A stretch of 64,000 nt of DNA from Lacibacter luteus. GTDB taxonomy: Bacteria; Bacteroidota; Bacteroidia; Chitinophagales; Chitinophagaceae. The notes beneath the pieces were generated by a model. It was not told the origin of the DNA and did not search any database. It saw only the letters and a list, made by a program, of their open reading frames with translations. Below, piece after piece: positions 1 to 64,000 of the stretch; positions within the stretch are counted from its first letter, which is position 1; every line of letters begins with the position of its first letter. A program made the position numbers and the translations under genes. The stretch is from NCBI RefSeq assembly GCF_004118265.1, contig NZ_SDHW01000001.1:806001-870000 (forward strand). The letters run 5' to 3'.

Positions 1-2286
1 TTGCAGCTTAACAGGCAAACTGTATTTGAATTTATTCGTGTTCATGTTAAAGAACGGAACTGCTACAAAATCTGCATCACTTACTTTCGATGATGGCATA
101 TCCACTTTATTAATGCCACGTGTTTTGTCAGGCGTTGCAGCCATATCAAAAACCAACTCACCGCCATTTTCCACATCCGTATTCTTAATAAATGTAGCTG
201 CATGTTCCTTGCCATTCAACAACACATTGTTTACATAAAAGTTCCTTGCTGTTCTGTTCTTTGCAGTAATGGAGAATGTTTTTCCATTCTCTAAATGAAT
301 CTTTACTTCATCAAACAAAGGCGTACCCAATGCATACACACCGCTGCCGGGTGTTGGTTGATAGATGCCCATTGCACTCAACACAAACCATGCACTCATT
401 TGTCCGCAATCTTCGTTGCCAATCAACCCATCGGGATTGTTCGGATAAAACTCTGTGCAGATCTGGTGAATCAACTCCTGTGTGCGCCAGGGTTTGCCGG
501 CGTAGTTAAAGAGGTAAGCCATGTGATGACTCGGTTCGTTACCATGTGCATACTGGCCAATGAGTCCGGTTACATCCTGCTGGTCTCTGCCACTCATTGC
601 TTGCTTGGTTGTAAAAAGTTCTTCCAACTTGCGCAAGAAATTTTCCTTGCCACCATAAAGTTTTATCAAGCCATCAATATCCTGCTGTGCAGAAAAAGAA
701 TAATGCCAGGAGTTACCCTCTGTGAAAAAGTTATTGACTTCTGTTGCATTGAATGGCGAAAACCAAAAGCTCTGTACTCTACCACGAATATGATAAGTAG
801 TTGGGTCGAAGAGATTCCGATAGTTCAATGCACGTGCTGCATATTTTTTTGCTACAGCTTCATTACCTGTCCATTTTGCAAACTCTGAAATACACCAATC
901 ATCATATGCATACTCAACTGTCTTCGATGCACTCTCGTGATCATAATCGTTACTTACAAAACCTTGTTGACCATATTGCGTTAAACCATAGCGACTGCTT
1001 TCTGCATAATTCGTCATAGCTTCTAAAGCCAGCTTGGTATCAAACCCTTTAATACCTTTTTGATAAGCATCCACAATAACAGGAACAGAATGGTAACCGA
1101 TCATGCAAAATGTTTCATTGCCACTCAACTCCCACACAGGCAACATACCACCATGTTTGTATTGTACAAGAAAAGTATTGATCCAATCTGCAGTGCGTTT
1201 GCGATTAATGATGGACATTAACGGATGCAATGCACGGTGCGTATCCCACAACGAAAACACAGAGTAGTTTGTAAACCCATCGGCTTTGTGCACTTGCAGA
1301 TCAGTACCACGATATTCGCCATTTACATCTGTATAAATATTCGGGGCTACCGATGCATGATACAATGCAGTATAAAACGCCACCTGCTGATCGTTTGCGC
1401 CACCTTTCACTTCTATTTTACCCAACTCTTTGTTCCATTCATCTTCAGCTTGTTGTTTCACTGTTGCAAAATTCCAATGCGGAATTTCTGTATCGAGATT
1501 GAGCTTTGCGTTTTCCATGCTTACACCTGAAATACCAACTTTCACCTGAATGGTTTTGTTGTTGCTCACATCAAAACTAAAATACGCTTTGATGTTTTTT
1601 CCGCTGGCAGAACGCATGTTGTTTTGCAACACATCGTTCAACGCAATGCCAAACTCTTTTACCGGTTTTTCAAATTTCATGTGGAAGTAAAGGATTTGAT
1701 TTGTCGCCCAGCTTTTGCTGCGGCGCACACCTCTTACTTCGTATTCGTTTATCATTTCAAAAGATGATTCAAGTACTTCATCCCTGTGTTGCAGATCGAG
1801 CAATACTTTTCCTTCGGTTGCAGCAGCATCAAATGTGTACGCATGCATACCCGAACGAAAAGATGTGGTAAGTGCGGCATGAATGTTATGCTTCTTCAGT
1901 AACACTTCGTAATAGCCTGCATGGGCTTTTTCATTTTTGTGTGAGAAAGCTGATGCATATTCATTGTTCTTCCATTTTACTTCACCAGTAAACGGCATCA
2001 ACAATACATCGCAATAATCGGGAATACCCGTACCACTCAAATGCGTGTGCGAAAAGCCGTACATGATACTGTCGCTGTAATGATAACCGCCGCATCCATC
2101 CCATCCTTCCAATCTTGTATCCGGACTCAACTGCATCATACCAAACGGCATAGTTGCCCCGGGATAGGTATGTCCATGCCCGCCTGTACCAATAAAAGGA
2201 TTTACAAGCTTTGCATAATTTGTTTGTGCATGAATAGAAATACTAAAAACAATAAAACAAAAAACGAACACAATTCTTTTCATCAT
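1..2286 (-). CDS. GH92 alpha-mannosidase, 3' end beyond window
   Basis: The reading frame starts at one of two adjacent ATGs (2286 or 2283) and is open to base 1, so about 762 residues are visible and the C-terminus is cut by the window edge. It begins with a signal peptide (MMKRIVFVFCFIVFSIS then HAQ), followed by the GH92 N-terminal beta-sandwich (NPFIGTGGHGHTYPG, FGMMQLSPD) and the catalytic (alpha/alpha)6 domain with WDTHRALHPLM, QYAHGNEPSHHMAYLFNYAG and GNEDCGQMSAWFVLSAMG. The last motif carries the conserved acidic pair of the family. GH92 enzymes are calcium-dependent exo-alpha-mannosidases, usually acting on mannose branches of N-glycans or mannans in the periplasm. It is the last visible gene of the ROK-susC-susD-GH29-GH2-GH29 operon, 16 bp after the fucosidase stop. 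Family assignment is firm; linkage specificity is not determined. Confidence 0.93.
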   Translation of the reverse strand, partial: MMKRIVFVFCFIVFSISIHAQTNYAKLVNPFIGTGGHGHTYPGATMPFGMMQLSPDTRLEGWDGCGGYHYSDSIMYGFSHTHLSGTGIPDYCDVLLMPFTGEVKWKNNEYASAFSHKNEKAHAGYYEVLLKKHNIHAALTTSFRSGMHAYTFDAAATEGKVLLDLQHRDEVLESSFEMINEYEVRGVRRSKSWATNQILYFHMKFEKPVKEFGIALNDVLQNNMRSASGKNIKAYFSFDVSNNKTIQVKVGISGVSMENAKLNLDTEIPHWNFATVKQQAEDEWNKELGKIEVKGGANDQQVAFYTALYHASVAPNIYTDVNGEYRGTDLQVHKADGFTNYSVFSLWDTHRALHPLMSIINRKRTADWINTFLVQYKHGGMLPVWELSGNETFCMIGYHSVPVIVDAYQKGIKGFDTKLALEAMTNYAESSRYGLTQYGQQGFVSNDYDHESASKTVEYAYDDWCISEFAKWTGNEAVAKKYAARALNYRNLFDPTTYHIRGRVQSFWFSPFNATEVNNFFTEGNSWHYSFSAQQDIDGLIKLYGGKENFLRKLEELFTTKQAMSGRDQQDVTGLIGQYAHGNEPSHHMAYLFNYAGKPWRTQELIHQICTEFYPNNPDGLIGNEDCGQMSAWFVLSAMGIYQPTPGSGVYALGTPLFDEVKIHLENGKTFSITAKNRTARNFYVNNVLLNGKEHAATFIKNTDVENGGELVFDMAATPDKTRGINKVDMPSSKVSDADFVAVPFFNMNTNKFKYSLPVKLQ

Positions 2287-2302
2287 CTTAAATTTTCAAT
2301 TC

Positions 2303-3634
2303 TTAATTTAATCCGCCTTGTCCACGATACAATTTAACCGGCTTATCGAGTTTTACTTTTACAACAGTGATATACTTATCCAATACATTTTGCGGAACAT
2401 TAATGTACACAAGACCGGGCACCGGGCTCCATGAAATTTTTCCAACAACTTTAGGAGCAAGCTTCGTGTTGCTGCCGAGCACTGTGATGTCCTGAATTTT
2501 ATTGTCCAGTCCTTTGATCATAATGTTGCCACCTGAACTTCCATGCAGAAACAGATACAAGGTTGTTGAATCTTTAGACAATGTTGTTGGCCCATAAAAA
2601 TGTCCTTGCGGAAGTCCGCCGATGGTATTAAAAATGGCTTCGCCGTTACGTTTGTTCCATGCTCCCAATTCTTTCAACACATTCACCTGTTCAGCAGGAA
2701 TGGTTCCATCTTCCTTTGGTCCCATATCGAGCAAAAGATTACCGCCATTCGAAACCGCATCAACAAAAATGCTGATCACTTCATACGGCGTTTTCCAGTT
2801 ATTATCGTGATGGAAGCCCCAGTTATCATTCGTGGTCATACACAATTCCCACCAGTTGAACTTTGGTCTTGATACAGGAAAATTCTGTTCAGGTGTATCA
2901 TAATCACCATAGCCCTGCAAACGTCCGTTGATGATTGCATTGGCATTACCTGCCAAGATGAGACTTCTAACTTTCTGCGATTCCCATTCTTCAGCACTGC
3001 GTTCCCAATCGCCATCGAACCACCAGAGATCGGGTTTAAACATGGAGTTGATTTCTTTAATCTGTCCCTGGAAAAAAGAACGGTAACGGTTCCAGCGTTC
3101 GTAATCATTAGCGATCTTATAACGGCTGCTGTCGTTTAAAAAACCGGGATAATCGGGATGGCTCCAGTCGAGCAATGAAAAATATGCACCGCATTTGATG
3201 TTGCGTTTACGCAGTTCATCAAAAAAAGGTTTGATCATATCTTTTTTTGCCGGTGTTGCCTGTACAATACTCAGCTTGTTCATTTTTGTATCATACATCG
3301 AAACACCATCGTGATGTTTAGTAGTGATCACCGAATACCGTGCACCGCTTTCCTGTATCAGATCGGCCCATGCAACAGGATCATAATTCTTTAAGGTGAA
3401 TCCTTTCAGCTGCTTCATATAATCGGCATAAGTGATCTTTTTGTTATGAAAACTCCACGACTCATCAATACCATTTACTGCATAAATACCTGCATGAATA
3501 AAAATACCCAGCTTGGCATCGGCAAACCACTGCATTTTATCTTTAATTGTTCCAGCATCCGTTTTTTGTTGGGCATTTGTTGTAAGCGAAACAAGAAGAA
3601 CAAATGCAATCAATAGTTTTTTCATTACCGGCAT
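2303..3634 (-). CDS. GH29 alpha-L-fucosidase (A)
   Basis: A 443-residue secreted protein with a signal peptide ending near TTNAQQ. Start is ATG at 3634 (MPVMKK) or the ATG three codons later at 3625. GH29 features are clear: GIFIHAGIYAVNG at residues 43-55, TKHHDGVSMYD at 105-115, and LWWFDGDWE with the likely catalytic nucleophile Asp207. It hydrolyses terminal alpha-L-fucose. The usual HWG near the N-terminus is HAG here, and HHDGF is HHDGV, so it differs from the second GH29 in the same operon and may have a different aglycone or linkage preference. It sits between the beta-mannosidase and GH92, 27 bp downstream of the former, in one transcription unit. Confidence 0.92.
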   Translation of the reverse strand: MPVMKKLLIAFVLLVSLTTNAQQKTDAGTIKDKMQWFADAKLGIFIHAGIYAVNGIDESWSFHNKKITYADYMKQLKGFTLKNYDPVAWADLIQESGARYSVITTKHHDGVSMYDTKMNKLSIVQATPAKKDMIKPFFDELRKRNIKCGAYFSLLDWSHPDYPGFLNDSSRYKIANDYERWNRYRSFFQGQIKEINSMFKPDLWWFDGDWERSAEEWESQKVRSLILAGNANAIINGRLQGYGDYDTPEQNFPVSRPKFNWWELCMTTNDNWGFHHDNNWKTPYEVISIFVDAVSNGGNLLLDMGPKEDGTIPAEQVNVLKELGAWNKRNGEAIFNTIGGLPQGHFYGPTTLSKDSTTLYLFLHGSSGGNIMIKGLDNKIQDITVLGSNTKLAPKVVGKISWSPVPGLVYINVPQNVLDKYITVVKVKLDKPVKLYRGQGGLN

Positions 3635-3661
3635 ATTATTTAACTGAAGAATTTTACATCA

Positions 3662-5659
3662 TCATTTCATCAAAACATCATAAAGCGATTTTATTTTGAT
3701 CTGCGGAATTTCCTTTGTTGAAAAATACCTGTTCTTCACCTGCAGATACTTTTTCTGTCCGGCCTTTAAATCAAAATAATTATCATCGATAGCAAAGAAG
3801 GATTGCTGTTTATACAAGTATACATACTTTGCATTCACATTACTTACGATGCTGAACAGATTTTCGCCTTCATGCTTTATCACAAACGAAGGCTTCGTCA
3901 ATACAAGTTCCTTTGGATACACGCTGTCTTTTACAGGCTTCACATCAGTTCGATACGCTTCTTTCACTGCATACCATGCAGCTTTGGGTTCTCGACTGTA
4001 ATCGGTGATACTCCAGCTGGCAACCGGCCAGCAATCATTTAACTGCCATAACAATGTACCCATGTTATAAGGTTCTTTGCTGCGATGAATAGCAATGGCA
4101 TTTTTAAAACTGTAATACTGCAAACATTGGGTGAGGTAAGTATAATCCTGCAAACTCAGCTGTTTCACTTTTGTTGAATCGAGAAAATAGCGATGCAGGT
4201 AGCTTTGGATTTTTGCAAAACCATTTCCTGCTTTCTGGTGATGATTGATAATATCTGAAAAAAGAAAACGATCCTGCGGCACAGTAAACTTTTCAATGCT
4301 TGCATAATTCGGCATTGCCTGCATGCCATACTCACTTACAAAACGGCCGGTCTTTTGTTCAAAAATTTCCACCGGCTCCAGCCCCCACCAAAAGCCCCAG
4401 TAATGACTATCGCCTTCAGTAATACTTTTTGCACGGCCCCACCCGTTTGCAGGCGATGTACTTACATAAGGTCTTGTGCCATCAAACTCGTTTACCCATG
4501 CAGCGATACTGTCACGAAACAAACGCACATAATCATTCCATACCCTTGCAGAATCTTCGCCATGTAAATTGAATTGCTTTTGCCATCCCCATTGGTGCCA
4601 CGCTTCATCAATTTCATTATTGCCACTCCACAGCACAATTGACTTATGATGACGTAACCGTTTTACTTGATATCTGATCTCTTCTTTTACATTGTTGAAA
4701 AATGCCTCATCGCCCGGAACCATTGCACCTGCAAACATAAAATCCTGCCAGATATAAATGCCCATTTCATCGCAGAGATCGTAAAACGCATCATCTTCAT
4801 AAATACCACCACCCCACACACGCAACATATTCATATTGGCATCCTTGGCCAACTGCAAAATTTTTCGATAGTCAGCTTTTGTTAAACGTGTGGTGAACAT
4901 ATCAGAAGGAATGTAATTCGCTCCCTTCATGTACACAGGCTTGTTATCTATTTTAAAGTAAAATGTTTTTCCATGCTCATCGGGTTCCTGCACCAATTCA
5001 ACTTTATTTACAGCCGTAAAAGGTTTTTCTTTTGGTTTTTCATTAAATGCTTCGAGGTAAACATTTTTCCAGATGCCGCAAGTAATGAAAGTCGGCCCCC
5101 AATCCCACCCAAAATGATATTGTGCCTTGCGTGCATAAGTGCGGGGATTATCGGGCAACACAAACGGCAGTTTTGATTTTGCAATCGAATCAACTTTATT
5201 TTTAGCCGAACTAAAACAAATAAGCAACGTATTGTTTGGCTTGAGCAATTGTTTTATTTCTGCTTTCCATTGGCGAAACATATTATTGGCAGATAACAGC
5301 AGCTGACCATTGAGATATACATCAGCATACGTATCTAATCCATCAAACACCAATTCAATATGCTTCTTTTGTAAAACAGAAGCATCTGCTGTAAATGTTG
5401 TTTGATAATTCCAGTTGGCTTCACCGATCCATTGTAATTTCTTTTCATTGTCTCTGTAATAAGGATCGGGAATAAGCTTGTTGTTAAGCAGATCTGTATG
5501 CACTGTGCCCGGCACCTTTGCAGTATACCATTTATTTGTATTCTGTTTACTGAATGTCCAGTTTTGATGTAACAATATTTTTTGAACAGGAGATTGTGAA
5601 GTTACTGTAGCGGCAACAGCAAAAACAAGTAACAGTGAAAACAGAAATTCTTTGTTCAT
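3662..5659 (-). CDS. GH2 beta-mannosidase, compact form
   Basis: ATG at 5659 gives MNKEFLFSLLLVFAVAA, a signal peptide; a longer TTG-started form is less likely. The protein is about 665 residues. The N-terminal GH2 sugar-binding domain (RxxKAQYHFGWDWGP, GIWKNVYLEA) is followed, after only about 40 residues, by the TIM barrel (KPVYMKGANYIPSD, LRVWGGGIYE). Acid/base Glu is in LWSGNNEID and nucleophile Glu in VSEYGMQ, about 94 residues apart as in known family members. Beta-mannosidases remove beta-1,4-mannose, for example the Man-beta-GlcNAc core unit of N-glycans or manno-oligosaccharides. Family members are usually about 820-870 residues; here the Ig-like linker domain before the barrel, and part of the C-terminal sandwich, appear missing. 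Both catalytic residues remain, so it may still be active. Confidence 0.9.
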   Translation of the reverse strand: MNKEFLFSLLLVFAVAATVTSQSPVQKILLHQNWTFSKQNTNKWYTAKVPGTVHTDLLNNKLIPDPYYRDNEKKLQWIGEANWNYQTTFTADASVLQKKHIELVFDGLDTYADVYLNGQLLLSANNMFRQWKAEIKQLLKPNNTLLICFSSAKNKVDSIAKSKLPFVLPDNPRTYARKAQYHFGWDWGPTFITCGIWKNVYLEAFNEKPKEKPFTAVNKVELVQEPDEHGKTFYFKIDNKPVYMKGANYIPSDMFTTRLTKADYRKILQLAKDANMNMLRVWGGGIYEDDAFYDLCDEMGIYIWQDFMFAGAMVPGDEAFFNNVKEEIRYQVKRLRHHKSIVLWSGNNEIDEAWHQWGWQKQFNLHGEDSARVWNDYVRLFRDSIAAWVNEFDGTRPYVSTSPANGWGRAKSITEGDSHYWGFWWGLEPVEIFEQKTGRFVSEYGMQAMPNYASIEKFTVPQDRFLFSDIINHHQKAGNGFAKIQSYLHRYFLDSTKVKQLSLQDYTYLTQCLQYYSFKNAIAIHRSKEPYNMGTLLWQLNDCWPVASWSITDYSREPKAAWYAVKEAYRTDVKPVKDSVYPKELVLTKPSFVIKHEGENLFSIVSNVNAKYVYLYKQQSFFAIDDNYFDLKAGQKKYLQVKNRYFSTKEIPQIKIKSLYDVLMK

Positions 5660-5693
5660 AAAATAAACATTAACCAATACGCAGCTGCATTTT

Positions 5694-5723
5694 AAAAAAG
5701 AGGCCAGCCAGGAATGGCCGGCC
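5694..5723 (-). terminator. Intrinsic terminator after GH29 (B)
   Basis: On the minus strand GGCCGGCCA, loop TTCC, TGGCTGGCC forms a 9-bp stem with one G-U pair, followed by TCTTTTTT. It lies between the GH29 stop at 5817 and the GH2 start at 5659. It should end or attenuate transcription before the beta-mannosidase, so the downstream genes depend on read-through or a separate promoter in 5660-5693. Confidence 0.7.
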
Positions 5724-5816
5724 GTATAGTTTTGTATGCTAAAACTACTGATTATGAAAAAACTGAATAGTTCATAGGAATATTTTCAAGTTTTGCTAAT
5801 TGCAATACAACTTAAA

Positions 5817-7274
5817 TTATAACTGCACCTGCAATACCCACACATGATCTGTTACCGGTTTTAAAGAAGCCGGCAAACTGATATCCACTCCTTCAGCACC
5901 TGATTTCCATTTTAATTTCTGATTACTGCCAATCAACTTCACGGTTGTTTTTGCATTGAACGATACATTTTTTATATGCACATTCCCATCAGGATAATTA
6001 AACAGAAAAATATTCAATGTACGTCCGTCTTTACTTTGGGTAAAGCGGATATTCTCACCTTCACCAAACAGCTTATACATCCGTGTGCCATAAATGGCAT
6101 TGCCGTTTAACTTCATCCACACACCAATTTCTTTTAACCGGTCATACGCAACAGGATCAAACTCACCTTCGGGACTTGGCCCGATGTTGAGTAAATAGTT
6201 TCCCCCTTTACTTACAATATCTACAAGCTTTTCAATTAGTTCGTTTGTTGGTTTGTATTGATCGTTGGGCACATAGCTCCAGCTGTTTGCCATCGTCATA
6301 CAAGTTTCCCATGGATAAGGCAATCCGTTTTCAGGAATATGTTGTTCAGGCGTTAAATAATTTTGTTGTTCTCCCGGCACAGCTCTGTCTACCACAATAA
6401 TTTTTGGTTGTTTCGCTCTTACTTTTTTTACAAGTTCAGGCATATTAATATCCTGGCTTTGGGGGTTACGGGCCCAGCGACTGCCTTCATAAATTTCAAA
6501 CATATCGGCTTTCACTTCTTCATCTGTTTTTTTACGCACCCAACCACCATCAAGCCAAAGAATATCCACTTTTCCATAATCGCTTACCAGCTCGTTAATT
6601 TGATTATGTGTGAAGTCTGTAAATTTTTTCCATTGTTCAGGATATTTCTGAACAGAATAACTTGGGTTACGATCACTTGCAGGAAATTTTTTCCACCAGT
6701 AATAATCGGTATGCCAATCGGGCTTTGAGAAATAGGCACCGATCCATAAATTTTCTTTACGAAATGCATTAAACACTTCTTTGGTAATATTACTCCTTGG
6801 ATTACTTGAAAAAGGCGTTGCCTTATCTGTAACCTTGTAATCGGAATACTTTGTATCAAACATATTGAAACCGTCATGATGTTTTGTTGTAAACACCATG
6901 TACTTCATACCGGCATCTTTTGCAGCCGCTGCCCAACGTTCGGGATTAAACTTTGTTGGGTTGAATGTTGTTTGCAGTTTTTCGTATGCTTTTACATAAT
7001 CGACATAGTTATCTGCAACACCGGGTTTTCTTGCACCTGTTGCCCAACCCAGATCTTCGGGACAAATACTCCAGCTTTCAACAATACCCCACTGACTATA
7101 AGTTCCCCAATGCATCAACAGTCCAAACTTCAGATCTTTCCATTCTTCTAACCTGCGTTGAATAGCTGTATCCGGATCGGGATAATATTCTTTGTGCTGG
7201 GCATTTGTTACTGATAACAAACTTGTAAATAAAATCGACAAGGTTATTGCCAGCTTATTGTTTTTTTTATTCAT
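5817..7274 (-). CDS. GH29 alpha-L-fucosidase (B)
   Basis: ATG at 7274 (MNKKNNKLAITLSILF) gives a good signal peptide; a TTG-started extension to 7319 adds a non-signal-like leader and is rejected. About 485 residues. GH29 motifs: FGLLMHWGTYSQWG, FTTKHHDGFNMFDT, GAYFSKPDWH and VDILWLDGGW, the last with the probable nucleophile Asp. The C-terminal beta-sandwich runs from about DGRTLNIFLFNYP onward. It cleaves alpha-L-fucosyl residues in the periplasm. It is the first enzyme after susD in this locus, separated from susD by a hairpin (7342-7367), and carries canonical HWG/HHDGF motifs unlike its paralogue at 2303-3634. The two probably act on different fucosyl linkages; this is inference. Confidence 0.93.
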   Translation of the reverse strand: MNKKNNKLAITLSILFTSLLSVTNAQHKEYYPDPDTAIQRRLEEWKDLKFGLLMHWGTYSQWGIVESWSICPEDLGWATGARKPGVADNYVDYVKAYEKLQTTFNPTKFNPERWAAAAKDAGMKYMVFTTKHHDGFNMFDTKYSDYKVTDKATPFSSNPRSNITKEVFNAFRKENLWIGAYFSKPDWHTDYYWWKKFPASDRNPSYSVQKYPEQWKKFTDFTHNQINELVSDYGKVDILWLDGGWVRKKTDEEVKADMFEIYEGSRWARNPQSQDINMPELVKKVRAKQPKIIVVDRAVPGEQQNYLTPEQHIPENGLPYPWETCMTMANSWSYVPNDQYKPTNELIEKLVDIVSKGGNYLLNIGPSPEGEFDPVAYDRLKEIGVWMKLNGNAIYGTRMYKLFGEGENIRFTQSKDGRTLNIFLFNYPDGNVHIKNVSFNAKTTVKLIGSNQKLKWKSGAEGVDISLPASLKPVTDHVWVLQVQL

Positions 7275-7341
7275 AATCGCATTGTTGACGGGCATGTAAA
7301 ATCCGTTTCCATGAGTCAATCTTTTTCAGAAGCCTGATAAT

Positions 7342-7367
7342 AACAGGGCCTTAATCAAGGCCCTGTT
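7342..7367 (-). promoter_or_regulatory. Intercistronic hairpin after susD (locus A)
   Basis: A perfect 11-bp inverted repeat, AACAGGGCCTT / AAGGCCCTGTT with loop AATC, lies 28 bp after the susD stop. There is no U-run behind it on the minus strand, so it looks more like an attenuator or 3'-end stabiliser for the susCD message than a full terminator. Confidence 0.6.
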
Positions 7368-7395
7368 TAAAACCCTAAAACTGCTGATCGAAAAA

Positions 7396-8979
7396 TTAAT
7401 TATCCCAGAAAAGTTTTGTTGTAAGATTATCTTTTGCTTTTACCTGGTTATAATTAGCTGTATTGTAAGTTGACTCTGATGTAGCATACAACCATCTTAC
7501 CGGAGGAAGTTGCTGTGCATTTGCATTATCAACTTCGAAACTGAAAACCGGGCTGTTCAAACGACGTACTTCTGACCAGTTTTCTAAAGGCTGAATAACA
7601 CTGAAGTCGATCCATTTTTGCGTTGCAATCAATTTCAATTTATCTGCAGTTGTTGTTGCGAGATCCCAGTTTACGCCTGCCATTACTTGATAAGCTGAAA
7701 TTTCTGCAGGCGTTACAGGAGTAAGTGCGCCGGCCGTATTATCGTTACTTACGGTTCTGTACAAAAAGTAATTTTCAATAGACTTGGCAATACCTGCATT
7801 GTAAGCAGTTTTTGCCGCTGTATTGTTTCCTGCTTTCAGGTATGCTTCTGCAACCAAAAAGCTTACTTCGGCAGCATTTACCAATACTCCCGGGAAATAT
7901 TGATTACGACTGATTGTTGAACGATTATAACGTGCAAGTGTACCACCTGCAACCAATGTAGTTTGTGTTGCTGCAGTTGCCATTGGATCGAGACCAATAT
8001 ATGCACCACCTGCTGCATTTGGTCCTGGTTCAAACATTGCTCTTCTTCTTGGATCAGCGTTTGTGTTCATGTGATCGATCATTAATTTGCCCGCTACATT
8101 ACCATCCCAATCTTCCAAACCTGTTCTGAAACCTGTTGAATTAAGCGGAGTATTTAAATCATGAACTTTTATCTGAACATTTTCTGTATTTGTTTCAACA
8201 ACAGGATAAGTAGAAGGGCTGCCTAAGATAGCAGCAGTTTCGGTAGCTGCCCTTGTTTGAAATGCTGTTACACCCGATACTCTTCCTAACATACGCAAAC
8301 GAAGCGAATTACAATACTTCTTCCACGTTGTCATGTTTCCTTTGTTTATAATATCCTGGTTTTTGAAACCTGTTTGAATTGCAGCAGAAACAGTAATTGA
8401 ATTTAACTCATCTGCAAATGCTTTCAGATCATCCAGCATTTTGGTGTAAAGATCTTCTGCTTTATCATATTTCGGCAGCGAAACAGCATAGTCTCCTCCG
8501 TTTGCACTCAGCTTTCCTGCTTCAGAAAATGGAATATCGCCATGAAGATCTACTACTTTCTGTGTATGGTCGTACAGATAAATAGTTGCAGCAATCATAT
8601 AAATTCTGCGCAATTGCTGATCAGAAGTGGTCATTCCTGCATACACTTTTTCCATTTCTCTAAACTGTGCAAGGAAACCATAATAGTTGTTCCAGCGATC
8701 ATTTATACCTGCAGCCCCCGGAACGTATTGACCGGTTGAATTAACCCAGCCAACAGCCTGCGAATACCGGTTTACTGTTGTACGCAACACAACAAAATAA
8801 TTCCAGTAAGAAGGTAAAACATACTCCCTGTTATACGATAAGAATCCTGCAAACTGCTTTTCAACAGAGGTTTGAGATATCTTAGAAGGATCAGCATAAT
8901 TATCTGCAAAATCCTGCTTTTTACAGGAGGTTATTGCCAGCGATAGTACTGTTGTTCCTATCAATATTATTTTTTTCAT
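7396..8979 (-). CDS. SusD/RagB-like glycan-binding lipoprotein (SusD-like family 2)
   Basis: 527 residues with an SPII lipobox (SLAITSC), so it should be lipid-anchored in the outer membrane, probably surface-exposed. The N-terminal pattern (ADNYADPSKIS, long helical TPR-like region, FLVAEAYLKAGNNTAAKTAYNAGI) matches the SusD-like_2 group (PF12771 type), not the classical RagB/SusD type found at 19231 and 45755. SusD proteins form a lid on the SusC barrel and capture oligosaccharide. It follows susC by 27 bp and is followed by a strong hairpin before the fucosidase, so it forms the binding half of the importer of locus A. Confidence 0.92.
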   Translation of the reverse strand: MKKIILIGTTVLSLAITSCKKQDFADNYADPSKISQTSVEKQFAGFLSYNREYVLPSYWNYFVVLRTTVNRYSQAVGWVNSTGQYVPGAAGINDRWNNYYGFLAQFREMEKVYAGMTTSDQQLRRIYMIAATIYLYDHTQKVVDLHGDIPFSEAGKLSANGGDYAVSLPKYDKAEDLYTKMLDDLKAFADELNSITVSAAIQTGFKNQDIINKGNMTTWKKYCNSLRLRMLGRVSGVTAFQTRAATETAAILGSPSTYPVVETNTENVQIKVHDLNTPLNSTGFRTGLEDWDGNVAGKLMIDHMNTNADPRRRAMFEPGPNAAGGAYIGLDPMATAATQTTLVAGGTLARYNRSTISRNQYFPGVLVNAAEVSFLVAEAYLKAGNNTAAKTAYNAGIAKSIENYFLYRTVSNDNTAGALTPVTPAEISAYQVMAGVNWDLATTTADKLKLIATQKWIDFSVIQPLENWSEVRRLNSPVFSFEVDNANAQQLPPVRWLYATSESTYNTANYNQVKAKDNLTTKLFWDN

Positions 8980-9006
8980 AATTACTTTTTTAGTCGTTAA
9001 TCAGAA

Positions 9007-12000
9007 TTAGAAATTTGCCCTGATCATTACACCATAACTTCTTGTTGATGGGTTTGTACCGGCATTGTTTAATGTTTGGAACCATCTTGAACCTGCAGTT
9101 GTTTGTTCAGCATCCATATCCTTTAATGTTCTATAGAGGTAGAACAGGTTACGGCCAAATGCAGATAATTGAATTTTTCTTGCACCAACAAATTTTGCAG
9201 CTTTTTCAGGCAACGTGTAACTCAGAGAAACTTCTCTTAATTTAACGTAAGAGTTCTTCTTAATATACAGTTCATATCTTGAATAGCTGTACTGAGGTCC
9301 ACCCCAGTTGTAAACATTCCAGTAATAGTAAGCCTGAGAAATAACATTGGTATTTTTCTGACCATTAGAAGTAACGCCATCAACCAGCATACCGTCATTA
9401 TAAACCTTTTCACCATTAGGGCCTGCTGTAGCAGTTGTTTGCATACCTTTTCCCTGCGCATTTACATAATAACTGATACCGCCGTGTTCTTTATCCATGT
9501 AGTTCAAACTTTCTTCCAACAAACCACGACTGATCATCCAGTTAATACCCGTTGGCATTACATAACCTCCAAAACGAAAATCGGTAAGCACATCTAAGTT
9601 GAAGTTTTTGTACCGGATTGAATTAAAGAAACCACCTACTACTTTAGGCATTGCGTTTCCTACTTTCACCATGTTGTTAGCATCGAGTGTGTACAAACCG
9701 TTCGAGCCTACTACCTTTTCGCCTTTGCTGTTGGTTAATACAGGGTGTGCATAAAAATCACCCATCGACTGACCTACAACTGATTTCAACTGAGCTGCAT
9801 TGCCATCATAATCCTGATGCAGCAATTCATTTGAACCGGATGATAATTTTTCTACAACATTTTTGTTTTGAGAGAAGTTAACACCAGTTTCCCATTTGAA
9901 ATTCTTTTTACTAACCGGAGTTGCTGTTAATGCAATTTCAATACCCTTGTTACGAAGTGTACCGATATTTGTAAGAACAGAAGTAGCACCAGAACTTGCA
10001 GGAATAGTTAATGGTAAAATCTGGTCTCTGATCTGTGCATTGTAATAAGAAACCTCAAGGCCTAAACGGTTATTCAGGAATCTTGCTTCAACACCAAATT
10101 CCATTTCATGTTTTTCTTCGGGCTTGATCGCATCATTACCAAAAGATGAAGGAATGGTTGTATACAATACCGGTTGGCCACCTACACTTTGTACACCCAA
10201 TGTGTTTTGATTGTATGCAATATTTGCATTGTAGATATCCGGATAGTTACCTACCACACCCCATGAAGCACGCACTTTAGCAAAGCTTACATAAGAAGGA
10301 AGCTTAAACGCATCGGAAAGAATAAAGCTTGAGTTAACAGATGGGTAAACAAAGCTGTTATGACTTGGGTTCATTACAGAAGTACGATCTCTACGCACTG
10401 TTGCCTCAACAAAAAGATAGTTTTTATAGTTGGCATTTACAGTTCCGATAATGGCATCCTTTATCAGGAAAAATCTTGATGAAGAGCTGTTTGCAGTATT
10501 TACCGATGCAGCAACATCATACAGATTTTCTGTACTTAACCCACCATTTGTACCACGGCCAATTAATGTTTGCGTTTCTTTTGTTGCAGTATAACCGGCC
10601 ATTGCATTAAACTCAATATCACGGGTAATGTTCTTAGAGTATGTGAGCAAGGCATCGCCATACAGAATATTATTCTGATAAGAGTTCATTCCAAAATAAC
10701 CAGAGTTACCAAATGCTAAAGGAATTTCTGTTGCCTGTTTGCTTTCTGAACGAAGGGCTGTAAAATCGCTTGAGAATCTTGTACGTAAACGCAGCTCATT
10801 AATAATTTGCCAGGTATTGGTTATGCTACCGATAATACGGTTACTGTACTCATCTTCATTGTGTCTTTTTACTCTCCACACATAATCAGCAATATCACCT
10901 TTAAAGCCATTGTAGATGATATTTTCACCGGGCGTTAAGCTTTGGTTGGTTCCAGTTACAAATCTGTAACCTTTGCTGGTTTGATATTTATTGAGGTACC
11001 AGTCTGCATTATCGAAACGGCCCATCATACCCGTAAAGTTGTTGATCATACGATCAATCGAATATGGACGGTTATGTGTTTTCTGGTTAATAAAGTTTAC
11101 AATTACATCAGTTGTAAACTTCTTGCCGAGTTTAAGCGAAGTATTAAGGTTTGCAATGTTCTTATAATTTTCTGCACCAAGACTTATACCCTGGTTTTGC
11201 TGACGGGTTAAAGAAAACCTTGTAGTTGCATTTGCAGAAGATTGCGAAACAGCAACGTTAATGCTTGAATTTCTTCCGGTTTGGAACAAGCCGGCATAGT
11301 TATCTTTTTGAGCTTCATATGGGCGAATAACACCATCCCAGCCCATTGTAGGCTTACCATCGAACTTAGGTCCAAAGTTGATACTGTAACCAAGAATACC
11401 TCTTGTTTCTTTAATACCATCACCATTTGTATCGTAATAAACAAAACCTTCAGCATCCTGTCCACCATTACTTACGTTCAACGGAGCACCTGCACCACGA
11501 ACATTCTGGTAACGGGGTAAGTAAGCTACCTGATCAACGCTGTAGTTGGCATTAAAATCAACACTAAATCCTCTACTGCTTTTAGAACCTTTTTTTGTTG
11601 TAATCAAAATCACACCATTTACCGCTTCCGAACCATACAAGGCTGCAGCAGATGCTCCTTTCAGAATTGAGATGTTCTCAATATCTTCCGGGTTAATATC
11701 AAGTAATCCATTACCACGTAAACGTTGATCGTTCCAATAATCGTTGTTTCTTACCTCCTCGTTACGGATAGGCACACCATCCATTACAATCAATGGTTGG
11801 TTTTTACCCGTAATAGAGTTAATACCACGAATATTAATGTTCACCGCACTGGTTGCACCACCGGGTGTTGCACCAATACGAACACCGGGCGCTTTACCAT
11901 ATAATGCTGCTGCAAAGTTTGGAGAACCGGCTTGTGTAAGATCTTCGGCTTTAATGGTTGAGCTCGCATACCCAAGCGCCTTCTTCTCTCTTGTAATACC

Positions 12001-12336
12001 CAGAGATGTTACAACTACTTCGCCAATCTCTTTGGTAGATACATCCATGCTTACTTCAAGAGTAGTTCGGCCATTCAAACTTTCCTCCCTGGTTTCAAAA
12101 CCAATAGAAGTAAACACCAACGTAGCATTAGAAGCTACTGTAATGCGGAACGCACCGTTTGCACCAGTTGTTGTTTGATTGGAAGTACCCTTTTCCTTAA
12201 TTGTTACCGAAGCCACAGGATTTCCTTCCGCATCCTTTACGGTACCGGTAACCGTCTTTTTTTCTTGTGCTGTTACACTCAACAAGCACAGAGCTGCCAT
12301 AGTAAAAAGCAGCAATCGTTTAAACAACGTTTTCAT
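9007..12336 (-). CDS. SusC/RagA TonB-dependent outer-membrane transporter (locus A)
   Basis: 1109 residues. Signal peptide (LLLFTMAALCLLSVTAQ), then a carboxypeptidase-regulatory-like domain (VTGTVKDAEGNPV to about residue 110), the junction EVVVTSLGITREKKALGYA, a plug domain (IRGINSITGKNQPLIVMDGVP, ILKGASAAALYGSEAVNG) and a large beta-barrel. It ends with an outer-membrane insertion signal (YGVMIRANF, terminal Phe). It imports oligosaccharides using TonB energy together with the downstream SusD. The GITREKKALGYA signature is typical of SusC partners of SusD-like_2 proteins. No ECF-sigma/anti-sigma pair or HTCS adjoins; the gene directly upstream is a ROK regulator 66 bp away. Confidence 0.95.
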   Translation of the reverse strand: MKTLFKRLLLFTMAALCLLSVTAQEKKTVTGTVKDAEGNPVASVTIKEKGTSNQTTTGANGAFRITVASNATLVFTSIGFETREESLNGRTTLEVSMDVSTKEIGEVVVTSLGITREKKALGYASSTIKAEDLTQAGSPNFAAALYGKAPGVRIGATPGGATSAVNINIRGINSITGKNQPLIVMDGVPIRNEEVRNNDYWNDQRLRGNGLLDINPEDIENISILKGASAAALYGSEAVNGVILITTKKGSKSSRGFSVDFNANYSVDQVAYLPRYQNVRGAGAPLNVSNGGQDAEGFVYYDTNGDGIKETRGILGYSINFGPKFDGKPTMGWDGVIRPYEAQKDNYAGLFQTGRNSSINVAVSQSSANATTRFSLTRQQNQGISLGAENYKNIANLNTSLKLGKKFTTDVIVNFINQKTHNRPYSIDRMINNFTGMMGRFDNADWYLNKYQTSKGYRFVTGTNQSLTPGENIIYNGFKGDIADYVWRVKRHNEDEYSNRIIGSITNTWQIINELRLRTRFSSDFTALRSESKQATEIPLAFGNSGYFGMNSYQNNILYGDALLTYSKNITRDIEFNAMAGYTATKETQTLIGRGTNGGLSTENLYDVAASVNTANSSSSRFFLIKDAIIGTVNANYKNYLFVEATVRRDRTSVMNPSHNSFVYPSVNSSFILSDAFKLPSYVSFAKVRASWGVVGNYPDIYNANIAYNQNTLGVQSVGGQPVLYTTIPSSFGNDAIKPEEKHEMEFGVEARFLNNRLGLEVSYYNAQIRDQILPLTIPASSGATSVLTNIGTLRNKGIEIALTATPVSKKNFKWETGVNFSQNKNVVEKLSSGSNELLHQDYDGNAAQLKSVVGQSMGDFYAHPVLTNSKGEKVVGSNGLYTLDANNMVKVGNAMPKVVGGFFNSIRYKNFNLDVLTDFRFGGYVMPTGINWMISRGLLEESLNYMDKEHGGISYYVNAQGKGMQTTATAGPNGEKVYNDGMLVDGVTSNGQKNTNVISQAYYYWNVYNWGGPQYSYSRYELYIKKNSYVKLREVSLSYTLPEKAAKFVGARKIQLSAFGRNLFYLYRTLKDMDAEQTTAGSRWFQTLNNAGTNPSTRSYGVMIRANF

Positions 12337-12402
12337 TGCAGTTTGTTTTTGGTTAAAAAATAAAGAGACTGTTGTGAATAATGGAAGTAAGTAAATGGTA
12401 GC

Positions 12403-13623
12403 CTAAAGCTCAACCTGGCTACCTGCATTTTTGGTTTTTCGTCTTTCTAACGTATCAAAATGGTCCATTACCAATGCTGCTGCTCCAATTAATTCCGCAC
12501 GAAAACCAAGTGATGAAATTTCGAGGTGTGTATTCTCCGCAATTTTGGGAATACAATGTTCATTGATTGCTTGTTGTATAGGTGCAAGCCATATTTTACC
12601 ACCAACTGATCCTCTTCCGCTCAACACGATCAGTTCGGGATTGAATAAATGAATAAGGATAGATATACCACGGCCTATATGGTAACCCGCTTCTGATAAC
12701 AATTCAATGGCATATTTATCGCCTTTGGTTGCCGCCTCCATAATTTCTTTGGATGAATCTTCGGCATGTTCCAATGTAAGGTTCTTTAAGATCGAAACTT
12801 TCCCCTGCTTTAAACCTGTAATGGCTTTTTCGGTAACAATAAATAACGATGATTCTGTTTCTAAGCAACCACTCTTACCGCAACTGCACATTTTGTTATT
12901 GCTGAAAAGCGGAAGGTGACTGAACTCGCCTGCAAAACCATTGTTACCACGAAACAGTTCGCCTTTTACAACCATTCCGAGACCAATACCCCAACCAATG
13001 TTTACCACCATTACGTTTTGCTTACTGCGTGCAACACCAAACTTTAATTCGGCAAGTGCAATTAAGCTGGAATCGTTATCAATAAAAACAGGTACTCCAA
13101 CAATCGCTTCAACAGTACTTATGATGCTATTACTACCTTCTGTTTTAAGAAAAGAATGATTGATGCCTTTGGTTACATCAACAAAACCGGGCATACCAAT
13201 ACCAATACCGGCAATTTTATCTTTTGAAATACCTGATGCCAGAATATAGTTATTGATGTGTTGTGTTAGCTGTGTAAGTGCTGCCGGATTGTTACTTAAA
13301 GGAAGTTCGATGCGCACCGGTTCCAGCACATAATTGTTCTGCATGTCCAGAATGGCAATACGTGTTACCAACTGATCCATGGCAACCGAAACCACATAAA
13401 GCATATCTGCTTTTAAAGAATATACCAACGGGCGACGTCCTCCGGTTGAATGGGCATAGCCCGACTCAACTACCAATCCCTCTTCGATCAACTCGTTCAG
13501 CACACGGGTTGTAAGCGGAAGGCTTTTATCTGTGAGCAGACTCAAATCGGCGCAGGAAAGCTCCTTCTCAAAATAGAGATGCTTTTGAATCTGGCGTTTG
13601 TAACGACTATTCTTTAACAGCAT
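12403..13623 (-). CDS. ROK-family transcriptional regulator
   Basis: 406 residues. The N-terminal 75 residues form a winged helix-turn-helix (SCADLSLLTDKSLPLTTRVLNEL, GGRRPLVYSL wing). The rest is a ROK sugar-kinase-like domain: GIGIGMPGFVD (139-149), IDNDSSLIALAE with Asp183, GEFSHLPLF with His236, and the ROK zinc signature CSCGKSGCLE (Cys246, Cys248, Cys253). Such proteins (NagC, Mlc, XylR types) are repressors or activators released by a sugar or sugar phosphate. It is transcribed toward susC with a 66-bp gap, so it is the likely local regulator of locus A. The ROK catalytic Asp is present, but with the HTH domain a regulatory role is favoured over a kinase. Confidence 0.92.
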   Translation of the reverse strand: MLLKNSRYKRQIQKHLYFEKELSCADLSLLTDKSLPLTTRVLNELIEEGLVVESGYAHSTGGRRPLVYSLKADMLYVVSVAMDQLVTRIAILDMQNNYVLEPVRIELPLSNNPAALTQLTQHINNYILASGISKDKIAGIGIGMPGFVDVTKGINHSFLKTEGSNSIISTVEAIVGVPVFIDNDSSLIALAELKFGVARSKQNVMVVNIGWGIGLGMVVKGELFRGNNGFAGEFSHLPLFSNNKMCSCGKSGCLETESSLFIVTEKAITGLKQGKVSILKNLTLEHAEDSSKEIMEAATKGDKYAIELLSEAGYHIGRGISILIHLFNPELIVLSGRGSVGGKIWLAPIQQAINEHCIPKIAENTHLEISSLGFRAELIGAAALVMDHFDTLERRKTKNAGSQVEL

Positions 13624-13660
13624 GTGGGCAATCGGTTTTTAAATCGAAGCTAAAATAGAC

Positions 13661-13697
13661 AAACTTTTAAAACTTCTTAAAAAAATTATAAAAGTTT
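13661..13697. promoter_or_regulatory. Candidate operator upstream of the ROK gene
   Basis: AAACTTTT (13661-13668) and AAAAGTTT (13690-13697) form an inverted repeat 38-74 bp upstream of the ROK start, within an AT-rich stretch. It could be an autoregulatory operator. AT-richness makes chance occurrence plausible. Confidence 0.3.
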
Positions 13698-13769
13698 TTC
13701 CACTTATTTATAAACATTCCCAACTTAGCCCACTAACTGTTAGCTTTTTTGGCTTTTTCGCCTACCGGT

Positions 13770-15029
13770 TTAGTATTCCACCTTATAATCTTTCTTCACC
13801 GGCTCACCTTTCCAGGCTTTACGGCTGGTCCAATCGGTTGCAGCATCAGTCCAGAAAGCGTGACTGGCAGGTAAACCAAGCGTTAAAAAGCCAATGCTGC
13901 AGATGTATAAACTACCTGTAGAAGTATATTGATCGGCGATCATTGGCTGATGCCCGTTAAAACCAAGTACTAACCATCCATTGCTATCAAAGTTTTGATT
14001 GCCACTGTACATCTTATCAATAACAGCAGTTAATGCACCACGCACCTGTGCCTGTGTAATATGTGCGGGCAATTTTTCCATTAATGCAACCTGCGCCAAT
14101 ACCTGGAAAGCAGCTGTACGGTAAGTGATGGAACGACCGAATGCAGGATATGTTCCTTCGGGTGAAATGATACGTTCTAAAAATTCAGCATGACGTACCA
14201 TGCGTTGTATTGCCTGATCGTAATCCTGTTGTTGAGCCATTTTCTTTTCAACCAATATTTTCAGCAGATCAACCAACATTGGATGGATGACATACGAGTT
14301 GTAATAATCCATGCTGAACTTTTCACCATCACTATACCATCCATCACCCACATACCATTCTTTTATTTTACGAACACCAAAATCAATACGAGCAGGATCA
14401 TATTGTTCGCCAATACTTAACAGGAATCCTTCGTTAAGTGCAGAAAACAACAGCCAGTTATTATAAGCACCTTTACGGTTGCGTAATGATTTAAACTCTT
14501 CAATAAAACGTTGTTTTGTTACAGCATCAAGTGGCTCCCACAAAGCTTTTGGTGCACGCAAAAATGCATGCGCCACATATGCAGCATCAACAATGGGTTG
14601 TCCTTCCGTACGAAAGTTTAAATAATCAGGATGTGCAGGATCAACAGCATTGCGTAAGCCTTTCAGTAATTCATCACGCAACTGTTTACGCATTTTACCT
14701 TCAGCAGTTTCATCATCAGGCAATGCCAGCCAAGGCGCTACACCAGCCATGGTGCGGCCAACAGCTTCGAGATAGGTTACTTTCTTCACAGGCAAATAAT
14801 ACTGTGGTCCAATTTCTAATGGAAGGTTTTGTTTTAATGTGCCTTCTGCAAGATTATGAATAACAGGGTAAGCAATTTTATACAGGTTGTTTACCCACAC
14901 CTGTCTGTCTTGTAAGCCTTGTGTAACTTGCAGAGCTGCAGTTTCTTTCTTTTTTGTTTTTTGCGCATTGATCGTATTGTACAAACCTGTTACAACAATC
15001 AGAACAAAAAGCAACGTATATTTTTTCAT
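13770..15029 (-). CDS. DUF2264-type secreted protein, putative uronide-active hydrolase
   Basis: 419 residues with a signal peptide (LLFVLIVVTGLYNTINAQ). The body matches the DUF2264 family: VTYLEAVGRTMAGVAPWLALPDDE, NNWLLFSALNEG, DGWYSDGEKFSMDYYNSYVIHPM, AFGRSITYR and TGSLYICSIGFLTLGLPA. The predicted fold is an (alpha/alpha) toroid as in GH88/GH105-type enzymes. I recall DUF2264 being linked to a glycoside hydrolase family acting on glucuronides (GH154), but this cannot be confirmed here. It closes the locus B operon after the lyase and GH88, which fits uronide processing. Gap to GH88 is 44 bp. Confidence 0.85.
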   Translation of the reverse strand: MKKYTLLFVLIVVTGLYNTINAQKTKKKETAALQVTQGLQDRQVWVNNLYKIAYPVIHNLAEGTLKQNLPLEIGPQYYLPVKKVTYLEAVGRTMAGVAPWLALPDDETAEGKMRKQLRDELLKGLRNAVDPAHPDYLNFRTEGQPIVDAAYVAHAFLRAPKALWEPLDAVTKQRFIEEFKSLRNRKGAYNNWLLFSALNEGFLLSIGEQYDPARIDFGVRKIKEWYVGDGWYSDGEKFSMDYYNSYVIHPMLVDLLKILVEKKMAQQQDYDQAIQRMVRHAEFLERIISPEGTYPAFGRSITYRTAAFQVLAQVALMEKLPAHITQAQVRGALTAVIDKMYSGNQNFDSNGWLVLGFNGHQPMIADQYTSTGSLYICSIGFLTLGLPASHAFWTDAATDWTSRKAWKGEPVKKDYKVEY

Positions 15030-15073
15030 ATCCTTCTTATTACACTTAAGCTACTGCTTATTATATAAACAGT

Positions 15074-16342
15074 TTATTTTTTGATAGGAGTAAACAACTT
15101 TTTTCCTTTTAACAACAGATCGTAACGTTGTAACGCTTCAAGAAAATAATAATCGGCATATACAAGTGGCACATTGATCTCAACATTATGTGGAATGCTA
15201 CCAACAGATTGCATCAGCAGAAAATTTCCATTGTTGCCAAGCGGTGCTCTGTAAGCCGGGCTTGCCAATGAATGTAACATCTGTGCCGCAAAGTTGCGGT
15301 ATGCTTTTCCTTTGGTAGTGCTGTATGTACTTAATTCCATTAACGCCGAAGCAACTACTGCTGCAGCTGATGCATCACGATAAAGAGTGGTAATATTTTT
15401 TGCGTTTGAACGTACACCGGGTGTGTAGCCTTGTTGTTGTGCATTAAAATCCCAATACGGAATTTTATCGGCCGGAAGATTTTTGTGATGCATAAAGAAA
15501 TCTGCAAGCCCTTCTGCTGTTTTTAAAAATCGGGGATCTTTTGTTTCACGATACACCATGGTAAAACCATAAATAGCCCATGCCTGTCCTCTCGCCCATG
15601 TTGAATTATCTGCATAACCCTGTGCTGTTTCTCTACCTGCAACTTTGCCTGTAATGGTATCGTAACAAACAACATGATACGAGCTGTAATCTTTTCTTAC
15701 CTGGTACTTCATGGTATTTGTTGCATGTTCTATTGCAATATGACGAAAGGATGTATCGCCGGTTACTTCCGATGCAAAGAACAACAGCTCAAGATTCATC
15801 ATATTATCAATGATCACCGGGAAGTTGTAGGTTTTATTTCCATGCCATGACTTAAATACATTCCACGACTTGATACAACCTGTTACCGGGTTAAACCTTG
15901 TGCTGAGCGAACGGGCAGATTGTACTAAAATATCTTTATACGCTTCGTTACCGGTAAGTCTGTATGCATTGCCATAACTGCAATACATCATAAACCCAAG
16001 ATCGTGATGTTGTGTAAATGTTTTTAAAGGCTCCAGCGTTTCTGTCCATTGCTGTGCTGCCTTTTTCAGTTCTGCATCGTTGCTGTATTCAAACGAATAC
16101 CAAAGACTGCCGGGAAAGAAACCCGGTGTCCAATCGTACATAGACGTAGTTACCAACTTTCCGTTTTTGTTGATGCTGCGTGGAAAAGCAAGTTTACTTT
16201 TATCAACTTCCTTCAACATATTTTTCAGTTGCTTATTGGCATAGCTGAAGTTTTCTTTAATAAAAGCTGTATCCTTTTTATCGTTCCGGAATGCTGTTAA
16301 TACAAGCGCAATAACGCAGACGAACAAGAGTGACTTTTTCAT
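15074..16342 (-). CDS. GH88 unsaturated glucuronyl hydrolase
   Basis: 422 residues with an N-terminal signal sequence (LLFVCVIALVLTAF). The GH88 fold is recognisable from MYDWTPGFFPGSLWY, TQHHDLGFMMY with Asp114, FPVIIDNMMNLELL with Asp179, and ADNSTWARGQAWAIYGF. The two Asp residues correspond to the catalytic pair of GH88 enzymes, which hydrate the enol ether of delta-4,5-unsaturated uronic acid left at the non-reducing end by polysaccharide lyases. It lies 10 bp from the heparinase II/III-type lyase, which would create exactly that end. The pairing strongly supports a uronic-acid polysaccharide substrate for locus B. Confidence 0.93.
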   Translation of the reverse strand: MKKSLLFVCVIALVLTAFRNDKKDTAFIKENFSYANKQLKNMLKEVDKSKLAFPRSINKNGKLVTTSMYDWTPGFFPGSLWYSFEYSNDAELKKAAQQWTETLEPLKTFTQHHDLGFMMYCSYGNAYRLTGNEAYKDILVQSARSLSTRFNPVTGCIKSWNVFKSWHGNKTYNFPVIIDNMMNLELLFFASEVTGDTSFRHIAIEHATNTMKYQVRKDYSSYHVVCYDTITGKVAGRETAQGYADNSTWARGQAWAIYGFTMVYRETKDPRFLKTAEGLADFFMHHKNLPADKIPYWDFNAQQQGYTPGVRSNAKNITTLYRDASAAAVVASALMELSTYSTTKGKAYRNFAAQMLHSLASPAYRAPLGNNGNFLLMQSVGSIPHNVEINVPLVYADYYFLEALQRYDLLLKGKKLFTPIKK

Positions 16343-16352
16343 TCAAATACTA

Positions 16353-18293
16353 TTATTTACTGTTTGTTGATTCGTTTTTGCTGATGATAAACTTATAGCG
16401 GCCTTTGAGTTGTTGCTTCTTCGCAAGCAACACTAACCTGTACACTTCACTACCCCATACTTTCGATAAACGTTGGTCGGTTTGCGGAATGCTTTCGACT
16501 GTTGCGTCAAACAATGCAGCATCGTATTGCATTGTTACAGACTTACCTTCTTTATGCAATACAACAATGCCCGGCTTTGTTAACTGCGGCTTGGCCCAGG
16601 TCATAAAATTGAGTTGATTGGCAGCTTTCTGTTCTGTTAATTCAAACACATCTTCGATTGTAAGTTGATTGCTGCCCAATGTATAATTGCGTACCCATTT
16701 CTGCACAGCAGCGTTTTTATTATAAGCAGCAGCCATGTTCAACGTAAAGAGATTTTTCTTTGCATCGAACGATACATCGCTTGCCCTGTATTGTGTACCG
16801 AACTGTTGCGGCTGTCCATTGATCATTGGAAGATTATGGTAATTGCTTTGCATGGTCCAGATGGTATAACGTTCGCTGCTGAACGTCTGCCTTGTGTAGG
16901 TTCCTACACCTGCATCAATAAATACCGGAGTCGTATCAACATATAAAGAGAACGTACCTACATCATTGTGGTTATGACTTTCGTTATTAAAGCCGGCTTT
17001 CCCTGCAAAAAAGAAACCTGCTTTGTTTTTCATGTAGCAGAATTGTGTTTGCGGATACCAGCTGTATTTTACTGAGGGCAACGCCGGTGATGCAGCGAGC
17101 AATTCATTATACGAAGCAATGTTCTCCATACTGCGGAAAAAATCTCTGCCTGCATTGATCTCTGTTTTTCCATTTGCAGCCTTTACAAGGTATGCAGCAA
17201 AGCTCTGCATCTCCATACTGTTCACAGCTTTGCCATAACGATAAATAACACCTGCATCGCCACCACCTTTTGCAGAAGCATCAGCAAAATTTACCACCCA
17301 ACCGTTACCAACATAACCGCGGCCGATGTATTCGCCCATGTTCCTGATCATGGGTTCGTTGAAAATACTGAGCTTACCTTTACTTGCATTGCTGAGCAGT
17401 TGCAGGTAGTCGTATAGTTTTCCTGCTGCATGTCCCCAATACGAAGGACCTTCTTCACAAGCACCATCGGCCTGCACATAATTGATGAAATGATCTACAC
17501 TCTGCATGCTGCGATGCACAGCTGCTGCCAGTTTATCTTTATCCTCTTCCAGCAAAAGAAAACAAGTGAGCACGTTTGAATTACACCAGGGATTCCAATT
17601 GTTCACCAGCACACCCGGTTTGTAATTAAATGCCTGCCACCAGTAATCACTGCGTTGCATAAAAGGATCAAGTATGCGTTGCTGTATGGTTGATCGAAGT
17701 CGTGCAGCAATTACAGGATTTACTTTATCAAATGCATCATGCAAAAAATACCAGGTCCATGAAAGAAAGGAACCAAGATCACCCGATGTAAGATCAATGA
17801 CCTCTTCCCTGTAATCGGGCAATGCTCTTCTTGATTTTTGTGCGGAGAGATGCGCAGATAAAACCCACGACGACATATCGCATGATTGCCACACGCCGTT
17901 TATGATCTGATCCATAAAGCGGCCTTTGCCTTCTGCAAGTTCTGCAAATACCAACCTGCTTAATGCTGTATTGTTTGCACCAAACGGATTTTCCATTGCT
18001 ACACGGCTGCCGCTGCGTTCGTATTCTAAATAATCAGAAGCTTTTACAACCTTCCATGTATAATCAAGATAGGCCTCACCTTCTTTGATCAACTCTTCTT
18101 TAAGCGAACCGGTAAACGCATCCCATCCTTTCCTGTTAGAATAAGAAGGATAAGTGATCCAGCTTTCTTTTGCTACAAGACTGTTCTTTACATCTGCTAC
18201 TGTTGCTTTTTTTTGCAACAGATCACGCTTCTCGTATGCAAACGACAATGTAAAAAAGAAGAAAAAGCAAATTGTGATAACGCTACGCAACAT
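16353..18293 (-). CDS. Heparinase II/III-family polysaccharide lyase
   Basis: 646 residues with a signal peptide (ITICFFFFFTLSFA). The N-terminal half is an alpha-toroid (VNNWNPWCNSNVLTC, GACEEGPSYWGHAAGKLYDYLQ). The C-terminal half is the heparinase II/III beta-sandwich with GFNNESHNHNDVGTFSLYVD, IDAGVGTYT and YHNLPMINGQPQ. The SHNHNDVG region supplies the metal/catalytic His cluster of the superfamily. These enzymes cleave uronic-acid-containing polysaccharides by beta-elimination. The exact PL family (PL12, 15, 17, 21 or newer) cannot be decided by eye. It is 10 bp from GH88 and 11 bp from GH16. No sulfatase is present in the locus, so a non-sulfated substrate is more likely than heparin or chondroitin sulfate. 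Confidence 0.88.
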   Translation of the reverse strand: MLRSVITICFFFFFTLSFAYEKRDLLQKKATVADVKNSLVAKESWITYPSYSNRKGWDAFTGSLKEELIKEGEAYLDYTWKVVKASDYLEYERSGSRVAMENPFGANNTALSRLVFAELAEGKGRFMDQIINGVWQSCDMSSWVLSAHLSAQKSRRALPDYREEVIDLTSGDLGSFLSWTWYFLHDAFDKVNPVIAARLRSTIQQRILDPFMQRSDYWWQAFNYKPGVLVNNWNPWCNSNVLTCFLLLEEDKDKLAAAVHRSMQSVDHFINYVQADGACEEGPSYWGHAAGKLYDYLQLLSNASKGKLSIFNEPMIRNMGEYIGRGYVGNGWVVNFADASAKGGGDAGVIYRYGKAVNSMEMQSFAAYLVKAANGKTEINAGRDFFRSMENIASYNELLAASPALPSVKYSWYPQTQFCYMKNKAGFFFAGKAGFNNESHNHNDVGTFSLYVDTTPVFIDAGVGTYTRQTFSSERYTIWTMQSNYHNLPMINGQPQQFGTQYRASDVSFDAKKNLFTLNMAAAYNKNAAVQKWVRNYTLGSNQLTIEDVFELTEQKAANQLNFMTWAKPQLTKPGIVVLHKEGKSVTMQYDAALFDATVESIPQTDQRLSKVWGSEVYRLVLLAKKQQLKGRYKFIISKNESTNSK

Positions 18294-18304
18294 CGGTATT
18301 TGTT

Positions 18305-19114
18305 TTATTGTTGAAGACTATAGCAACGAACATAATCAACTTTCATAATTGTTGATGTAGTTGCTTTTGATCCATACCCGCCTGCAGGAATTGGACCGGC
18401 CCATGAACCTACTGCATAATTTTTTACTTCGGAACTGAGAATAATAAATTCACTGCGTTGAGAAATTACAGTTGAATACGTCCACGTAAGAATGCCATCT
18501 ACATAAAACTTATAATAAGTGGGTGTCCATTCCAGTGTGTAAAGATGATAGTTGCCGCTGTTGGCACCAAGATCGGAAGTTTTGATACCGGTAGTTTTAT
18601 GATCGGCACCATAACCATCCCAATGGAGGTTATGATGTACACGACCATCGTTACTTAATGTTTCCACTACATCAATTTCCATTCCTGCTGTTTGCGGATT
18701 ACCAATGGGGTTTCCCATTGTTGCACTCTGCAACCAGAACGCCGACCATGAACCATACTTATTTACAAACGAAGCCCTCACTTCAAACTTACCATAGCGC
18801 CATTCTTTTTTTGTGGCGATCATACCGGTGTGATGTTTAACAACAGCATTGATGGTATCGGAATAAACTTTAATGAACAAATTACCATCGCTTACCGACA
18901 CAGTTGTTTCATCATTAAAACCATCGTGCCGCACACCGGGCAAACGATGAAACCATTCGCCGGTATTCAATTGCGCTGCATCAAAATTATCTTCCCATAC
19001 AAGTTTATACACGGGAGTTTGATTTGTCGTCGCTGTTGTATCTTTTTTCTTTGCACAGCCTGCCGAAGCAAATGCAACTGCAAACAGAACAGATGTAAAC
19101 AAATATTGCATCAT
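18305..19114 (-). CDS. GH16 endo-beta-glycanase lipoprotein
   Basis: 269 residues. The lipobox FASAGC at residue 20 predicts lipid anchoring, probably at the cell surface. A single GH16 jelly-roll follows: LVWEDNFD, WRYGKFEVRASF, WSAFWLQS and the catalytic motif EIDVVE with Glu146, Asp148 and Glu151 (the ExDxxE form). GH16 enzymes cleave beta-1,3, beta-1,4 or mixed beta-glucans, galactans and related chains. As the first enzyme after susD it would be the surface endo-acting enzyme supplying fragments to SusCD, before the lyase and GH88 act in the periplasm. Substrate within GH16 is not resolvable from sequence alone. Confidence 0.92.
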   Translation of the reverse strand: MMQYLFTSVLFAVAFASAGCAKKKDTTATTNQTPVYKLVWEDNFDAAQLNTGEWFHRLPGVRHDGFNDETTVSVSDGNLFIKVYSDTINAVVKHHTGMIATKKEWRYGKFEVRASFVNKYGSWSAFWLQSATMGNPIGNPQTAGMEIDVVETLSNDGRVHHNLHWDGYGADHKTTGIKTSDLGANSGNYHLYTLEWTPTYYKFYVDGILTWTYSTVISQRSEFIILSSEVKNYAVGSWAGPIPAGGYGSKATTSTIMKVDYVRCYSLQQ

Positions 19115-19132
19115 AAAAAGATTTTTAAAGCA

Positions 19133-19148
19133 CCTGTTGGAAAACAGG
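19133..19148 (-). promoter_or_regulatory. Intercistronic hairpin after susD (locus B)
   Basis: CCTGTT, loop GGAA, AACAGG gives a 6-bp stem between the susD stop (19231) and the GH16 start (19114). On the minus strand it is followed by GCTTTAAAAATCTTTTT. This is a weak terminator or attenuator placed just upstream of the GH16 start. Confidence 0.45.
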
Positions 19149-19230
19149 CGCCTGATTATTGCTATATGAAAACTAACTACTGCAGTGTTGAAAAATAGTA
19201 AACCTATGTACTGTATAAGTTATACGGCTT

Positions 19231-20976
19231 TTATTGCCAGTTAGGGTTTTGCGTTAATGTGTTATTGCTTAATCCAATTTGCGAAGTTGGTATTGGCCAT
19301 AAATAATCTTTTGCAGCATTAAACTTTCTTTTATCCGCTGCCTGGTAAAGAACATAACCGTTCTGCAATGTTGGCGCTGTAGCACCCCCGTAGTTTACAC
19401 CTGTGGCAAAGTACTTGCGTCCCAAAGCTGCTTTCGGCAACTCTGTTTCCGCTGTTTTCCATCGTAACAGATCCCAATAACGAAATCCTTCAAATGCAAG
19501 TTCAACTGTACGTTCACGGCGAATTTCAGCCTGCATATCTAATCCATTGGCAGTAACAAAAGCGTTGGTCAACAACGGTAGTTTTGCAACATCGTTGTTG
19601 GTAGCCCTGTTACGCAGCAGATTAACTGATAAATTCAAATCGGCATCAGATATACTACCATTCAATTCATACACAGCTTCTGCATAGTTCAACAGCACTT
19701 CACCAAAACGAATAGCAATAAAGTCTAAGAAAATATTGGGCGATGCTAAGAAGTCGGCCTGGCCTGTCCAGTATTTCTGTTGATGATAATGATAAGTATT
19801 ACCGTAAGTTGGACTACCACCAGAGATGGAAGCGAATGGATCGCCAACTTTAAATGAGGTTAATACAAAACGTGGATCTCTGTTTCTGAAATCTGTAAGA
19901 AGACTGGTTTCTTTTCCGTTTGAATCCAGTGAAGATTTCCCTGCAGGTAATCCATCCGAATAAAGCGCCATCAAATGAAATGTTCTTGATGCAGAATTTC
20001 CACCGTCAGTCAATTGTGTACGCATGTAAGACTGTGAAGCAATAACATTACTGATATCCTTACCGTATATTCTTACAAGAATATTTTCTTTGTTATTTGT
20101 ATAACCTTCACCGGGATACCTGAACAGGTTCTGATAACTTAAACCAGCATCCTTTGTATAAAGACTGTGCTTTCCTTCGTTCATCACCAATAAAGCTGCA
20201 TCACGTGCAATAGTAAAATGTTTGGCTGGATCTTTTGTTTCTGTAAACTCCGGCGCACTATGAAACTTGTGCCATGAACCTTCGTACAAAGCTACACGTG
20301 ATTTAAAAGCGAGTGCTGCACTTCGTGTAATACGTCCGTACTCCATACCAGGTTGACCTGCTGAAGTTGTGCTTCCCGGAAGCTTATCTGCCTGCGGACA
20401 AACACTTGCAGCAAAATCAAGATCTGCATAAATAGAATCAACAACCGCTTTGCGTTCAGTACGGGGAGTATATAAAGCAGGATCACTGCTTCCACTAATC
20501 GTTTTGCTGATATAAGGCACAGCTCCGTAAGTTCTTACCAAACGGAAATAAGCCAACGCCCTGAAGAAACGTGCCTGCCCGATGCAATTCCTTTTCATAG
20601 GACCATCCGGAATGTTAGCAGCTTTTTCAATTACATTGTTGGCTGCCCTTATAAAAGTATATGCATTATTCCACTGCCCGTCGGTAGCAGAGATGGGACG
20701 ACTTCCGTCACTCACAGTATTAAGATTAAAAGCTCCTGCAGAGCTAAGACTGACTGCAAGATCGCTGTAACGATCTTCAAGCGGTGTATCAAAATCCGGC
20801 AGGCTTGTGTAGAGATAGTTTGTGCCCACGATCAAATCGCTGGAGTCTTTCCAAAAAACAGGATCTGTTATTACAGTACGGGTATTTAGATCTAACTGTT
20901 TCTTGCACCCGGTTGTTATAAGCGATACAGCTGCAACAGCTATACAGTTTATTATAGAGAATTTATTGAAACGCAT
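19231..20976 (-). CDS. SusD/RagB glycan-binding lipoprotein (locus B)
   Basis: 581 residues, lipobox SLITTGC near residue 24. Classical RagB/SusD architecture: N-terminal SusD-like region (TVITDPVFWKDSSDL, ANNVIEKAANIPDG, ARFFRALAYFRLVRTYGAVP) and C-terminal region with FGEVLLNYAEAVYELNG, RRERTVELAFEGFRYWDLLRWK and LWPIPTSQIGLSNNTLTQNPNW, the last being the typical family ending. It is an outer-membrane surface lipoprotein that binds glycan and caps SusC. It follows susC by 49 bp and precedes the GH16 lipoprotein after a hairpin-containing gap. Confidence 0.95.
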   Translation of the reverse strand: MRFNKFSIINCIAVAAVSLITTGCKKQLDLNTRTVITDPVFWKDSSDLIVGTNYLYTSLPDFDTPLEDRYSDLAVSLSSAGAFNLNTVSDGSRPISATDGQWNNAYTFIRAANNVIEKAANIPDGPMKRNCIGQARFFRALAYFRLVRTYGAVPYISKTISGSSDPALYTPRTERKAVVDSIYADLDFAASVCPQADKLPGSTTSAGQPGMEYGRITRSAALAFKSRVALYEGSWHKFHSAPEFTETKDPAKHFTIARDAALLVMNEGKHSLYTKDAGLSYQNLFRYPGEGYTNNKENILVRIYGKDISNVIASQSYMRTQLTDGGNSASRTFHLMALYSDGLPAGKSSLDSNGKETSLLTDFRNRDPRFVLTSFKVGDPFASISGGSPTYGNTYHYHQQKYWTGQADFLASPNIFLDFIAIRFGEVLLNYAEAVYELNGSISDADLNLSVNLLRNRATNNDVAKLPLLTNAFVTANGLDMQAEIRRERTVELAFEGFRYWDLLRWKTAETELPKAALGRKYFATGVNYGGATAPTLQNGYVLYQAADKRKFNAAKDYLWPIPTSQIGLSNNTLTQNPNWQ

Positions 20977-21025
20977 TTCTTGAACATTGAAGTAATTAAT
21001 AATCGTAATTCCATTTACGGGTTAA

Positions 21026-24000
21026 CTAAAAGCTGATGTTTAAACCCATTGCATAGCTTCTCCAAAGTGGATAGCCAAATGATATTCTATCTGTATTTTC
21101 AGGATCGTAGTAGTTGAACCACATTCCTGTTTTTTCCCAAAGATCCTGTCCGGAGAAATAGAGCTTGATATCACCTAAGCCTTTTACGTTATGCATTGCC
21201 TTGCTGAATGTATATCCCAACTGGAGGTTTTTCAAACGTATGTAGCTTGCATTCTGCACCCAATGAGATGATATCTGATCATTAACTCTGTCACTAAAAC
21301 GTAGAGCCGGAAATTTAGCATCTAAATTATCGGGCCTCCAATAATCCTGGTGAATAGCCCAGGGCATTCTCCATCCGTCATACAGGCCAATACTTGCAGT
21401 TGGCTCAATCAGAATACTTCTTTTACCAACACCGTTGAAGAGCACAGACAAGTCGAAGCCTTTCCAGTTAACACCTGCACTAAAACCAAAAACATAGCGT
21501 GGGTTTGTATTACCGAGATAAACAAGATCACCATGATTAGCTGCTGTACCAATACCCTGGTTAATGAAACCATCCTTGTTCATGTCGAGCAATTTAATAT
21601 CGCCTACACCTGTATTCGTGGTTCTGCGAGGTGATCCTTGCACTTCTTCAGGCGTATCAAAATATCCTTCAGCTTTGTAACCAAATATTGAGTTGGTTGA
21701 CATGCCTAAGATTGTGCTGTTAATGCCTGCAGCATATGTATTGGCACCATCGTAACGAACAACTTTGTTTTGATCATCGCTGAGGTTTGCAGAAACAAAG
21801 TATCCACCATTTCTAAACTTATCGCTCCAGTTAAGCGTAAGCCCCCAGCCTTTCACTTGTATGGCAGCAAGGTTGGCGCTGTTTGGTGTTACGCCAAGAA
21901 GTGCCGGAAGATTCTGCGCAACAAATACATTGTTGTTTTCTTTGATGAAGTAATCAAAATGCACACGCAATCTTCTTTTCAACACTTCAATGTCAACACC
22001 GAAGTTGGTTGTTTCAATGATCTCCCATTGTTTGCCTTCCGAAGCAAGTTCTGCCTGGCGCAAAAACGCTGTACGTGAATCGTTGAATGGATAAAAACCT
22101 CTTGCCAAAACGCTTTGGAAATCGTAGTTGCTGGTATTAGGATTGGAAGTTTGCGCACCACCTGCCGTACCATAGGAAGCTGCTAATTTAAATTCATTAA
22201 TAAAGGGTAATGTTTGTTTAAACCACTCTTCCTGCGAAGCACGCCAAAATGCGTTCAGCGCATAGAATGTTTGAAACTTATTACCCGGCGCTAAACGTGA
22301 GCTACCATCACGACGAAGCACTCCTTCAAAATAATACTTGCTTGCATAGTTGTATGATAAGCGTCCGAAATAAGACAGCCATCTGTTTTCTTGTATGTTA
22401 TCTGCAACGTTCGTTACATCGGCAGTAGCAAGAGTTGTATAATTTAACGTCTCAAAATTGTTCAACAACAAAGCCCTTTGGATAGCCTGCATCCAATCGT
22501 ACGTATATGTTTTGTACTCTGTACCACCTAATAAATGAAAACTGTGATCACCAAGTTTATAATCGTAATCGGCAGTTGCAAAAATGTTTTGACTGATGGT
22601 ATAAGGCCTTGTTTTATTATATGAGTTTACCTGGTTAATAGCTGTACCTGCAATGGGTACTTTGTTAGAGTCAATGGAGAAGCGTGCAACTGTTTTACTA
22701 AACACTTCTCTTGCAGAAAAAACCATACCCGGGCTATACACCACTTTCAAATCAAGTCCTTTTACAATTTGTTTTGCATTAAGACTAAGAACACCATTCA
22801 TGTTATATCTGTCTTCCTGATCGTAACCACCATCTTTCAAAACGGGGTAGGCAGTGGATATTGTTCCAATGAAAGCATATTTGCTGTCGTTTGTTCCCGG
22901 TGTGAAAATGGGATTGCGGGCAGCACGGATCGAATAAATATTATAGATCAAACCTTCGCCGGTAACACCCACTGATGGAGCAAGTATATTTTCCTTAACA
23001 AAAGACAAACGGGTATCAAGTGAAAATATCTTTGACAGCTTTGTATTATAATTCAGCCTTGCATTGAACCTGCTATAGCTGTCGGGCCCAAATTTGAATA
23101 CACCTTGCTGACCCAGGTATCCTACAGAGAAGAGGTAAGTAGATTTATCGCCACCACCAGAAGCACTAAGATTGATATTGCGCTGTGAGCTTTGTTTACG
23201 CATCAAAATATCAACCATGTTATTGTTATAATAATAGTCCCATGCTTTGGTATTTGTATTCCATACATCCTGTACAGTTGGGTCATCAAACCATTCCAGT
23301 TGCTGATCAGTAAAGTCTTTATTCTGGTTGGCAAATACCCTGGCTGCATTTATCAATTCACCCTGCCTGCGTGAGCTCAACAATTCCGGGCGGGCAAACG
23401 GAGTACGGGTTGTGTACATCGTCGTTAATTCAAAACGTGTTTTTTGACTCGCCTTGCCGGCTTTTGTTGTTACCAATATCACACCTCCACCTGCCTTTGC
23501 ACCGTAAATGGATGCCGAGGCTGCATCTTCCAAAACAGATATTGTTTCAATATCATTCGGGTTTAATGCAGTAAGATCACCTTCAACTCCATCAATAATT
23601 ACTAAAGGAGAATTATTAACACCCAAAGAAGTGATACCTCTTATTCTTGCTGTGAGTCCTTCACGACCAGGCTGACCGTTAGTACGTGTGATGACAAGCC
23701 CGGGAGTAGTTCCCTGCAGCGCATCCATTGTATTTGTAACAGGCCTGTTGTTCAATAATTTTTGATCTACTGTTAATATACCACCGCCAATATCTCGTTT
23801 GGTCTTTGTACCATAACCCACTACTACCACATCGGTGAGTTCAGTGGCTTTTGTTTTTAGTTGAACGTTCAGGCTGTTTCCTGTTCCAACCGTTACTTCA
23901 ATTGATTCATAGGTTACTGCCGAAATAATCAGCACATCTCCTGTGGCAGCAATAATCGTAAAGTTTCCGGCTTCATTTGTAGTTGTGCCGGCGTTTTGTT

Positions 24001-24175
24001 TTTTAATGGTAACGGAAGCACCCGAAACGGGTTTGCCGTCGCTGTCTTTTACCGTTCCGTTTACAGTTTTGGTTTGAGCTGCCAGAAAAAGAGGCAGCAG
24101 AAAGAGGATCGTCCAACCCATCGTAAGTTTTAAACCGGGTGGAACACTGGTCATTTTCAGCAATCGCATAAGCAT
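21026..24175 (-). CDS. SusC/RagA TonB-dependent outer-membrane transporter (locus B)
   Basis: 1049 residues from ATG at 24175; a later in-frame start at MTSVPPG is possible, since the hydrophobic signal (GWTILFLLPLFLAAQ) starts only at about residue 20. Domains: carboxypeptidase-like (VNGTVKDSDGKPVSGASVTI), ELTDVVVVGYGTKTKRDIGGG junction, plug (ARIRGITSLGVNNSPLVIIDGVEG, LEDAASASIYGAKAGGGVI), beta-barrel, and terminal AMGLNISF. It imports oligosaccharides released by the GH16 and lyase enzymes. It is transcribed divergently from the HTCS at 24415 across a 239-bp region that holds a leader hairpin and a direct repeat. Confidence 0.95.
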   Translation of the reverse strand: MLMRLLKMTSVPPGLKLTMGWTILFLLPLFLAAQTKTVNGTVKDSDGKPVSGASVTIKKQNAGTTTNEAGNFTIIAATGDVLIISAVTYESIEVTVGTGNSLNVQLKTKATELTDVVVVGYGTKTKRDIGGGILTVDQKLLNNRPVTNTMDALQGTTPGLVITRTNGQPGREGLTARIRGITSLGVNNSPLVIIDGVEGDLTALNPNDIETISVLEDAASASIYGAKAGGGVILVTTKAGKASQKTRFELTTMYTTRTPFARPELLSSRRQGELINAARVFANQNKDFTDQQLEWFDDPTVQDVWNTNTKAWDYYYNNNMVDILMRKQSSQRNINLSASGGGDKSTYLFSVGYLGQQGVFKFGPDSYSRFNARLNYNTKLSKIFSLDTRLSFVKENILAPSVGVTGEGLIYNIYSIRAARNPIFTPGTNDSKYAFIGTISTAYPVLKDGGYDQEDRYNMNGVLSLNAKQIVKGLDLKVVYSPGMVFSAREVFSKTVARFSIDSNKVPIAGTAINQVNSYNKTRPYTISQNIFATADYDYKLGDHSFHLLGGTEYKTYTYDWMQAIQRALLLNNFETLNYTTLATADVTNVADNIQENRWLSYFGRLSYNYASKYYFEGVLRRDGSSRLAPGNKFQTFYALNAFWRASQEEWFKQTLPFINEFKLAASYGTAGGAQTSNPNTSNYDFQSVLARGFYPFNDSRTAFLRQAELASEGKQWEIIETTNFGVDIEVLKRRLRVHFDYFIKENNNVFVAQNLPALLGVTPNSANLAAIQVKGWGLTLNWSDKFRNGGYFVSANLSDDQNKVVRYDGANTYAAGINSTILGMSTNSIFGYKAEGYFDTPEEVQGSPRRTTNTGVGDIKLLDMNKDGFINQGIGTAANHGDLVYLGNTNPRYVFGFSAGVNWKGFDLSVLFNGVGKRSILIEPTASIGLYDGWRMPWAIHQDYWRPDNLDAKFPALRFSDRVNDQISSHWVQNASYIRLKNLQLGYTFSKAMHNVKGLGDIKLYFSGQDLWEKTGMWFNYYDPENTDRISFGYPLWRSYAMGLNISF

Positions 24176-24195
24176 TTGTTTTAAGGGAAATAATA

Positions 24196-24245
24196 AAGAA
24201 AGCTGCCGGCAATTTGATCGTTCGAAAAGCTTGAGCGGCTTTCTT
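24196..24245 (-). promoter_or_regulatory. Long hairpin in the susC leader (locus B)
   Basis: Arms 24196-24206 (AAGAAAGCTGC) and 24235-24245 (GCGGCTTTCTT) pair over 11 bp with one G-U, leaving a 28-nt loop. The 3' arm ends 20 nt before the susC start codon, so the structure would lie in the 5' untranslated leader and could affect message stability or translation. Confidence 0.45.
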
Positions 24246-24277
24246 CCTACAATATTTCATACTGTTGAAAAAATACC

Positions 24278-24306
24278 GGGGTGAGTATCGTAAAAGAATG
24301 GGGTGA
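24278..24306. promoter_or_regulatory. Direct repeat, candidate HTCS binding site (locus B)
   Basis: GGGGTGA occurs at 24278-24284 and 24300-24306, 22 bp start to start (about two helical turns), 103-131 bp upstream of susC in the divergent region shared with the HTCS gene. Two-turn direct repeats suit dimeric AraC-type DNA-binding domains. This is a pattern-based prediction. Confidence 0.4.
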
Positions 24307-24414
24307 ATTTTATAAACGACAAATCAACTACTTGATTTTCAATAAAGGCTGTTTCGCATAACACCTGTATTCTCTTGAAATATCTTTACTTTTATTGCAG
24401 TTGATACGAACGAT

Positions 24415-27400
24415 ATGTGCCGCAAATATTCCTGCATCGCCCACTTCCTGCTTACATCTCTGCTGTTTGTTTTACCCGGCTTTTACAGGCCACTGCAAGC
24501 ACAGGTCCGAACCATGCTCTTCAACCATGTAACACTTGAACATGGATTGTCGAGTAACTCTGTTTTATCAATTACACAGGATCGTTCAGGTTTTCTTTGG
24601 TTTGGAACACAAATCGGACTCAACCGCTACGATGGCACACGCTTTAAAACCTATTTCCATAATAATAAAGACAGCAACACACTTTACAACAATAATGTAA
24701 TCTCTCTTTTGTGCGATTCACGTAAAACGATCTGGGCAGGTACTTCAACCGGGCTTAACCGCTATAACGAGGCAAAGGACCAGTTTGAACGGATTCAACT
24801 CAGAACAAGCCCGGTGAATATTAATAGTGTGTATGAAGACAGGCAAGGTAATATTTGGGTAGGCAGTTCAGATGGGTTGTACTTATTCAGCAACGGACAA
24901 ACAGATAAGCCAACAATCTTCAAAGCCGGTAATGCAAATGGTATTGCCGGTAACAATGTCCGGGCTGTTTTTGAAGATCATAACAAGCACCTGTGGGTAG
25001 GAACAAATAAGGGGCTAACCCGGATGATTCCACAAAAGAACGGATACAGCTTTGAAAACTTTACGCATGAAGCAGGTAATGCCCGTTCGTTAAGTGCGCT
25101 ATATATTACCAGTATTGCAGAAGATGCCAAACAGCAATTATGGGTAGGCACACAAAACAGTGGTATTAATTTGTTTGATGCAGTTACAAAATCGTTTACA
25201 CGTTTTACGAAAAACGGAAATGGCGAAACAAGTATCATTAATAATAATATTCGCATCATCAGATCAACACGCAATGGCATGTTGTGGGTGGGCACACAGG
25301 AAGGGTTAAGCATTATTGATCCTGTTACAAAAAACATCCGCTCTTATCAAAACGATCCCGGCAACAGAAAAAGTCTTAGCCAGAATTCGATTTACAGTTT
25401 GTATGAAGATGCCAATGGTTCGGTATGGATCGGCACTTATTTCGGCGGAGCAAATTCAACCTACCCGTACAGCACCAATTTTTCTGTTCTGCAAAATCAT
25501 GCAAACAAATCAAGCTTAAGTAATAATGTGGTGAGTAGTATTGTTGAAGACGAACAGCACAACTTATGGATGGGCACCGAAGGCGGTGGTTTAAATTATT
25601 ATAACCGCAGCACGGGTTTGTTTACAGTTTATAAAAACAATGTAAACGATGCAGCAAGTCTTGGCTCTAACCTGGTAAAGATCGTTTTGGTTGATAAAGA
25701 ACAAAACATCTGGTGCGGTACACATGGCGGCGGTTTGAATGTTCTTGATCGCAGGCAAAATAAATTTAAACGCTATCTCTATAAAGAAAATGATGCAGCC
25801 ACCCTCAATTCAGAAATCACTTCGATGATTGAAGATGACAACGAACGGCTTTGGGCAGGAACAAATTTTGGTTTACAGTTGTTCAGCAAAAAAGGAACGG
25901 AGTTAACAGCACTTTCATTCAGCAGCATCAATGGATTTACAAACGGTGTTCCTGCAAGAACATTTTATAAAGATGCACAGGGAGCCGTATGGATTGGCGG
26001 CAACCCGGGTTTGTATGTGGTGAACGGCAACAACATGAAAGAACTGAGCGACGATCTCTACATCAACAACATCACACAGGATAAGAAGGGAAACATATGG
26101 GTGGCGTTAAGCTATGGCGGCATTGCCATGTACAACAGCAGTAACGGAAAGTTTGTGCATTATACAGAGAAAGAAGGCTTGCCCAATACAAACGTCATCA
26201 GTTTGCTGGAAGATGAGAATGGATTCTTTTGGCTGAGCACCGATAAAGGGTTGATCAAATACAGTCCTGCTTTAAAAACGGCACAAACTTATACGATGAG
26301 TGATGGACTTGCAGGCAATGAGTTCAACTACAACTCATACTTAAAAGACAGCAAGGGTGAATTTTTCTTTGGCGGTTATCATGGTATTACCAGTTTCTTT
26401 CCCGGCACAATTGAAACCAACAGTTATGTTGCACCTGTTGTATTTACAGGTTTGCGTTTGTTCAACAACCCCGTTACAATTAATGGTGATGATGAATTGC
26501 TCGATCGCAATATTAGTCAAACAAAACGCATTGTGTTCACCCATAAACAGAATGTGTTTACCGTTGAGTTTGCATTGCTCAACTTTATCAAAAGCAGTAA
26601 AAACAAATACGCTTACAAGCTCGAAGGGTTTGATAAAAACTGGAACGATGTAACAACTGCTTCGGCTACCTACACCAATCTTCCTTCGGGTACCTATACA
26701 TTTTGGGTAAAAGGCGCCAACAATGATGGAGTATGGAGTCAAGCTTCATCCATTGAACTGAAAATACTTCCACCCTTCTGGCTTACCTGGTGGGCTTATT
26801 GTATTTATATACTTGCCTTTGCAGGAATATTGTTTCTTGTTGTTCGTTTCTTCTTCCTTCGTGCATTGCTGAAGAAAGAAGATGAGCTGCACCAGGTAAA
26901 GCTTAATTTCTTTACCAATGTGTCGCATGAAATACGTACGCATCTTACCTTGATCATGGCGCCGGTTGATAAACTGCTCGATACAAAACAAAACGATGGA
27001 TTTGTACAACAGCAATTAACACAGGTAAAAAGCAATGCACATCGTTTGTTGAAACTGGTGAGTGAGCTGATGGATTTCAGGAAAGCAGAAACCAATCATC
27101 TAAATCTGCATGTTGAGCGGCATAACCTGATTCCTTTTCTCCAGGATGTTTACAACAGCTTCCGTGAAATGTCGCTGGCTAAAAACATTTCCATTTCCTT
27201 TATTCATAACAAGGAAGAAATGTTTGCGTATTACGATGAAGAACAACTGGAGAAAGTATTCTTCAACCTACTGGCCAATGCATTTAAGTTTACACCCGAA
27301 GGTGGACGCATTCTTTTTGAAGCAACACAAGAGAACAATCAAATACTTGTTACAGTAACCGATAACGGAAGAGGCATTGCACCCGAGTATATTGATAAAT

Positions 27401-28488
27401 TGTTCACCAACTTTTTCCAGGTAGCCGATCATGGCATGCAAAACACAGGCTATGGGATTGGTCTTGCACTATCGAAAAACATTGTTGAACTACACAAAGG
27501 CAACATCAGTGTAGAAAGTGAACCATCCACTGCTGAGAAGGAAGGCAAAACTGTTTTCACTGTTACACTGCTGCAAGGCAATCAGCATTTCGAAGTTGCA
27601 TCAGCTGCACAAACATCAACCGTTACACAAAGCATTGCTGCAGAACAAGCGCCTGTTGCTGTTCAACATCAACCGATACCAGCAACGGATAGCGTTGCAG
27701 AAAAACCATTTACCATTTTAGTAGTTGAAGATAACAGCGAGCTGCGTTTGCTCATTAAAGAAACATTTGCTGCCAACTACAATGTATTGGAATGTGAAAA
27801 TGGTTTGCTCGGCTGGAACACTGCTACCGAACAAATTCCCGATCTCATCATCAGCGATGTAATGATGCCGGAGATGGATGGCTTTACGCTTTGTGAAAAA
27901 CTAAAGACCGATGAACGCACCAGTCATATACCGGTTGTATTGTTAACTGCAAAGAGTTCGCAAAGCGACCAGGTAAGCGGATTGGAAACAGGAGCTGATA
28001 TTTATTTAACCAAACCCTTCAGCACAAAAATTCTTGAACTGAATGTACGCAACCTGCTTGCTGCAAGGGAGAAGTTGCGTGAACGTTTCAGCAAACAAAT
28101 AACGGTAATTCCTGAAACGAAAACAGAAACAGCTGAAGAACACAATGTAACAGGTTATGCCAACAAAGTTGATCAGGAGTTTTTAGAAAAAGTAATGCAG
28201 ATCGTTGATGAGCATATGGATGATCCTGATTTTGGTGTAGAAAAATTATCACGCAAGGTTGCCATGAGTGCACCTATTCTCTATAAAAAGATCAAAGCGG
28301 TAAGTAATATGTCGGTGAATGAGTTTGTAAAATCGCTGCGTTTGAAAAAAGCAGCACAGCTTTTATTACAAACCGATCTTACTATAAATGAAGTTTCGTT
28401 TACTGTTGGTTATAACGACAGAAAATATTTTAGCCGTGAGTTTAAAAAACAGTTTGGGAAATTGCCAAGTGAGTTTAAAGAGTCGTGA
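24415..28488 (+). CDS. Hybrid two-component system regulator (fused HTCS)
   Basis: 1357 residues. Signal sequence, then a periplasmic two-component propeller (repeated FWFGTQIGLNRYDG, IWVGSSDGLY, LWVGTNKGLTR blades, residues about 35-700), a Y_Y_Y domain (YKLEGFDKNWNDV), a transmembrane helix near 790-815, HisKA with phospho-acceptor His838 (SHEIRTHLTLI), HATPase (NLLANAFKFTPEGG, TGYGIGLALSKN), receiver domain with Asp1148 (LIISDVMMPEMDG) and a C-terminal AraC-type HTH (to YFSREFKKQFGKLPSEFK). It senses an oligosaccharide in the periplasm and activates its PUL. The residue after IRT in the H-box is His where Pro is almost universal. Divergent from susC of locus B, so that locus is the likely target. 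Confidence 0.96.
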   Translation: MCRKYSCIAHFLLTSLLFVLPGFYRPLQAQVRTMLFNHVTLEHGLSSNSVLSITQDRSGFLWFGTQIGLNRYDGTRFKTYFHNNKDSNTLYNNNVISLLCDSRKTIWAGTSTGLNRYNEAKDQFERIQLRTSPVNINSVYEDRQGNIWVGSSDGLYLFSNGQTDKPTIFKAGNANGIAGNNVRAVFEDHNKHLWVGTNKGLTRMIPQKNGYSFENFTHEAGNARSLSALYITSIAEDAKQQLWVGTQNSGINLFDAVTKSFTRFTKNGNGETSIINNNIRIIRSTRNGMLWVGTQEGLSIIDPVTKNIRSYQNDPGNRKSLSQNSIYSLYEDANGSVWIGTYFGGANSTYPYSTNFSVLQNHANKSSLSNNVVSSIVEDEQHNLWMGTEGGGLNYYNRSTGLFTVYKNNVNDAASLGSNLVKIVLVDKEQNIWCGTHGGGLNVLDRRQNKFKRYLYKENDAATLNSEITSMIEDDNERLWAGTNFGLQLFSKKGTELTALSFSSINGFTNGVPARTFYKDAQGAVWIGGNPGLYVVNGNNMKELSDDLYINNITQDKKGNIWVALSYGGIAMYNSSNGKFVHYTEKEGLPNTNVISLLEDENGFFWLSTDKGLIKYSPALKTAQTYTMSDGLAGNEFNYNSYLKDSKGEFFFGGYHGITSFFPGTIETNSYVAPVVFTGLRLFNNPVTINGDDELLDRNISQTKRIVFTHKQNVFTVEFALLNFIKSSKNKYAYKLEGFDKNWNDVTTASATYTNLPSGTYTFWVKGANNDGVWSQASSIELKILPPFWLTWWAYCIYILAFAGILFLVVRFFFLRALLKKEDELHQVKLNFFTNVSHEIRTHLTLIMAPVDKLLDTKQNDGFVQQQLTQVKSNAHRLLKLVSELMDFRKAETNHLNLHVERHNLIPFLQDVYNSFREMSLAKNISISFIHNKEEMFAYYDEEQLEKVFFNLLANAFKFTPEGGRILFEATQENNQILVTVTDNGRGIAPEYIDKLFTNFFQVADHGMQNTGYGIGLALSKNIVELHKGNISVESEPSTAEKEGKTVFTVTLLQGNQHFEVASAAQTSTVTQSIAAEQAPVAVQHQPIPATDSVAEKPFTILVVEDNSELRLLIKETFAANYNVLECENGLLGWNTATEQIPDLIISDVMMPEMDGFTLCEKLKTDERTSHIPVVLLTAKSSQSDQVSGLETGADIYLTKPFSTKILELNVRNLLAAREKLRERFSKQITVIPETKTETAEEHNVTGYANKVDQEFLEKVMQIVDEHMDDPDFGVEKLSRKVAMSAPILYKKIKAVSNMSVNEFVKSLRLKKAAQLLLQTDLTINEVSFTVGYNDRKYFSREFKKQFGKLPSEFKES

Positions 28489-28557
28489 ATTGTGAATGAT
28501 AAATAGTGCGTACCGAACAACGGCCCCTGGTTGTCTGTTGTCCATCGTCTGTCGTCT
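28482..28557. repeat. Degenerate heptanucleotide arrays at the HTCS 3' end
   Basis: Two short period-7 runs: GTCGTGA, ATTGTGA, ATGATAA, ATAGTGC (28482-28509) and GTTGTCT, GTTGTCC, ATCGTCT, GTCGTCT (28530-28557). The first unit contains the HTCS stop codon (28486-28488). The same 7-bp periodicity recurs at 31310-31386 and 34804-34983. Confidence 0.6.
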
Positions 28558-28563
28558 TTTCCT

Positions 28564-28761
28564 TCACTTACGGGCAAAAAAAAAGGTCATCTGTAAAAAC
28601 AGTTGACCGTTAACGATTGCTTGCCATATAAAAAAAGAGTTCGAAGATCTTGTTTGTGAAATAAGGTGAATCACTTTTCTAACCGCTCTACCCTTTCGCC
28701 TTATTTGATAAATCAAAATTACTATGAAACCGATTGCGGCAAAAACAAGAAAACGGCTCAT
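28564..28761 (-). CDS. Possible small membrane peptide, 65 aa
   Basis: ATG at 28761 would give a 65-residue peptide starting MSRFLVFAAIGFIVILIYQ, one predicted transmembrane helix followed by a basic stretch (IRRKGRAVRK). I do not recognise a family. The last 15 or so codons overlap an intrinsic terminator (28576-28608), so the C-terminus (FLQMTFFFARK) partly reads the U-run, which weakens the call. It lies alone in the 481-bp gap between the HTCS and uxuA, downstream of the uxuA terminator. It could equally be a non-coding small RNA unit. Confidence 0.3.
   Translation of the reverse strand: MSRFLVFAAIGFIVILIYQIRRKGRAVRKVIHLISQTRSSNSFFIWQAIVNGQLFLQMTFFFARK
28576..28608 (-). terminator. Intrinsic terminator, minus strand
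   Basis: GGTCAACTGT, loop TTTT, ACAGATGACC (minus strand) makes a 10-bp stem with one mismatch, followed by nine T residues. It ends whatever is transcribed leftward in 28610-28900, since uxuA already has its own terminator at 28912-28950. Confidence 0.75.
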
Positions 28762-28911
28762 TTTATGATGCCTACGGCACGAACAAAAGCTGAAACGCAA
28801 TCTGGCAAAGGATTTCAGCATAAAAAACCAAATGACTTCCAACGCATTTTTGGGCTAAAAAATAGTTGCAAAAAACTTCACGCAATCGTTCCCGAACATG
28901 CAGATTCCTGC

Positions 28912-28950
28912 AAAAAAGAAGGGAATCCGTATTGCCGGATTCCCTTCTTT
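28912..28950 (-). terminator. Intrinsic terminator of uxuA
   Basis: A perfect 15-bp stem (AAAGAAGGGAATCCG on the minus strand with its complement, loop GCAATA) begins 20 bp after the uxuA stop. On the minus strand it runs into TTCTTTTTT. Strong rho-independent terminator. Confidence 0.88.
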
Positions 28951-28969
28951 CATTTTAAAGACCTCATTT

Positions 28970-30151
28970 TTACGCCAACGAGCGGCTGATGCCCAGCTCA
29001 AGCCCTCTTAATTCGGCCAGGCCACGTAAACGGCCAATGGCACTGTAACCTGGATTGGTCTTTTTGCTTAAATCGTCGAGCATCTGGTGACCATGGTCGG
29101 GCCTTACCACAATGCGGCGGTTTTCTTTCTGCATCAGCAAAACCACTTCTTTCATTACTGCATACATATCTACATTGCCTTCGAGATGATTGGCTTCATA
29201 AAAATCGCCATCAACATTTCGTTGTGTGCTGCGCAGATGTAAAAAGTAAATACGATTACCCAAACGTTTTACCATACCCGGCAAATCGTTATCTGCACGT
29301 ACGCCAAAACTGCCCGTGCAAAAACATAAACCGTTTGCAGGCGATGGTACAGCAGCAATCAAATCATTAATATCTGCTTCTGTACTTACCACACGAGGCA
29401 AACCAAAAATAGGATGTGGCGGATCGTCGGGATGAATAACCAACTGCACACCTGTTTCTTCTGCAACCGGTATTACCTGCTGCAGAAAGTAAATTAAATG
29501 CTGTTTCAGTTTTGTTGCATCAATATTATCATAAGCAGCCAATGCTTTTGCAAAATCAGCAACAGTAAAACTTTCTTCACTGCCGGGTAACCCTGCAATG
29601 ATGGTGCGTATAAGCGATTGCTTTTCTTCTTCCGTCATTGTTTGCAAACGCAGTTCTGCTTTTTGCAACTCTTCTTTACTGTATTCATCTGCTGCTCCTT
29701 TGCGTTGCAGAATAAACACATCAAAAGCAATATAAGCAGCACGTTCAAAACGCAATGCTTTACTGCCATCGGGCATTGTGTAATACAGATCGGTTCTTGT
29801 CCAGTCGAGCACAGGCATAAAGTTGTAGGTAACAACAGTAATACCGCATGCACCCAGGTTACGGAGCGATTGTTTATAATTTTCAATATACAATTCAAAG
29901 CCCGGCTCCTGCCTGCGGATAGCTTCATGCACAGGCACACTTTCCACCACATCCCATGTTAAGCCTGCAGCTTCCACCTCGGCAATGCGCTTTTTTATTT
30001 CTTCAATCGTCCATACTTCACCGTTAGGTATATGGTGCAGTGCAGTTACAACACCCGAACAACCGGACTGGGCAATATCGTTTAACGATACAGGATCGTT
30101 AGGGCCATACCAACGCATTGTTTCAATAAGCCCTGCATTTTTTTTATTCAT
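28970..30151 (-). CDS. uxuA: Mannonate dehydratase
   Basis: 393 residues, cytosolic, full length for UxuA (EC 4.2.1.8), which converts D-mannonate to 2-keto-3-deoxygluconate in glucuronate catabolism. Recognised from [19 protein letters not shown] start ([19 protein letters not shown]), [70 protein letters not shown] and [12 protein letters not shown]. It lies outside locus B but only 480 bp from its regulator, so it is a plausible sink for uronic acids released by the lyase/GH88 pair. Its promoter region carries two candidate operators (30191-30210, 30235-30248). No uxuB or uxaC homologue is in the window. Confidence 0.95.
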
Positions 30152-30190
30152 TCTTGTTAGTTGGTTAAAGGCGTAAAATTAATTTACTGC

Positions 30191-30210
30191 AGAGTTAAAT
30201 AATCAACTCT
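30191..30210. promoter_or_regulatory. Inverted repeat upstream of uxuA
   Basis: AGAGTT, 8-nt spacer, AACTCT, 40-59 bp upstream of the uxuA start and near a TAATTTTA stretch that resembles a Bacteroidota -7 element. Possible operator. Confidence 0.35.
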
Positions 30211-30234
30211 AACAGCATAGTAGTAAACAATAAA

Positions 30235-30248
30235 CGAAAACGTTTACG
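30235..30248. promoter_or_regulatory. LacI-like operator candidate upstream of uxuA
   Basis: CGAAAACGTTTACG is a 14-bp near-perfect palindrome with central AACGTT, the shape of LacI/GalR-family operators. It lies about 85 bp upstream of uxuA and 17 bp after the GAPDH stop. No LacI-type gene is in the window. Confidence 0.4.
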
Positions 30249-30264
30249 TGAAGCAAGCGTTCGT

Positions 30265-31245
30265 TTAGTTTATCCAGTAACGCAACCAATCGATCATCCG
30301 ACTGGTATAGCCATATTCATTATCGAACCATGCAATGAGTTTTAACTGCCGTCCTACAACGGAGGTAAGTTCTCCGTCGATAATACACGAATGCGTGTTT
30401 CCTCTTATATCTGCCGATACCAACGGATCTTCTGTGTACTGCAGTATGCCTTTGTATTCGTTGTCGGCAGCTTTCTTAAACAGTGCGTTGATCTGTTCTT
30501 TTGTAATATCCTCTTTCATCTGCACCGTAACATCGGCCATTGCACCATTGGTAACAGGTATGCGTACCGATACAGTTGCAATTTTTCCCTGCAGCGGCAA
30601 CAAACGTTCCAGCGATTGTGCCAGATCGATCTCTACGGGAATAATTGATTCTGCCGCTGCCCTGCCCCTGCGGTATTGTTTATGTGCAGCATCAACCAGT
30701 TCCTGTCGGGATGTGTAAGAATGTAAAATATTCAGTTGTGCCGATTCAATACCGATTGAATTGAGCAGATAAAGAATATGTGTACTGCAGTTGGTCATAC
30801 ATCCGCCGGGTGAAACTATTTCATCTTTACCTGCAGGATTGGTATGATTATGCCCGTAAATAAGCAACGGAATATCGGTTGAACCTGTCGTAGAAAGCAA
30901 TACACGTTTTGCACCTGCTGCCAAATGTTGTGTTGCCTTTGTTTTAGATGAATACGCACCACTGCATTCCAGCACCACATCTACTCCATACTGTTTCCAG
31001 TTAATATTACTTACATCAGCTTCCTGCAGCACTGCAATGTCTTTGCCTGCAACAGTAAATGTATTGTTATCCTGTAACAGCTCCTGCTGCCATGCACCGT
31101 ATAACGAATCGTATTTTAATAAGTACGCAAGATTGGCCGCATCCATCAGATCGTTTACTGCCACTACTTCCAGTTGAGGATCGTTTGCAAGACGACGAAA
31201 CAACATTCGTCCGATCCTGCCCATTCCGTTTATCGCAATTCGCAT
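30265..31245 (-). CDS. Glyceraldehyde-3-phosphate dehydrogenase, divergent
   Basis: 326 residues, cytosolic. Rossmann start MRIAINGMGRIGR, VAVNDL, ECSG, the catalytic region SPGGCMTNC with Cys149, ILHSYTSRQELVD with His175, RGRAAAESIIP, SVRIPVTNGAMADV and WFDNEYGYTSRM. It should oxidise glyceraldehyde 3-phosphate (or a similar aldehyde) with NAD(P). The usual S-[NA]-A-S-C-T-T-N active-site block reads GGCMTN, with a second Cys four residues on, so it is a paralogue rather than the standard glycolytic enzyme. Catalytic Cys and His remain. The gene is followed 113 bp later by uxuA in the same direction and preceded by a heptad repeat array. Confidence 0.88.
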   Translation of the reverse strand: MRIAINGMGRIGRMLFRRLANDPQLEVVAVNDLMDAANLAYLLKYDSLYGAWQQELLQDNNTFTVAGKDIAVLQEADVSNINWKQYGVDVVLECSGAYSSKTKATQHLAAGAKRVLLSTTGSTDIPLLIYGHNHTNPAGKDEIVSPGGCMTNCSTHILYLLNSIGIESAQLNILHSYTSRQELVDAAHKQYRRGRAAAESIIPVEIDLAQSLERLLPLQGKIATVSVRIPVTNGAMADVTVQMKEDITKEQINALFKKAADNEYKGILQYTEDPLVSADIRGNTHSCIIDGELTSVVGRQLKLIAWFDNEYGYTSRMIDWLRYWIN

Positions 31246-31309
31246 TTTTAAATATGGGTGATTGTTGAAGCCGCAAAGTTAAGCAGAGGATGTTTAGGAT
31301 GGAGGATTG

Positions 31310-31386
31310 GGATTTTGGATTTTGGATTTTGGATTTTGGATTTTGGATTTTGGATTTTGGAATTTGGAATTTGGAATTTGGAATTT
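31310..31386. repeat. Perfect heptanucleotide tandem repeat, (GGATTTT)7(GGAATTT)4
   Basis: Eleven uninterrupted 7-bp units: seven GGATTTT from 31310 then four GGAATTT to 31386. It fills the divergent gap between the GAPDH start (31245) and the PQQ-repeat gene start (31418). Both unit types are internally exact, with a block change from one variant to the other, as expected from slippage or recombination. No spacers, so not a CRISPR. Confidence 0.95.
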
Positions 31387-31417
31387 CCTTGTTATTATAT
31401 TTACAAAAAAACAACGC

Positions 31418-31768
31418 ATGAGAACCGATCAATACCTGTACATTTTATCGAAAGGCAGAGTGGCTGCAATAAGCAAAAAGGACGGAAGTATTTTCTGGGA
31501 AATAAAGCTGAAGGATTACGCCAACGTAAGCAGTACATCGTTAGGCTACGGACAAATAAGTGTTGAAAACAACAAGCTTTATATCGGAATATCGGGTCTT
31601 TTATTTTGCCTTAACGCAAAAGACGGATCGTTGGTATGGTTTAACGAGCTGAAAGGCTGGGGCTATAACTTTATCAGTATTGCAGGAGCAGGCAACGAAT
31701 CTGCTGCAGCTGCTTCTGCCGCAGCACAGGCTGCTGTTACGGCTGCAGTTGTTACCACTACTACATAA
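31418..31768 (+). CDS. Small PQQ-like beta-propeller repeat protein
   Basis: 116 residues from ATG at 31418. A longer TTG-started frame reads through the heptad array and is rejected. Contains two PQQ-type repeats: YLYILSKGRVAAISKKDGSIFWE and LYIGISGLLFCLNAKDGSLVWF, each with the A-x-D-G-S-x-x-W core. The C-terminal 25 residues are Ala/Thr-rich (NESAAAASAAAQAAV, ending TTTT). No signal peptide. A full propeller needs about seven blades, so this may oligomerise or be a fragment-like adaptor. Function unknown. Confidence 0.72.
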   Translation: MRTDQYLYILSKGRVAAISKKDGSIFWEIKLKDYANVSSTSLGYGQISVENNKLYIGISGLLFCLNAKDGSLVWFNELKGWGYNFISIAGAGNESAAAASAAAQAAVTAAVVTTTT

Positions 31769-31954
31769 TGCAGTTTACGTAATTGCAGATGTTATTACAA
31801 GTGTGAAGTTTTGGCTTTATCGTCGTTCGGCAATGGTGAATCGTGAGTGCCAAACTGCAGCGCATTGGTTGTCGGTCGTAAGATTTTCAGCAATTCGCAT
31901 AGCCTTACTTATTTTGAACCGGTTATAGAAGGGCGCCCAAGAGCATGCACCTCT

Positions 31955-32395
31955 TTACAAAAAATCATACTTTGCTTCAGCGTATTTTACTGCGTCTTCG
32001 TACCGGAAAAAAATGTTTACCGGCGGCTGATTGATATCAAAGTTCCATAAACTTGACAAACCATATTTATTAAGGTCTGAAAGCAGAAAGGCAATATCAT
32101 ACTTATCTTCAAAAATCTGCAATTCAAACAAAGGGCTCAACGCATCAATAAATGAATTGCCGAAGGAATATTGCAAAAGCGACATATCGAGCAAAAGCGA
32201 TGAGGGACGCATGGCCAGCAGATTTATTGCCAGTTCCTGCTTGATATAACTACAGTCGGGTTTTGCCTTGCTGCCCTCCGAGAGTACACCCGTTAATCTT
32301 GCAAGCATGATACTTTTTCCTTCATCCTTAAAAAATTCAACCTTCACATTCTTTTCTGTATGCTTCTCCGTTTCGTAAGGTTTAAAATTTGCCAT
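31955..32395 (-). CDS. Hypothetical cytosolic protein, 146 aa
   Basis: No signal peptide or membrane segment. The middle part (IMLARLTGVLSEGSK, PSSLLLDMSLLQYSFGNS, YDIAFLLSDLN) has the alternating strand/helix pattern of STAS/SpoIIAA-like domains, but this is only a resemblance. ATG at 32395. The 186 bp between its end and the convergent PQQ gene show only weak heptad-like sequence near 31830. Confidence 0.6.
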   Translation of the reverse strand: MANFKPYETEKHTEKNVKVEFFKDEGKSIMLARLTGVLSEGSKAKPDCSYIKQELAINLLAMRPSSLLLDMSLLQYSFGNSFIDALSPLFELQIFEDKYDIAFLLSDLNKYGLSSLWNFDINQPPVNIFFRYEDAVKYAEAKYDFL

Positions 32396-32502
32396 GTATA
32401 TATTCAGTGTTAATGTTTCAAATCGCCGGTAATGTTAAAGAATTACTCCAGACAAAAGATTTATTGTTGTACCGGTTCTGCACTGAAGCTGAATAAAAAT
32501 AA

Positions 32503-32832
32503 TTACCACTCTCTTTCACGTATTGCTTCCTCAATATCTATATCGATGTTGAAATACTTAAGAATATTGTCTACAGTTTCGCCGATCGATTCTCTTGCAA
32601 CTGTTTCAATCTCGCTGTCATGTTCATCAAACTCTTCCTCCAGCTGATTTATACCCAACGTCATTTTATCGAGTGAAGCCTGAATTTCTTCGTTTGAATG
32701 ATCACCTTCTTCAATAAACAGCACAACACTCTTGATCAGCTCCTTTACTTTGTCAACAAGAAAGTTGGGAAAATATTCATCTGCGTACATGTCTTTTAAA
32801 TATTCGAAGTCGCCTGGGAGTTTCTTTGTCAT
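32503..32832 (-). CDS. DUF5713-type protein, 109 aa
   Basis: Short acidic cytosolic protein. FEYLKDMYADEYFPNFLVDKVKE at the start, LEEEFDEHDSEIETVARESIGE in the middle and IEEAIREREW at the end match the conserved pattern of the DUF5713 family as I know it (FLKDMYADxYFP, EEFxExxSEIETxARE, C-terminal xxW). The function of the family is unknown. It is transcribed with the 146-aa gene downstream across a 107-bp gap; no operon evidence. Confidence 0.75.
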   Translation of the reverse strand: MTKKLPGDFEYLKDMYADEYFPNFLVDKVKELIKSVVLFIEEGDHSNEEIQASLDKMTLGINQLEEEFDEHDSEIETVARESIGETVDNILKYFNIDIDIEEAIREREW

Positions 32833-32920
32833 ATTAAGTATTTTAAGTTGTTTTAAACGTTTTTTCTTCTTTGGTGTAAGTGTTCCGCAGAATCACTTGT
32901 TGCCGTTTATTTCTGTTCCG

Positions 32921-32938
32921 ATCCGATAGCTATCGGAT
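32921..32938. repeat. Perfect 18-bp palindrome
   Basis: ATCCGATAGCTATCGGAT is its own reverse complement. It is nested inside weaker outer arms (TTCCGAT upstream, ATCGGAA downstream). It lies in the 315-bp gap 32833-33147, which holds no convincing gene. A shorter related hairpin, CCGAT-ACA-ATCGG, lies at 33026-33038. The CCGATAGCTATCGG core resembles dispersed palindromes common in Bacteroidota genomes. Confidence 0.7.
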
Positions 32939-33051
32939 TTATCGGAAACTTCATTTGCACAACAGCTGCGGTAAATAATAACATACAGCTTTGTACTATT
33001 GCTCAGTTCTTGATTTCCAAATTCCCCGATACAATCGGAGCTACATTAGTT

Positions 33052-33090
33052 GGCATCAAGTGATCCACTGCGATGGAACACTTGCGCCAG
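33052..33090 (-). repeat. Imperfect palindromic element, left copy
   Basis: GGC..CAAGTG pairs with CACTTG..GCC, with an inner TCCA/TGGA stem and 6-nt loop. Read on the minus strand it begins CTGGCGCAAGTGTTCC (33090-33075), which matches CTGGCGCAGGTCTCCC at 34041-34056 in 13 of 16 positions. The two copies point outward from the AT-rich segment between them. Confidence 0.6.
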
Positions 33091-33147
33091 CGTGAGTTCT
33101 GTCGCCCCTGCTATTGCAAATACTTTTGTTGCCTGCATGTGTTTTGT

Positions 33148-33714
33148 CTATTGAATATAATACCACCCATCTATATTCTTTTCATGTAGCATATTGATAT
33201 AAGTAACACACACTCGCCTGATTATTGATTTTTTAATTACAAATTTTTTTGTTTTTTCGTCAGTCATTATATGAATATACATGCAATCTGCCTGAGATAT
33301 TGCCTCAACATCTTCTTTTTTGTATTGGCTAACAGTTTGGTTACTCTCAAATTTCACAATTGAATTATACTCAAGATTGTCAATGAAACCTTTGAGAAGT
33401 TTTGATGAAAATGAAACAAATTGAGATGAAGTCAATTTATAGACTACTCTATTATCGTCCCAAGTAATAAAATATTTGTTGTCGCCAAAAACGGATGTTT
33501 CATTTTTCGAAAAAGTAAATTTTATAGCCTCCAAATTTTTCGTCTTTTCCTGGTATAGTCGTAAGAGTTTTTTACCGTAATTATTTTTCCTGATTTTTAA
33601 AATCCGTTTTAAGGTTTTTAAAACTTCAGCAGAGTAAGTGCTTTCCGATAATAAGTATAAAATATTCTGTAAGCTTTTCTTCAATCCTCTCGTTCCAAAT
33701 ACTGCGTTGTACAA
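33148..33714 (-). CDS. Hypothetical protein, probably the 3' part of a frameshifted gene
   Basis: 188 residues, basic, from a TTG directly after an in-frame TAA. It overlaps the upstream 89-aa frame by 89 bp. Text such as LQNILYLLSESTYSAEVLKTLKRI looks like genuine protein from the overlap onward, whereas the upstream frame there looks out of phase. The simplest reading is one gene of about 245 residues broken by a frameshift near the A-rich run around 33680. No family recognised. AT-rich codon use differs from the neighbouring genes, which fits transfer. Confidence 0.5.
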   Translation of the reverse strand: MYNAVFGTRGLKKSLQNILYLLSESTYSAEVLKTLKRILKIRKNNYGKKLLRLYQEKTKNLEAIKFTFSKNETSVFGDNKYFITWDDNRVVYKLTSSQFVSFSSKLLKGFIDNLEYNSIVKFESNQTVSQYKKEDVEAISQADCMYIHIMTDEKTKKFVIKKSIIRRVCVTYINMLHEKNIDGWYYIQ

Positions 33715-33895
33715 TTAAGTCAAGTTTTCCATTAATAGATTTGAGTTTGTCCGGCTTAACTATGTTTTTTTCAAGTGTCGGGTCGCCGAAAACCTTTATT
33801 GTATATCCACCCGCACCTAAGCACTTTTCGCAAAAGTCATACCCACCAATTTGGCAGTCAGGACAAACAATATACTTTTCGTAATGCAGTTTCAT
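33626..33895 (-). CDS. Zinc-ribbon hypothetical protein, probably the 5' part of a frameshifted gene
   Basis: 89 residues from ATG at 33895. The N-terminus has two CxxC pairs, CPDC and CEKCLGAGG (DnaJ-type CxxCxGxG-like knuckle), probably binding zinc. The last 25 or so residues (LTEYFILIIGKHLLC) look like out-of-frame reading of the following gene. If the frameshift is real, the ancestral protein had an N-terminal zinc knuckle followed by a basic domain of unknown function. A sequencing error is an alternative explanation. Confidence 0.5.
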   Translation of the reverse strand: MKLHYEKYIVCPDCQIGGYDFCEKCLGAGGYTIKVFGDPTLEKNIVKPDKLKSINGKLDLIVQRSIWNERIEEKLTEYFILIIGKHLLC

Positions 33896-34040
33896 AAAGT
33901 CTTGGTATTAAAAATAGCAGAGTGTCAATTTAGCATTGCAGGCAACGTTAGGGCTTTATACAGGCGGTCGTTGTTGTTACATCCAGCCCAGCCTACCGAA
34001 ACCGAATAAAGTTACTAAAGTTGAAAATATAAATATGTAA

Positions 34041-34065
34041 CTGGCGCAGGTCTCCCGACCTGTGC
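34041..34065 (+). repeat. Palindromic element, right copy
   Basis: GCGCAGGTC, loop TCCC, GACCTGTGC: 9-bp stem with one G-U. Sits in the 327-bp gap 33896-34222, which has no convincing gene. Similar short GGTCTCC-GACC hairpins resemble REP-type palindromes. Related in sequence and mirror-oriented to the element at 33052-33090. Confidence 0.6.
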
Positions 34066-34222
34066 ATTTCCGTTACTTCTTTTTATACAGTTTGCAATTA
34101 CAAATTTAGTGACGCTTAGGCCAGAGAAACTTACCGGCGCATATCGCTGATCTGTGCCATAGAACTTTCATTCACTTTTTACATTTTATGGTTCAAGCAC
34201 CCGAAAAAAGACTGAACAACTA

Positions 34223-34636
34223 TTACCTGAATATAATAAATAAGAAAGCAAGCACCCCAACCAGCATCATTAGTTTACCCATTTGCCGTGTCTGTTTATT
34301 ATAGGCATAATACGTTTCGCCTCCGTCGGTTTTAATTTTCGATTGACTGTACACATAGCCTGCATAGATGCCCAGCAAGCCGCCAAGCAATGCCAGCATA
34401 AAACAAAGAAAAATATACAGTGGGTTGCCATCCTTTCCTTCTTTAAGTTCTTCTTTAACGCTTTGTTCAGCTTCCTGTTTCTGTACAGCAAAATTTTCCA
34501 ATACAATATTACGGGCAAGTAATTCTTCTTTAGCAAGGCGCACAAATTCGGGGTTATAGTTACGGGAGTTGATGTAGATATCGGTAAGCTCTTTATCGGT
34601 CTTTTGTTTTATCTGATCGGTAAAATCAAATTGCAT
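34223..34636 (-). CDS. Small membrane protein, hypothetical
   Basis: ATG at 34636 (MQFDFTDQIKQKTDKEL) gives 137 residues; an ATG at 34717 would add 27 unconvincing residues. An N-terminal soluble part (LTDIYINSRNYNPEFVRLAKEELLARNI) resembles short helical segments seen in Bacteroidota inner-membrane proteins. Two transmembrane helices follow: PLYIFLCFMLALLGGLLGIYAGY and LMMLVGVLAFLFIIF, separated by a polar loop. Function unknown, transcribed alone. Confidence 0.68.
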   Translation of the reverse strand: MQFDFTDQIKQKTDKELTDIYINSRNYNPEFVRLAKEELLARNIVLENFAVQKQEAEQSVKEELKEGKDGNPLYIFLCFMLALLGGLLGIYAGYVYSQSKIKTDGGETYYAYNKQTRQMGKLMMLVGVLAFLFIIFR

Positions 34637-34803
34637 ACTGGTACTTTTTACAGAGGGTTTGTACTGTAAATATATACTTTGATAACAAATGCTAAAAAAA
34701 GCGCCAGATTGCTTCATTGTATTTCCTCACAAGAACGCTTCGGATAGTGCAGACAATAGTAAGAAATAAAAAAGGGAAAGACGGTGCAAGTAATGTATTA
34801 CTA

Positions 34804-34983
34804 TGAACAATTAACGTTGAACAACTGACCACAGTCTACCACAGTACTATAGCCTGGCATTCACCACTCACCAGTTCATGGTTGATTGTTCATTGTTCAC
34901 GGGAAGGCAATACAGCTGATGTATTACTATGAACCATGAACTATGAACCATGAACTATAAACTATAAACCATAAACTACAAAC
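34804..34983. repeat. Two heptanucleotide arrays reaching into the GH43 stop codon
   Basis: 34804-34901 holds 14 degenerate units in register (TGAACAA, CTGACCA, TTCACCA, GTTCATG, GTTCATT and similar). 34928-34983 holds eight tighter units (TATGAAC, CATGAAC, TATAAAC, CATAAAC, TACAAAC). The second array overlaps the last codons and TAG stop of the GH43 gene (34976-34978). The gap 34718-34975 has no gene. Confidence 0.75.
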
Positions 34984-36022
34984 CTCCCGAAGGAACTTTC
35001 AATAACTCTCCCTCCTTCACCGGCACTCCAAAATTGGGTGTACCATCTTTGTTCCAGGTAAACAGTTGTGCACGTGGTGATCGAAAGCCACCACAACCTT
35101 GCCCCGGTTTTGAATTGGCGTGATAGAGAATATAATTTTCTTTACCATCAGGCGATTGAAAAAAGGAATTATGCCCCGGTGCATATACACTGTTCTCTGC
35201 AGATTGTTTAAACACAGGCTCCGGTGATTTTTTCCACGAAGCAGGGTTCATTAAATCACTGTTGCTGTTTGCAGTAAGCATACCGAGTGCATAGGTATCC
35301 GTCCAGCAACCACTGGCTGAGTAAATAAGAAAAAGTTTGTTGCCATTCACTAATACCTGCGGCCCTTCATTGACATATACATTCGGCGGATCATCGGGGT
35401 TACTGATCTTTCCATTGCGTTCCCATGGATACTCAGGCGATGAAATTTTTACACGTTTGTTTTCTACTGTCCACGGGTTTTTCATTTTCGCCATGTAAAT
35501 ATTCTGTTGTCCGTTTACGTCGCCTTCCCAACCCGACCAGATCATGTACAGTTGTTGCTTGTGTTCAAATACCGAACCATCAATGCTCCATTTATCATCG
35601 GGTGTGGTGAGTTTTCCTTTTACGATCCATTCGCCTTGCAAAGGATCGGCTGCACTGTTTTCCAACACATACATACGATGATCGATGTTCTTGCCACTAT
35701 CAGCTGCAAAATAGATGTACCATTTATTTTGCAGGTAATGAATTTCAGGCGCCCATAATTCTTTTGAATACGGACCTTTTGCAGGTGGCGTAAACACCAC
35801 TTTCTTTTCAGCCGTTTTTAAGTTGGCAATGCTTTTTGTTTTCCAGAGTGTGATGTTGCGGCCTGTTGTATGTGTGTAATAATAATAGCCACCTTTATAC
35901 ATACACCAGGGATCGGCGCCTGCAGGCAATAACGGATTGGTAAATGTTTCCTGTGCCGCTGCACAAACAGATGCAAACAAAACAAGCGCACTAAAAAGAG
36001 GTTTCAGCAATTTCATCATCAT
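34976..36022 (-). CDS. GH43 arabinofuranosidase/xylosidase-type enzyme (1)
   Basis: ATG at 36022 (MMMKLLKPLFSALVLFASVCAAAQ), about 348 residues with a signal peptide. Five-bladed GH43 propeller: GADPWCMYKGGYYYY (catalytic base Asp), LWAPEIHYLQNKWYIYFAA, SIDGSVFEH (pKa-modulating Asp) and YVNEGPQVLV (acid Glu), then YAPGHNSFF. Acts on alpha-L-arabinofuranosyl or beta-xylosyl linkages. Last gene of the locus D operon, 11 bp after galM, and about 50% similar by eye to the GH43 at 39339. Its stop lies inside a heptad repeat array. Confidence 0.92.
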   Translation of the reverse strand: MMMKLLKPLFSALVLFASVCAAAQETFTNPLLPAGADPWCMYKGGYYYYTHTTGRNITLWKTKSIANLKTAEKKVVFTPPAKGPYSKELWAPEIHYLQNKWYIYFAADSGKNIDHRMYVLENSAADPLQGEWIVKGKLTTPDDKWSIDGSVFEHKQQLYMIWSGWEGDVNGQQNIYMAKMKNPWTVENKRVKISSPEYPWERNGKISNPDDPPNVYVNEGPQVLVNGNKLFLIYSASGCWTDTYALGMLTANSNSDLMNPASWKKSPEPVFKQSAENSVYAPGHNSFFQSPDGKENYILYHANSKPGQGCGGFRSPRAQLFTWNKDGTPNFGVPVKEGELLKVPSGGL

Positions 36023-36032
36023 CAAAGTAAAC

Positions 36033-37196
36033 TTATTTTTTTACAGAAAACTTATAAACAGAGCTTGTTTTGTACTGTTGCCCCGGCTCCAGTACCGTTG
36101 ATGGAAACGAAGGTTGATTTGGCGAATCGGGAAAGTGTTGGGTTTCCAAACAAAACGCTGTACGGAAATCATCTTTCCCTCCACCCTTGATCGTGTTCTT
36201 CGATTGCATAAAGTTACCACCATAAAACTGCAGACCGGGTTCCTGCGTAAACACATCCATCACAATATTTGTTTTATCACCTGTAACTGTTGCTGCATGA
36301 TTCAATCCTGCACCTGTTGGTTTATTCAGCTCAAAATTATGATCGTATCCTTTACCGTTTTTCAACTGCACATCATCGGCATCTACCCGTAAACCAATAG
36401 CAGTGGGTGTACGAAAATCAAAAGGCGTATTGGCAACAAATTGATTTTTCCCCAATGGAATTAATGTAGAATCAACCGGCGTGTACAGATCGGCATTGAT
36501 CCACAGCGTATGCTTATTGATGGTGCCACTACCCTGTCCGTTTAAATTATAAAATGCATGATTGGTTAAATTCACCACCGTTTTTTTATCGGTCGTTGCT
36601 TCGTAATCGATCTTCAGTTCATTGTTGGCCGTAACTGTATAAGTAACTTTTACAGAGAGATTACCGGGATAGCCTTCTTCCATATCTTTTGAAAGATAGG
36701 TAAGCACCAATGAACTGTCGCCAACCTGTTGCGCATCCCACACCACATCCTGGAAACCTTTTTTACCACCATGTAATGTGTTGGGGCCGTTGTTGGTGAA
36801 CAGTGTGTATTCTTTTCCATCCAATGTAAACTTACCTTTTGCAATACGGTTGCCGTAGCGACCAATGGTTGCACCAAAATATGGTTCGGTTGATGCTTTG
36901 AATTGCTGCACACTGTCGAAACCAACCACAACATCTACCATGTTGTTGTCGGTATCAGGCACAAGCAGACTTACCAAACGTCCGCCATAGTTGGTGATGG
37001 CCGCCTGCATGTTGTTTTTATTTTTTAAGATGTACAAACTTGTTGCTTTACCATCAATGGTTTGTTTGTATGCTTCAACCGATGGCAGTTTTGCGCCTGC
37101 TGTTTGTTTTTCTTCGGTTTGCTTTTCTGCATTGTTGCAGGCTATTACAGCCGCCATGCTTAACAACAGGATGAATTTGTTTTTATGTTGCTTCAT
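36033..37196 (-). CDS. galM: Aldose 1-epimerase (galactose mutarotase-type), lipoprotein
   Basis: 387 residues. Domain markers: ITNYGGRLVSLLVPD, PYFGATIGRYGNRIAKGKF, NTLHGGKKGFQ, NLTNHAFYNLNGQG, GYDHNFELN with catalytic His, and CLETQHFPDSPNQPSFPS with catalytic Glu. It interconverts alpha and beta anomers of aldoses such as galactose or arabinose. Unusually for a metabolic epimerase it carries an SPII signal (MAAVIAC), so it is predicted to be anchored in an envelope membrane, probably periplasmic. It lies 12 bp after GH127 in the operon, where it would help anomerise released arabinose before uptake. Confidence 0.92.
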   Translation of the reverse strand: MKQHKNKFILLLSMAAVIACNNAEKQTEEKQTAGAKLPSVEAYKQTIDGKATSLYILKNKNNMQAAITNYGGRLVSLLVPDTDNNMVDVVVGFDSVQQFKASTEPYFGATIGRYGNRIAKGKFTLDGKEYTLFTNNGPNTLHGGKKGFQDVVWDAQQVGDSSLVLTYLSKDMEEGYPGNLSVKVTYTVTANNELKIDYEATTDKKTVVNLTNHAFYNLNGQGSGTINKHTLWINADLYTPVDSTLIPLGKNQFVANTPFDFRTPTAIGLRVDADDVQLKNGKGYDHNFELNKPTGAGLNHAATVTGDKTNIVMDVFTQEPGLQFYGGNFMQSKNTIKGGGKDDFRTAFCLETQHFPDSPNQPSFPSTVLEPGQQYKTSSVYKFSVKK

Positions 37197-37208
37197 AGTT
37201 TTATGCTT

Positions 37209-39290
37209 TTATTTTACTACAGGAAATGAAGAGATGCGTAAGCGTGCTGCTCCCATTGGGATCAATTCAATGTTTTGTGCTTTGGTTGAAGTTTGTACAG
37301 GACTTTGCGGCAACAGATCGACCAAACCGTTTTTATCCAGTATCCATTCAGGAATAATTTTTCCTTTTGCTTTGATCATAAACGGAACGGCATCCTGTGT
37401 AAAGGGGAAATTATTCGTAGGCCATGATTTTTTAACGATCTCAAACTGTTGTTCCAATGGTTGATCGTTCAACAACAAACCATAGTTCCACATACTTGCC
37501 GGATAAATCTCAAACGAAGGCCATTTGCTCTGATCTGCATTTGCCTGCCATTTAGAATCACCAATGGCCGATTTCTTACTATCCATCAGCTTGTATTGTT
37601 CTTCTATCTTCAATGAAAAAGTAAGTGGGCCATAATTAATACTTACACTGTTTTTATTTTTTGCCCAAACATCTTTCTGCAATTTCATCGGTACTGTTAA
37701 TTCAACTACATCGCCCTGTTTCCATTTACGTTCAATGCGTGCATAACTGCCTGCTTCAAACGAAACATTTTGTGCCACACCATTAATACTGATTGTTGCA
37801 TTGCTGCACCATGCAGGTATCCGCATGTACAAAGGAAAGTTTGTTGCAGCTGCAGCGTTCACTTCAATTTTTATTTTATCATCAAAGGGATAATGTGTGC
37901 TTTGCTTTAATGTTACCTCTGTACCTTTTCCGCTTCCTACTTTTGCACGCACTTCACTTTCGCTGTACAGCATGGCAACAATACCATTATCAGGTGTAGC
38001 CATCCACAAATGTTCATTGTAATAAGGCCAGCCCATTGCATGGTTGTGTTGGCAACAACGGCTGCTGAATGGATTCATCATTAAGAATGGTCCCTCGTTC
38101 TGTATGCCGGGTGCATGATTACGGCTATCACTCACTGCCATATTGGGTGCTGTGAGATAACGCAATCCTTTAAAGTCGGGCATTACTGCTGCCGGATAAC
38201 TGTTGAACGCCACATTCTCACAATGATCTGCCCAGAAAGGATCACCTGTAATACCAACCAGCAATTCATTCGATGCCATTTGCTCTACCAAACCACATGT
38301 TTCAACAGCCTGGCGTGGATCATCATATCCTCTTCTTGCATTTTCATCGGCACCAAACATACCACCGGGCACTTGTCCGTACAATGTGCGGATGAGAAAG
38401 AAATCATTATAAGTTGCTTTTAAATGATTACTGTCTTTCGTTTGCATGTAATAAGTAGCAGGCTCACGAAAACATTGCGCCACATTTACATTGTGCCAGT
38501 TGGGCAAATTATTTTTCTGACTCCAGTCTGCAGTATTACGATGAATTTTATGTGCAAGATCGAGCAACCATTTTTCACCCGTGCGGTTGTACAACCAATA
38601 AACACTGTACAGATTATCGCCACCTCTGCTGTTTTCCCAATATGTTTTTAATAATTTCTCATCGGGCACATTCATCAACCATTTACTGTACTTCAACATG
38701 AACGGAATTACACGTGCATCGTTTGTGTATTCGTAATACGATTGCAGTGTCCAAAGCATAAGCATGTTTGGCCACAGATCAGGAATTTCTTTTCTGTCGT
38801 TCGGAGAAAGCTTTGGCCCGAAGTAACCATCGGGTTGCTGGCTTTCAAATACTTTATTCAGCCACAGTTTTGTTTCTGCAATAATGGTTGCATCATTCAA
38901 TGCATAACCAAGATTACCGTAACCTTTTAACCAGTACGGCACTTCTTCCCAACCATGATCGCCTTTACCATCATTGCTGAACCATGCGTTGTTATTTTTT
39001 TCAAGCCATGCACTGATGCTTCCCAACTGACCCGTTAACCCATCACGTTGCAACTCTAAATATTTTAATACCCAACCGCCCGGCTTCACCGAACCGGCAG
39101 GAAGTTTTACAAAACTTAACGGTTGCAATGGCAAACGGTTGCCGGTATAAAAGGTATTGGCAGTTTTTGTTGAAGGCCTTTTTACATTTGTGATCTTATC
39201 CTGTGCAAAAGCACCGAATGCTGTTAATGCAAACGCACAAACGGCCGCTGCCTGTTTTAGTTTTTTGGTTGCCTGATTTTTTTTGTTCAT
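37209..39290 (-). CDS. GH127-type beta-L-arabinofuranosidase
   Basis: 693 residues with a signal peptide (CAFALTAFGAFAQ). The alpha/alpha barrel (GWEEVPYWLKGYGNLGY, QQPDGYFGP, DLWPNMLMLWTLQSYYEYT) carries the zinc-thiolate active site typical of GH127: Glu330 and Cys332 in AVETCGLVEQM and Cys412-Cys413 in SSRCCQHNHAMG; the first of the pair would be the nucleophile. A C-terminal beta-sandwich follows. GH127 enzymes release beta-L-arabinofuranose, for example from hydroxyproline-linked arabino-oligosaccharides of plant extensins. The related GH146 family shares these motifs and cannot be excluded. Flanked by two GH43 genes and galM. Confidence 0.9.
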   Translation of the reverse strand: MNKKNQATKKLKQAAAVCAFALTAFGAFAQDKITNVKRPSTKTANTFYTGNRLPLQPLSFVKLPAGSVKPGGWVLKYLELQRDGLTGQLGSISAWLEKNNNAWFSNDGKGDHGWEEVPYWLKGYGNLGYALNDATIIAETKLWLNKVFESQQPDGYFGPKLSPNDRKEIPDLWPNMLMLWTLQSYYEYTNDARVIPFMLKYSKWLMNVPDEKLLKTYWENSRGGDNLYSVYWLYNRTGEKWLLDLAHKIHRNTADWSQKNNLPNWHNVNVAQCFREPATYYMQTKDSNHLKATYNDFFLIRTLYGQVPGGMFGADENARRGYDDPRQAVETCGLVEQMASNELLVGITGDPFWADHCENVAFNSYPAAVMPDFKGLRYLTAPNMAVSDSRNHAPGIQNEGPFLMMNPFSSRCCQHNHAMGWPYYNEHLWMATPDNGIVAMLYSESEVRAKVGSGKGTEVTLKQSTHYPFDDKIKIEVNAAAATNFPLYMRIPAWCSNATISINGVAQNVSFEAGSYARIERKWKQGDVVELTVPMKLQKDVWAKNKNSVSINYGPLTFSLKIEEQYKLMDSKKSAIGDSKWQANADQSKWPSFEIYPASMWNYGLLLNDQPLEQQFEIVKKSWPTNNFPFTQDAVPFMIKAKGKIIPEWILDKNGLVDLLPQSPVQTSTKAQNIELIPMGAARLRISSFPVVK

Positions 39291-39338
39291 AATTTTTTAG
39301 ATGACGGGTTGTCAATAATTTATTTGTTGGTTCAATAG

Positions 39339-40421
39339 TTATTTATCGCCTGATGGTTTTGGTATAGCTGTAAACAGTTGCACGGGTGTTCCAAAGTTGG
39401 GTGTACCATCGGCATTCCAGGTAAATTTTTGTATGCGTGGACTACGCAGATCGCCACAACCTTCACCACTGTTTGCATTTGCATGGTAGATGATCCAGTC
39501 TTCTTTTCCATCGGGTGATTTAAAAAATCCATTATGCCCCGGACCAAATGCTTTGTTTGCTGCATACGTGCTAAACACAGGGAAAGGATGTTTTGTCCAG
39601 TTTGATTTCAGCAACGGATCACTGTCTTTCTTTAATGATAATTGACCGAGTGCATAATCATCGGTCCAGCATCCGCTTGCAGAATAAATGACAAACACAT
39701 TACCGTTTACATTCTTCAATGCTTGTGGCCCTTCGTTTACCCATTGTGTGCCGCCTTTCTTTTCCCAATCGTAATCGGATGATGAAAGTAATTGTCTTGC
39801 AGTTTCCAATGTCCAAGGGTTGCTCATGCGTGCGATGTATAAATATTGTTTTACTTCTGTGTTTGAAGGATGCGCACTCCAAAGAAAATAATTCTTGCCG
39901 TTGTATTCAAGCACTGTTCCATCGATTGAAAAAAGATGTGCTGCTGCAGGATCGCCGATCTGTCCTTTATCAACCCATGTATCTGTAAACGGATCTGCTG
40001 CTGCATTCTCCAATACAAAAGTGCGTTGCGTATTGAGATCGCCTGATGCACCTGCTGTGTAATAGATATACCATTTGCCTTCGATAAAATGTAATTCAGG
40101 CGCCCAGATGTTTCTTGAGTTAGCACCTGTTGCCGGAGTACGCCACACTGTTTTTACTGCTGCGTTTTTCAGGTCGCTCATAGCTTTTGTTTTCCATAAC
40201 TCGATCCTGTTGCCCAATGTGTGCATGTAATAATAAAAACTGTCTTTCTTGTACACCCAGGGATCAGGGCCGGAACTCAGCAACGGATTCATAAACGTTG
40301 CAACAGTTGTGTTGCCTGTTTGCGTGTTCGTTTGCGAACTGCTTTTTTTGTTACAGGCCTGTAGCAAAAACGAAAGCAATAACAGAACAATCGGAAAATG
40401 TTTCATTGAACGAGTTGACAT
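39339..40421 (-). CDS. GH43 lipoprotein (2)
   Basis: 360 residues from ATG at 40421, or 355 from the ATG at 40406 (MKHFPIVLLLLSFLLQAC), which starts a clean lipoprotein signal with Cys lipobox. GH43 propeller: GPDPWVYKKDSFYYY, WAPELHFIEGKWYIYYTA, FSIDGTVLEYNGKNYFLW, WVNEGPQALK, FGPGHNGFF. Catalytic Asp/Asp/Glu positions are all present. Probably surface- or periplasm-anchored arabinofuranosidase. A paralogue of the GH43 at 34976 in the same operon, with different anchoring, so the two may act at different sites on the same glycan. Confidence 0.92.
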   Translation of the reverse strand: MSTRSMKHFPIVLLLLSFLLQACNKKSSSQTNTQTGNTTVATFMNPLLSSGPDPWVYKKDSFYYYMHTLGNRIELWKTKAMSDLKNAAVKTVWRTPATGANSRNIWAPELHFIEGKWYIYYTAGASGDLNTQRTFVLENAAADPFTDTWVDKGQIGDPAAAHLFSIDGTVLEYNGKNYFLWSAHPSNTEVKQYLYIARMSNPWTLETARQLLSSSDYDWEKKGGTQWVNEGPQALKNVNGNVFVIYSASGCWTDDYALGQLSLKKDSDPLLKSNWTKHPFPVFSTYAANKAFGPGHNGFFKSPDGKEDWIIYHANANSGEGCGDLRSPRIQKFTWNADGTPNFGTPVQLFTAIPKPSGDK

Positions 40422-40463
40422 ATAGCAGCAATCTGTGTTATTAAGCTTAAAGAAGAAAAGAGT

Positions 40464-40485
40464 ACCTCATGTAGAAACATAAGGT
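40464..40485 (-). terminator. Weak hairpin after the clan GH-A gene
   Basis: ACCTCATGT, loop AGAA, ACATAAGGT: 9-bp stem with one mismatch, 27 bp after the stop at 40512, followed on the minus strand by T-rich TCTTTTCTTCTTT. Likely an attenuator within the operon. Confidence 0.4.
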
Positions 40486-40511
40486 GTTAACGATTGCTAT
40501 GTGTATGAAAA

Positions 40512-41615
40512 TTACTTGACGCCGTTCAGCTTTTTAATGAGATTGATCTCATCGTTGCGGTATGCACTTCCATCTGTATTAAAAATATCATGGAACCATT
40601 CAATCGGTTGACTGCCGTCGGCCAACGGTGTATCCCATGCATAGATGGTATTTGTTTTACCTGCAACAAAGCCCCAGTTAATAGCGCCTACGTTTTTATC
40701 TTTCAACATCGGCATAACTGTTGCAAAGCGGCTGTTTCTTGTACGTGCCATATACTCAGTACAGATCAATGGGCGACCGCTTGCTTTTAATATTTCAACT
40801 ACACGTTTGTGTTGCTGCACATCCTGGTAGTCGTGATAGGTAATAATATCGGAGTTAAGTAACTGAAATGCGTTCAGATTTTCAAGATCCCATTTCCATA
40901 AGCCTGCACTGATGGGTTGCTCAGGATTTACCTCACGTGCCCATTGAAATACTTTTTTCAACAACGCCAATGATGAATCGCCTTTGCCATTATTGCCGGG
41001 TTCGTTGTACAGATCCCACAAAAGAATGCGTTTGTCTTTTGCAAAATGCGTCAACACATCTTTTACATATTTTTCAAGCTCCGGAAAATTTGTACTCTCA
41101 GCAGATGCAGGCTGTCCGGGATCCTGCATCCAGCCTGAATTATGAATGCCTGTTTTTACTACAGGTTGTAATCCTGCTTTTGGTTCTTTGTTCCAGCAAT
41201 CATCAAAGAAAACAAACATCGGTTCAATACCATGTTTTGCAGAAATGGTTAAGAACTGATCCATGCGTTTTTTAAATCCTTCAGGATCCTGTTTCCACGC
41301 CAACGAATGCAGGAACACACGCATGGTATTAAAGCCAATACCTTGCGCCCAACCTAATTCTTTATCAATAAGAGCAGGATCAAATGTATCGGCCTGCCAC
41401 ATTTCCAGTTGATTGATGGCATTAGCAGGAATATAGTTTGCACCCGTAAGCCATTTATGTTGTTTGTACCACGCATTTGCTTTTTCTATGCTCCATATTT
41501 TAGAAGCAACAGGTACAGGTGGAGCAACGGCCTCTTTCTTTGTTTTTTGCGCCTGTACAAAAGCAGTCGTCAATACTAAAAACAACTGACACAGAATGAT
41601 CGTCTTCTTATACAT
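40512..41615 (-). CDS. Clan GH-A glycoside hydrolase, GH5-like
   Basis: 367 residues with signal peptide (LCQLFLVLTTAFVQAQ). TIM-barrel motifs: LTGANYIPANAINQLEMW, GFNTMRVFLHSLAW, ILLWDLYNEPGN with acid/base Glu205, SDIITYHDY and RPLICTEYMAR with nucleophile Glu287, then GAINWGFVAGKT. Proteins like this are often annotated as cellulase-family or 1,4-beta-xylanase, but the closest CAZy family cannot be set by eye. It may cleave a beta-linked backbone or side chain in the arabinose-rich substrate of locus D. Lies 50 bp after the 217-aa unknown. Confidence 0.83.
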   Translation of the reverse strand: MYKKTIILCQLFLVLTTAFVQAQKTKKEAVAPPVPVASKIWSIEKANAWYKQHKWLTGANYIPANAINQLEMWQADTFDPALIDKELGWAQGIGFNTMRVFLHSLAWKQDPEGFKKRMDQFLTISAKHGIEPMFVFFDDCWNKEPKAGLQPVVKTGIHNSGWMQDPGQPASAESTNFPELEKYVKDVLTHFAKDKRILLWDLYNEPGNNGKGDSSLALLKKVFQWAREVNPEQPISAGLWKWDLENLNAFQLLNSDIITYHDYQDVQQHKRVVEILKASGRPLICTEYMARTRNSRFATVMPMLKDKNVGAINWGFVAGKTNTIYAWDTPLADGSQPIEWFHDIFNTDGSAYRNDEINLIKKLNGVK

Positions 41616-41664
41616 AGTAGTTCATTAAAAATTAAATTGTATGCTTTTATTCCCCTATTAACCG

Positions 41665-42318
41665 TTATTTATTTTCTAACAGTTGCTGTACAAGCAAAAG
41701 CACATCGCTTCGTTTTAAAAAATCGGTTTTATTTGTTTTAATAAAATCATTGATCCATTGTTTCTTTTCCGGAAAAACAGCAATGAGTTGTTTTGCACTG
41801 CCAGCCTTATGGTATTTTCCATCCTTCAATATCCAGAACGTAAAGCCGGGTATAACCTGGTAATCGTCGGGCAGTTTCATTTCATAAGCCTGCCCGTTAC
41901 GTCTTAACGAATTAAGCGAAACAGCGTTGGTTGTAGCAGATGCATTACCATAGCCGATAGATGCACCCGGTTCGATCAACTTTGCTGTAAACTCCTGGAA
42001 AAAAGGATAGGCTCCGTTTACTAAAAGCTCGTAAAAAACTTTTTCTACAGGTATAAATTTCCTGCCTGCAATAAAAACAGTATCTACTTTCAACGGTTCT
42101 TTTATAGCGAGATACTTCCCTTTTTCCTCAAAGATCATTTCACCCGTGATGGTATTATAATTCATTCTTCGCTCAAACATCTCTCCCGACTTCATCTGTA
42201 CTTTGCCTGGTTGAAATGTATCGAACACATAGTGCAAAATGGCGACCGGCTTGCTTATTTGCTGAGCCTGCAGCGATGTGCAAAATAGAAGTGCGATGAA
42301 AACAGAATACCTGGCCAC
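41665..42318 (-). CDS. Conserved-looking secreted protein of unknown function
   Basis: 217 residues starting at GTG 42318, 7 bp after the DUF4965 stop. Signal peptide MARYSVFIALLFCTSLQAQ. No enzyme family recognised. The text (YNTITGEMIFEEKGKYLAI, VEKVFYELLVNGAYPFFQEF, PDDYQVIPGFTFWILKDGKYHKAG, LKRSDVLLLVQQLLENK) suggests a small mixed alpha/beta periplasmic protein. Tight placement between two PUL enzymes argues for translational coupling. Unlike its neighbours it has no carbohydrate-active motif. Confidence 0.7.
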   Translation of the reverse strand: MARYSVFIALLFCTSLQAQQISKPVAILHYVFDTFQPGKVQMKSGEMFERRMNYNTITGEMIFEEKGKYLAIKEPLKVDTVFIAGRKFIPVEKVFYELLVNGAYPFFQEFTAKLIEPGASIGYGNASATTNAVSLNSLRRNGQAYEMKLPDDYQVIPGFTFWILKDGKYHKAGSAKQLIAVFPEKKQWINDFIKTNKTDFLKRSDVLLLVQQLLENK

Positions 42319-42324
42319 AGTTGC

Positions 42325-44787
42325 TTATTTAGTTTTCATTTTTTGTTCCAGCACTTTCATGTAATAACCTGCCACTACACTTCTTGCCTGGAAACCAACC
42401 ATACGACCCGTTGTGGTTTGATGCCAATCTGAAACCGGCACACGTGATGCTGTTTCCATTGTAAACTTGTAAATGGGATCAACCAGTGCATTAAAATCTT
42501 TTTGGTTGGAAGTGAGTACAGAAGTCCAAACGATCCAATCCGATTTTGTGTACGTAGCCCGGCTATCTAACGGTAAGCCATAGTTGTTTTGTTTACCGAG
42601 GTAATAGCTGATCTCTTTTGCATACACTTCTTTTGGAAACAGATTTAAGTTTAACACCTTATCCCAAACAAGATTGTATTTCTGGCTCCATGTTCCTTTT
42701 TTATCAAACGTTAATGCATAATGATCACCATCATCGGCCATCTGCATCCACTTGGTCACCATTTCTTTTGTAAGCGCTTTGTATTTTGCTGCAGTTTCTT
42801 TCTCACCTAATTGTTCAGCCATTAACACATAGCCACCCAATGCAACAATTGCTTTGGCAGAAAGATTTACGTTGCGTGCAAGATGCCCTGCAAAATCATC
42901 GGTGCATAATTGATTGGCGGGATCAAATCCTTCCCTGCTCAAATACTCTGCCCATACAGATAATGTTTTCCAATGCTTCTTTGCATAAGAAGTGTTGCCT
43001 TCTGCTTTTGTAATGGCAGCTGCAAGAATGATCATGTTGCCGCTTTCTTCCACAGGCATATCTTCACCATAGGTTTGTCCGTTGGCTAATGGATAAGTAC
43101 CAAGATCATGTGCTGCAAAAGGTTTCGTCCATTTACCGCTTTCGCTGTAATAGAAAATACCATTCATCATCCCTTTCAACAACTCCGGATTGTACACAAG
43201 AAACATCGGAGCTGAAGGATAAGTGATGTCAACCGTATTGATAGAACCATTACTGAAATTTTCTTTTGATAAAAACAGCAGTTCACCTGTTGGGCTTTTT
43301 ACCAGTTTATGTGCAGCAATACTTTGCCTATACACCATTTCGCAAAGCTTTGCATAGGTTTCGCCACCTGCTTTTAACGCATCGTTGTAAATACGCTGGT
43401 TAAGAACAGAACACTTGATCATCACCTGTGCATACTCTTTTAATGATGTTGACAGCAACTGCTCCATTGTTGCAGTAGTGCCTTGTTTCCACCAGGGTTT
43501 CAAATTTGTTCCGAAGTACTGAACAGGATTCAGATCATCATACCCGATCATCAACACCTGGTCTTTTGCAATACTGCCGATTTTACCCATGCGTACAACA
43601 GTATTCAAAAACAAATGCTTGCCGTTTTCTACAGATGCAGTTGGTGCAGCAAATGAATTAGCAATACCTTCTTCTGCAGAAATATATTGTGTTACGGCCG
43701 CAGTTTGCGGAACTGCAATGTACATATAGCCCCAGTCGATACGTAAGTCATCGCCCTTCTTTTGCAAAACGGGTTGTGTTGTTGTACCGGCTTTTAAAAT
43801 ACCAAGTCCGTTTGCTGTATATTTTTTTGCTTCTACCTGTTGTGCAGAAGTGTTAGTGGCAATATCGGTTGATGCGCCAACAAACAACTGCACATCATGA
43901 GCTGCACCATCGTTCGATTTTACTTTTGTTGTGACATAACTCACCGGCCTTGCAAGCATGTTAAGATCGTTGATCAATAACGGTGATGTAAATGTGAGCG
44001 TAAGATCAACCTTGCCACATGTAAACTGGTAAATGGTTTGTGTAGCATTGATTGTTACATTTTTTTGCTCGGCAATTTTCTTTGCTTCGCTTTGTGGCGG
44101 CTGCACTTCCTGCACAATACCTGCATCGAGCCATTGCCCGCCTGCAGTATTTGCTACATGTATCGCCAATACATTTTTCCCCTGTTTTATTTTTGCTTTT
44201 ACCGCCTCGCTTACGGGCAGGTAAATATATTTTCCTGTCCAGCCAATGGTTTTATAAACCAATTCGCCGTTAATAAAAACTTCTACATTATCATCGTGAT
44301 GAAGTTTTACAAACAAATCATTTAAATCGCTGCTGTTCATAGTAAACTCTCTGCGCATCCAGAGATCTTTCGACAACCACATGGTTTGTGCAGTGGTTTT
44401 GTTATCGCCGAAAGCGCCTTTCCCTTTTTTCCAGTTGCTGTCGTCGTATGCAACACTTGTCCACTCACCTGCAGGTGCAGTTTCGGTATAAGCTGCATCG
44501 TAATATACTTCGTCTGCTGCAGGCAATACCTGTTTAAACTGCTTGCCGGTGTTGCCTAAAAAGCGATACACTTCGCCATCCACCTTCAACAGACCAACCA
44601 ATGAATGATCAGTTCCCGTCCAGTGACGTGTTGGCGACTCTGTAAGCAAATCGGTTGTTGACCAGATGCTGAAATAAGGATCGTGTGTTACCAAAGGATA
44701 AGCAGGCGCTTTTCTGCTCTGTGCAAAACCCAACGAACCTGCTAAAAGAAATACGAGACCTAATAAACCGTTTTTTTTCATTTTCAT
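42325..44787 (-). CDS. DUF4965/DUF5127/DUF1793 glutaminase A-like protein
   Basis: ATG at 44787 (MKMKKNGLLGLVFLLAGSLGFAQ); a TTG-started 7-residue extension is unlikely. About 820 residues. Order: DUF4964-type start (APAYPLVTHDPYFSIWST), an inserted GH2-like beta-sandwich (WTSVAYDDSNWKKGKGAFGD to GKNVLAIHVANTAGGQW, about residues 105-220), DUF5127, then the DUF4965/DUF1793 alpha/alpha toroid (NIDTVDITYPSAPMFLVYNPELL-like, DLGTYPLANGQTYGEDMPVEESGNM, YLGKQNNYGLPLDSR). Related fungal proteins were called glutaminase A, but in PULs a glycan-directed role is more likely. Activity unknown. Confidence 0.87.
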   Translation of the reverse strand: MKMKKNGLLGLVFLLAGSLGFAQSRKAPAYPLVTHDPYFSIWSTTDLLTESPTRHWTGTDHSLVGLLKVDGEVYRFLGNTGKQFKQVLPAADEVYYDAAYTETAPAGEWTSVAYDDSNWKKGKGAFGDNKTTAQTMWLSKDLWMRREFTMNSSDLNDLFVKLHHDDNVEVFINGELVYKTIGWTGKYIYLPVSEAVKAKIKQGKNVLAIHVANTAGGQWLDAGIVQEVQPPQSEAKKIAEQKNVTINATQTIYQFTCGKVDLTLTFTSPLLINDLNMLARPVSYVTTKVKSNDGAAHDVQLFVGASTDIATNTSAQQVEAKKYTANGLGILKAGTTTQPVLQKKGDDLRIDWGYMYIAVPQTAAVTQYISAEEGIANSFAAPTASVENGKHLFLNTVVRMGKIGSIAKDQVLMIGYDDLNPVQYFGTNLKPWWKQGTTATMEQLLSTSLKEYAQVMIKCSVLNQRIYNDALKAGGETYAKLCEMVYRQSIAAHKLVKSPTGELLFLSKENFSNGSINTVDITYPSAPMFLVYNPELLKGMMNGIFYYSESGKWTKPFAAHDLGTYPLANGQTYGEDMPVEESGNMIILAAAITKAEGNTSYAKKHWKTLSVWAEYLSREGFDPANQLCTDDFAGHLARNVNLSAKAIVALGGYVLMAEQLGEKETAAKYKALTKEMVTKWMQMADDGDHYALTFDKKGTWSQKYNLVWDKVLNLNLFPKEVYAKEISYYLGKQNNYGLPLDSRATYTKSDWIVWTSVLTSNQKDFNALVDPIYKFTMETASRVPVSDWHQTTTGRMVGFQARSVVAGYYMKVLEQKMKTK

Positions 44788-44829
44788 TTTATTTGAACTG
44801 CGGAACAACTGCTGTTAAGTTAAAATAAG

Positions 44830-44859
44830 AAGGCCATTTAACCAGCGTTAAATGGCCTT
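44830..44859 (-). promoter_or_regulatory. Perfect 13-bp hairpin after DUF3823 (locus D)
   Basis: AAGGCCATTTAAC, loop CAGC, GTTAAATGGCCTT, between the DUF3823 stop (44959) and DUF4965 start (44787). On the minus strand it is followed by CTTATTTTAACTT, a weak U-tract. Attenuator or partial terminator separating the import genes from the enzymes. Confidence 0.65.
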
Positions 44860-44958
44860 GGTAACGACTCGTAATAAACAAACAAGACTTACCTGTATTC
44901 CAAAACTAACTGCTGCCCTTTTTTAAATTGCCGTACTTATCGCATAAGCATAAACACA

Positions 44959-45660
44959 TCAAAACGTCAACTTCGTAACAGGAGAAAAGATCCTGTCTTC
45001 CACACCAACGATTTTAATACCTACACGTGCAAACACATAGTTCTGTGTTGGCGTCATTGTGGGAATTGTTACCTGCATGCTAATGTTGTTTGGATCGGCT
45101 ATTGAACCACCTGCAATAGTTGTAGAACCAATATTATCTGCAGATGATACAAACTGTGTTTTGTTGATATAAAGACTAACGCTTTCAATATTTTTACCGG
45201 TTGCATCAACAACGATCTTTTCTGCCTTGAACGAACCATTCACTTTCCCTGAAGCAACAGAGAACTGTGGTGTGCGGATCATGTAATAAGGCGTTACTTC
45301 AAGATCAAGCGTTTGATTACCTTTTAAATTGATCACAACACTGTCAGGTGAACCCGATGTTGTTTGTTTCCATTTAAAAGGGCCCTGACCTGTTGGTACG
45401 ATCAGCTTATACTGTCCATCAAACAATACACAGGAATAGGTACCTTCTTGTGTAAATGATTGACGGATGGCACCTACTTTACCAAAACCAAACTGGTACA
45501 GTTCAAAAGGAACACGATCGTACTCTACCTGTATAGCCTCGCCCTGGTAATGTACCTTTCCTTTCAACACGGTAGTTGGTTCTTTGTAATTATCTTTTTT
45601 GCAGGATGCTGCAGCAATTAATAAAGCCAGCAATCCAATATAGTGAAACTTCATTTTCAT
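44959..45660 (-). CDS. DUF3823-type surface lipoprotein
   Basis: 233 residues with SPII lipobox (LIAAASC). Sequence pattern (TTVLKGKVHYQGEAIQV, FELYQFGFGKVGAIRQSFTQEGTYSCVLFDGQYKLIVPTGQGPF, then a second beta-sandwich with SVSLYINKTQF) fits DUF3823, a two-domain beta-sandwich lipoprotein encoded next to SusD in many PULs. Likely an extra glycan-binding or SusCD-associated surface protein. It follows susD after a terminator-like hairpin (45692-45744). Confidence 0.88.
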   Translation of the reverse strand: MKMKFHYIGLLALLIAAASCKKDNYKEPTTVLKGKVHYQGEAIQVEYDRVPFELYQFGFGKVGAIRQSFTQEGTYSCVLFDGQYKLIVPTGQGPFKWKQTTSGSPDSVVINLKGNQTLDLEVTPYYMIRTPQFSVASGKVNGSFKAEKIVVDATGKNIESVSLYINKTQFVSSADNIGSTTIAGGSIADPNNISMQVTIPTMTPTQNYVFARVGIKIVGVEDRIFSPVTKLTF

Positions 45661-45691
45661 CTTTCTGTTATTTAAAATTTACAACGATGAG

Positions 45692-45744
45692 AAAAAGTGA
45701 GTTGCGTTTAAGCTTGCATGCGAATTGTTGAAAACGCAACCCAC
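45692..45744 (-). terminator. Terminator-like hairpin directly after susD (locus D)
   Basis: Arms 45697-45709 and 45732-45744 (GTGAGTTGCGTTT / AAACGCAACCCAC) pair over 13 bp with one G-U, 22-nt loop, then TTTTTC on the minus strand. It begins 10 bp after the susD stop. Likely reduces transcription into DUF3823 and the enzymes. Confidence 0.65.
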
Positions 45745-45754
45745 TTGATCATTC

Positions 45755-47659
45755 TTATTGGTTAGGCTGCTTTACAATTTTTGGATTGTTAGCCCTGATG
45801 TTATCATCAATGAATGAATAATAGTTACCCAACTGGAAATTGTTTGCACCTGTTACCAGTGATGGCAGTACAATTTTGTAGATCCATTTACCATCATTCG
45901 GATTACCCGGGTTGAAATATTTGTAAGCCCAGAGTGCATACGGTTGTGTATTGCGTTTGGTTGCTTTACCGATATTGGTTAAGAGATCGCTCACCGTCAT
46001 TTTTGTACCATCCCAAACCTGGTGTGCAATTCTCCAACGCTTACGGTCGAAGAGGATATGTCCTTCAAACGCAAGCTCAACACGGCGTTCGTGTACAATA
46101 CGATCGAACGTAATATCGGCTGCTGTTAAAGGAACAGTAAGTCCTGCTCTTGCACGCACCTGGTTCATAAACAATGCAGCTTCTGCTGTGTTACCTAATT
46201 CGAATGTAGCTTCCGCAGCATTCAGTAATACTTCTGCATAACGGTAACGGATAAACGGCAGTTCGCTGTTTGTACCACGTGAGCCGGAACCAATTGCAGG
46301 ATCGAGATATTTACGCAGGTAGAAACCACTTTGTGCAGTAAACTCTTTTGCATTGATCGGTCCGTCGAAACCAACTACCTGGCGTAAACCTGTTGTACCG
46401 GGTAATACTTTTTGTTGTCCACGATCATCACCACTTACAACTGAGCCATCTGCCATTTGGTAACCGTTCCAGATATCAACCATACGGCCTTTGAACGATG
46501 TGCCGGGCAACATTACTGTACCGGCCAAACGTGCATCACGACCTGCGAAAGGATCTGTTTGATTGCTATAGTAAAGTGGATTGCCACCACCATCTGCAAT
46601 TGGAATTGGAGCAAATGTGTTGTTTAATAATTCGAACTCCTGTACAAAGTTGAGCGATGGATTAATGCGTCCACCTTCTTCTTCTTCTGCACCATAACGT
46701 GGCTGGTTCCAACCTGTGAAATAATGCACTTTACCACTTTTCAGTTTAAAGTCTTCGATAAAGATCGTTTCAGGATTGTTGCCTTTATCGATAAAGATGT
46801 TTGAAAAGTTTTCGCTCAGATCGGGCTTTTTGTTGTACAACGCATAAGCACCTGCACTGCCGTTGATGATTTCTTTTGCAGCAGCCAATGCTTTTGTATA
46901 GTAAGCCGTTGCTTTTGTTTCAGGAATACCAACTTCGCCACCCGGTAATGATACCGCAGGAGTTGTACCGCCATACTTTGCAATAGAACCTGCATACAAT
47001 GCAGCTCTTGCCTGCATAGCTAATGCTGCACCTCTCGATGCTCTTGCAGCTGTTGCTGCACTCGATTTTGTATCGATCGGCAGATCGGCTTTAATCGCAT
47101 CTGCCTCTGCAATTACGAAATCATACATTTCCGATTCTTTTGAACGGGGAAACTGCAGGTTGCTTGCATCACCACTGAAATCATATGTCAACGATTTCAG
47201 AATAAGTGGTACACCACCCATACGTTTTGTTATTTCGAAATAATAGTTGGCACGAAGGAAACGGGCTTCTGCTTTAAACAAAGCTTTATCTGCAGCTGTA
47301 AGTGCTGTTGAAATTTCCAAACGTTCAAGGAAGAGATTTAATTCACGTACGTAACCATAATCCCAGCTACCCCATTCGCCAAAGCCCCAGCTGTTACGTT
47401 GCACTAAAAATGCACGACCGTTTTCTGATGGAAAACTTTCACTGAAGTCGGCCATGGTATACCAATCTTTCAGTGTAGAAATATCTACCTGGCGGTTATA
47501 CAAATCGGCCAAAACAGAAAGTACATTGGCAGAGTTTGCAAAAGCAAGATCGGTAGAGATAATGGATGTTGGCTGTACGTTCAGAAATTCACTATCCTTT
47601 TTACAGCTTCCCAACGCCAACAGGGAAAGTGCCGTTAAACTTATATATAATCGTTTCAT
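45755..47659 (-). CDS. SusD/RagB glycan-binding lipoprotein (locus D)
   Basis: 634 residues with lipobox LLALGSC. RagB/SusD features: SIISTDLAFANSANVLSVLADLYN, ARFLRANYYFEITKRMGGVPLI, PFIRYRYAEVLLNAAEATFELGN, AALFMNQVRARAGL, IVHERRVELAFEGHILFDRKRWR and a C-terminal YYSFIDDNIRANNPKIVKQPNQ. Binds substrate at the cell surface with SusC. Follows susC by 24 bp and is followed by a terminator-like hairpin. Confidence 0.95.
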   Translation of the reverse strand: MKRLYISLTALSLLALGSCKKDSEFLNVQPTSIISTDLAFANSANVLSVLADLYNRQVDISTLKDWYTMADFSESFPSENGRAFLVQRNSWGFGEWGSWDYGYVRELNLFLERLEISTALTAADKALFKAEARFLRANYYFEITKRMGGVPLILKSLTYDFSGDASNLQFPRSKESEMYDFVIAEADAIKADLPIDTKSSAATAARASRGAALAMQARAALYAGSIAKYGGTTPAVSLPGGEVGIPETKATAYYTKALAAAKEIINGSAGAYALYNKKPDLSENFSNIFIDKGNNPETIFIEDFKLKSGKVHYFTGWNQPRYGAEEEEGGRINPSLNFVQEFELLNNTFAPIPIADGGGNPLYYSNQTDPFAGRDARLAGTVMLPGTSFKGRMVDIWNGYQMADGSVVSGDDRGQQKVLPGTTGLRQVVGFDGPINAKEFTAQSGFYLRKYLDPAIGSGSRGTNSELPFIRYRYAEVLLNAAEATFELGNTAEAALFMNQVRARAGLTVPLTAADITFDRIVHERRVELAFEGHILFDRKRWRIAHQVWDGTKMTVSDLLTNIGKATKRNTQPYALWAYKYFNPGNPNDGKWIYKIVLPSLVTGANNFQLGNYYSFIDDNIRANNPKIVKQPNQ

Positions 47660-47683
47660 TGAAATTAAGTTGTTGTAAGAAAA

Positions 47684-50600
47684 TTAAAGGGTGATGTTAA
47701 CGCCTACGTTTACAACCTTACTCTGCGGGAACTGCAGACCGTTATCATCGTTTACTTCAGGATCGATGCTGAACTTCTTCACATTATCAATTGAGAAGAG
47801 GTTGTATGCATTTAAATAAACACGAACCTTTTTAAACGCTCTCACTTTTTCCAGTACAGATGCAGGCAATGAGTAAGCAAGTTCTAACGTACGTGCTCTT
47901 AAGTAAGTAACGTTGTGTGCCCAATAAGTAGAGCTGCGGTTGTAGTTGCTGTGACCACCTTCGTTGTAACGCAATGCAGGATAACGACCGGGAATCCATG
48001 GGCTGTTACGATCATAAATATCTGCTCTGTGCCATCTGTCTTCGAAGATCTTGTTTAAGTTACCATCGTTCTGGAACGCCCAACGTGTTTCCCAGTTCTG
48101 GAACCAGGTATAGCCTGATGCACCTGAGAAGTCTGCATGAAATTCAATTCCTTTCCATGCAACTGCAACGTTAAATCCAAAGTTTATGTTTGGTTGTGCA
48201 CCGCCACCATAACCGATCGGACGAACATCAAAACCATCAATTTTATTATCGCCATTGATATCTCTGTAGATCAGATCACCGGGCAATAAGGTTCTGTTAC
48301 CTTGTCCATCGATGTTAACAGGATGGTTGTTGATTTGCTCCTGTGTCTGGAACTGACCATCAATGATATAACCCCAGTCAATTCTTCTATACCTGTTTTC
48401 ACTTGAGTTACGGTATTGATCCCATGAGTTAAAGAATGTTGGGTTGTAAGTGTCAAGTGACATTGAGCGTGTGTACGAAAGATTACCACCAACCTGGAAG
48501 TTTACTTTACCAAAGTTGTCGCTATAAGTTAACGAACCTTCAGAACCGAATTGTGCATCGCTGTTAAGGTTTTCGTTCGGTAATGCATAACCGATCTCAA
48601 CAGGAATGAGGATGTTTGTTCTTACACCACGTAAACCTGTTCTTTTACGATAGAAATAATCGAACGAACCGGAGATCTTTCCTTTAAACAAACTGAAGTC
48701 TGCACCGATATCTGTAATACGGCTCACTAACCACGAAATGTTTGTTGTTGGTGCACCACGGTCTCTTGAACCGATAACAGGAACACCTCCAATAATAGCA
48801 ATACCCTGGTTGTAGTTATAACCTGTCATGTATGCATAAGCACCTAAGCCCAATGCAGAACCATCATCACCCAACTGACCGTATGAAGCACGGATTTTGA
48901 AATCAGTGAGGATATTGCTGTTACCCAGCAAACGTTGAATGAATGCTTCTTCTGTTAAACGCCAGCCTGCAGAAACACTTGGAAAGTAACCTACACGTTT
49001 ATCAGGCGCAAAGAGATAAGATGCATCTCTTCTTGCAGATAACTCAAGGAAGTATTTGCTTGCATAGTTATAGTTAACACGGCCAATGTAACCGATACGG
49101 GCCTGGCGGTCGTCGCTATCCTGGTACTGATCTGCAGTAGCAAAATAAATCAACGGCAATGCATTGGTAGTTGGTACAGAGTGGATCCAGTTACGCAAAC
49201 GCTGGTTAGAAATTCGCTCTGCTACAAACGTTGCACCTACAGTATGATTGCCGAATGTGTTGTTGTAGTTTGCCTGTGCCTGAGATGTAATGTTAATCTG
49301 TTTTACCTGTTCTCTTTCTCTCCAAGGGTTAATAGATCCACCCGTTCTTTTATAAGTAGAATCGGTTGGATTGAACGTGTATGTATCGTATGTGTACTCG
49401 TGATTGTTAAACAGATAATCGGCAATGTAGTAAGAGTACATACCTCTTACACTTAAACCTTTTATGAAAGGCAACTGGTATTCAACTGTTGCATTGGTTT
49501 GCAATACACGCCAGTCGTTATGAAAACGACCTGCGTTCTTATAGTTCAGATAAGCCCAGTTTGTTTCGTTGTGCTTGATATCGTTGAGGTATTCCGGATT
49601 ATCATTTGCATAAGGACGTTCCAATGGCGTATTACGCAGAATAGCAAAACGTGCTAACCAGTAGTCATCACCACCGGGTACACCGGGATTGTCTCTTGTT
49701 TCAATACGTCCGTTAATAGCTAACCCGATCTTTAAACCATTTGCAACCTGTGCAGTAATGTTTGATTGCAGGTTTGTACGACCGAATTTATACTCACGAC
49801 CCAAAACAGAATTTTGAAACAGGCGTGTACCTGATACATAATAATTGATTTTGTCGTTACCACCAGTGAAGTTGATGTTCACCGAATTTAAAGGAGCGTT
49901 TCCTTTAATGATAAAATCTTTCCAGTTGAAACTTTTATTGTAGCCGGGCAATGTACCATCTTTCCATTTGTCCAGCTCCGCCTGTGTAATTGCAGTGCTG
50001 CCATAACGGTTTACTTCAGCTTCTGCTCTGTAACGTTGATAGTCGTAAGAGTTGGTTAATACATCCGTAAATCTCGACCAGTTTTGCACACCTGCATAAG
50101 CACTGATGTTAATGGTATTGCCTGAGTTACGACGACCTTGTTTTGTTGTAACAACCACAACACCGTTTGCAGCACGCACACCATAGATGGCTGCAGATGC
50201 ATCTTTTAAGATGGTGATGCTTTCGATATCATTTGGAGCAAGGTTGTTAAACTGTCCTGCATCCTGTTGAATACCGTCAATTACATACAAGGGATCGCCC
50301 ATGTTACGTATCTGTATGTTGGCACTTGCACCGGGGCGACCATCGGGCATTTTAAATGTAACACCCGGTAATTTACCTGCAAGACCGGAGCTTACAGTAG
50401 AACCACCGTGTACACGATCCATATCTTTTGCAGTAATGGTAGAAACGGCACCGGTTAATGATTGCTTACGTTTGGTACCGTAACCGATTACAACAACCTC
50501 TTCCATATTTACTTTTGAAAGTTCGAGTGAAATGGAAATGTTTGTTTGATTGCCTACCACAATTTCCTGTGGTGAAAATCCAACAGAAGAAATGACCAAT

Positions 50601-50875
50601 ACCGATTTCGTACTTCCTACAGTAAGTGTAAACTTACCATCAGCATTGGTTGATGTTGCATTTTTTGTTCCCTTTTCAGAAACAGTTGTGTTAGGAATAC
50701 CGGCGCCTGTACTGTCTTTAACGGTACCCGAAACGGTAACGCCTGTTCCCTGTGAAAAAACAGTTGTTAAGGAGCATAAAATGAAAAATGTAAACAGCAG
50801 TAGTTTTGCTTTTTGCCGGAGGTTGACGGGAGAACATACATCAACTGGCTTAATGCGTTTTTTAAAAAAACTCAT
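47684..50875 (-). CDS. SusC/RagA TonB-dependent outer-membrane transporter (locus D)
   Basis: 1063 residues. Signal sequence (LLLFTFFILCSLTTVFSQ), carboxypeptidase-like domain (VSGTVKDSTGAGIPNTTV), MEEVVVIGYGTKRKQSLTGAVSTI junction, plug (IQIRNMGDPLYVIDGIQQ, ILKDASAAIYGVRAANGVVVVTTK), barrel, and terminal VNVGVNITL. It imports oligosaccharides, probably arabinose-rich, together with SusD. Transcribed divergently from the sensor kinase at 51085; the gap carries a 7-bp direct repeat 21 bp apart. Confidence 0.95.
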   Translation of the reverse strand: MSFFKKRIKPVDVCSPVNLRQKAKLLLFTFFILCSLTTVFSQGTGVTVSGTVKDSTGAGIPNTTVSEKGTKNATSTNADGKFTLTVGSTKSVLVISSVGFSPQEIVVGNQTNISISLELSKVNMEEVVVIGYGTKRKQSLTGAVSTITAKDMDRVHGGSTVSSGLAGKLPGVTFKMPDGRPGASANIQIRNMGDPLYVIDGIQQDAGQFNNLAPNDIESITILKDASAAIYGVRAANGVVVVTTKQGRRNSGNTINISAYAGVQNWSRFTDVLTNSYDYQRYRAEAEVNRYGSTAITQAELDKWKDGTLPGYNKSFNWKDFIIKGNAPLNSVNINFTGGNDKINYYVSGTRLFQNSVLGREYKFGRTNLQSNITAQVANGLKIGLAINGRIETRDNPGVPGGDDYWLARFAILRNTPLERPYANDNPEYLNDIKHNETNWAYLNYKNAGRFHNDWRVLQTNATVEYQLPFIKGLSVRGMYSYYIADYLFNNHEYTYDTYTFNPTDSTYKRTGGSINPWREREQVKQINITSQAQANYNNTFGNHTVGATFVAERISNQRLRNWIHSVPTTNALPLIYFATADQYQDSDDRQARIGYIGRVNYNYASKYFLELSARRDASYLFAPDKRVGYFPSVSAGWRLTEEAFIQRLLGNSNILTDFKIRASYGQLGDDGSALGLGAYAYMTGYNYNQGIAIIGGVPVIGSRDRGAPTTNISWLVSRITDIGADFSLFKGKISGSFDYFYRKRTGLRGVRTNILIPVEIGYALPNENLNSDAQFGSEGSLTYSDNFGKVNFQVGGNLSYTRSMSLDTYNPTFFNSWDQYRNSSENRYRRIDWGYIIDGQFQTQEQINNHPVNIDGQGNRTLLPGDLIYRDINGDNKIDGFDVRPIGYGGGAQPNINFGFNVAVAWKGIEFHADFSGASGYTWFQNWETRWAFQNDGNLNKIFEDRWHRADIYDRNSPWIPGRYPALRYNEGGHSNYNRSSTYWAHNVTYLRARTLELAYSLPASVLEKVRAFKKVRVYLNAYNLFSIDNVKKFSIDPEVNDDNGLQFPQSKVVNVGVNITL

Positions 50876-50994
50876 GAGGCAAGAAATTGTTAGTTAATAA
50901 TGGTTAATCGTTGTGAGCTTATTTCGGAGAGAGATCCTACCTTAATTTCACGATGTAAATTAAAACCATGTTTTCCCGACGGGTCATTCCCGGC

Positions 50995-51022
50995 GTTTCA
51001 TAATTTTTTCAAATTGTTTCAT
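50995..51022. promoter_or_regulatory. Direct repeat, candidate response-regulator site (locus D)
   Basis: GTTTCAT at 50995-51001 and 51016-51022, 21 bp start to start, in the 209-bp divergent region between susC and the kinase gene, about 120-147 bp upstream of susC. Same geometry as the pair at 24278-24306 but a different sequence, as expected for a different regulator. Confidence 0.4.
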
Positions 51023-51084
51023 TTACTTTTAGGTCTGTTACAGCAACTGTAACCGGTTTCAACCTACTAAACCAATGCTTTAAC

Positions 51085-54000
51085 TTGAAACAGACTACGT
51101 ATAAACGGCTTGCTTTTTTTCTGCATCTTCTACTTTGTATTTGTGCATCTCACAGCAATGCACAATCGTATACTTTCCGTCATTACCAGGTAGAGAATGG
51201 ATTATCGCACAACATGGTTGCCTGCAGCGTACAAGACACTACCGGCTTTCTCTGGTTTGGAACAAAAGATGGACTGAACCGTTTCGACGGCTATCATTTT
51301 AAACATTATGATATTGCAAACAATGGCAACAGAATAACGCCTTCTATTATTAATTGCCTCGAGGTTGACAAACAAAACACATTATGGATAGGAACACAAA
51401 GAGGCATTTATTCCTTTAACAGGCAGGAAGAAAAATTAATTCCGTTTATTGATACACTTGATGCAATCATTTCCATCAACTTCGATAAAAAAAATAATCT
51501 TTGGTTTATAGCTGCCGGCGTTTTACACAAATACAATCTACAAACAAAAAAACTATTCCGCTTTTCCGAACCTGAATATTTTCTTGCTTCTTCTGTTTGC
51601 ATTACACCCGAAGGAGAATTATGGGTATCATCCTTAAACGGCTATCTGCATCAGTATAATTATGCAAACAACAGTTTTACTTCGTTTAACATGTTTGCAC
51701 ACTCCCCTCCTCCTGCATCAACATGGATACCGAAAATATATTACAACGGACGCAACGGTATTTATGTGGGCACTTCTATTCAAGGTTTAAAAGAGTTCGA
51801 TATTGCAACACTTACTTATAAAGACATCCTTACTTACAACCCCGACCGCACTGCTGTTTTTGTACGTGATATAGAACAGTACTCCACCGATGAATTCTGG
51901 ATTGCAACAGAGTCGGGTATTTTTATTCTTAATACTAAAACAAATGAATACATCAACCTGAAGAAACGGTTTCTTGATGTCTATTCACTTTCCGATAACG
52001 CTGTTTACTCACTATGTAAAGACAGAGAAGGCGGCATTTGGGCAGGCACTTATTTTGGCGGCATTAACTATTATTCCAAACAGAATACACTGTTTCAAAA
52101 ATTTTTTCCCGACAATTCTGCAACTGCAGTAAGCGGAAATGTTGTTCGTGAAATCTGCGAAGACAACAAAGGCTTTTTATGGTTAGGAACAGAAGATGCA
52201 GGGCTGAACAAATTCAATCCGGCAACAGGTGTTATTACACAGTTTAAACCAACCGGCAAAAGCACAGATATTGCGTACAGCAATATTCATGGATTATTGT
52301 TGAATGGAAACGAACTATGGATCGGCACCTTCGATCATGGCTTAGATATTATGGATCTGCGAACAGAAAAAATCATCAAACGCTATAGTTACGGTACAGG
52401 GAAACATGAATTGAAAAGCAACTTTGTTGTATCGATGCTGAAAAGCAAGAAAGATGTTATCTACATTGGTTCCAGCAATTCACTCTATAAATACAACCCA
52501 CAAATAAAAGCGTTCGATCTGTTGGATGATGTACCCTCAAACATTTTTATTTCCTGTTTACTGGAGGGGTCTGATAACACGATTTGGGTAGGCACACATA
52601 ATCACGGTGTTTTTTATTTCAACCCGTATACAGGAGCCAGGGGACAAATTCTAAACAAGCCGGGCAGCAACATCAGTTTAATGAACAACATTGTAAATGC
52701 ATTAACAGAAGATCGTCAGCATAACATCTGGATATCTACTGATGGCGGTGGTATTGCAATGCTGAATAAAGAAAAAACAAAACTTACTTCTTACACTACA
52801 GCCGATGGTTTGCCCAGCAATTTTATTTTCAAGGCGCTTGAAGATAATGATGGCAATATGTGGATCACTACTACACGTGGGCTTGTACAACTCATCTCAG
52901 CTTCAAAAAAAATTACTGTATACACAAAGGATAACGGATTGCTAAACGATCAGTTTAATTACAACTCCGGTTATAAAGACAGCAACGGCATCATGTACTT
53001 TGGCAGTGTAAAAGGAATGATCCGTTTTCACCCCGATGATTTTGAAAATGCATCCAAGATCGGTCCTGTTTATATCACCGGCTTCCAGGTGCAAAACGAA
53101 GAGCAACAGATTGGCGTTAAAAATTCGTTTCTGAAACAGTCGATCCTTTACACAAAAGAAATTGTATTGCCACACGACCGTTCATCGTTCAGCATCGATT
53201 TTACATCGCTCAGTTACACTTCGCCTGAAATGACGGAGTACAGTTATTTTATGAAAGGAGCCGATGAAAACTGGACTACAATAAAGCCTAATCGAAAAGT
53301 GTATTTCAGTAATCTTTCGCCCGGCAGTTATATTTTCCAGGTGAAAGCTTCTGTAAATGGCATGTGGACGACCGATGTAAAAGAGTTGAAAATAAAAATA
53401 CTACCGCCATTCTGGGCAACAAACCTGGCTTATGCTGTCTACAGCATTCTTGCGCTTTTACTGTTCTATTATCTCTTCCGTATTTACCATATTTATAACG
53501 AAAGCAAAAAAAGAAAAGAGATCTACGAAGCAAAGATCGATTTCTTCACCAATGTTGCACACGAAATAAAAACACCTTTAACGCTTATAAAAGGGCCGGT
53601 TGAAAACCTGATGGAAAAAGTGGATGAGATACCGGTAATAAAAGACGATCTGTTTATGATGAACCGCAATACCAACAGGCTGGTTGCGTTAATAACACAG
53701 ATACTCGATTTCCGCAAAACAGAAACCAACTCATTCCGTCTTGATTTTTCGAAAGTGAATATTACCGAACTGTTGAAAGATACATTTGCCGATTTTTCCG
53801 CAGTGGCTAAAAAAAGAAACCTCGACTACAGCATCGAATTACCCGACAGTGATGCTTATCTTTACGCAGACGAAGAAGCATTAAATAAGATCTTCTCCAA
53901 TCTTGTTGACAATGCGGTAAAATACGCTTCGCAAAAAGTACAGATTCGCTTGCTGCCACAGGAAAACAACAAAACAGATCTTACTGTTGAAATTGAAAAC

Positions 54001-54213
54001 GATGGACTTGCTATACCCGACGACATGAAGGAAAAAATATTTGAGCCGTTTGTGCGGCTTAAAGAAACACAAAAAAGACAGGGAACAGGTATAGGGCTGG
54101 CGCTTGCAAAATCACTTACCGAATTACACAAAGGCAAACTGTTTTTACGTATCTCGCCGGAAGAACATAATGTGTTTGTTGTTAACTTGCCGCTGGAAAA
54201 CACTGCAAACTGA
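51085..54213 (+). CDS. Propeller-type sensor histidine kinase (split HTCS, kinase half)
   Basis: 1042 residues; the start codon appears to be TTG, since no in-frame ATG precedes the signal peptide (LAFFLHLLLCICASHSNAQ). Periplasmic two-component propeller (FLWFGTKDGLNRFDG, LWIGTQRGIYSF, IWAGTYFGGINYY), Y_Y_Y domain (YSYFMKGADENWTTIKP), transmembrane helix near 773-800, HisKA with His826 (AHEIKTPLTLIKGP), HATPase (NLVDNAVKYASQ, GTGIGLALAKSL). It stops after the kinase core, with no receiver or HTH. The partner regulator is the next gene, 35 bp downstream. It should sense the locus D oligosaccharide. Confidence 0.95.
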   Translation: MKQTTYKRLAFFLHLLLCICASHSNAQSYTFRHYQVENGLSHNMVACSVQDTTGFLWFGTKDGLNRFDGYHFKHYDIANNGNRITPSIINCLEVDKQNTLWIGTQRGIYSFNRQEEKLIPFIDTLDAIISINFDKKNNLWFIAAGVLHKYNLQTKKLFRFSEPEYFLASSVCITPEGELWVSSLNGYLHQYNYANNSFTSFNMFAHSPPPASTWIPKIYYNGRNGIYVGTSIQGLKEFDIATLTYKDILTYNPDRTAVFVRDIEQYSTDEFWIATESGIFILNTKTNEYINLKKRFLDVYSLSDNAVYSLCKDREGGIWAGTYFGGINYYSKQNTLFQKFFPDNSATAVSGNVVREICEDNKGFLWLGTEDAGLNKFNPATGVITQFKPTGKSTDIAYSNIHGLLLNGNELWIGTFDHGLDIMDLRTEKIIKRYSYGTGKHELKSNFVVSMLKSKKDVIYIGSSNSLYKYNPQIKAFDLLDDVPSNIFISCLLEGSDNTIWVGTHNHGVFYFNPYTGARGQILNKPGSNISLMNNIVNALTEDRQHNIWISTDGGGIAMLNKEKTKLTSYTTADGLPSNFIFKALEDNDGNMWITTTRGLVQLISASKKITVYTKDNGLLNDQFNYNSGYKDSNGIMYFGSVKGMIRFHPDDFENASKIGPVYITGFQVQNEEQQIGVKNSFLKQSILYTKEIVLPHDRSSFSIDFTSLSYTSPEMTEYSYFMKGADENWTTIKPNRKVYFSNLSPGSYIFQVKASVNGMWTTDVKELKIKILPPFWATNLAYAVYSILALLLFYYLFRIYHIYNESKKRKEIYEAKIDFFTNVAHEIKTPLTLIKGPVENLMEKVDEIPVIKDDLFMMNRNTNRLVALITQILDFRKTETNSFRLDFSKVNITELLKDTFADFSAVAKKRNLDYSIELPDSDAYLYADEEALNKIFSNLVDNAVKYASQKVQIRLLPQENNKTDLTVEIENDGLAIPDDMKEKIFEPFVRLKETQKRQGTGIGLALAKSLTELHKGKLFLRISPEEHNVFVVNLPLENTAN

Positions 54214-54248
54214 ATTTAAACAGGCTCTAACATTTAATAAAGAACAAC

Positions 54249-55025
54249 ATGCTGCCCTCGATTTTAGTTGTGGATGATAACGAAGAAATTCTTGACCTGC
54301 TTGAAAGATCGCTCAACAGCAAGTACACGATACTGAAAGCCGAAGACGGCGAACAGGCATTGAACATTCTTAGTAAAGAAGCGATCAATCTTGTTATAAG
54401 CGATGTAATGATGCCGGTGATGGATGGTTTTGAACTCTGCAAAAAAATAAAATCAAACTTCGAATACTCACACATACCGGTAATACTGCTTACAGCAAAA
54501 AACACCATTCAATCGAAAGTGGAAGGTTTGGAACTGGGTGCAGATGCATACATCGAAAAACCTTTTTCAAAAGAACACCTGCATGCACAGATCGCCAGTT
54601 TAATTTCGAACAGAAACATCATTCGTGATTTTTTTGCCAGCTCACCGTTGGTGCATATTAAAACACCTGAGCATTCAAAAGCCGATGAGCGTTTTCTTGC
54701 AGAACTGAACAATGCCATTTGCAGTAATATTGATGATGTTGATCTTGATGTGAACAAATTAGCCAAGATCATGAACATGAGCCGCATTACGCTTTACCGG
54801 AAAATAAAAGCGGTATCGGTTTTAACTCCTATTGAGCTCATCAACATTACACGATTGAAAAAAGCTGCTGAGTTATTGGCAGAAGGTGAATATAAAATTT
54901 ATGAGATCTCATACATGGTGGGCTTCAGTTCGCAAAGTAATTTTTCCCGCAACTTTCAGAAGCATTTCAATTTAACACCACGTGAATACGTAACATCGAA
55001 ACAGGCAGAGCGAAATAAGCAATAA
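54249..55025 (+). CDS. AraC-type response regulator (split HTCS, output half)
   Basis: 258 residues, cytosolic. Receiver domain with acidic pair (ILVVDDNEE), phospho-acceptor Asp52 (LVISDVMMPVMDGFELC), Thr/Lys switch residues (LLTAKNT, EKPFS). C-terminal AraC HTH (DLDVNKLAKIMNMSRITLYRKIKA, ELINITRLKKAAELL, ISYMVGFSSQSNFSRNFQKHFNLTPREYV). It is colinear with the C-terminal part of the fused HTCS at 24415-28488. Phosphorylated by the upstream kinase, it likely activates susC of locus D. It converges on the PKD gene with only 6 bp between stops. Confidence 0.94.
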   Translation: MLPSILVVDDNEEILDLLERSLNSKYTILKAEDGEQALNILSKEAINLVISDVMMPVMDGFELCKKIKSNFEYSHIPVILLTAKNTIQSKVEGLELGADAYIEKPFSKEHLHAQIASLISNRNIIRDFFASSPLVHIKTPEHSKADERFLAELNNAICSNIDDVDLDVNKLAKIMNMSRITLYRKIKAVSVLTPIELINITRLKKAAELLAEGEYKIYEISYMVGFSSQSNFSRNFQKHFNLTPREYVTSKQAERNKQ

Positions 55026-55031
55026 GCAGTT

Positions 55032-57794
55032 CTATCGCACAATATTTACAATACCGTGCATTTTTTTTCTGCCATCGCCAACATCAAGCACCCATGCATA
55101 CGTGCCGATGGGTTGTTGTTTACCATTAAACATCCCATCCCATCCTTTTGATGTTACTGTTGATTGATAAACCAATTGACCATACCTGTTATACACTTTT
55201 ACCGATGCACCCGGATATGCATTCAACACTGCTATTTCCCACACATCATTCAAACCATCTCCGTTTGGTGTAAACGCATTGGGTACAAAAATATCTTTCA
55301 CCACTTTAACAAACACATCATCAGTTGCTTCACATCCGTCTTTTGATACAACACGAAATGTATACGTAATATCAGCAAGCGGTGCAACTTTTGGTTGCAG
55401 CACAAGATTATTTTCAATTGCTGTAAGCGGCAACCATTCATAACGCAAACTATCGCCTTGTGCAGCAGCATTAAGAATGATCGACATGCCGGATAACAAG
55501 GTTCTGTCCGGCCCGGCATCTGCAACAGGTTGCGGATATACTTTTATCAACTGCTCTGCATAAGCTGTACAACTGTTGCCTGCAGTAAATGTATAACGAA
55601 TGGTATGTGTGCCTGCCTTTGCAATGGCAGGATCAAACAAACCGGCAGTATTAACAGCGGCTCCACTATAACTACCGATGCCAGACAAACCACTTATCTC
55701 TGTTGCCTGTGTTAATGTAAAAAGCATTGCATTTTCACATACAGCAGGCAATGGAAGAAACTGTACAACGGGACTTGCTTTTAATGTAACTGTTTGGCTG
55801 AGCTCATTTACACAACTGATGCCGGAATAAACAACATACCGCAGCTGTACATCCTTTGTTGCAGGACCTGTGAAAGCAGGATAACGATGCGTGTAGCGCT
55901 TGCCTGCAGATGGTAACGAATCAACAAACTTTAATGAAATATCATTCCCGTAATCCCAATACACTTCAATGCGTGTAATGCTTCCGAAGTTCACAGTCGA
56001 TTGATCCTGCAAAACAAGATCCGTATTGCTGCAATAACTTACAGCCGGATCTATCCCGAATTTTGCAACAGGTTGTGAACCGTTTACTGTAAAATTCTTA
56101 AGCGTATCTTTTACACAACCATCTTTCGATGTAACTGTAAGTTTAACAGGATAGATGCCAACTGCCTTATACGAATGATCAGGCGATACAAGTGTTGATG
56201 TGTTCGTTGATGCAGGCATTGCATTTGCATCGCCAAAATTCCAGAGATGTGTAAACAAAGATTCACTGCCGTCTTTAATTACGGATGTATTGATAAATGT
56301 TGCAAATGAATCGGCAAGACAAATAGCAGGCACTATAAAATCAGGTTCGGGCAAAGGGTTTATTGTTACATCTTTTGTTATGGGTTGACTTTTACAACCC
56401 ACTACATTTTCAACTGAAAAACTTACGCTGTACTTGCCTGCTGTTGCAAACACATGTGAAGGATTTGAATTGCTTGTGGTTGTACCGTCGCCAAAATTCC
56501 AATTCCATTTTTGCAAGGCTTGCCCTCCTGTTATCGACCTGTCGGAAAACTGTACACTGTTTTTTTCGCAAAGCGGTGCTGTCATACTGAAATCAGCAAC
56601 AGGAGTCGGATGCACAACTACAGCAAGCGAGTCGTTGTTTACACAGCCGAGACTATCCGTTACTGTTACATAATACATTCCGCTATTTGCAACAACAGTA
56701 TTTGTGATCTGTAAATTATTTGCAGTTCCGGAAACTGCGTTCGGTCCGCTCCAGCTGTAGCGGTTACCACCCGTTGCAGTAAGCAACAAGGTATCGCCTG
56801 CACAACGTGGGCTGTTACTTCTGATTGTTACAACAGGTAATGGATTAATATTCACAGTGATCGGGTTCGACGCAACCCGACAGGTTGTAATACCAATGTT
56901 GATGCTCTCTGCAATCAACAACCGATACAAATATTTTCCGGGAGCAGTAGTTGTGCGTGTGTACGATGCTGTTGTTGCTCCGGCAATATTATTCCATGTG
57001 CCGCCATTGTTTGTACTCAATTGCCATTGATAGGCAGTAGTAACATAACAGTTTTCAACAGTCGATTGAAACGTAAGCGAACGAAGATCATCTGCACATA
57101 AGTTGATCGTATCGCCCGATATTCCTGCTGCACTTGCTTTTACTGCAGCGCCTGCCGGACGAAATGTAATATCATCCAAACCAAGATCGTTCCCTACTCC
57201 ACCAGGCGAATTGTTACGCATGCGTAACACAACCGACGACACTCCTGCAGGTGTTGTAAAATATAAACCGTACTGTACCCATGTTGCAGGATTCGTCATA
57301 GGAATATCGCCTGTGTTGTAAGAACCCAGCACCGTTCCGTCAAGCTTTTCAATTGTGAATGTGATATTGGGTTTAATACCGGTAACGCTGCACATGTTCA
57401 GCAACCATGCAGCAAACTGGTAAGTTGTGCCGGCACAAAGTCCGTTAATGGTTTGTATATAAAAATTACTTGGTTGATTGGATGCATTGATCAACATATA
57501 ATAACCATTTGCATCACCAGTATGATCGGTAGCTGTATGCCAAACAACATCATTCGGCCAGCAACCTGTTGAATAATTATTGATCGAATAATAACCATCG
57601 GGAGGACAATTTGCTCCCTGGTATTGCAAACTGCTGGTTGTGCCTGCAGGCAATGGCGGTCCATAGTTTGCGCCGGAACCAAACGCAACGTTTACAATAG
57701 GATCGCCTAAAGAAGTGCGGCATGTTTGTGCTTTCACCGATGCAGTAATGCAAAGCAAACAAAGAATGCTTAAAAACAACAGATATAAACGCAT
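55032..57794 (-). CDS. PKD-repeat surface protein with T9SS type B sorting domain
   Basis: ATG at 57794 (MRLYLLFLSILCLLCITASVKAQ) after rejecting a TTG six codons upstream; about 920 residues. N-terminal jelly-roll-like region (about residues 25-220, YYMLINASNQPSNFYIQTINGLC, FRPAG), Ig-like segments (AYQWQLSTNNGGTW, CAGDTLLLTATGGNRYSW), three PKD-like domains (WNWNFGDGTTTSNSNPSH, HLWNFGDANA, VYWDYGND) and a gliding-motility C-terminal domain (FVPNAFTPNGDGLNDVWEI, VKVYNRYGQLVYQS, GTYAWVLDV). Secreted by the type IX system and attached or released at the surface. Likely an adhesin or glycan-binding protein; target unknown. Confidence 0.92.
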   Translation of the reverse strand: MRLYLLFLSILCLLCITASVKAQTCRTSLGDPIVNVAFGSGANYGPPLPAGTTSSLQYQGANCPPDGYYSINNYSTGCWPNDVVWHTATDHTGDANGYYMLINASNQPSNFYIQTINGLCAGTTYQFAAWLLNMCSVTGIKPNITFTIEKLDGTVLGSYNTGDIPMTNPATWVQYGLYFTTPAGVSSVVLRMRNNSPGGVGNDLGLDDITFRPAGAAVKASAAGISGDTINLCADDLRSLTFQSTVENCYVTTAYQWQLSTNNGGTWNNIAGATTASYTRTTTAPGKYLYRLLIAESINIGITTCRVASNPITVNINPLPVVTIRSNSPRCAGDTLLLTATGGNRYSWSGPNAVSGTANNLQITNTVVANSGMYYVTVTDSLGCVNNDSLAVVVHPTPVADFSMTAPLCEKNSVQFSDRSITGGQALQKWNWNFGDGTTTSNSNPSHVFATAGKYSVSFSVENVVGCKSQPITKDVTINPLPEPDFIVPAICLADSFATFINTSVIKDGSESLFTHLWNFGDANAMPASTNTSTLVSPDHSYKAVGIYPVKLTVTSKDGCVKDTLKNFTVNGSQPVAKFGIDPAVSYCSNTDLVLQDQSTVNFGSITRIEVYWDYGNDISLKFVDSLPSAGKRYTHRYPAFTGPATKDVQLRYVVYSGISCVNELSQTVTLKASPVVQFLPLPAVCENAMLFTLTQATEISGLSGIGSYSGAAVNTAGLFDPAIAKAGTHTIRYTFTAGNSCTAYAEQLIKVYPQPVADAGPDRTLLSGMSIILNAAAQGDSLRYEWLPLTAIENNLVLQPKVAPLADITYTFRVVSKDGCEATDDVFVKVVKDIFVPNAFTPNGDGLNDVWEIAVLNAYPGASVKVYNRYGQLVYQSTVTSKGWDGMFNGKQQPIGTYAWVLDVGDGRKKMHGIVNIVR

Positions 57795-57834
57795 GAATGT
57801 ATTCTTCAGCAAAAAGCTTTTGTTCTTTATTAAT

Positions 57835-58827
57835 CTACTTTTTCAGAAAATAAAAACTCTCTTTATCGGCTACAGGTTTATCAATACCCAATTGCTCATC
57901 CTTCACAAAACTAAATTTGATAATGGCTGTTTTACGTGGCCCTGTACTGCTGTCGGAAAAATGTGTATGAAAAACATACAACAGGTTATTTTGCGCATCT
58001 GTAAAAAAATCGCCATGTCCTGTACCATTAATGCCAAGCAAGGAACGACTGATCAATGGCCCGCCGTTGTATTTCTTCCAAGGCCCATAAGGTGATGTGG
58101 CTGTTGCAAAACCAACAGCATAATCAGGATTACGAAAATCGTTTGCTGTGTAGAACATGTAATAAAGTCCGTTATGCTTTAATACTGTTGGGCCTTCTGT
58201 TACCGGCCAGGGAGCATTCGCTGTGTTTTCCCATTGTTCTGTTGCATTGATGCATTCCTTTACTGTTGCCGGTTTAATAGCCGACAAATCATCTTCCATT
58301 TCTGCAACAAAAATCCGGTTGCCGTTTGTAAGCCTTACATGATAGAGATATTTCTTTCCATCATCATCTGTAAATACAAAGGGATCGATCTGTTTAACAG
58401 GTGCATCCAATTGCTTTATTGTTTTTTGTGTAAACGGTCCGGCGGGACTTGTTGCTTTTGCAATTGCGATCTGTTCATCTGCAACATAGGCCATATAAAA
58501 CGTATCTCTCTGCTGAAAGATATGCGGTGCCCAAAAACCCGACTGACCAAATGCTTCACCTTTCTTTAATGCATAGCCTTCCTGTGCGGCTGATCTTTTC
58601 CAGTTGATAAGATCGGTGGATGTATAGACAATAAATCCACTGTTTGCATTTTCATCTGTTGTGCCATAGAGATAATAAACACCGTTGAGATGAAAGATAC
58701 ATGGATCAGCAAAATAAACCGTATGCGCATCTTTAACCGGGCGCTGTGCAACAGCAGTTGTAACAAACAGCTGCATCAACATTATGCAGCAGACAATTCC
58801 TTTTAAGTTGTGTTTAAATACGTTCAT
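57835..58827 (-). CDS. GH43-family enzyme (3)
   Basis: 330 residues with signal peptide (CCIMLMQLFVTTAVAQ). GH43 propeller: FADPCIFHLNGVYYLYGTT (base Asp), GFWAPHIFQQRDTFYMAYVAD, QIDPFVFTDDDGKKYLY (pKa Asp), VTEGPTVLKHNGLYYMFYTAND (acid Glu), NGTGHGDFF. All three catalytic acids are present. It is more distant from the two locus D GH43 proteins than they are from each other. Part of the GH92/GH125 cluster, 10 bp after the haloperoxidase gene. Substrate may be arabinofuranose, xylose or galactofuranose. Confidence 0.9.
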   Translation of the reverse strand: MNVFKHNLKGIVCCIMLMQLFVTTAVAQRPVKDAHTVYFADPCIFHLNGVYYLYGTTDENANSGFIVYTSTDLINWKRSAAQEGYALKKGEAFGQSGFWAPHIFQQRDTFYMAYVADEQIAIAKATSPAGPFTQKTIKQLDAPVKQIDPFVFTDDDGKKYLYHVRLTNGNRIFVAEMEDDLSAIKPATVKECINATEQWENTANAPWPVTEGPTVLKHNGLYYMFYTANDFRNPDYAVGFATATSPYGPWKKYNGGPLISRSLLGINGTGHGDFFTDAQNNLLYVFHTHFSDSSTGPRKTAIIKFSFVKDEQLGIDKPVADKESFYFLKK

Positions 58828-58836
58828 TCTACAGTA

Positions 58837-60192
58837 TCATTTACTTGTGCGAACTGCAACAGGTTTTGCTGTTCGCCTTGTTCGTAATTTGTTTACAATA
58901 AAAAATCCTATTTTCTTTCCTTCGTCTAACCCATTTATAATGGATGGCATGTAATGAATGCCTCCGTAAAAACGACTGATAGCAGCTTCCTGTGCAGCTT
59001 CATTGAACGAGTTGAAATGACGAACAGGAATATTAAATTCAAGTTCGGTTGAATCGTCGTAAGAAAAATGATCGCCGAATAGCTGTGTTAAGATCACAGC
59101 ACTTGCAGATGACACTACACTATGTCCACTTGTATATTCAGGAAACGGTGGTGTTTGCAGCAGTGGTGTCCATTCTTTATTGATGTGCTGATTGATGTAG
59201 GTCTCCGGTCTGATGACTCTGCTTCTGTATTTTTCATCCCAGCAACTGATAAAACTATCTGCCAATCCTATTGCAACTTTCACATAAGCTTCTGCCGATT
59301 GCACCAAACCTGCAGCAGCTTTCTTGCAAGCCAATGCAGTGATGTTTATCCAATGACCTCCCGGAGAAATTTTCTTGGTTGCAAACATCACATGCCCGTT
59401 AATATTCATCTTAAACGGATTGCAATCCCAGAAGTTAGCGATCTCCGTTTGTTCATTCGTAAGCTTCAACCGTATTTCATACACATCATTTGCTTCTTGG
59501 TAAAAACGGCTTTCTTTATCAGTAGAAAATATTGTTGGTCGTGCAGGTTTAAACTGTGCTGCTGAATCAATAACAAAAGTTCGCAGCTTATTCCAGTTTG
59601 GTTCAACTGCTTTCATATAAGCAGGCGGTGTTGGTTGCCAGCTTCGGTTATCATTACTCAACGGATATTTCGCAAGTGCTCTTGTTTCTTTATATTGATC
59701 CTTCGAAGCCCAGAGAAGTATTTTTTCAGCAATTATTTTACCATAAGCAACAGAGTTGGCATACACCTCATCCGGCATGCCTGCATTTTTTATTTCCTCC
59801 ATCATTGCAGCATGCTCTGTTTTTATTTTCTGTTCAGATATAACCATTGCCTCTGCTACCAGCAACATTGCATGTACTGCAGCAAGTGCGTAACTGTATT
59901 CTTTTCCTGCTGTTGGTTTGGGTAAAGATGAAAGTCCTTTTAATTGTCCGCCAAACGAAACAAAACCTGCATCTGCATGATGTGCAGCTTCGTAAGCTGC
60001 AACAGCAACATAAGCATAAATACGACTGGCAACGGGGGGAGAATAAATATCATGCACCATTACATCGGTTACCTGTTTCATTGCACGATGCAGATACACG
60101 GGGCGCTCTGTTGTACTTCGCCAATCAGTTCCGCCTTTTGCAAACGATCCTGCAAAGATGAGTAACAGTAAACTAAAAACGCATTTCTTCAT
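58837..60192 (-). CDS. Vanadium-dependent haloperoxidase/PAP2-superfamily protein
   Basis: ATG at 60192 (MKKCVFSLLLLIFAGSFAKGG) gives a signal peptide; a 25-residue Cys-rich extension to 60267 is rejected. About 451 residues. The PAP2/vanadate-binding site is seen as KYRSRVIRPETYI, PPFPEYTSGHSVVSSASAV and ISRFYGGIHYMPSI, containing the Arg, SGH and RxxxGxH elements that bind vanadate or phosphate. Members either oxidise halides with H2O2 or act as phosphatases. Secreted, and placed between GH125 and GH43 in an apparent glycan-degradation operon, where its role is unclear. Confidence 0.88.
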   Translation of the reverse strand: MKKCVFSLLLLIFAGSFAKGGTDWRSTTERPVYLHRAMKQVTDVMVHDIYSPPVASRIYAYVAVAAYEAAHHADAGFVSFGGQLKGLSSLPKPTAGKEYSYALAAVHAMLLVAEAMVISEQKIKTEHAAMMEEIKNAGMPDEVYANSVAYGKIIAEKILLWASKDQYKETRALAKYPLSNDNRSWQPTPPAYMKAVEPNWNKLRTFVIDSAAQFKPARPTIFSTDKESRFYQEANDVYEIRLKLTNEQTEIANFWDCNPFKMNINGHVMFATKKISPGGHWINITALACKKAAAGLVQSAEAYVKVAIGLADSFISCWDEKYRSRVIRPETYINQHINKEWTPLLQTPPFPEYTSGHSVVSSASAVILTQLFGDHFSYDDSTELEFNIPVRHFNSFNEAAQEAAISRFYGGIHYMPSIINGLDEGKKIGFFIVNKLRTRRTAKPVAVRTSK

Positions 60193-60270
60193 ACAACAAC
60201 AATCGTGGCAGCAAACTACCTTATCTGCGCCTGCCGCTTTATTCTGAAAGTATCTTTTCTTATACAAAAC

Positions 60271-60310
60271 TATTCAGGCAGCAACCTGTACAACAAGTGC
60301 TGCCTGAATA
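60271..60310 (-). terminator. Long hairpin after GH125
   Basis: TATTCAGGCAGCA and TGCTGCCTGAATA pair perfectly over 13 bp with a 14-nt loop, starting 28 bp after the GH125 stop. A short GTTTTG follows on the minus strand. Probable terminator or attenuator separating GH92-GH125 from the haloperoxidase gene. Confidence 0.6.
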
Positions 60311-60337
60311 AACTTATTTATAACGTGAAGCTGCAGT

Positions 60338-61762
60338 TTATACGTTTAACAGCTGCGGCTTTTCTTTATACACTTTCCATAAAAACTCACCAAAGATGGT
60401 ATTGGCCCATGCAAACCACGAACGGGTGAATTTCTTTGCATCATCTTTATGAAATGCTTCATGCATAAACCCTGTGTCGCCATGCGATCTTTGCAACATC
60501 TCTACGCACTTCTTAATTTCCTGTTCGTTTGAACTGGTAAGTCCACGCATCACAATACTTAATGGCCAGATCATATCCACACCAACATGCGGCCCGCCAA
60601 TACCCTCGCCTGCTTTTCCTTTAAAATAAAACGGGTTGTATTCGCTCAGCAATAATTTTCTTGTGTTGATATAAACAGGATCGTTTGCAGCAACTGCTCC
60701 TAAATAAGGCAACGATAAAAGACTCGGCACGTTGGCATCGTCCATCAAATTAAAACTGCCGTAACCATTTACTTCATACGCATACACTTTTCCAAACTGC
60801 GGATGGGTTACAACGCCGTATTGCTTAATCGCTGCTTCCACTTCTTTTGCAAAGGCAGTACATTCATTTGCAAAGGCAGCATCTTTATAAACAGCGGTAA
60901 AAATTTCAGCCATTTGTTTTAAGCTTACTACTGCAAAAAAGTTTGCAGGAATAAACAACGGATAGATCGTTGCATCATCACTTGGCCTGAACATAGAGAA
61001 GATCAAGCCAACCGGCTTTGCCGGATAACCATAACCACCTAAGGGCACACCATCGGTTGCCCAGCTTGTTCTCCGTTCGAACTTGTAAGGCCCTTTTCCT
61101 GTTTTACGTTGCTGCTCACGGAATGTTTGCACAATCAACTTTGCAGCTTTGTTCCATGTTGCATCAAATACCGAAGTATCATTGGTTGTTTTCCAATACC
61201 TGTATGCTAAACGTACAGGATAACATAAACTGTCGATCTCCCATTTGCGTTCATGAATACCGGGCTTCATGGTAGTGTGATCGGTCTTCCACTCGCCTTC
61301 TTTTGTTTCATCGTTATAAAACGCATTGGCATAAGGATCTTTGTTAATGCAAAAAGCCTGTCGGTTAATCACACCGGCAATCAACTCCTGCAATGCTTTG
61401 TCTTCTTTTGCAAAAGAAAGATACGGCGATACCTGTGCCGTACTATCCCGTAACCACATGGCATCAATATCACCGGTAATTACATAGGTATCAGGTCTCC
61501 CGTTTTTTGTACCGGTATAAACAGTAGTATCTAATGTATTGGGAAAGCAGTTGCCAAACAACCAGGCCAGTTCTTTGTTTTTTACTTTCGATGAAAATTC
61601 TGCAATTGCTTTTTCAATAGCTGCACTTTGAAAATGACGTTTGTCTGCTGCCACACGCACAATAGGGAAATCAAATCCACTACCTGCAAATGAAAAAGAA
61701 GGATTTAATAAGACGCCTGCTCCTGCAATACTTGTGTTTCGGATAAATTGTTTTCTGTTCAT
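60338..61762 (-). CDS. GH125 exo-alpha-mannosidase
   Basis: 474 residues. The N-terminus (MNRKQFIRNTSIAGAGVLL) is Tat-like, with RK instead of the RR pair. GH125 (alpha/alpha)6 motifs: ELAWLFGNCFPNTLDTTV, TYVITGDIDAMWLRDSTAQVSPY, HERKWEIDSLCYPVRLAYRYW, YGYPAKPVGLIFSMFRPSDD, DDANVPSLLSLPYLG, GIGGPHVGVDMIWPLSI and HGDTGFMHEAFHKDD. GH125 enzymes remove alpha-1,6-linked mannose, as in N-glycans and fungal mannan. Start lies 5 bp after the GH92 stop, so the two are co-translated and likely act in sequence. Confidence 0.95.
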   Translation of the reverse strand: MNRKQFIRNTSIAGAGVLLNPSFSFAGSGFDFPIVRVAADKRHFQSAAIEKAIAEFSSKVKNKELAWLFGNCFPNTLDTTVYTGTKNGRPDTYVITGDIDAMWLRDSTAQVSPYLSFAKEDKALQELIAGVINRQAFCINKDPYANAFYNDETKEGEWKTDHTTMKPGIHERKWEIDSLCYPVRLAYRYWKTTNDTSVFDATWNKAAKLIVQTFREQQRKTGKGPYKFERRTSWATDGVPLGGYGYPAKPVGLIFSMFRPSDDATIYPLFIPANFFAVVSLKQMAEIFTAVYKDAAFANECTAFAKEVEAAIKQYGVVTHPQFGKVYAYEVNGYGSFNLMDDANVPSLLSLPYLGAVAANDPVYINTRKLLLSEYNPFYFKGKAGEGIGGPHVGVDMIWPLSIVMRGLTSSNEQEIKKCVEMLQRSHGDTGFMHEAFHKDDAKKFTRSWFAWANTIFGEFLWKVYKEKPQLLNV

Positions 61763-61767
61763 AAAAC

Positions 61768-64000
61768 TTATTTTGATAAAGAGAACGGTTTGCTGTTATC
61801 GCTCACGCCTCTTTTTAATTCGGGTTTTGAATCCATTACCAACTGCAATGTACCACCATTCATAATATCTGCATAGGTGATCCAGTTCTGATCGAATGAT
61901 TTTCCATTGAGTGTTGCAGACTGAATGTAAACACTTTCTTTATTGTTATTTTTTGCTTCGATCACAAACTGTTTCCCGTTTTCTAATGTAATCGTTGTTT
62001 TTTGAAAAACAGGACTGCCCATTACATACTGATCGGTTCCGGGACATACACTGTAAAAACCCAATGCACTCAATACATACCACGAAGATGTTTGTCCCTG
62101 GTCTTCATCGCCGGGATAACCATTCTCTGTTGCATCGTATAATTTCTCCATTACATTCCGTGCATGGTATTGTGCTTTCCACGGTTCGCCGCTGTAGTTG
62201 TATAAATAAACCATGTGCTGTATAGGTTGATTGCCGTGTGCATATTGCCCCATGTTCGCCATCACCATTTCTGTCATTTCATGGATCATGCCACCATAGC
62301 TTCCAACGTTGACGGTATTGGGAACAGAAAAAACTGAATCGAGTTTTGCATTGAAGTTTTTATTGCCACCCATTAAATTGATAAGTCCCTGCACATCGTG
62401 AAAAACTGACCATACCCAATGCCATGCATTTCCTTCAGTGAAAGGTCCGCCCCACTCAACCGGATCGAAGTTGGGCGCCCATTCACCATTTGCTTTACGG
62501 CCACGCATAAAATTTGTTGAAGGATCGTACACATTTTTATAGTTGTACATCTGCCTTGCAAAAATGTTTTGATAAAATGTATTGCCTGTTGCTTTTGCTA
62601 ACTGATAACCGCAGAAATCATCGTATGCATACTCCAATGTTTTTGCTGTTGCTTCACGCACTTCGGGATAAGGCGCATAACCTAACTGGTAATATTGCTT
62701 CCATCCATCTCTTCCGTTTGCAGGGCCCCATGGGCCTTTGTTGGTTGCTTCGTTGAGATATGCTTTCAATGCTTTTTGCGGATCGAATGTGCGGATGCCC
62801 TTTGCCCATGCATCAGCTAACAATGAAATTGCATGATTGCCGATCATACTTCCGGCTTCGCCGGGAAAACTCCAGGAAGGCAACCAGCCACATTGTTCCT
62901 GTGCATCGAGCAAGGCCTGCATATAACGGCCATGCATAGTCGGATACATCAATGCATTCAGTGGAAACTGTGCACGGAAGGTATCCCAGAAACCGGTGTC
63001 GGTAAACATGTAACCCTTGTGTATTTTTCCATCGTAGGGACTGAAGTAATATGGGTTGCCGTCTTTATCATATTCATAAAACTGCCGTGAAAACAAACTT
63101 GCCCTGAAGAAGCAGGAATAGAACGTTGCTTTCTGTTCTTCTGTTCCTCCTTCTACCAAAATGCGACCGAGATGTTTGTTCCATATTGCAGCAGCTGCGG
63201 CTTTAGTATCATCGAGTGTTTTATGTGTAGCTAACTCTCTTGTTACATTCAACGTTGCCTGTTCGGCACTGATGTAAGATGATGCAACTTTCGCCTGTAC
63301 GATTTCACCATTTTTAAACTGAATATATGCACCAATGCCGCCACCTTCGCCTTCTGTTGCATTTTCGCTGATGCTGTTATTCCTGTTTTCCCAAGTGCCG
63401 TATGCTTTGAACGGTTTATCAAAATGAATTTCGAAATAACTTTTAATGAGATTGCCTCTGTTGTCTTTATTATTTTTTACATAACCGGTGATCTTTTGTT
63501 CTTTTGGCCAAATCTTAATTCCACTGAAACCGGTATAACCATCCAGCACCAGGTAACTCGCACCTGTTTTTGGAAAACTGAAACGCAGATGAGCACCACG
63601 TTCTGTTGGCGACATTTCCGTTACAATACCGTTATCAAGTTTTACTTTGTAATAATGCGGCTTTGCAATTTCGTTTTCATGTTTAAAACCTGTGGCCCGT
63701 TCATTTTCGTTTACAACCAACTTTCCTGTAACAGGCATAAATGAAAACACACAATAGTCCGTTGTCCACGAACTGCATTGATGCGCCTGCTGAAAACCAC
63801 GGATCGTTGTTTTAAAGAACTGGTATTTCCATCCATCGCCGTTCCTGCCTGTTTGCGGCGTCCATGTGTGCATAGCAAAAGGCAATGCAGTAGTGGGATA
63901 GGTATTGCCACGAGTTAATTCGTGTTTTGAATTTGTACCCTGTAATGTATTTACATACTCAACCGGATCTTTTCCTTTTGCCGTACTACCAATAACTGAA
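61768..64000 (-). CDS. GH92 alpha-mannosidase, 5' end beyond window
   Basis: The frame is open from 61768 to the right edge, so at least 743 residues are present and the true start lies outside; an internal Met at 63885 is not the start because the family sequence continues upstream (VEYVNTLQGTNSKHE, RGNTYPTTALPFAM). GH92 motifs: GFWDTFRAQFPLNALMYP, MGQYAHGNQPIQHMVYLYNYSG, GDEDQGQTSSWYVLSALGFY with the conserved acids. The residue after EDxGQ differs from the other GH92 (EDQGQ here, EDCGQ at 1-2286), hinting at different specificity. Removes alpha-mannose; coupled with GH125. Confidence 0.94.
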   Translation of the reverse strand, partial: SVIGSTAKGKDPVEYVNTLQGTNSKHELTRGNTYPTTALPFAMHTWTPQTGRNGDGWKYQFFKTTIRGFQQAHQCSSWTTDYCVFSFMPVTGKLVVNENERATGFKHENEIAKPHYYKVKLDNGIVTEMSPTERGAHLRFSFPKTGASYLVLDGYTGFSGIKIWPKEQKITGYVKNNKDNRGNLIKSYFEIHFDKPFKAYGTWENRNNSISENATEGEGGGIGAYIQFKNGEIVQAKVASSYISAEQATLNVTRELATHKTLDDTKAAAAAIWNKHLGRILVEGGTEEQKATFYSCFFRASLFSRQFYEYDKDGNPYYFSPYDGKIHKGYMFTDTGFWDTFRAQFPLNALMYPTMHGRYMQALLDAQEQCGWLPSWSFPGEAGSMIGNHAISLLADAWAKGIRTFDPQKALKAYLNEATNKGPWGPANGRDGWKQYYQLGYAPYPEVREATAKTLEYAYDDFCGYQLAKATGNTFYQNIFARQMYNYKNVYDPSTNFMRGRKANGEWAPNFDPVEWGGPFTEGNAWHWVWSVFHDVQGLINLMGGNKNFNAKLDSVFSVPNTVNVGSYGGMIHEMTEMVMANMGQYAHGNQPIQHMVYLYNYSGEPWKAQYHARNVMEKLYDATENGYPGDEDQGQTSSWYVLSALGFYSVCPGTDQYVMGSPVFQKTTITLENGKQFVIEAKNNNKESVYIQSATLNGKSFDQNWITYADIMNGGTLQLVMDSKPELKRGVSDNSKPFSLSK

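Follow-up and report, generated by a model that had tools for sequence, protein, structure and literature searches.

The AT-rich insert at 33128–33946 of the window, i.e., the whole 64,000-nt stretch of Lacibacter luteus DNA analyzed here, is very probably a worn-out gene cassette, left stranded, from a gene-capture system of the Bacteroidia that resembles integrons. This system of the Bacteroidota is apparently widespread and undescribed; the literature searched, with preprints and most subscription papers outside its range, contained no description of such a system in the phylum.

Architecture of the window insert

The preliminary description had reported an exact 10-bp inverted repeat around an AT-rich segment, with outward-facing palindromes beyond each end, and all of these were found where it had placed them. 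The window sequence reads GTTGCCTGCA at 33128–33137 and its exact reverse complement, TGCAGGCAAC, at 33937–33946, while CTGGCGCARGT occurs exactly at 33080–33090 (minus strand) and 34041–34051 (plus strand), both copies facing outward. The G+C content is 0.287–0.297 in 300-nt windows within 33150–33749, and 0.353–0.467 in those windows of 30000–36899 that are clear of the insert. The insert is filled by two ORFs on the minus strand, 89 and 188 aa long, which overlap and use different frames, and it was borne out that the insert has no transposase gene. We read the region as follows (the slash marks the cassette boundary).

33128–33946, minus strand: putative gene cassette body, from R' to R''; its ends fit those of array cassettes of the same genome and of others
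33937–33946, minus strand: core box R' (GTTGCCTGCA), start of the cassette, from sequence and array consensus
33128–33137, minus strand: core box R'' (TGCAGGCAAC), end of the cassette, from sequence and array consensus
33947–34040, minus strand: preceding attC-like site (3' half), with CCCTAAC/GTT at its end, from the model R1 and G009 matches
33091–33127, minus strand: attC-like site of the cassette itself (5' half), from identity to known left arms and model R1
33626–33895, minus strand: cargo ORF of 89 aa, first part, assigned to no family
33148–33714, minus strand: cargo ORF of 188 aa in another frame, likely the remainder of a gene split by a frameshift
32872–33090, no strand assigned: REP-type repeat with a terminal inverted repeat, outside the cassette, beginning where the left half-site stops
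34041–34114, no strand assigned: second REP-type repeat (CTGGCGCAGGTCTCCCGACCTGTGC...), known from its copies, outside the cassette, beginning where the right half-site stops

On the minus strand, the parts thus follow each other as right half-site (34040–33947), R', gene, R'' and left half-site (33127–33091), and both half-sites stand at the expected place and in the expected orientation. The ends fit, for example, those of an array cassette of the same genome, GTTGCCTGCT...AGCAGGCAAC, at L051:18258–18856. In the left half-site, the 24 nt after the inner repeat are identical at 21 of 24 positions to a known left half-site, which is the best result among 1257 AACA positions (next best, 17); model R1 scored only 11.1 bits there (E 0.07). 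The right half-site was recognized by model R1 with 23.5 bits (E 5.7e-5) over 33969–34033, and a plain identity test of this half gave 20/34, a tie with two unrelated positions. Model R2 had no match at the insert. A search of 59 related genomes further uncovered, in G009 of the same genus, a 77% match over 33923–34036 that crosses the outer repeat; at the matched locus, adjoining genes each have their own inverted repeat, with palindromic junctions between them. Of the earlier proposal, a cassette carrying its own gene stands, and the inverted repeat fits a pair of core boxes instead of transposon ends.

Neither cargo ORF reached any cut-off in the family search. With the 188-aa ORF as query, no relatives were found in 147 family and 395 phylum genomes besides the window's own, so that the protein is present in one of the 147 family genomes. 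Fixed presence at this locus in all relatives, with ends that never recur, had been named as the outcome that would speak against a mobile cassette; this restricted occurrence, together with the ends found beside other cargo at other loci, is the opposite pattern. An empty site in a sister strain, also suggested earlier, was not found: the stretch examined in G009, the nearest sister genome, matches only 28569–31287 (84.6%) and then differs. The window segment had no plasmid DNA match, and Rfam returned 0 matches at gathering level in the window. The cargo gene seems to be frameshifted, and the cassette is thus probably immobile now; since a REP-type repeat begins where each half-site stops, it is probably dead as well.

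Two other places in the window drew attention. Just after the DUF5713 gene, 32458–32501 (minus strand) gave a weak match resembling a site loop (11.2 bits, E 0.066), which may represent a further decayed cassette. The inverted pair 47008/47860 was considered as a second cassette and dropped, as it sits inside genes of SusD/SusC type.

REP-type repeats at the flanks

The likeness of the palindromes to REP-type sequences was upheld, both being repeats with copies elsewhere: the one at 32872–33090 has full or partial copies in the window genome (G000), G002, G006, G013 and others, and the one at 34041–34114 in G000 and relatives. Their proposed role as nested ends of the element was not, for they come from two repeat families that otherwise differ, and such repeats also occur in or beside attC-like sites at other loci. 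Repeats are found without the cassette and cassettes without repeats, which argues against REP palindromes as the ends of the mobile unit. On contig C24 of G000, the site model covers 278 nt that enclose such a repeat (L171:10375–10652), and in G002 a half-site adjoins a repeat copy (L022:1422–1504). Repeats within or against attC-like sites were seen at L171, L022, L061 and window positions 33090 and 34041. REP-type repeats may favor hairpins, or their placement may be a coincidence of intergenic DNA.

Cassette arrays and their attC-like sites

The window genome encodes a 397-aa tyrosine recombinase on contig C21, not beside the window cassette itself, followed by a same-strand array of unrelated genes, and the machinery that had been supposed to act from elsewhere in the genome is likely this integrase. 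Each unit of the array starts with GTTRnnnGYH, ends with the reverse complement of this motif and is separated from the next gene by a hairpin site. Among the cargo are a MerB-family gene (assigned by Pfam, NCBIfam giving no match at E 1e-10) and an Imm51 gene, as well as a 6.8-kb cassette that combines Vsr with two ORFs of DNA-methyltransferase type (by eye) and a type ISP gene. The same genome also carries an integrase-less array of ~7 sites (L168; contig C11, about 924–928 kb), one cassette of which (5113, 5669) begins with GTAGGCAGCA and ends with TGCTGCCTAC, i.e., with a GTA start and a matching TAC end; the same change in both core triplets is expected if both boxes come from one site. 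In G009, contig C4 (L166:8002–9723) has a further two cassettes, complete with their sites, at a distance of ~6 kb from the same GAPDH gene as is found near the window cassette. The right-hand neighbor gene of the window cassette is present in 2 of 14 genus genomes, G000 and G013, in another context in the latter. Among cassettes of G009, we also observed a Y1_Tnp-like ORF (L040:8516–9181; 17.4 bits, below the cut-off of 23).

In a set of 27 sites (eight loci), 120 of 133 positions agree between the paired ends of 19 cassettes, whereas shuffles carrying the same letter constraint averaged 67.2 with a maximum of 93, and 0 of 20000 reached 120. The two boxes within one site of this set agree on average only at 3.1 of 7 positions. 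Core boxes of one cassette match although sites were not chosen for this. Two of the 19 cassettes disagree (1/7 and 3/7), where an intervening site was probably missed. A larger set, drawn from 22 loci, has 80 sites; of its 58 consecutive pairs, 45 show agreement at 6 or 7 of 7 positions and 13 at 5 or fewer. With free core letters, i.e., with only AAC-A and C-GTT demanded, the same high level (6 or 7 of 7) was reached by 23 of 32 consecutive pairs, as counted by hand at 11 class-level loci.

Sites were searched with a spacing from 60 or 70 to 200–260 nt. In the 27- and 80-site searches, R' positions 4 and 8–10 and their R'' partners were partly fixed; the 80-site search left positions 5–7 free and additionally required a C in front of GTT and an A behind AAC. 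The consensus GTTRnnnGYH, present in 76 of 80 sites, is therefore partly built in. In a set of 22 sites collected without requiring them, the A and C beside the boxes never vary, and the canonical GTTRRRY core occurs in 3 of 80. The arms of the sites pair, with covariation at 13 of 16 stem pairs and, in the 27-site set, energies of -30.7 within and -18.7 between sites, the own arm being the best partner in 18 of 27; both measures are descriptive and not independent proof, since sites were picked for arm pairing. The short site class measures about 138 nt including both core boxes, and many sites reach 175–192 nt. At gathering level, Rfam gave 0 matches in seven array loci; four matches at chance level (E up to 5) fell in one 6-kb stretch.

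The integrase and its association with the sites

Of the 26 integrases collected, 24 were aligned, leaving out L108, which is broken, and L115, which is devoid of the N-terminal domain. The residues to which we assign catalytic roles are invariant, as are Trp39 and Trp46 of the N-terminal domain. This domain reached no Pfam family at cut-off and was barely covered by the fold comparison; we presume a likeness to HARP domains. The structural model (pLDDT 84.9, pTM 0.55) was closest to the archaeal Xer 4a8e (Z 23.3), followed by XerA 5hxy (19.8) and IntI4 2a3v (18.4). Similarly, the best family scores were XerA_Arch with 192 bits and XerC with 170, below every Xer cut-off, and the IntI family TIGR02249 gave 168 bits, in two stretches, vs a cut-off of 265. 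The IntI-specific insertion is absent, profile positions 285–300 facing IntI4 residues 186–241. A true IntI (421.9 bits) is encoded by G052 of the same order, the one among 59 related genomes that passes the IntI cut-off; the integrase shows a gap opposite the insertion of this protein and shares with it a C-terminal SPLD motif. G052 has neither R1 sites nor the integrase described here.

Around the 26 integrases, with site orientation taken from the core boxes, 77 sites lie downstream in 210258 nt vs 4 upstream in 163574 nt; 98 further downstream calls fall on the opposite strand because the sites are palindromes. At least one downstream site is present at 20 of the 26 loci, the array running in the direction of the integrase. 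Of the six others, four have <1.4 kb of contig left; at L111 (G161) the integrase (11788–12846, minus) is divergent from three R1 sites (13775–16159, plus), as in canonical integrons and in contrast to the other loci, and L112 has no site in about 12 kb. In 15 of 26 loci, as judged by eye, an AT-rich stretch like GTATATTTATGA, a candidate attI-like site, lies ahead of the first cassette. A second genome scan, which partly overlaps the other genome set and includes Pinibacter soli MAH-24 and Ginsengibacter hankyongi BR5-29, yielded 19 integrase loci, 13 with R1 sites downstream and, among the other six, four with <700 nt left.

R1 sites were detected in all 14 genus genomes, with 24 in G000 (E up to 0.001), several of them far from the integrase, and in 79 of 149 Bacteroidia genomes. 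The integrase profile matched strongly (E up to 1e-60) in 82 of the 149; at E 1e-40, 113 pass, the weakest of which look like ordinary Xer. Site and integrase co-occur in 61 genomes, 18 have the site only, 21 the integrase only and 49 neither (Fisher p 5.5e-9, ignoring relatedness). A single-protein search (E up to 1e-40) found the integrase in 58 of 147 family genomes and 45 of 100 genera, a few of these matches being weak. Six plasmid records hold at least 80% of the integrase; of the two examined, NZ_CP041688.1 of Chryseobacterium sp. SNU WT5 (L212) has five R2 sites downstream of the gene, and the C. oryzae locus (L211) yielded no sites. None were found either at two Flavobacteriales loci with an integrase of 35% identity (L163, L164).

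Cassettes shared between orders

We compared 120 cassettes, duplicate records of the same contigs being included and then ignored. G116, of the window's family, and G210, of another order, share a cassette encoding AadS (NCBIfam score of 511 bits vs a cut-off of 450), with 1030 of 1030 positions the same (L113, minus strand; L180:5001–6030), while its 200-nt flanks are only 37% and 30% alike and its edges fall at C/GTT. The copies of a MerTP cassette (scored at 318 bits vs a cut-off of 180) in G010, of the window's genus, and G260 match at 1434 of 1435 positions, and those in G010 and G227 are 98.0% alike; G260 and G227 each belong to another order (L055:10437–11871, L182 and L185). The downstream flank of this cassette is 32–39% alike, and its upstream flank 52–58% because neighboring sites resemble each other. 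Older cassette pairs are 66–73% alike. Neither the AadS nor the MerTP cassette matched plasmid DNA, and the size of the contigs with shared cassettes, 82 kb to 3.1 Mb, makes contamination less likely. On this comparative evidence, cassettes appear to move between genomes as discrete units, with breaks at C/GTT.

Proposed mechanism and alternative readings

We infer from the sequences that the integrase carries out the recombination. It would cut a cassette out as a circle that carries one hairpin site, with R'' paired to R' there, and the circle would be inserted between C and GTT, either in another site or in an attI-like one beside the integrase gene. The two boxes of one site would thereby come to lie at opposite ends of the integrated cassette, appearing here as the 10-bp inverted repeat. 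The window cassette may be left over from such an array or have been inserted off-site, and REP-type insertions would then have cut off both its sites.

A non-autonomous transposon or MITE would take the REP-type palindromes as its ends, with the 10-bp repeat nested inside and a REP-associated Y1 transposase acting in trans. The palindromes do face outward on both sides, and a Y1_Tnp-like ORF, albeit below cut-off, lies among the G009 cassettes; however, the two palindromes come from different repeat families and are present without this cargo, intact cassettes elsewhere have no such end repeats, and shared cassettes break at C/GTT and not at REP motifs. We consider this reading very unlikely. 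Likeness to the REP/REPIN and RAYT systems is confined to the REP-like look of the flanking palindromes, which here interrupt sites instead of forming cassette ends.

Coincidence deserves even less credit, and an AT-rich orphan gene caught between a random inverted repeat is extremely improbable, even though the repeat alone is at chance level and hence by itself no evidence. Exact GTT-led 10-bp inverted pairs, 220–3500 nt apart, number 12 in the window vs a mean of 9.3 and a maximum of 18 in 100 dinucleotide shuffles of it; one pair in the window also fits the array core consensus, as does at least one in 21 of 100 shuffles. Against chance stand the left half-site, best of 1257, and the right one, with an E of 5.7e-5, both correctly placed and oriented. 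An ordinary cassette of a canonical integron with IntI and attC, stranded as in CALIN, would likewise have hairpin sites, core boxes and this arrangement of cassettes, and a true IntI does exist in the order, in G052. Nonetheless, the IntI cut-off is passed by 1 of 59 related genomes, and that one lacks an R1 site, GTTRRRY is found in 3 of 80 sites and the associated integrase has no IntI insertion, so that this origin also appears very unlikely.

Relation to known systems and significance

The system appears to work in the manner of an integron but falls outside the definition, because its integrase is devoid of the IntI-specific insertion and GTTRRRY occurs in 3 of 80 sites. It shares with integrons a recombinase gene beside an array in which promiscuous single-gene cassettes all point one way, as well as hairpin sites framed by AAC and GTT boxes, and a candidate attI-like stretch lies ahead of the first cassette; like sedentary chromosomal integrons and CALIN, it has stranded clusters far from the integrase. 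In contrast, the integrase has an N-terminal domain of its own, the core is GTTRnnnGYH and not GTTRRRY/RYYYAAC, and the array runs in the direction of the integrase at 20 of 26 loci. Many sites are also longer than the 57–141 bp given for attC (PMC3053210). Recombinases of the XerA/XerC/XerD type provide the best family scores and folds, and the integrase differs from them in falling below the Xer cut-offs, in its extra N-terminal domain and in the cassette arrays that follow it.

Integrons have been reported as rare in Bacteroidetes, the IntegronFinder 2.0 report naming one complete integron, in Salinibacter ruber (PMC9024848), whereas 79 of the 149 sampled Bacteroidia genomes contain sites of the present system. 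We regard it as somewhat more probable than the contrary that these form a class-wide Bacteroidia integron lineage, with a Xer-type integrase that has no IntI domain and an N-terminal domain of its own, and folded sites with a distinct core consensus, and that this lineage is a main route by which single genes (AadS, mercury transport) move between orders, missed by searches requiring IntI and canonical attC. Two sources call the IntI-specific insertion essential for integron function (PMC8138268, PMC9668308). If the system works without it, the evolution of hairpin-site recombination would become directly testable.

A 2026 study of Riemerella anatipestifer describes homology-independent, unexplained integration of resistance genes with attC-like features (PMC13148043): a gene was taken up along with 27 bp of upstream and 140 bp of downstream sequence, the downstream part having an attC-like fold, and no recombinase is named in that account. 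The short site class reported here, of ~138 nt, is similar in length to that 140-bp part. If true, the lineage would account for the spread of single genes, including those for drug and mercury resistance, among the Bacteroidota, and might account for the uptake reported in Riemerella (PMC13148043).
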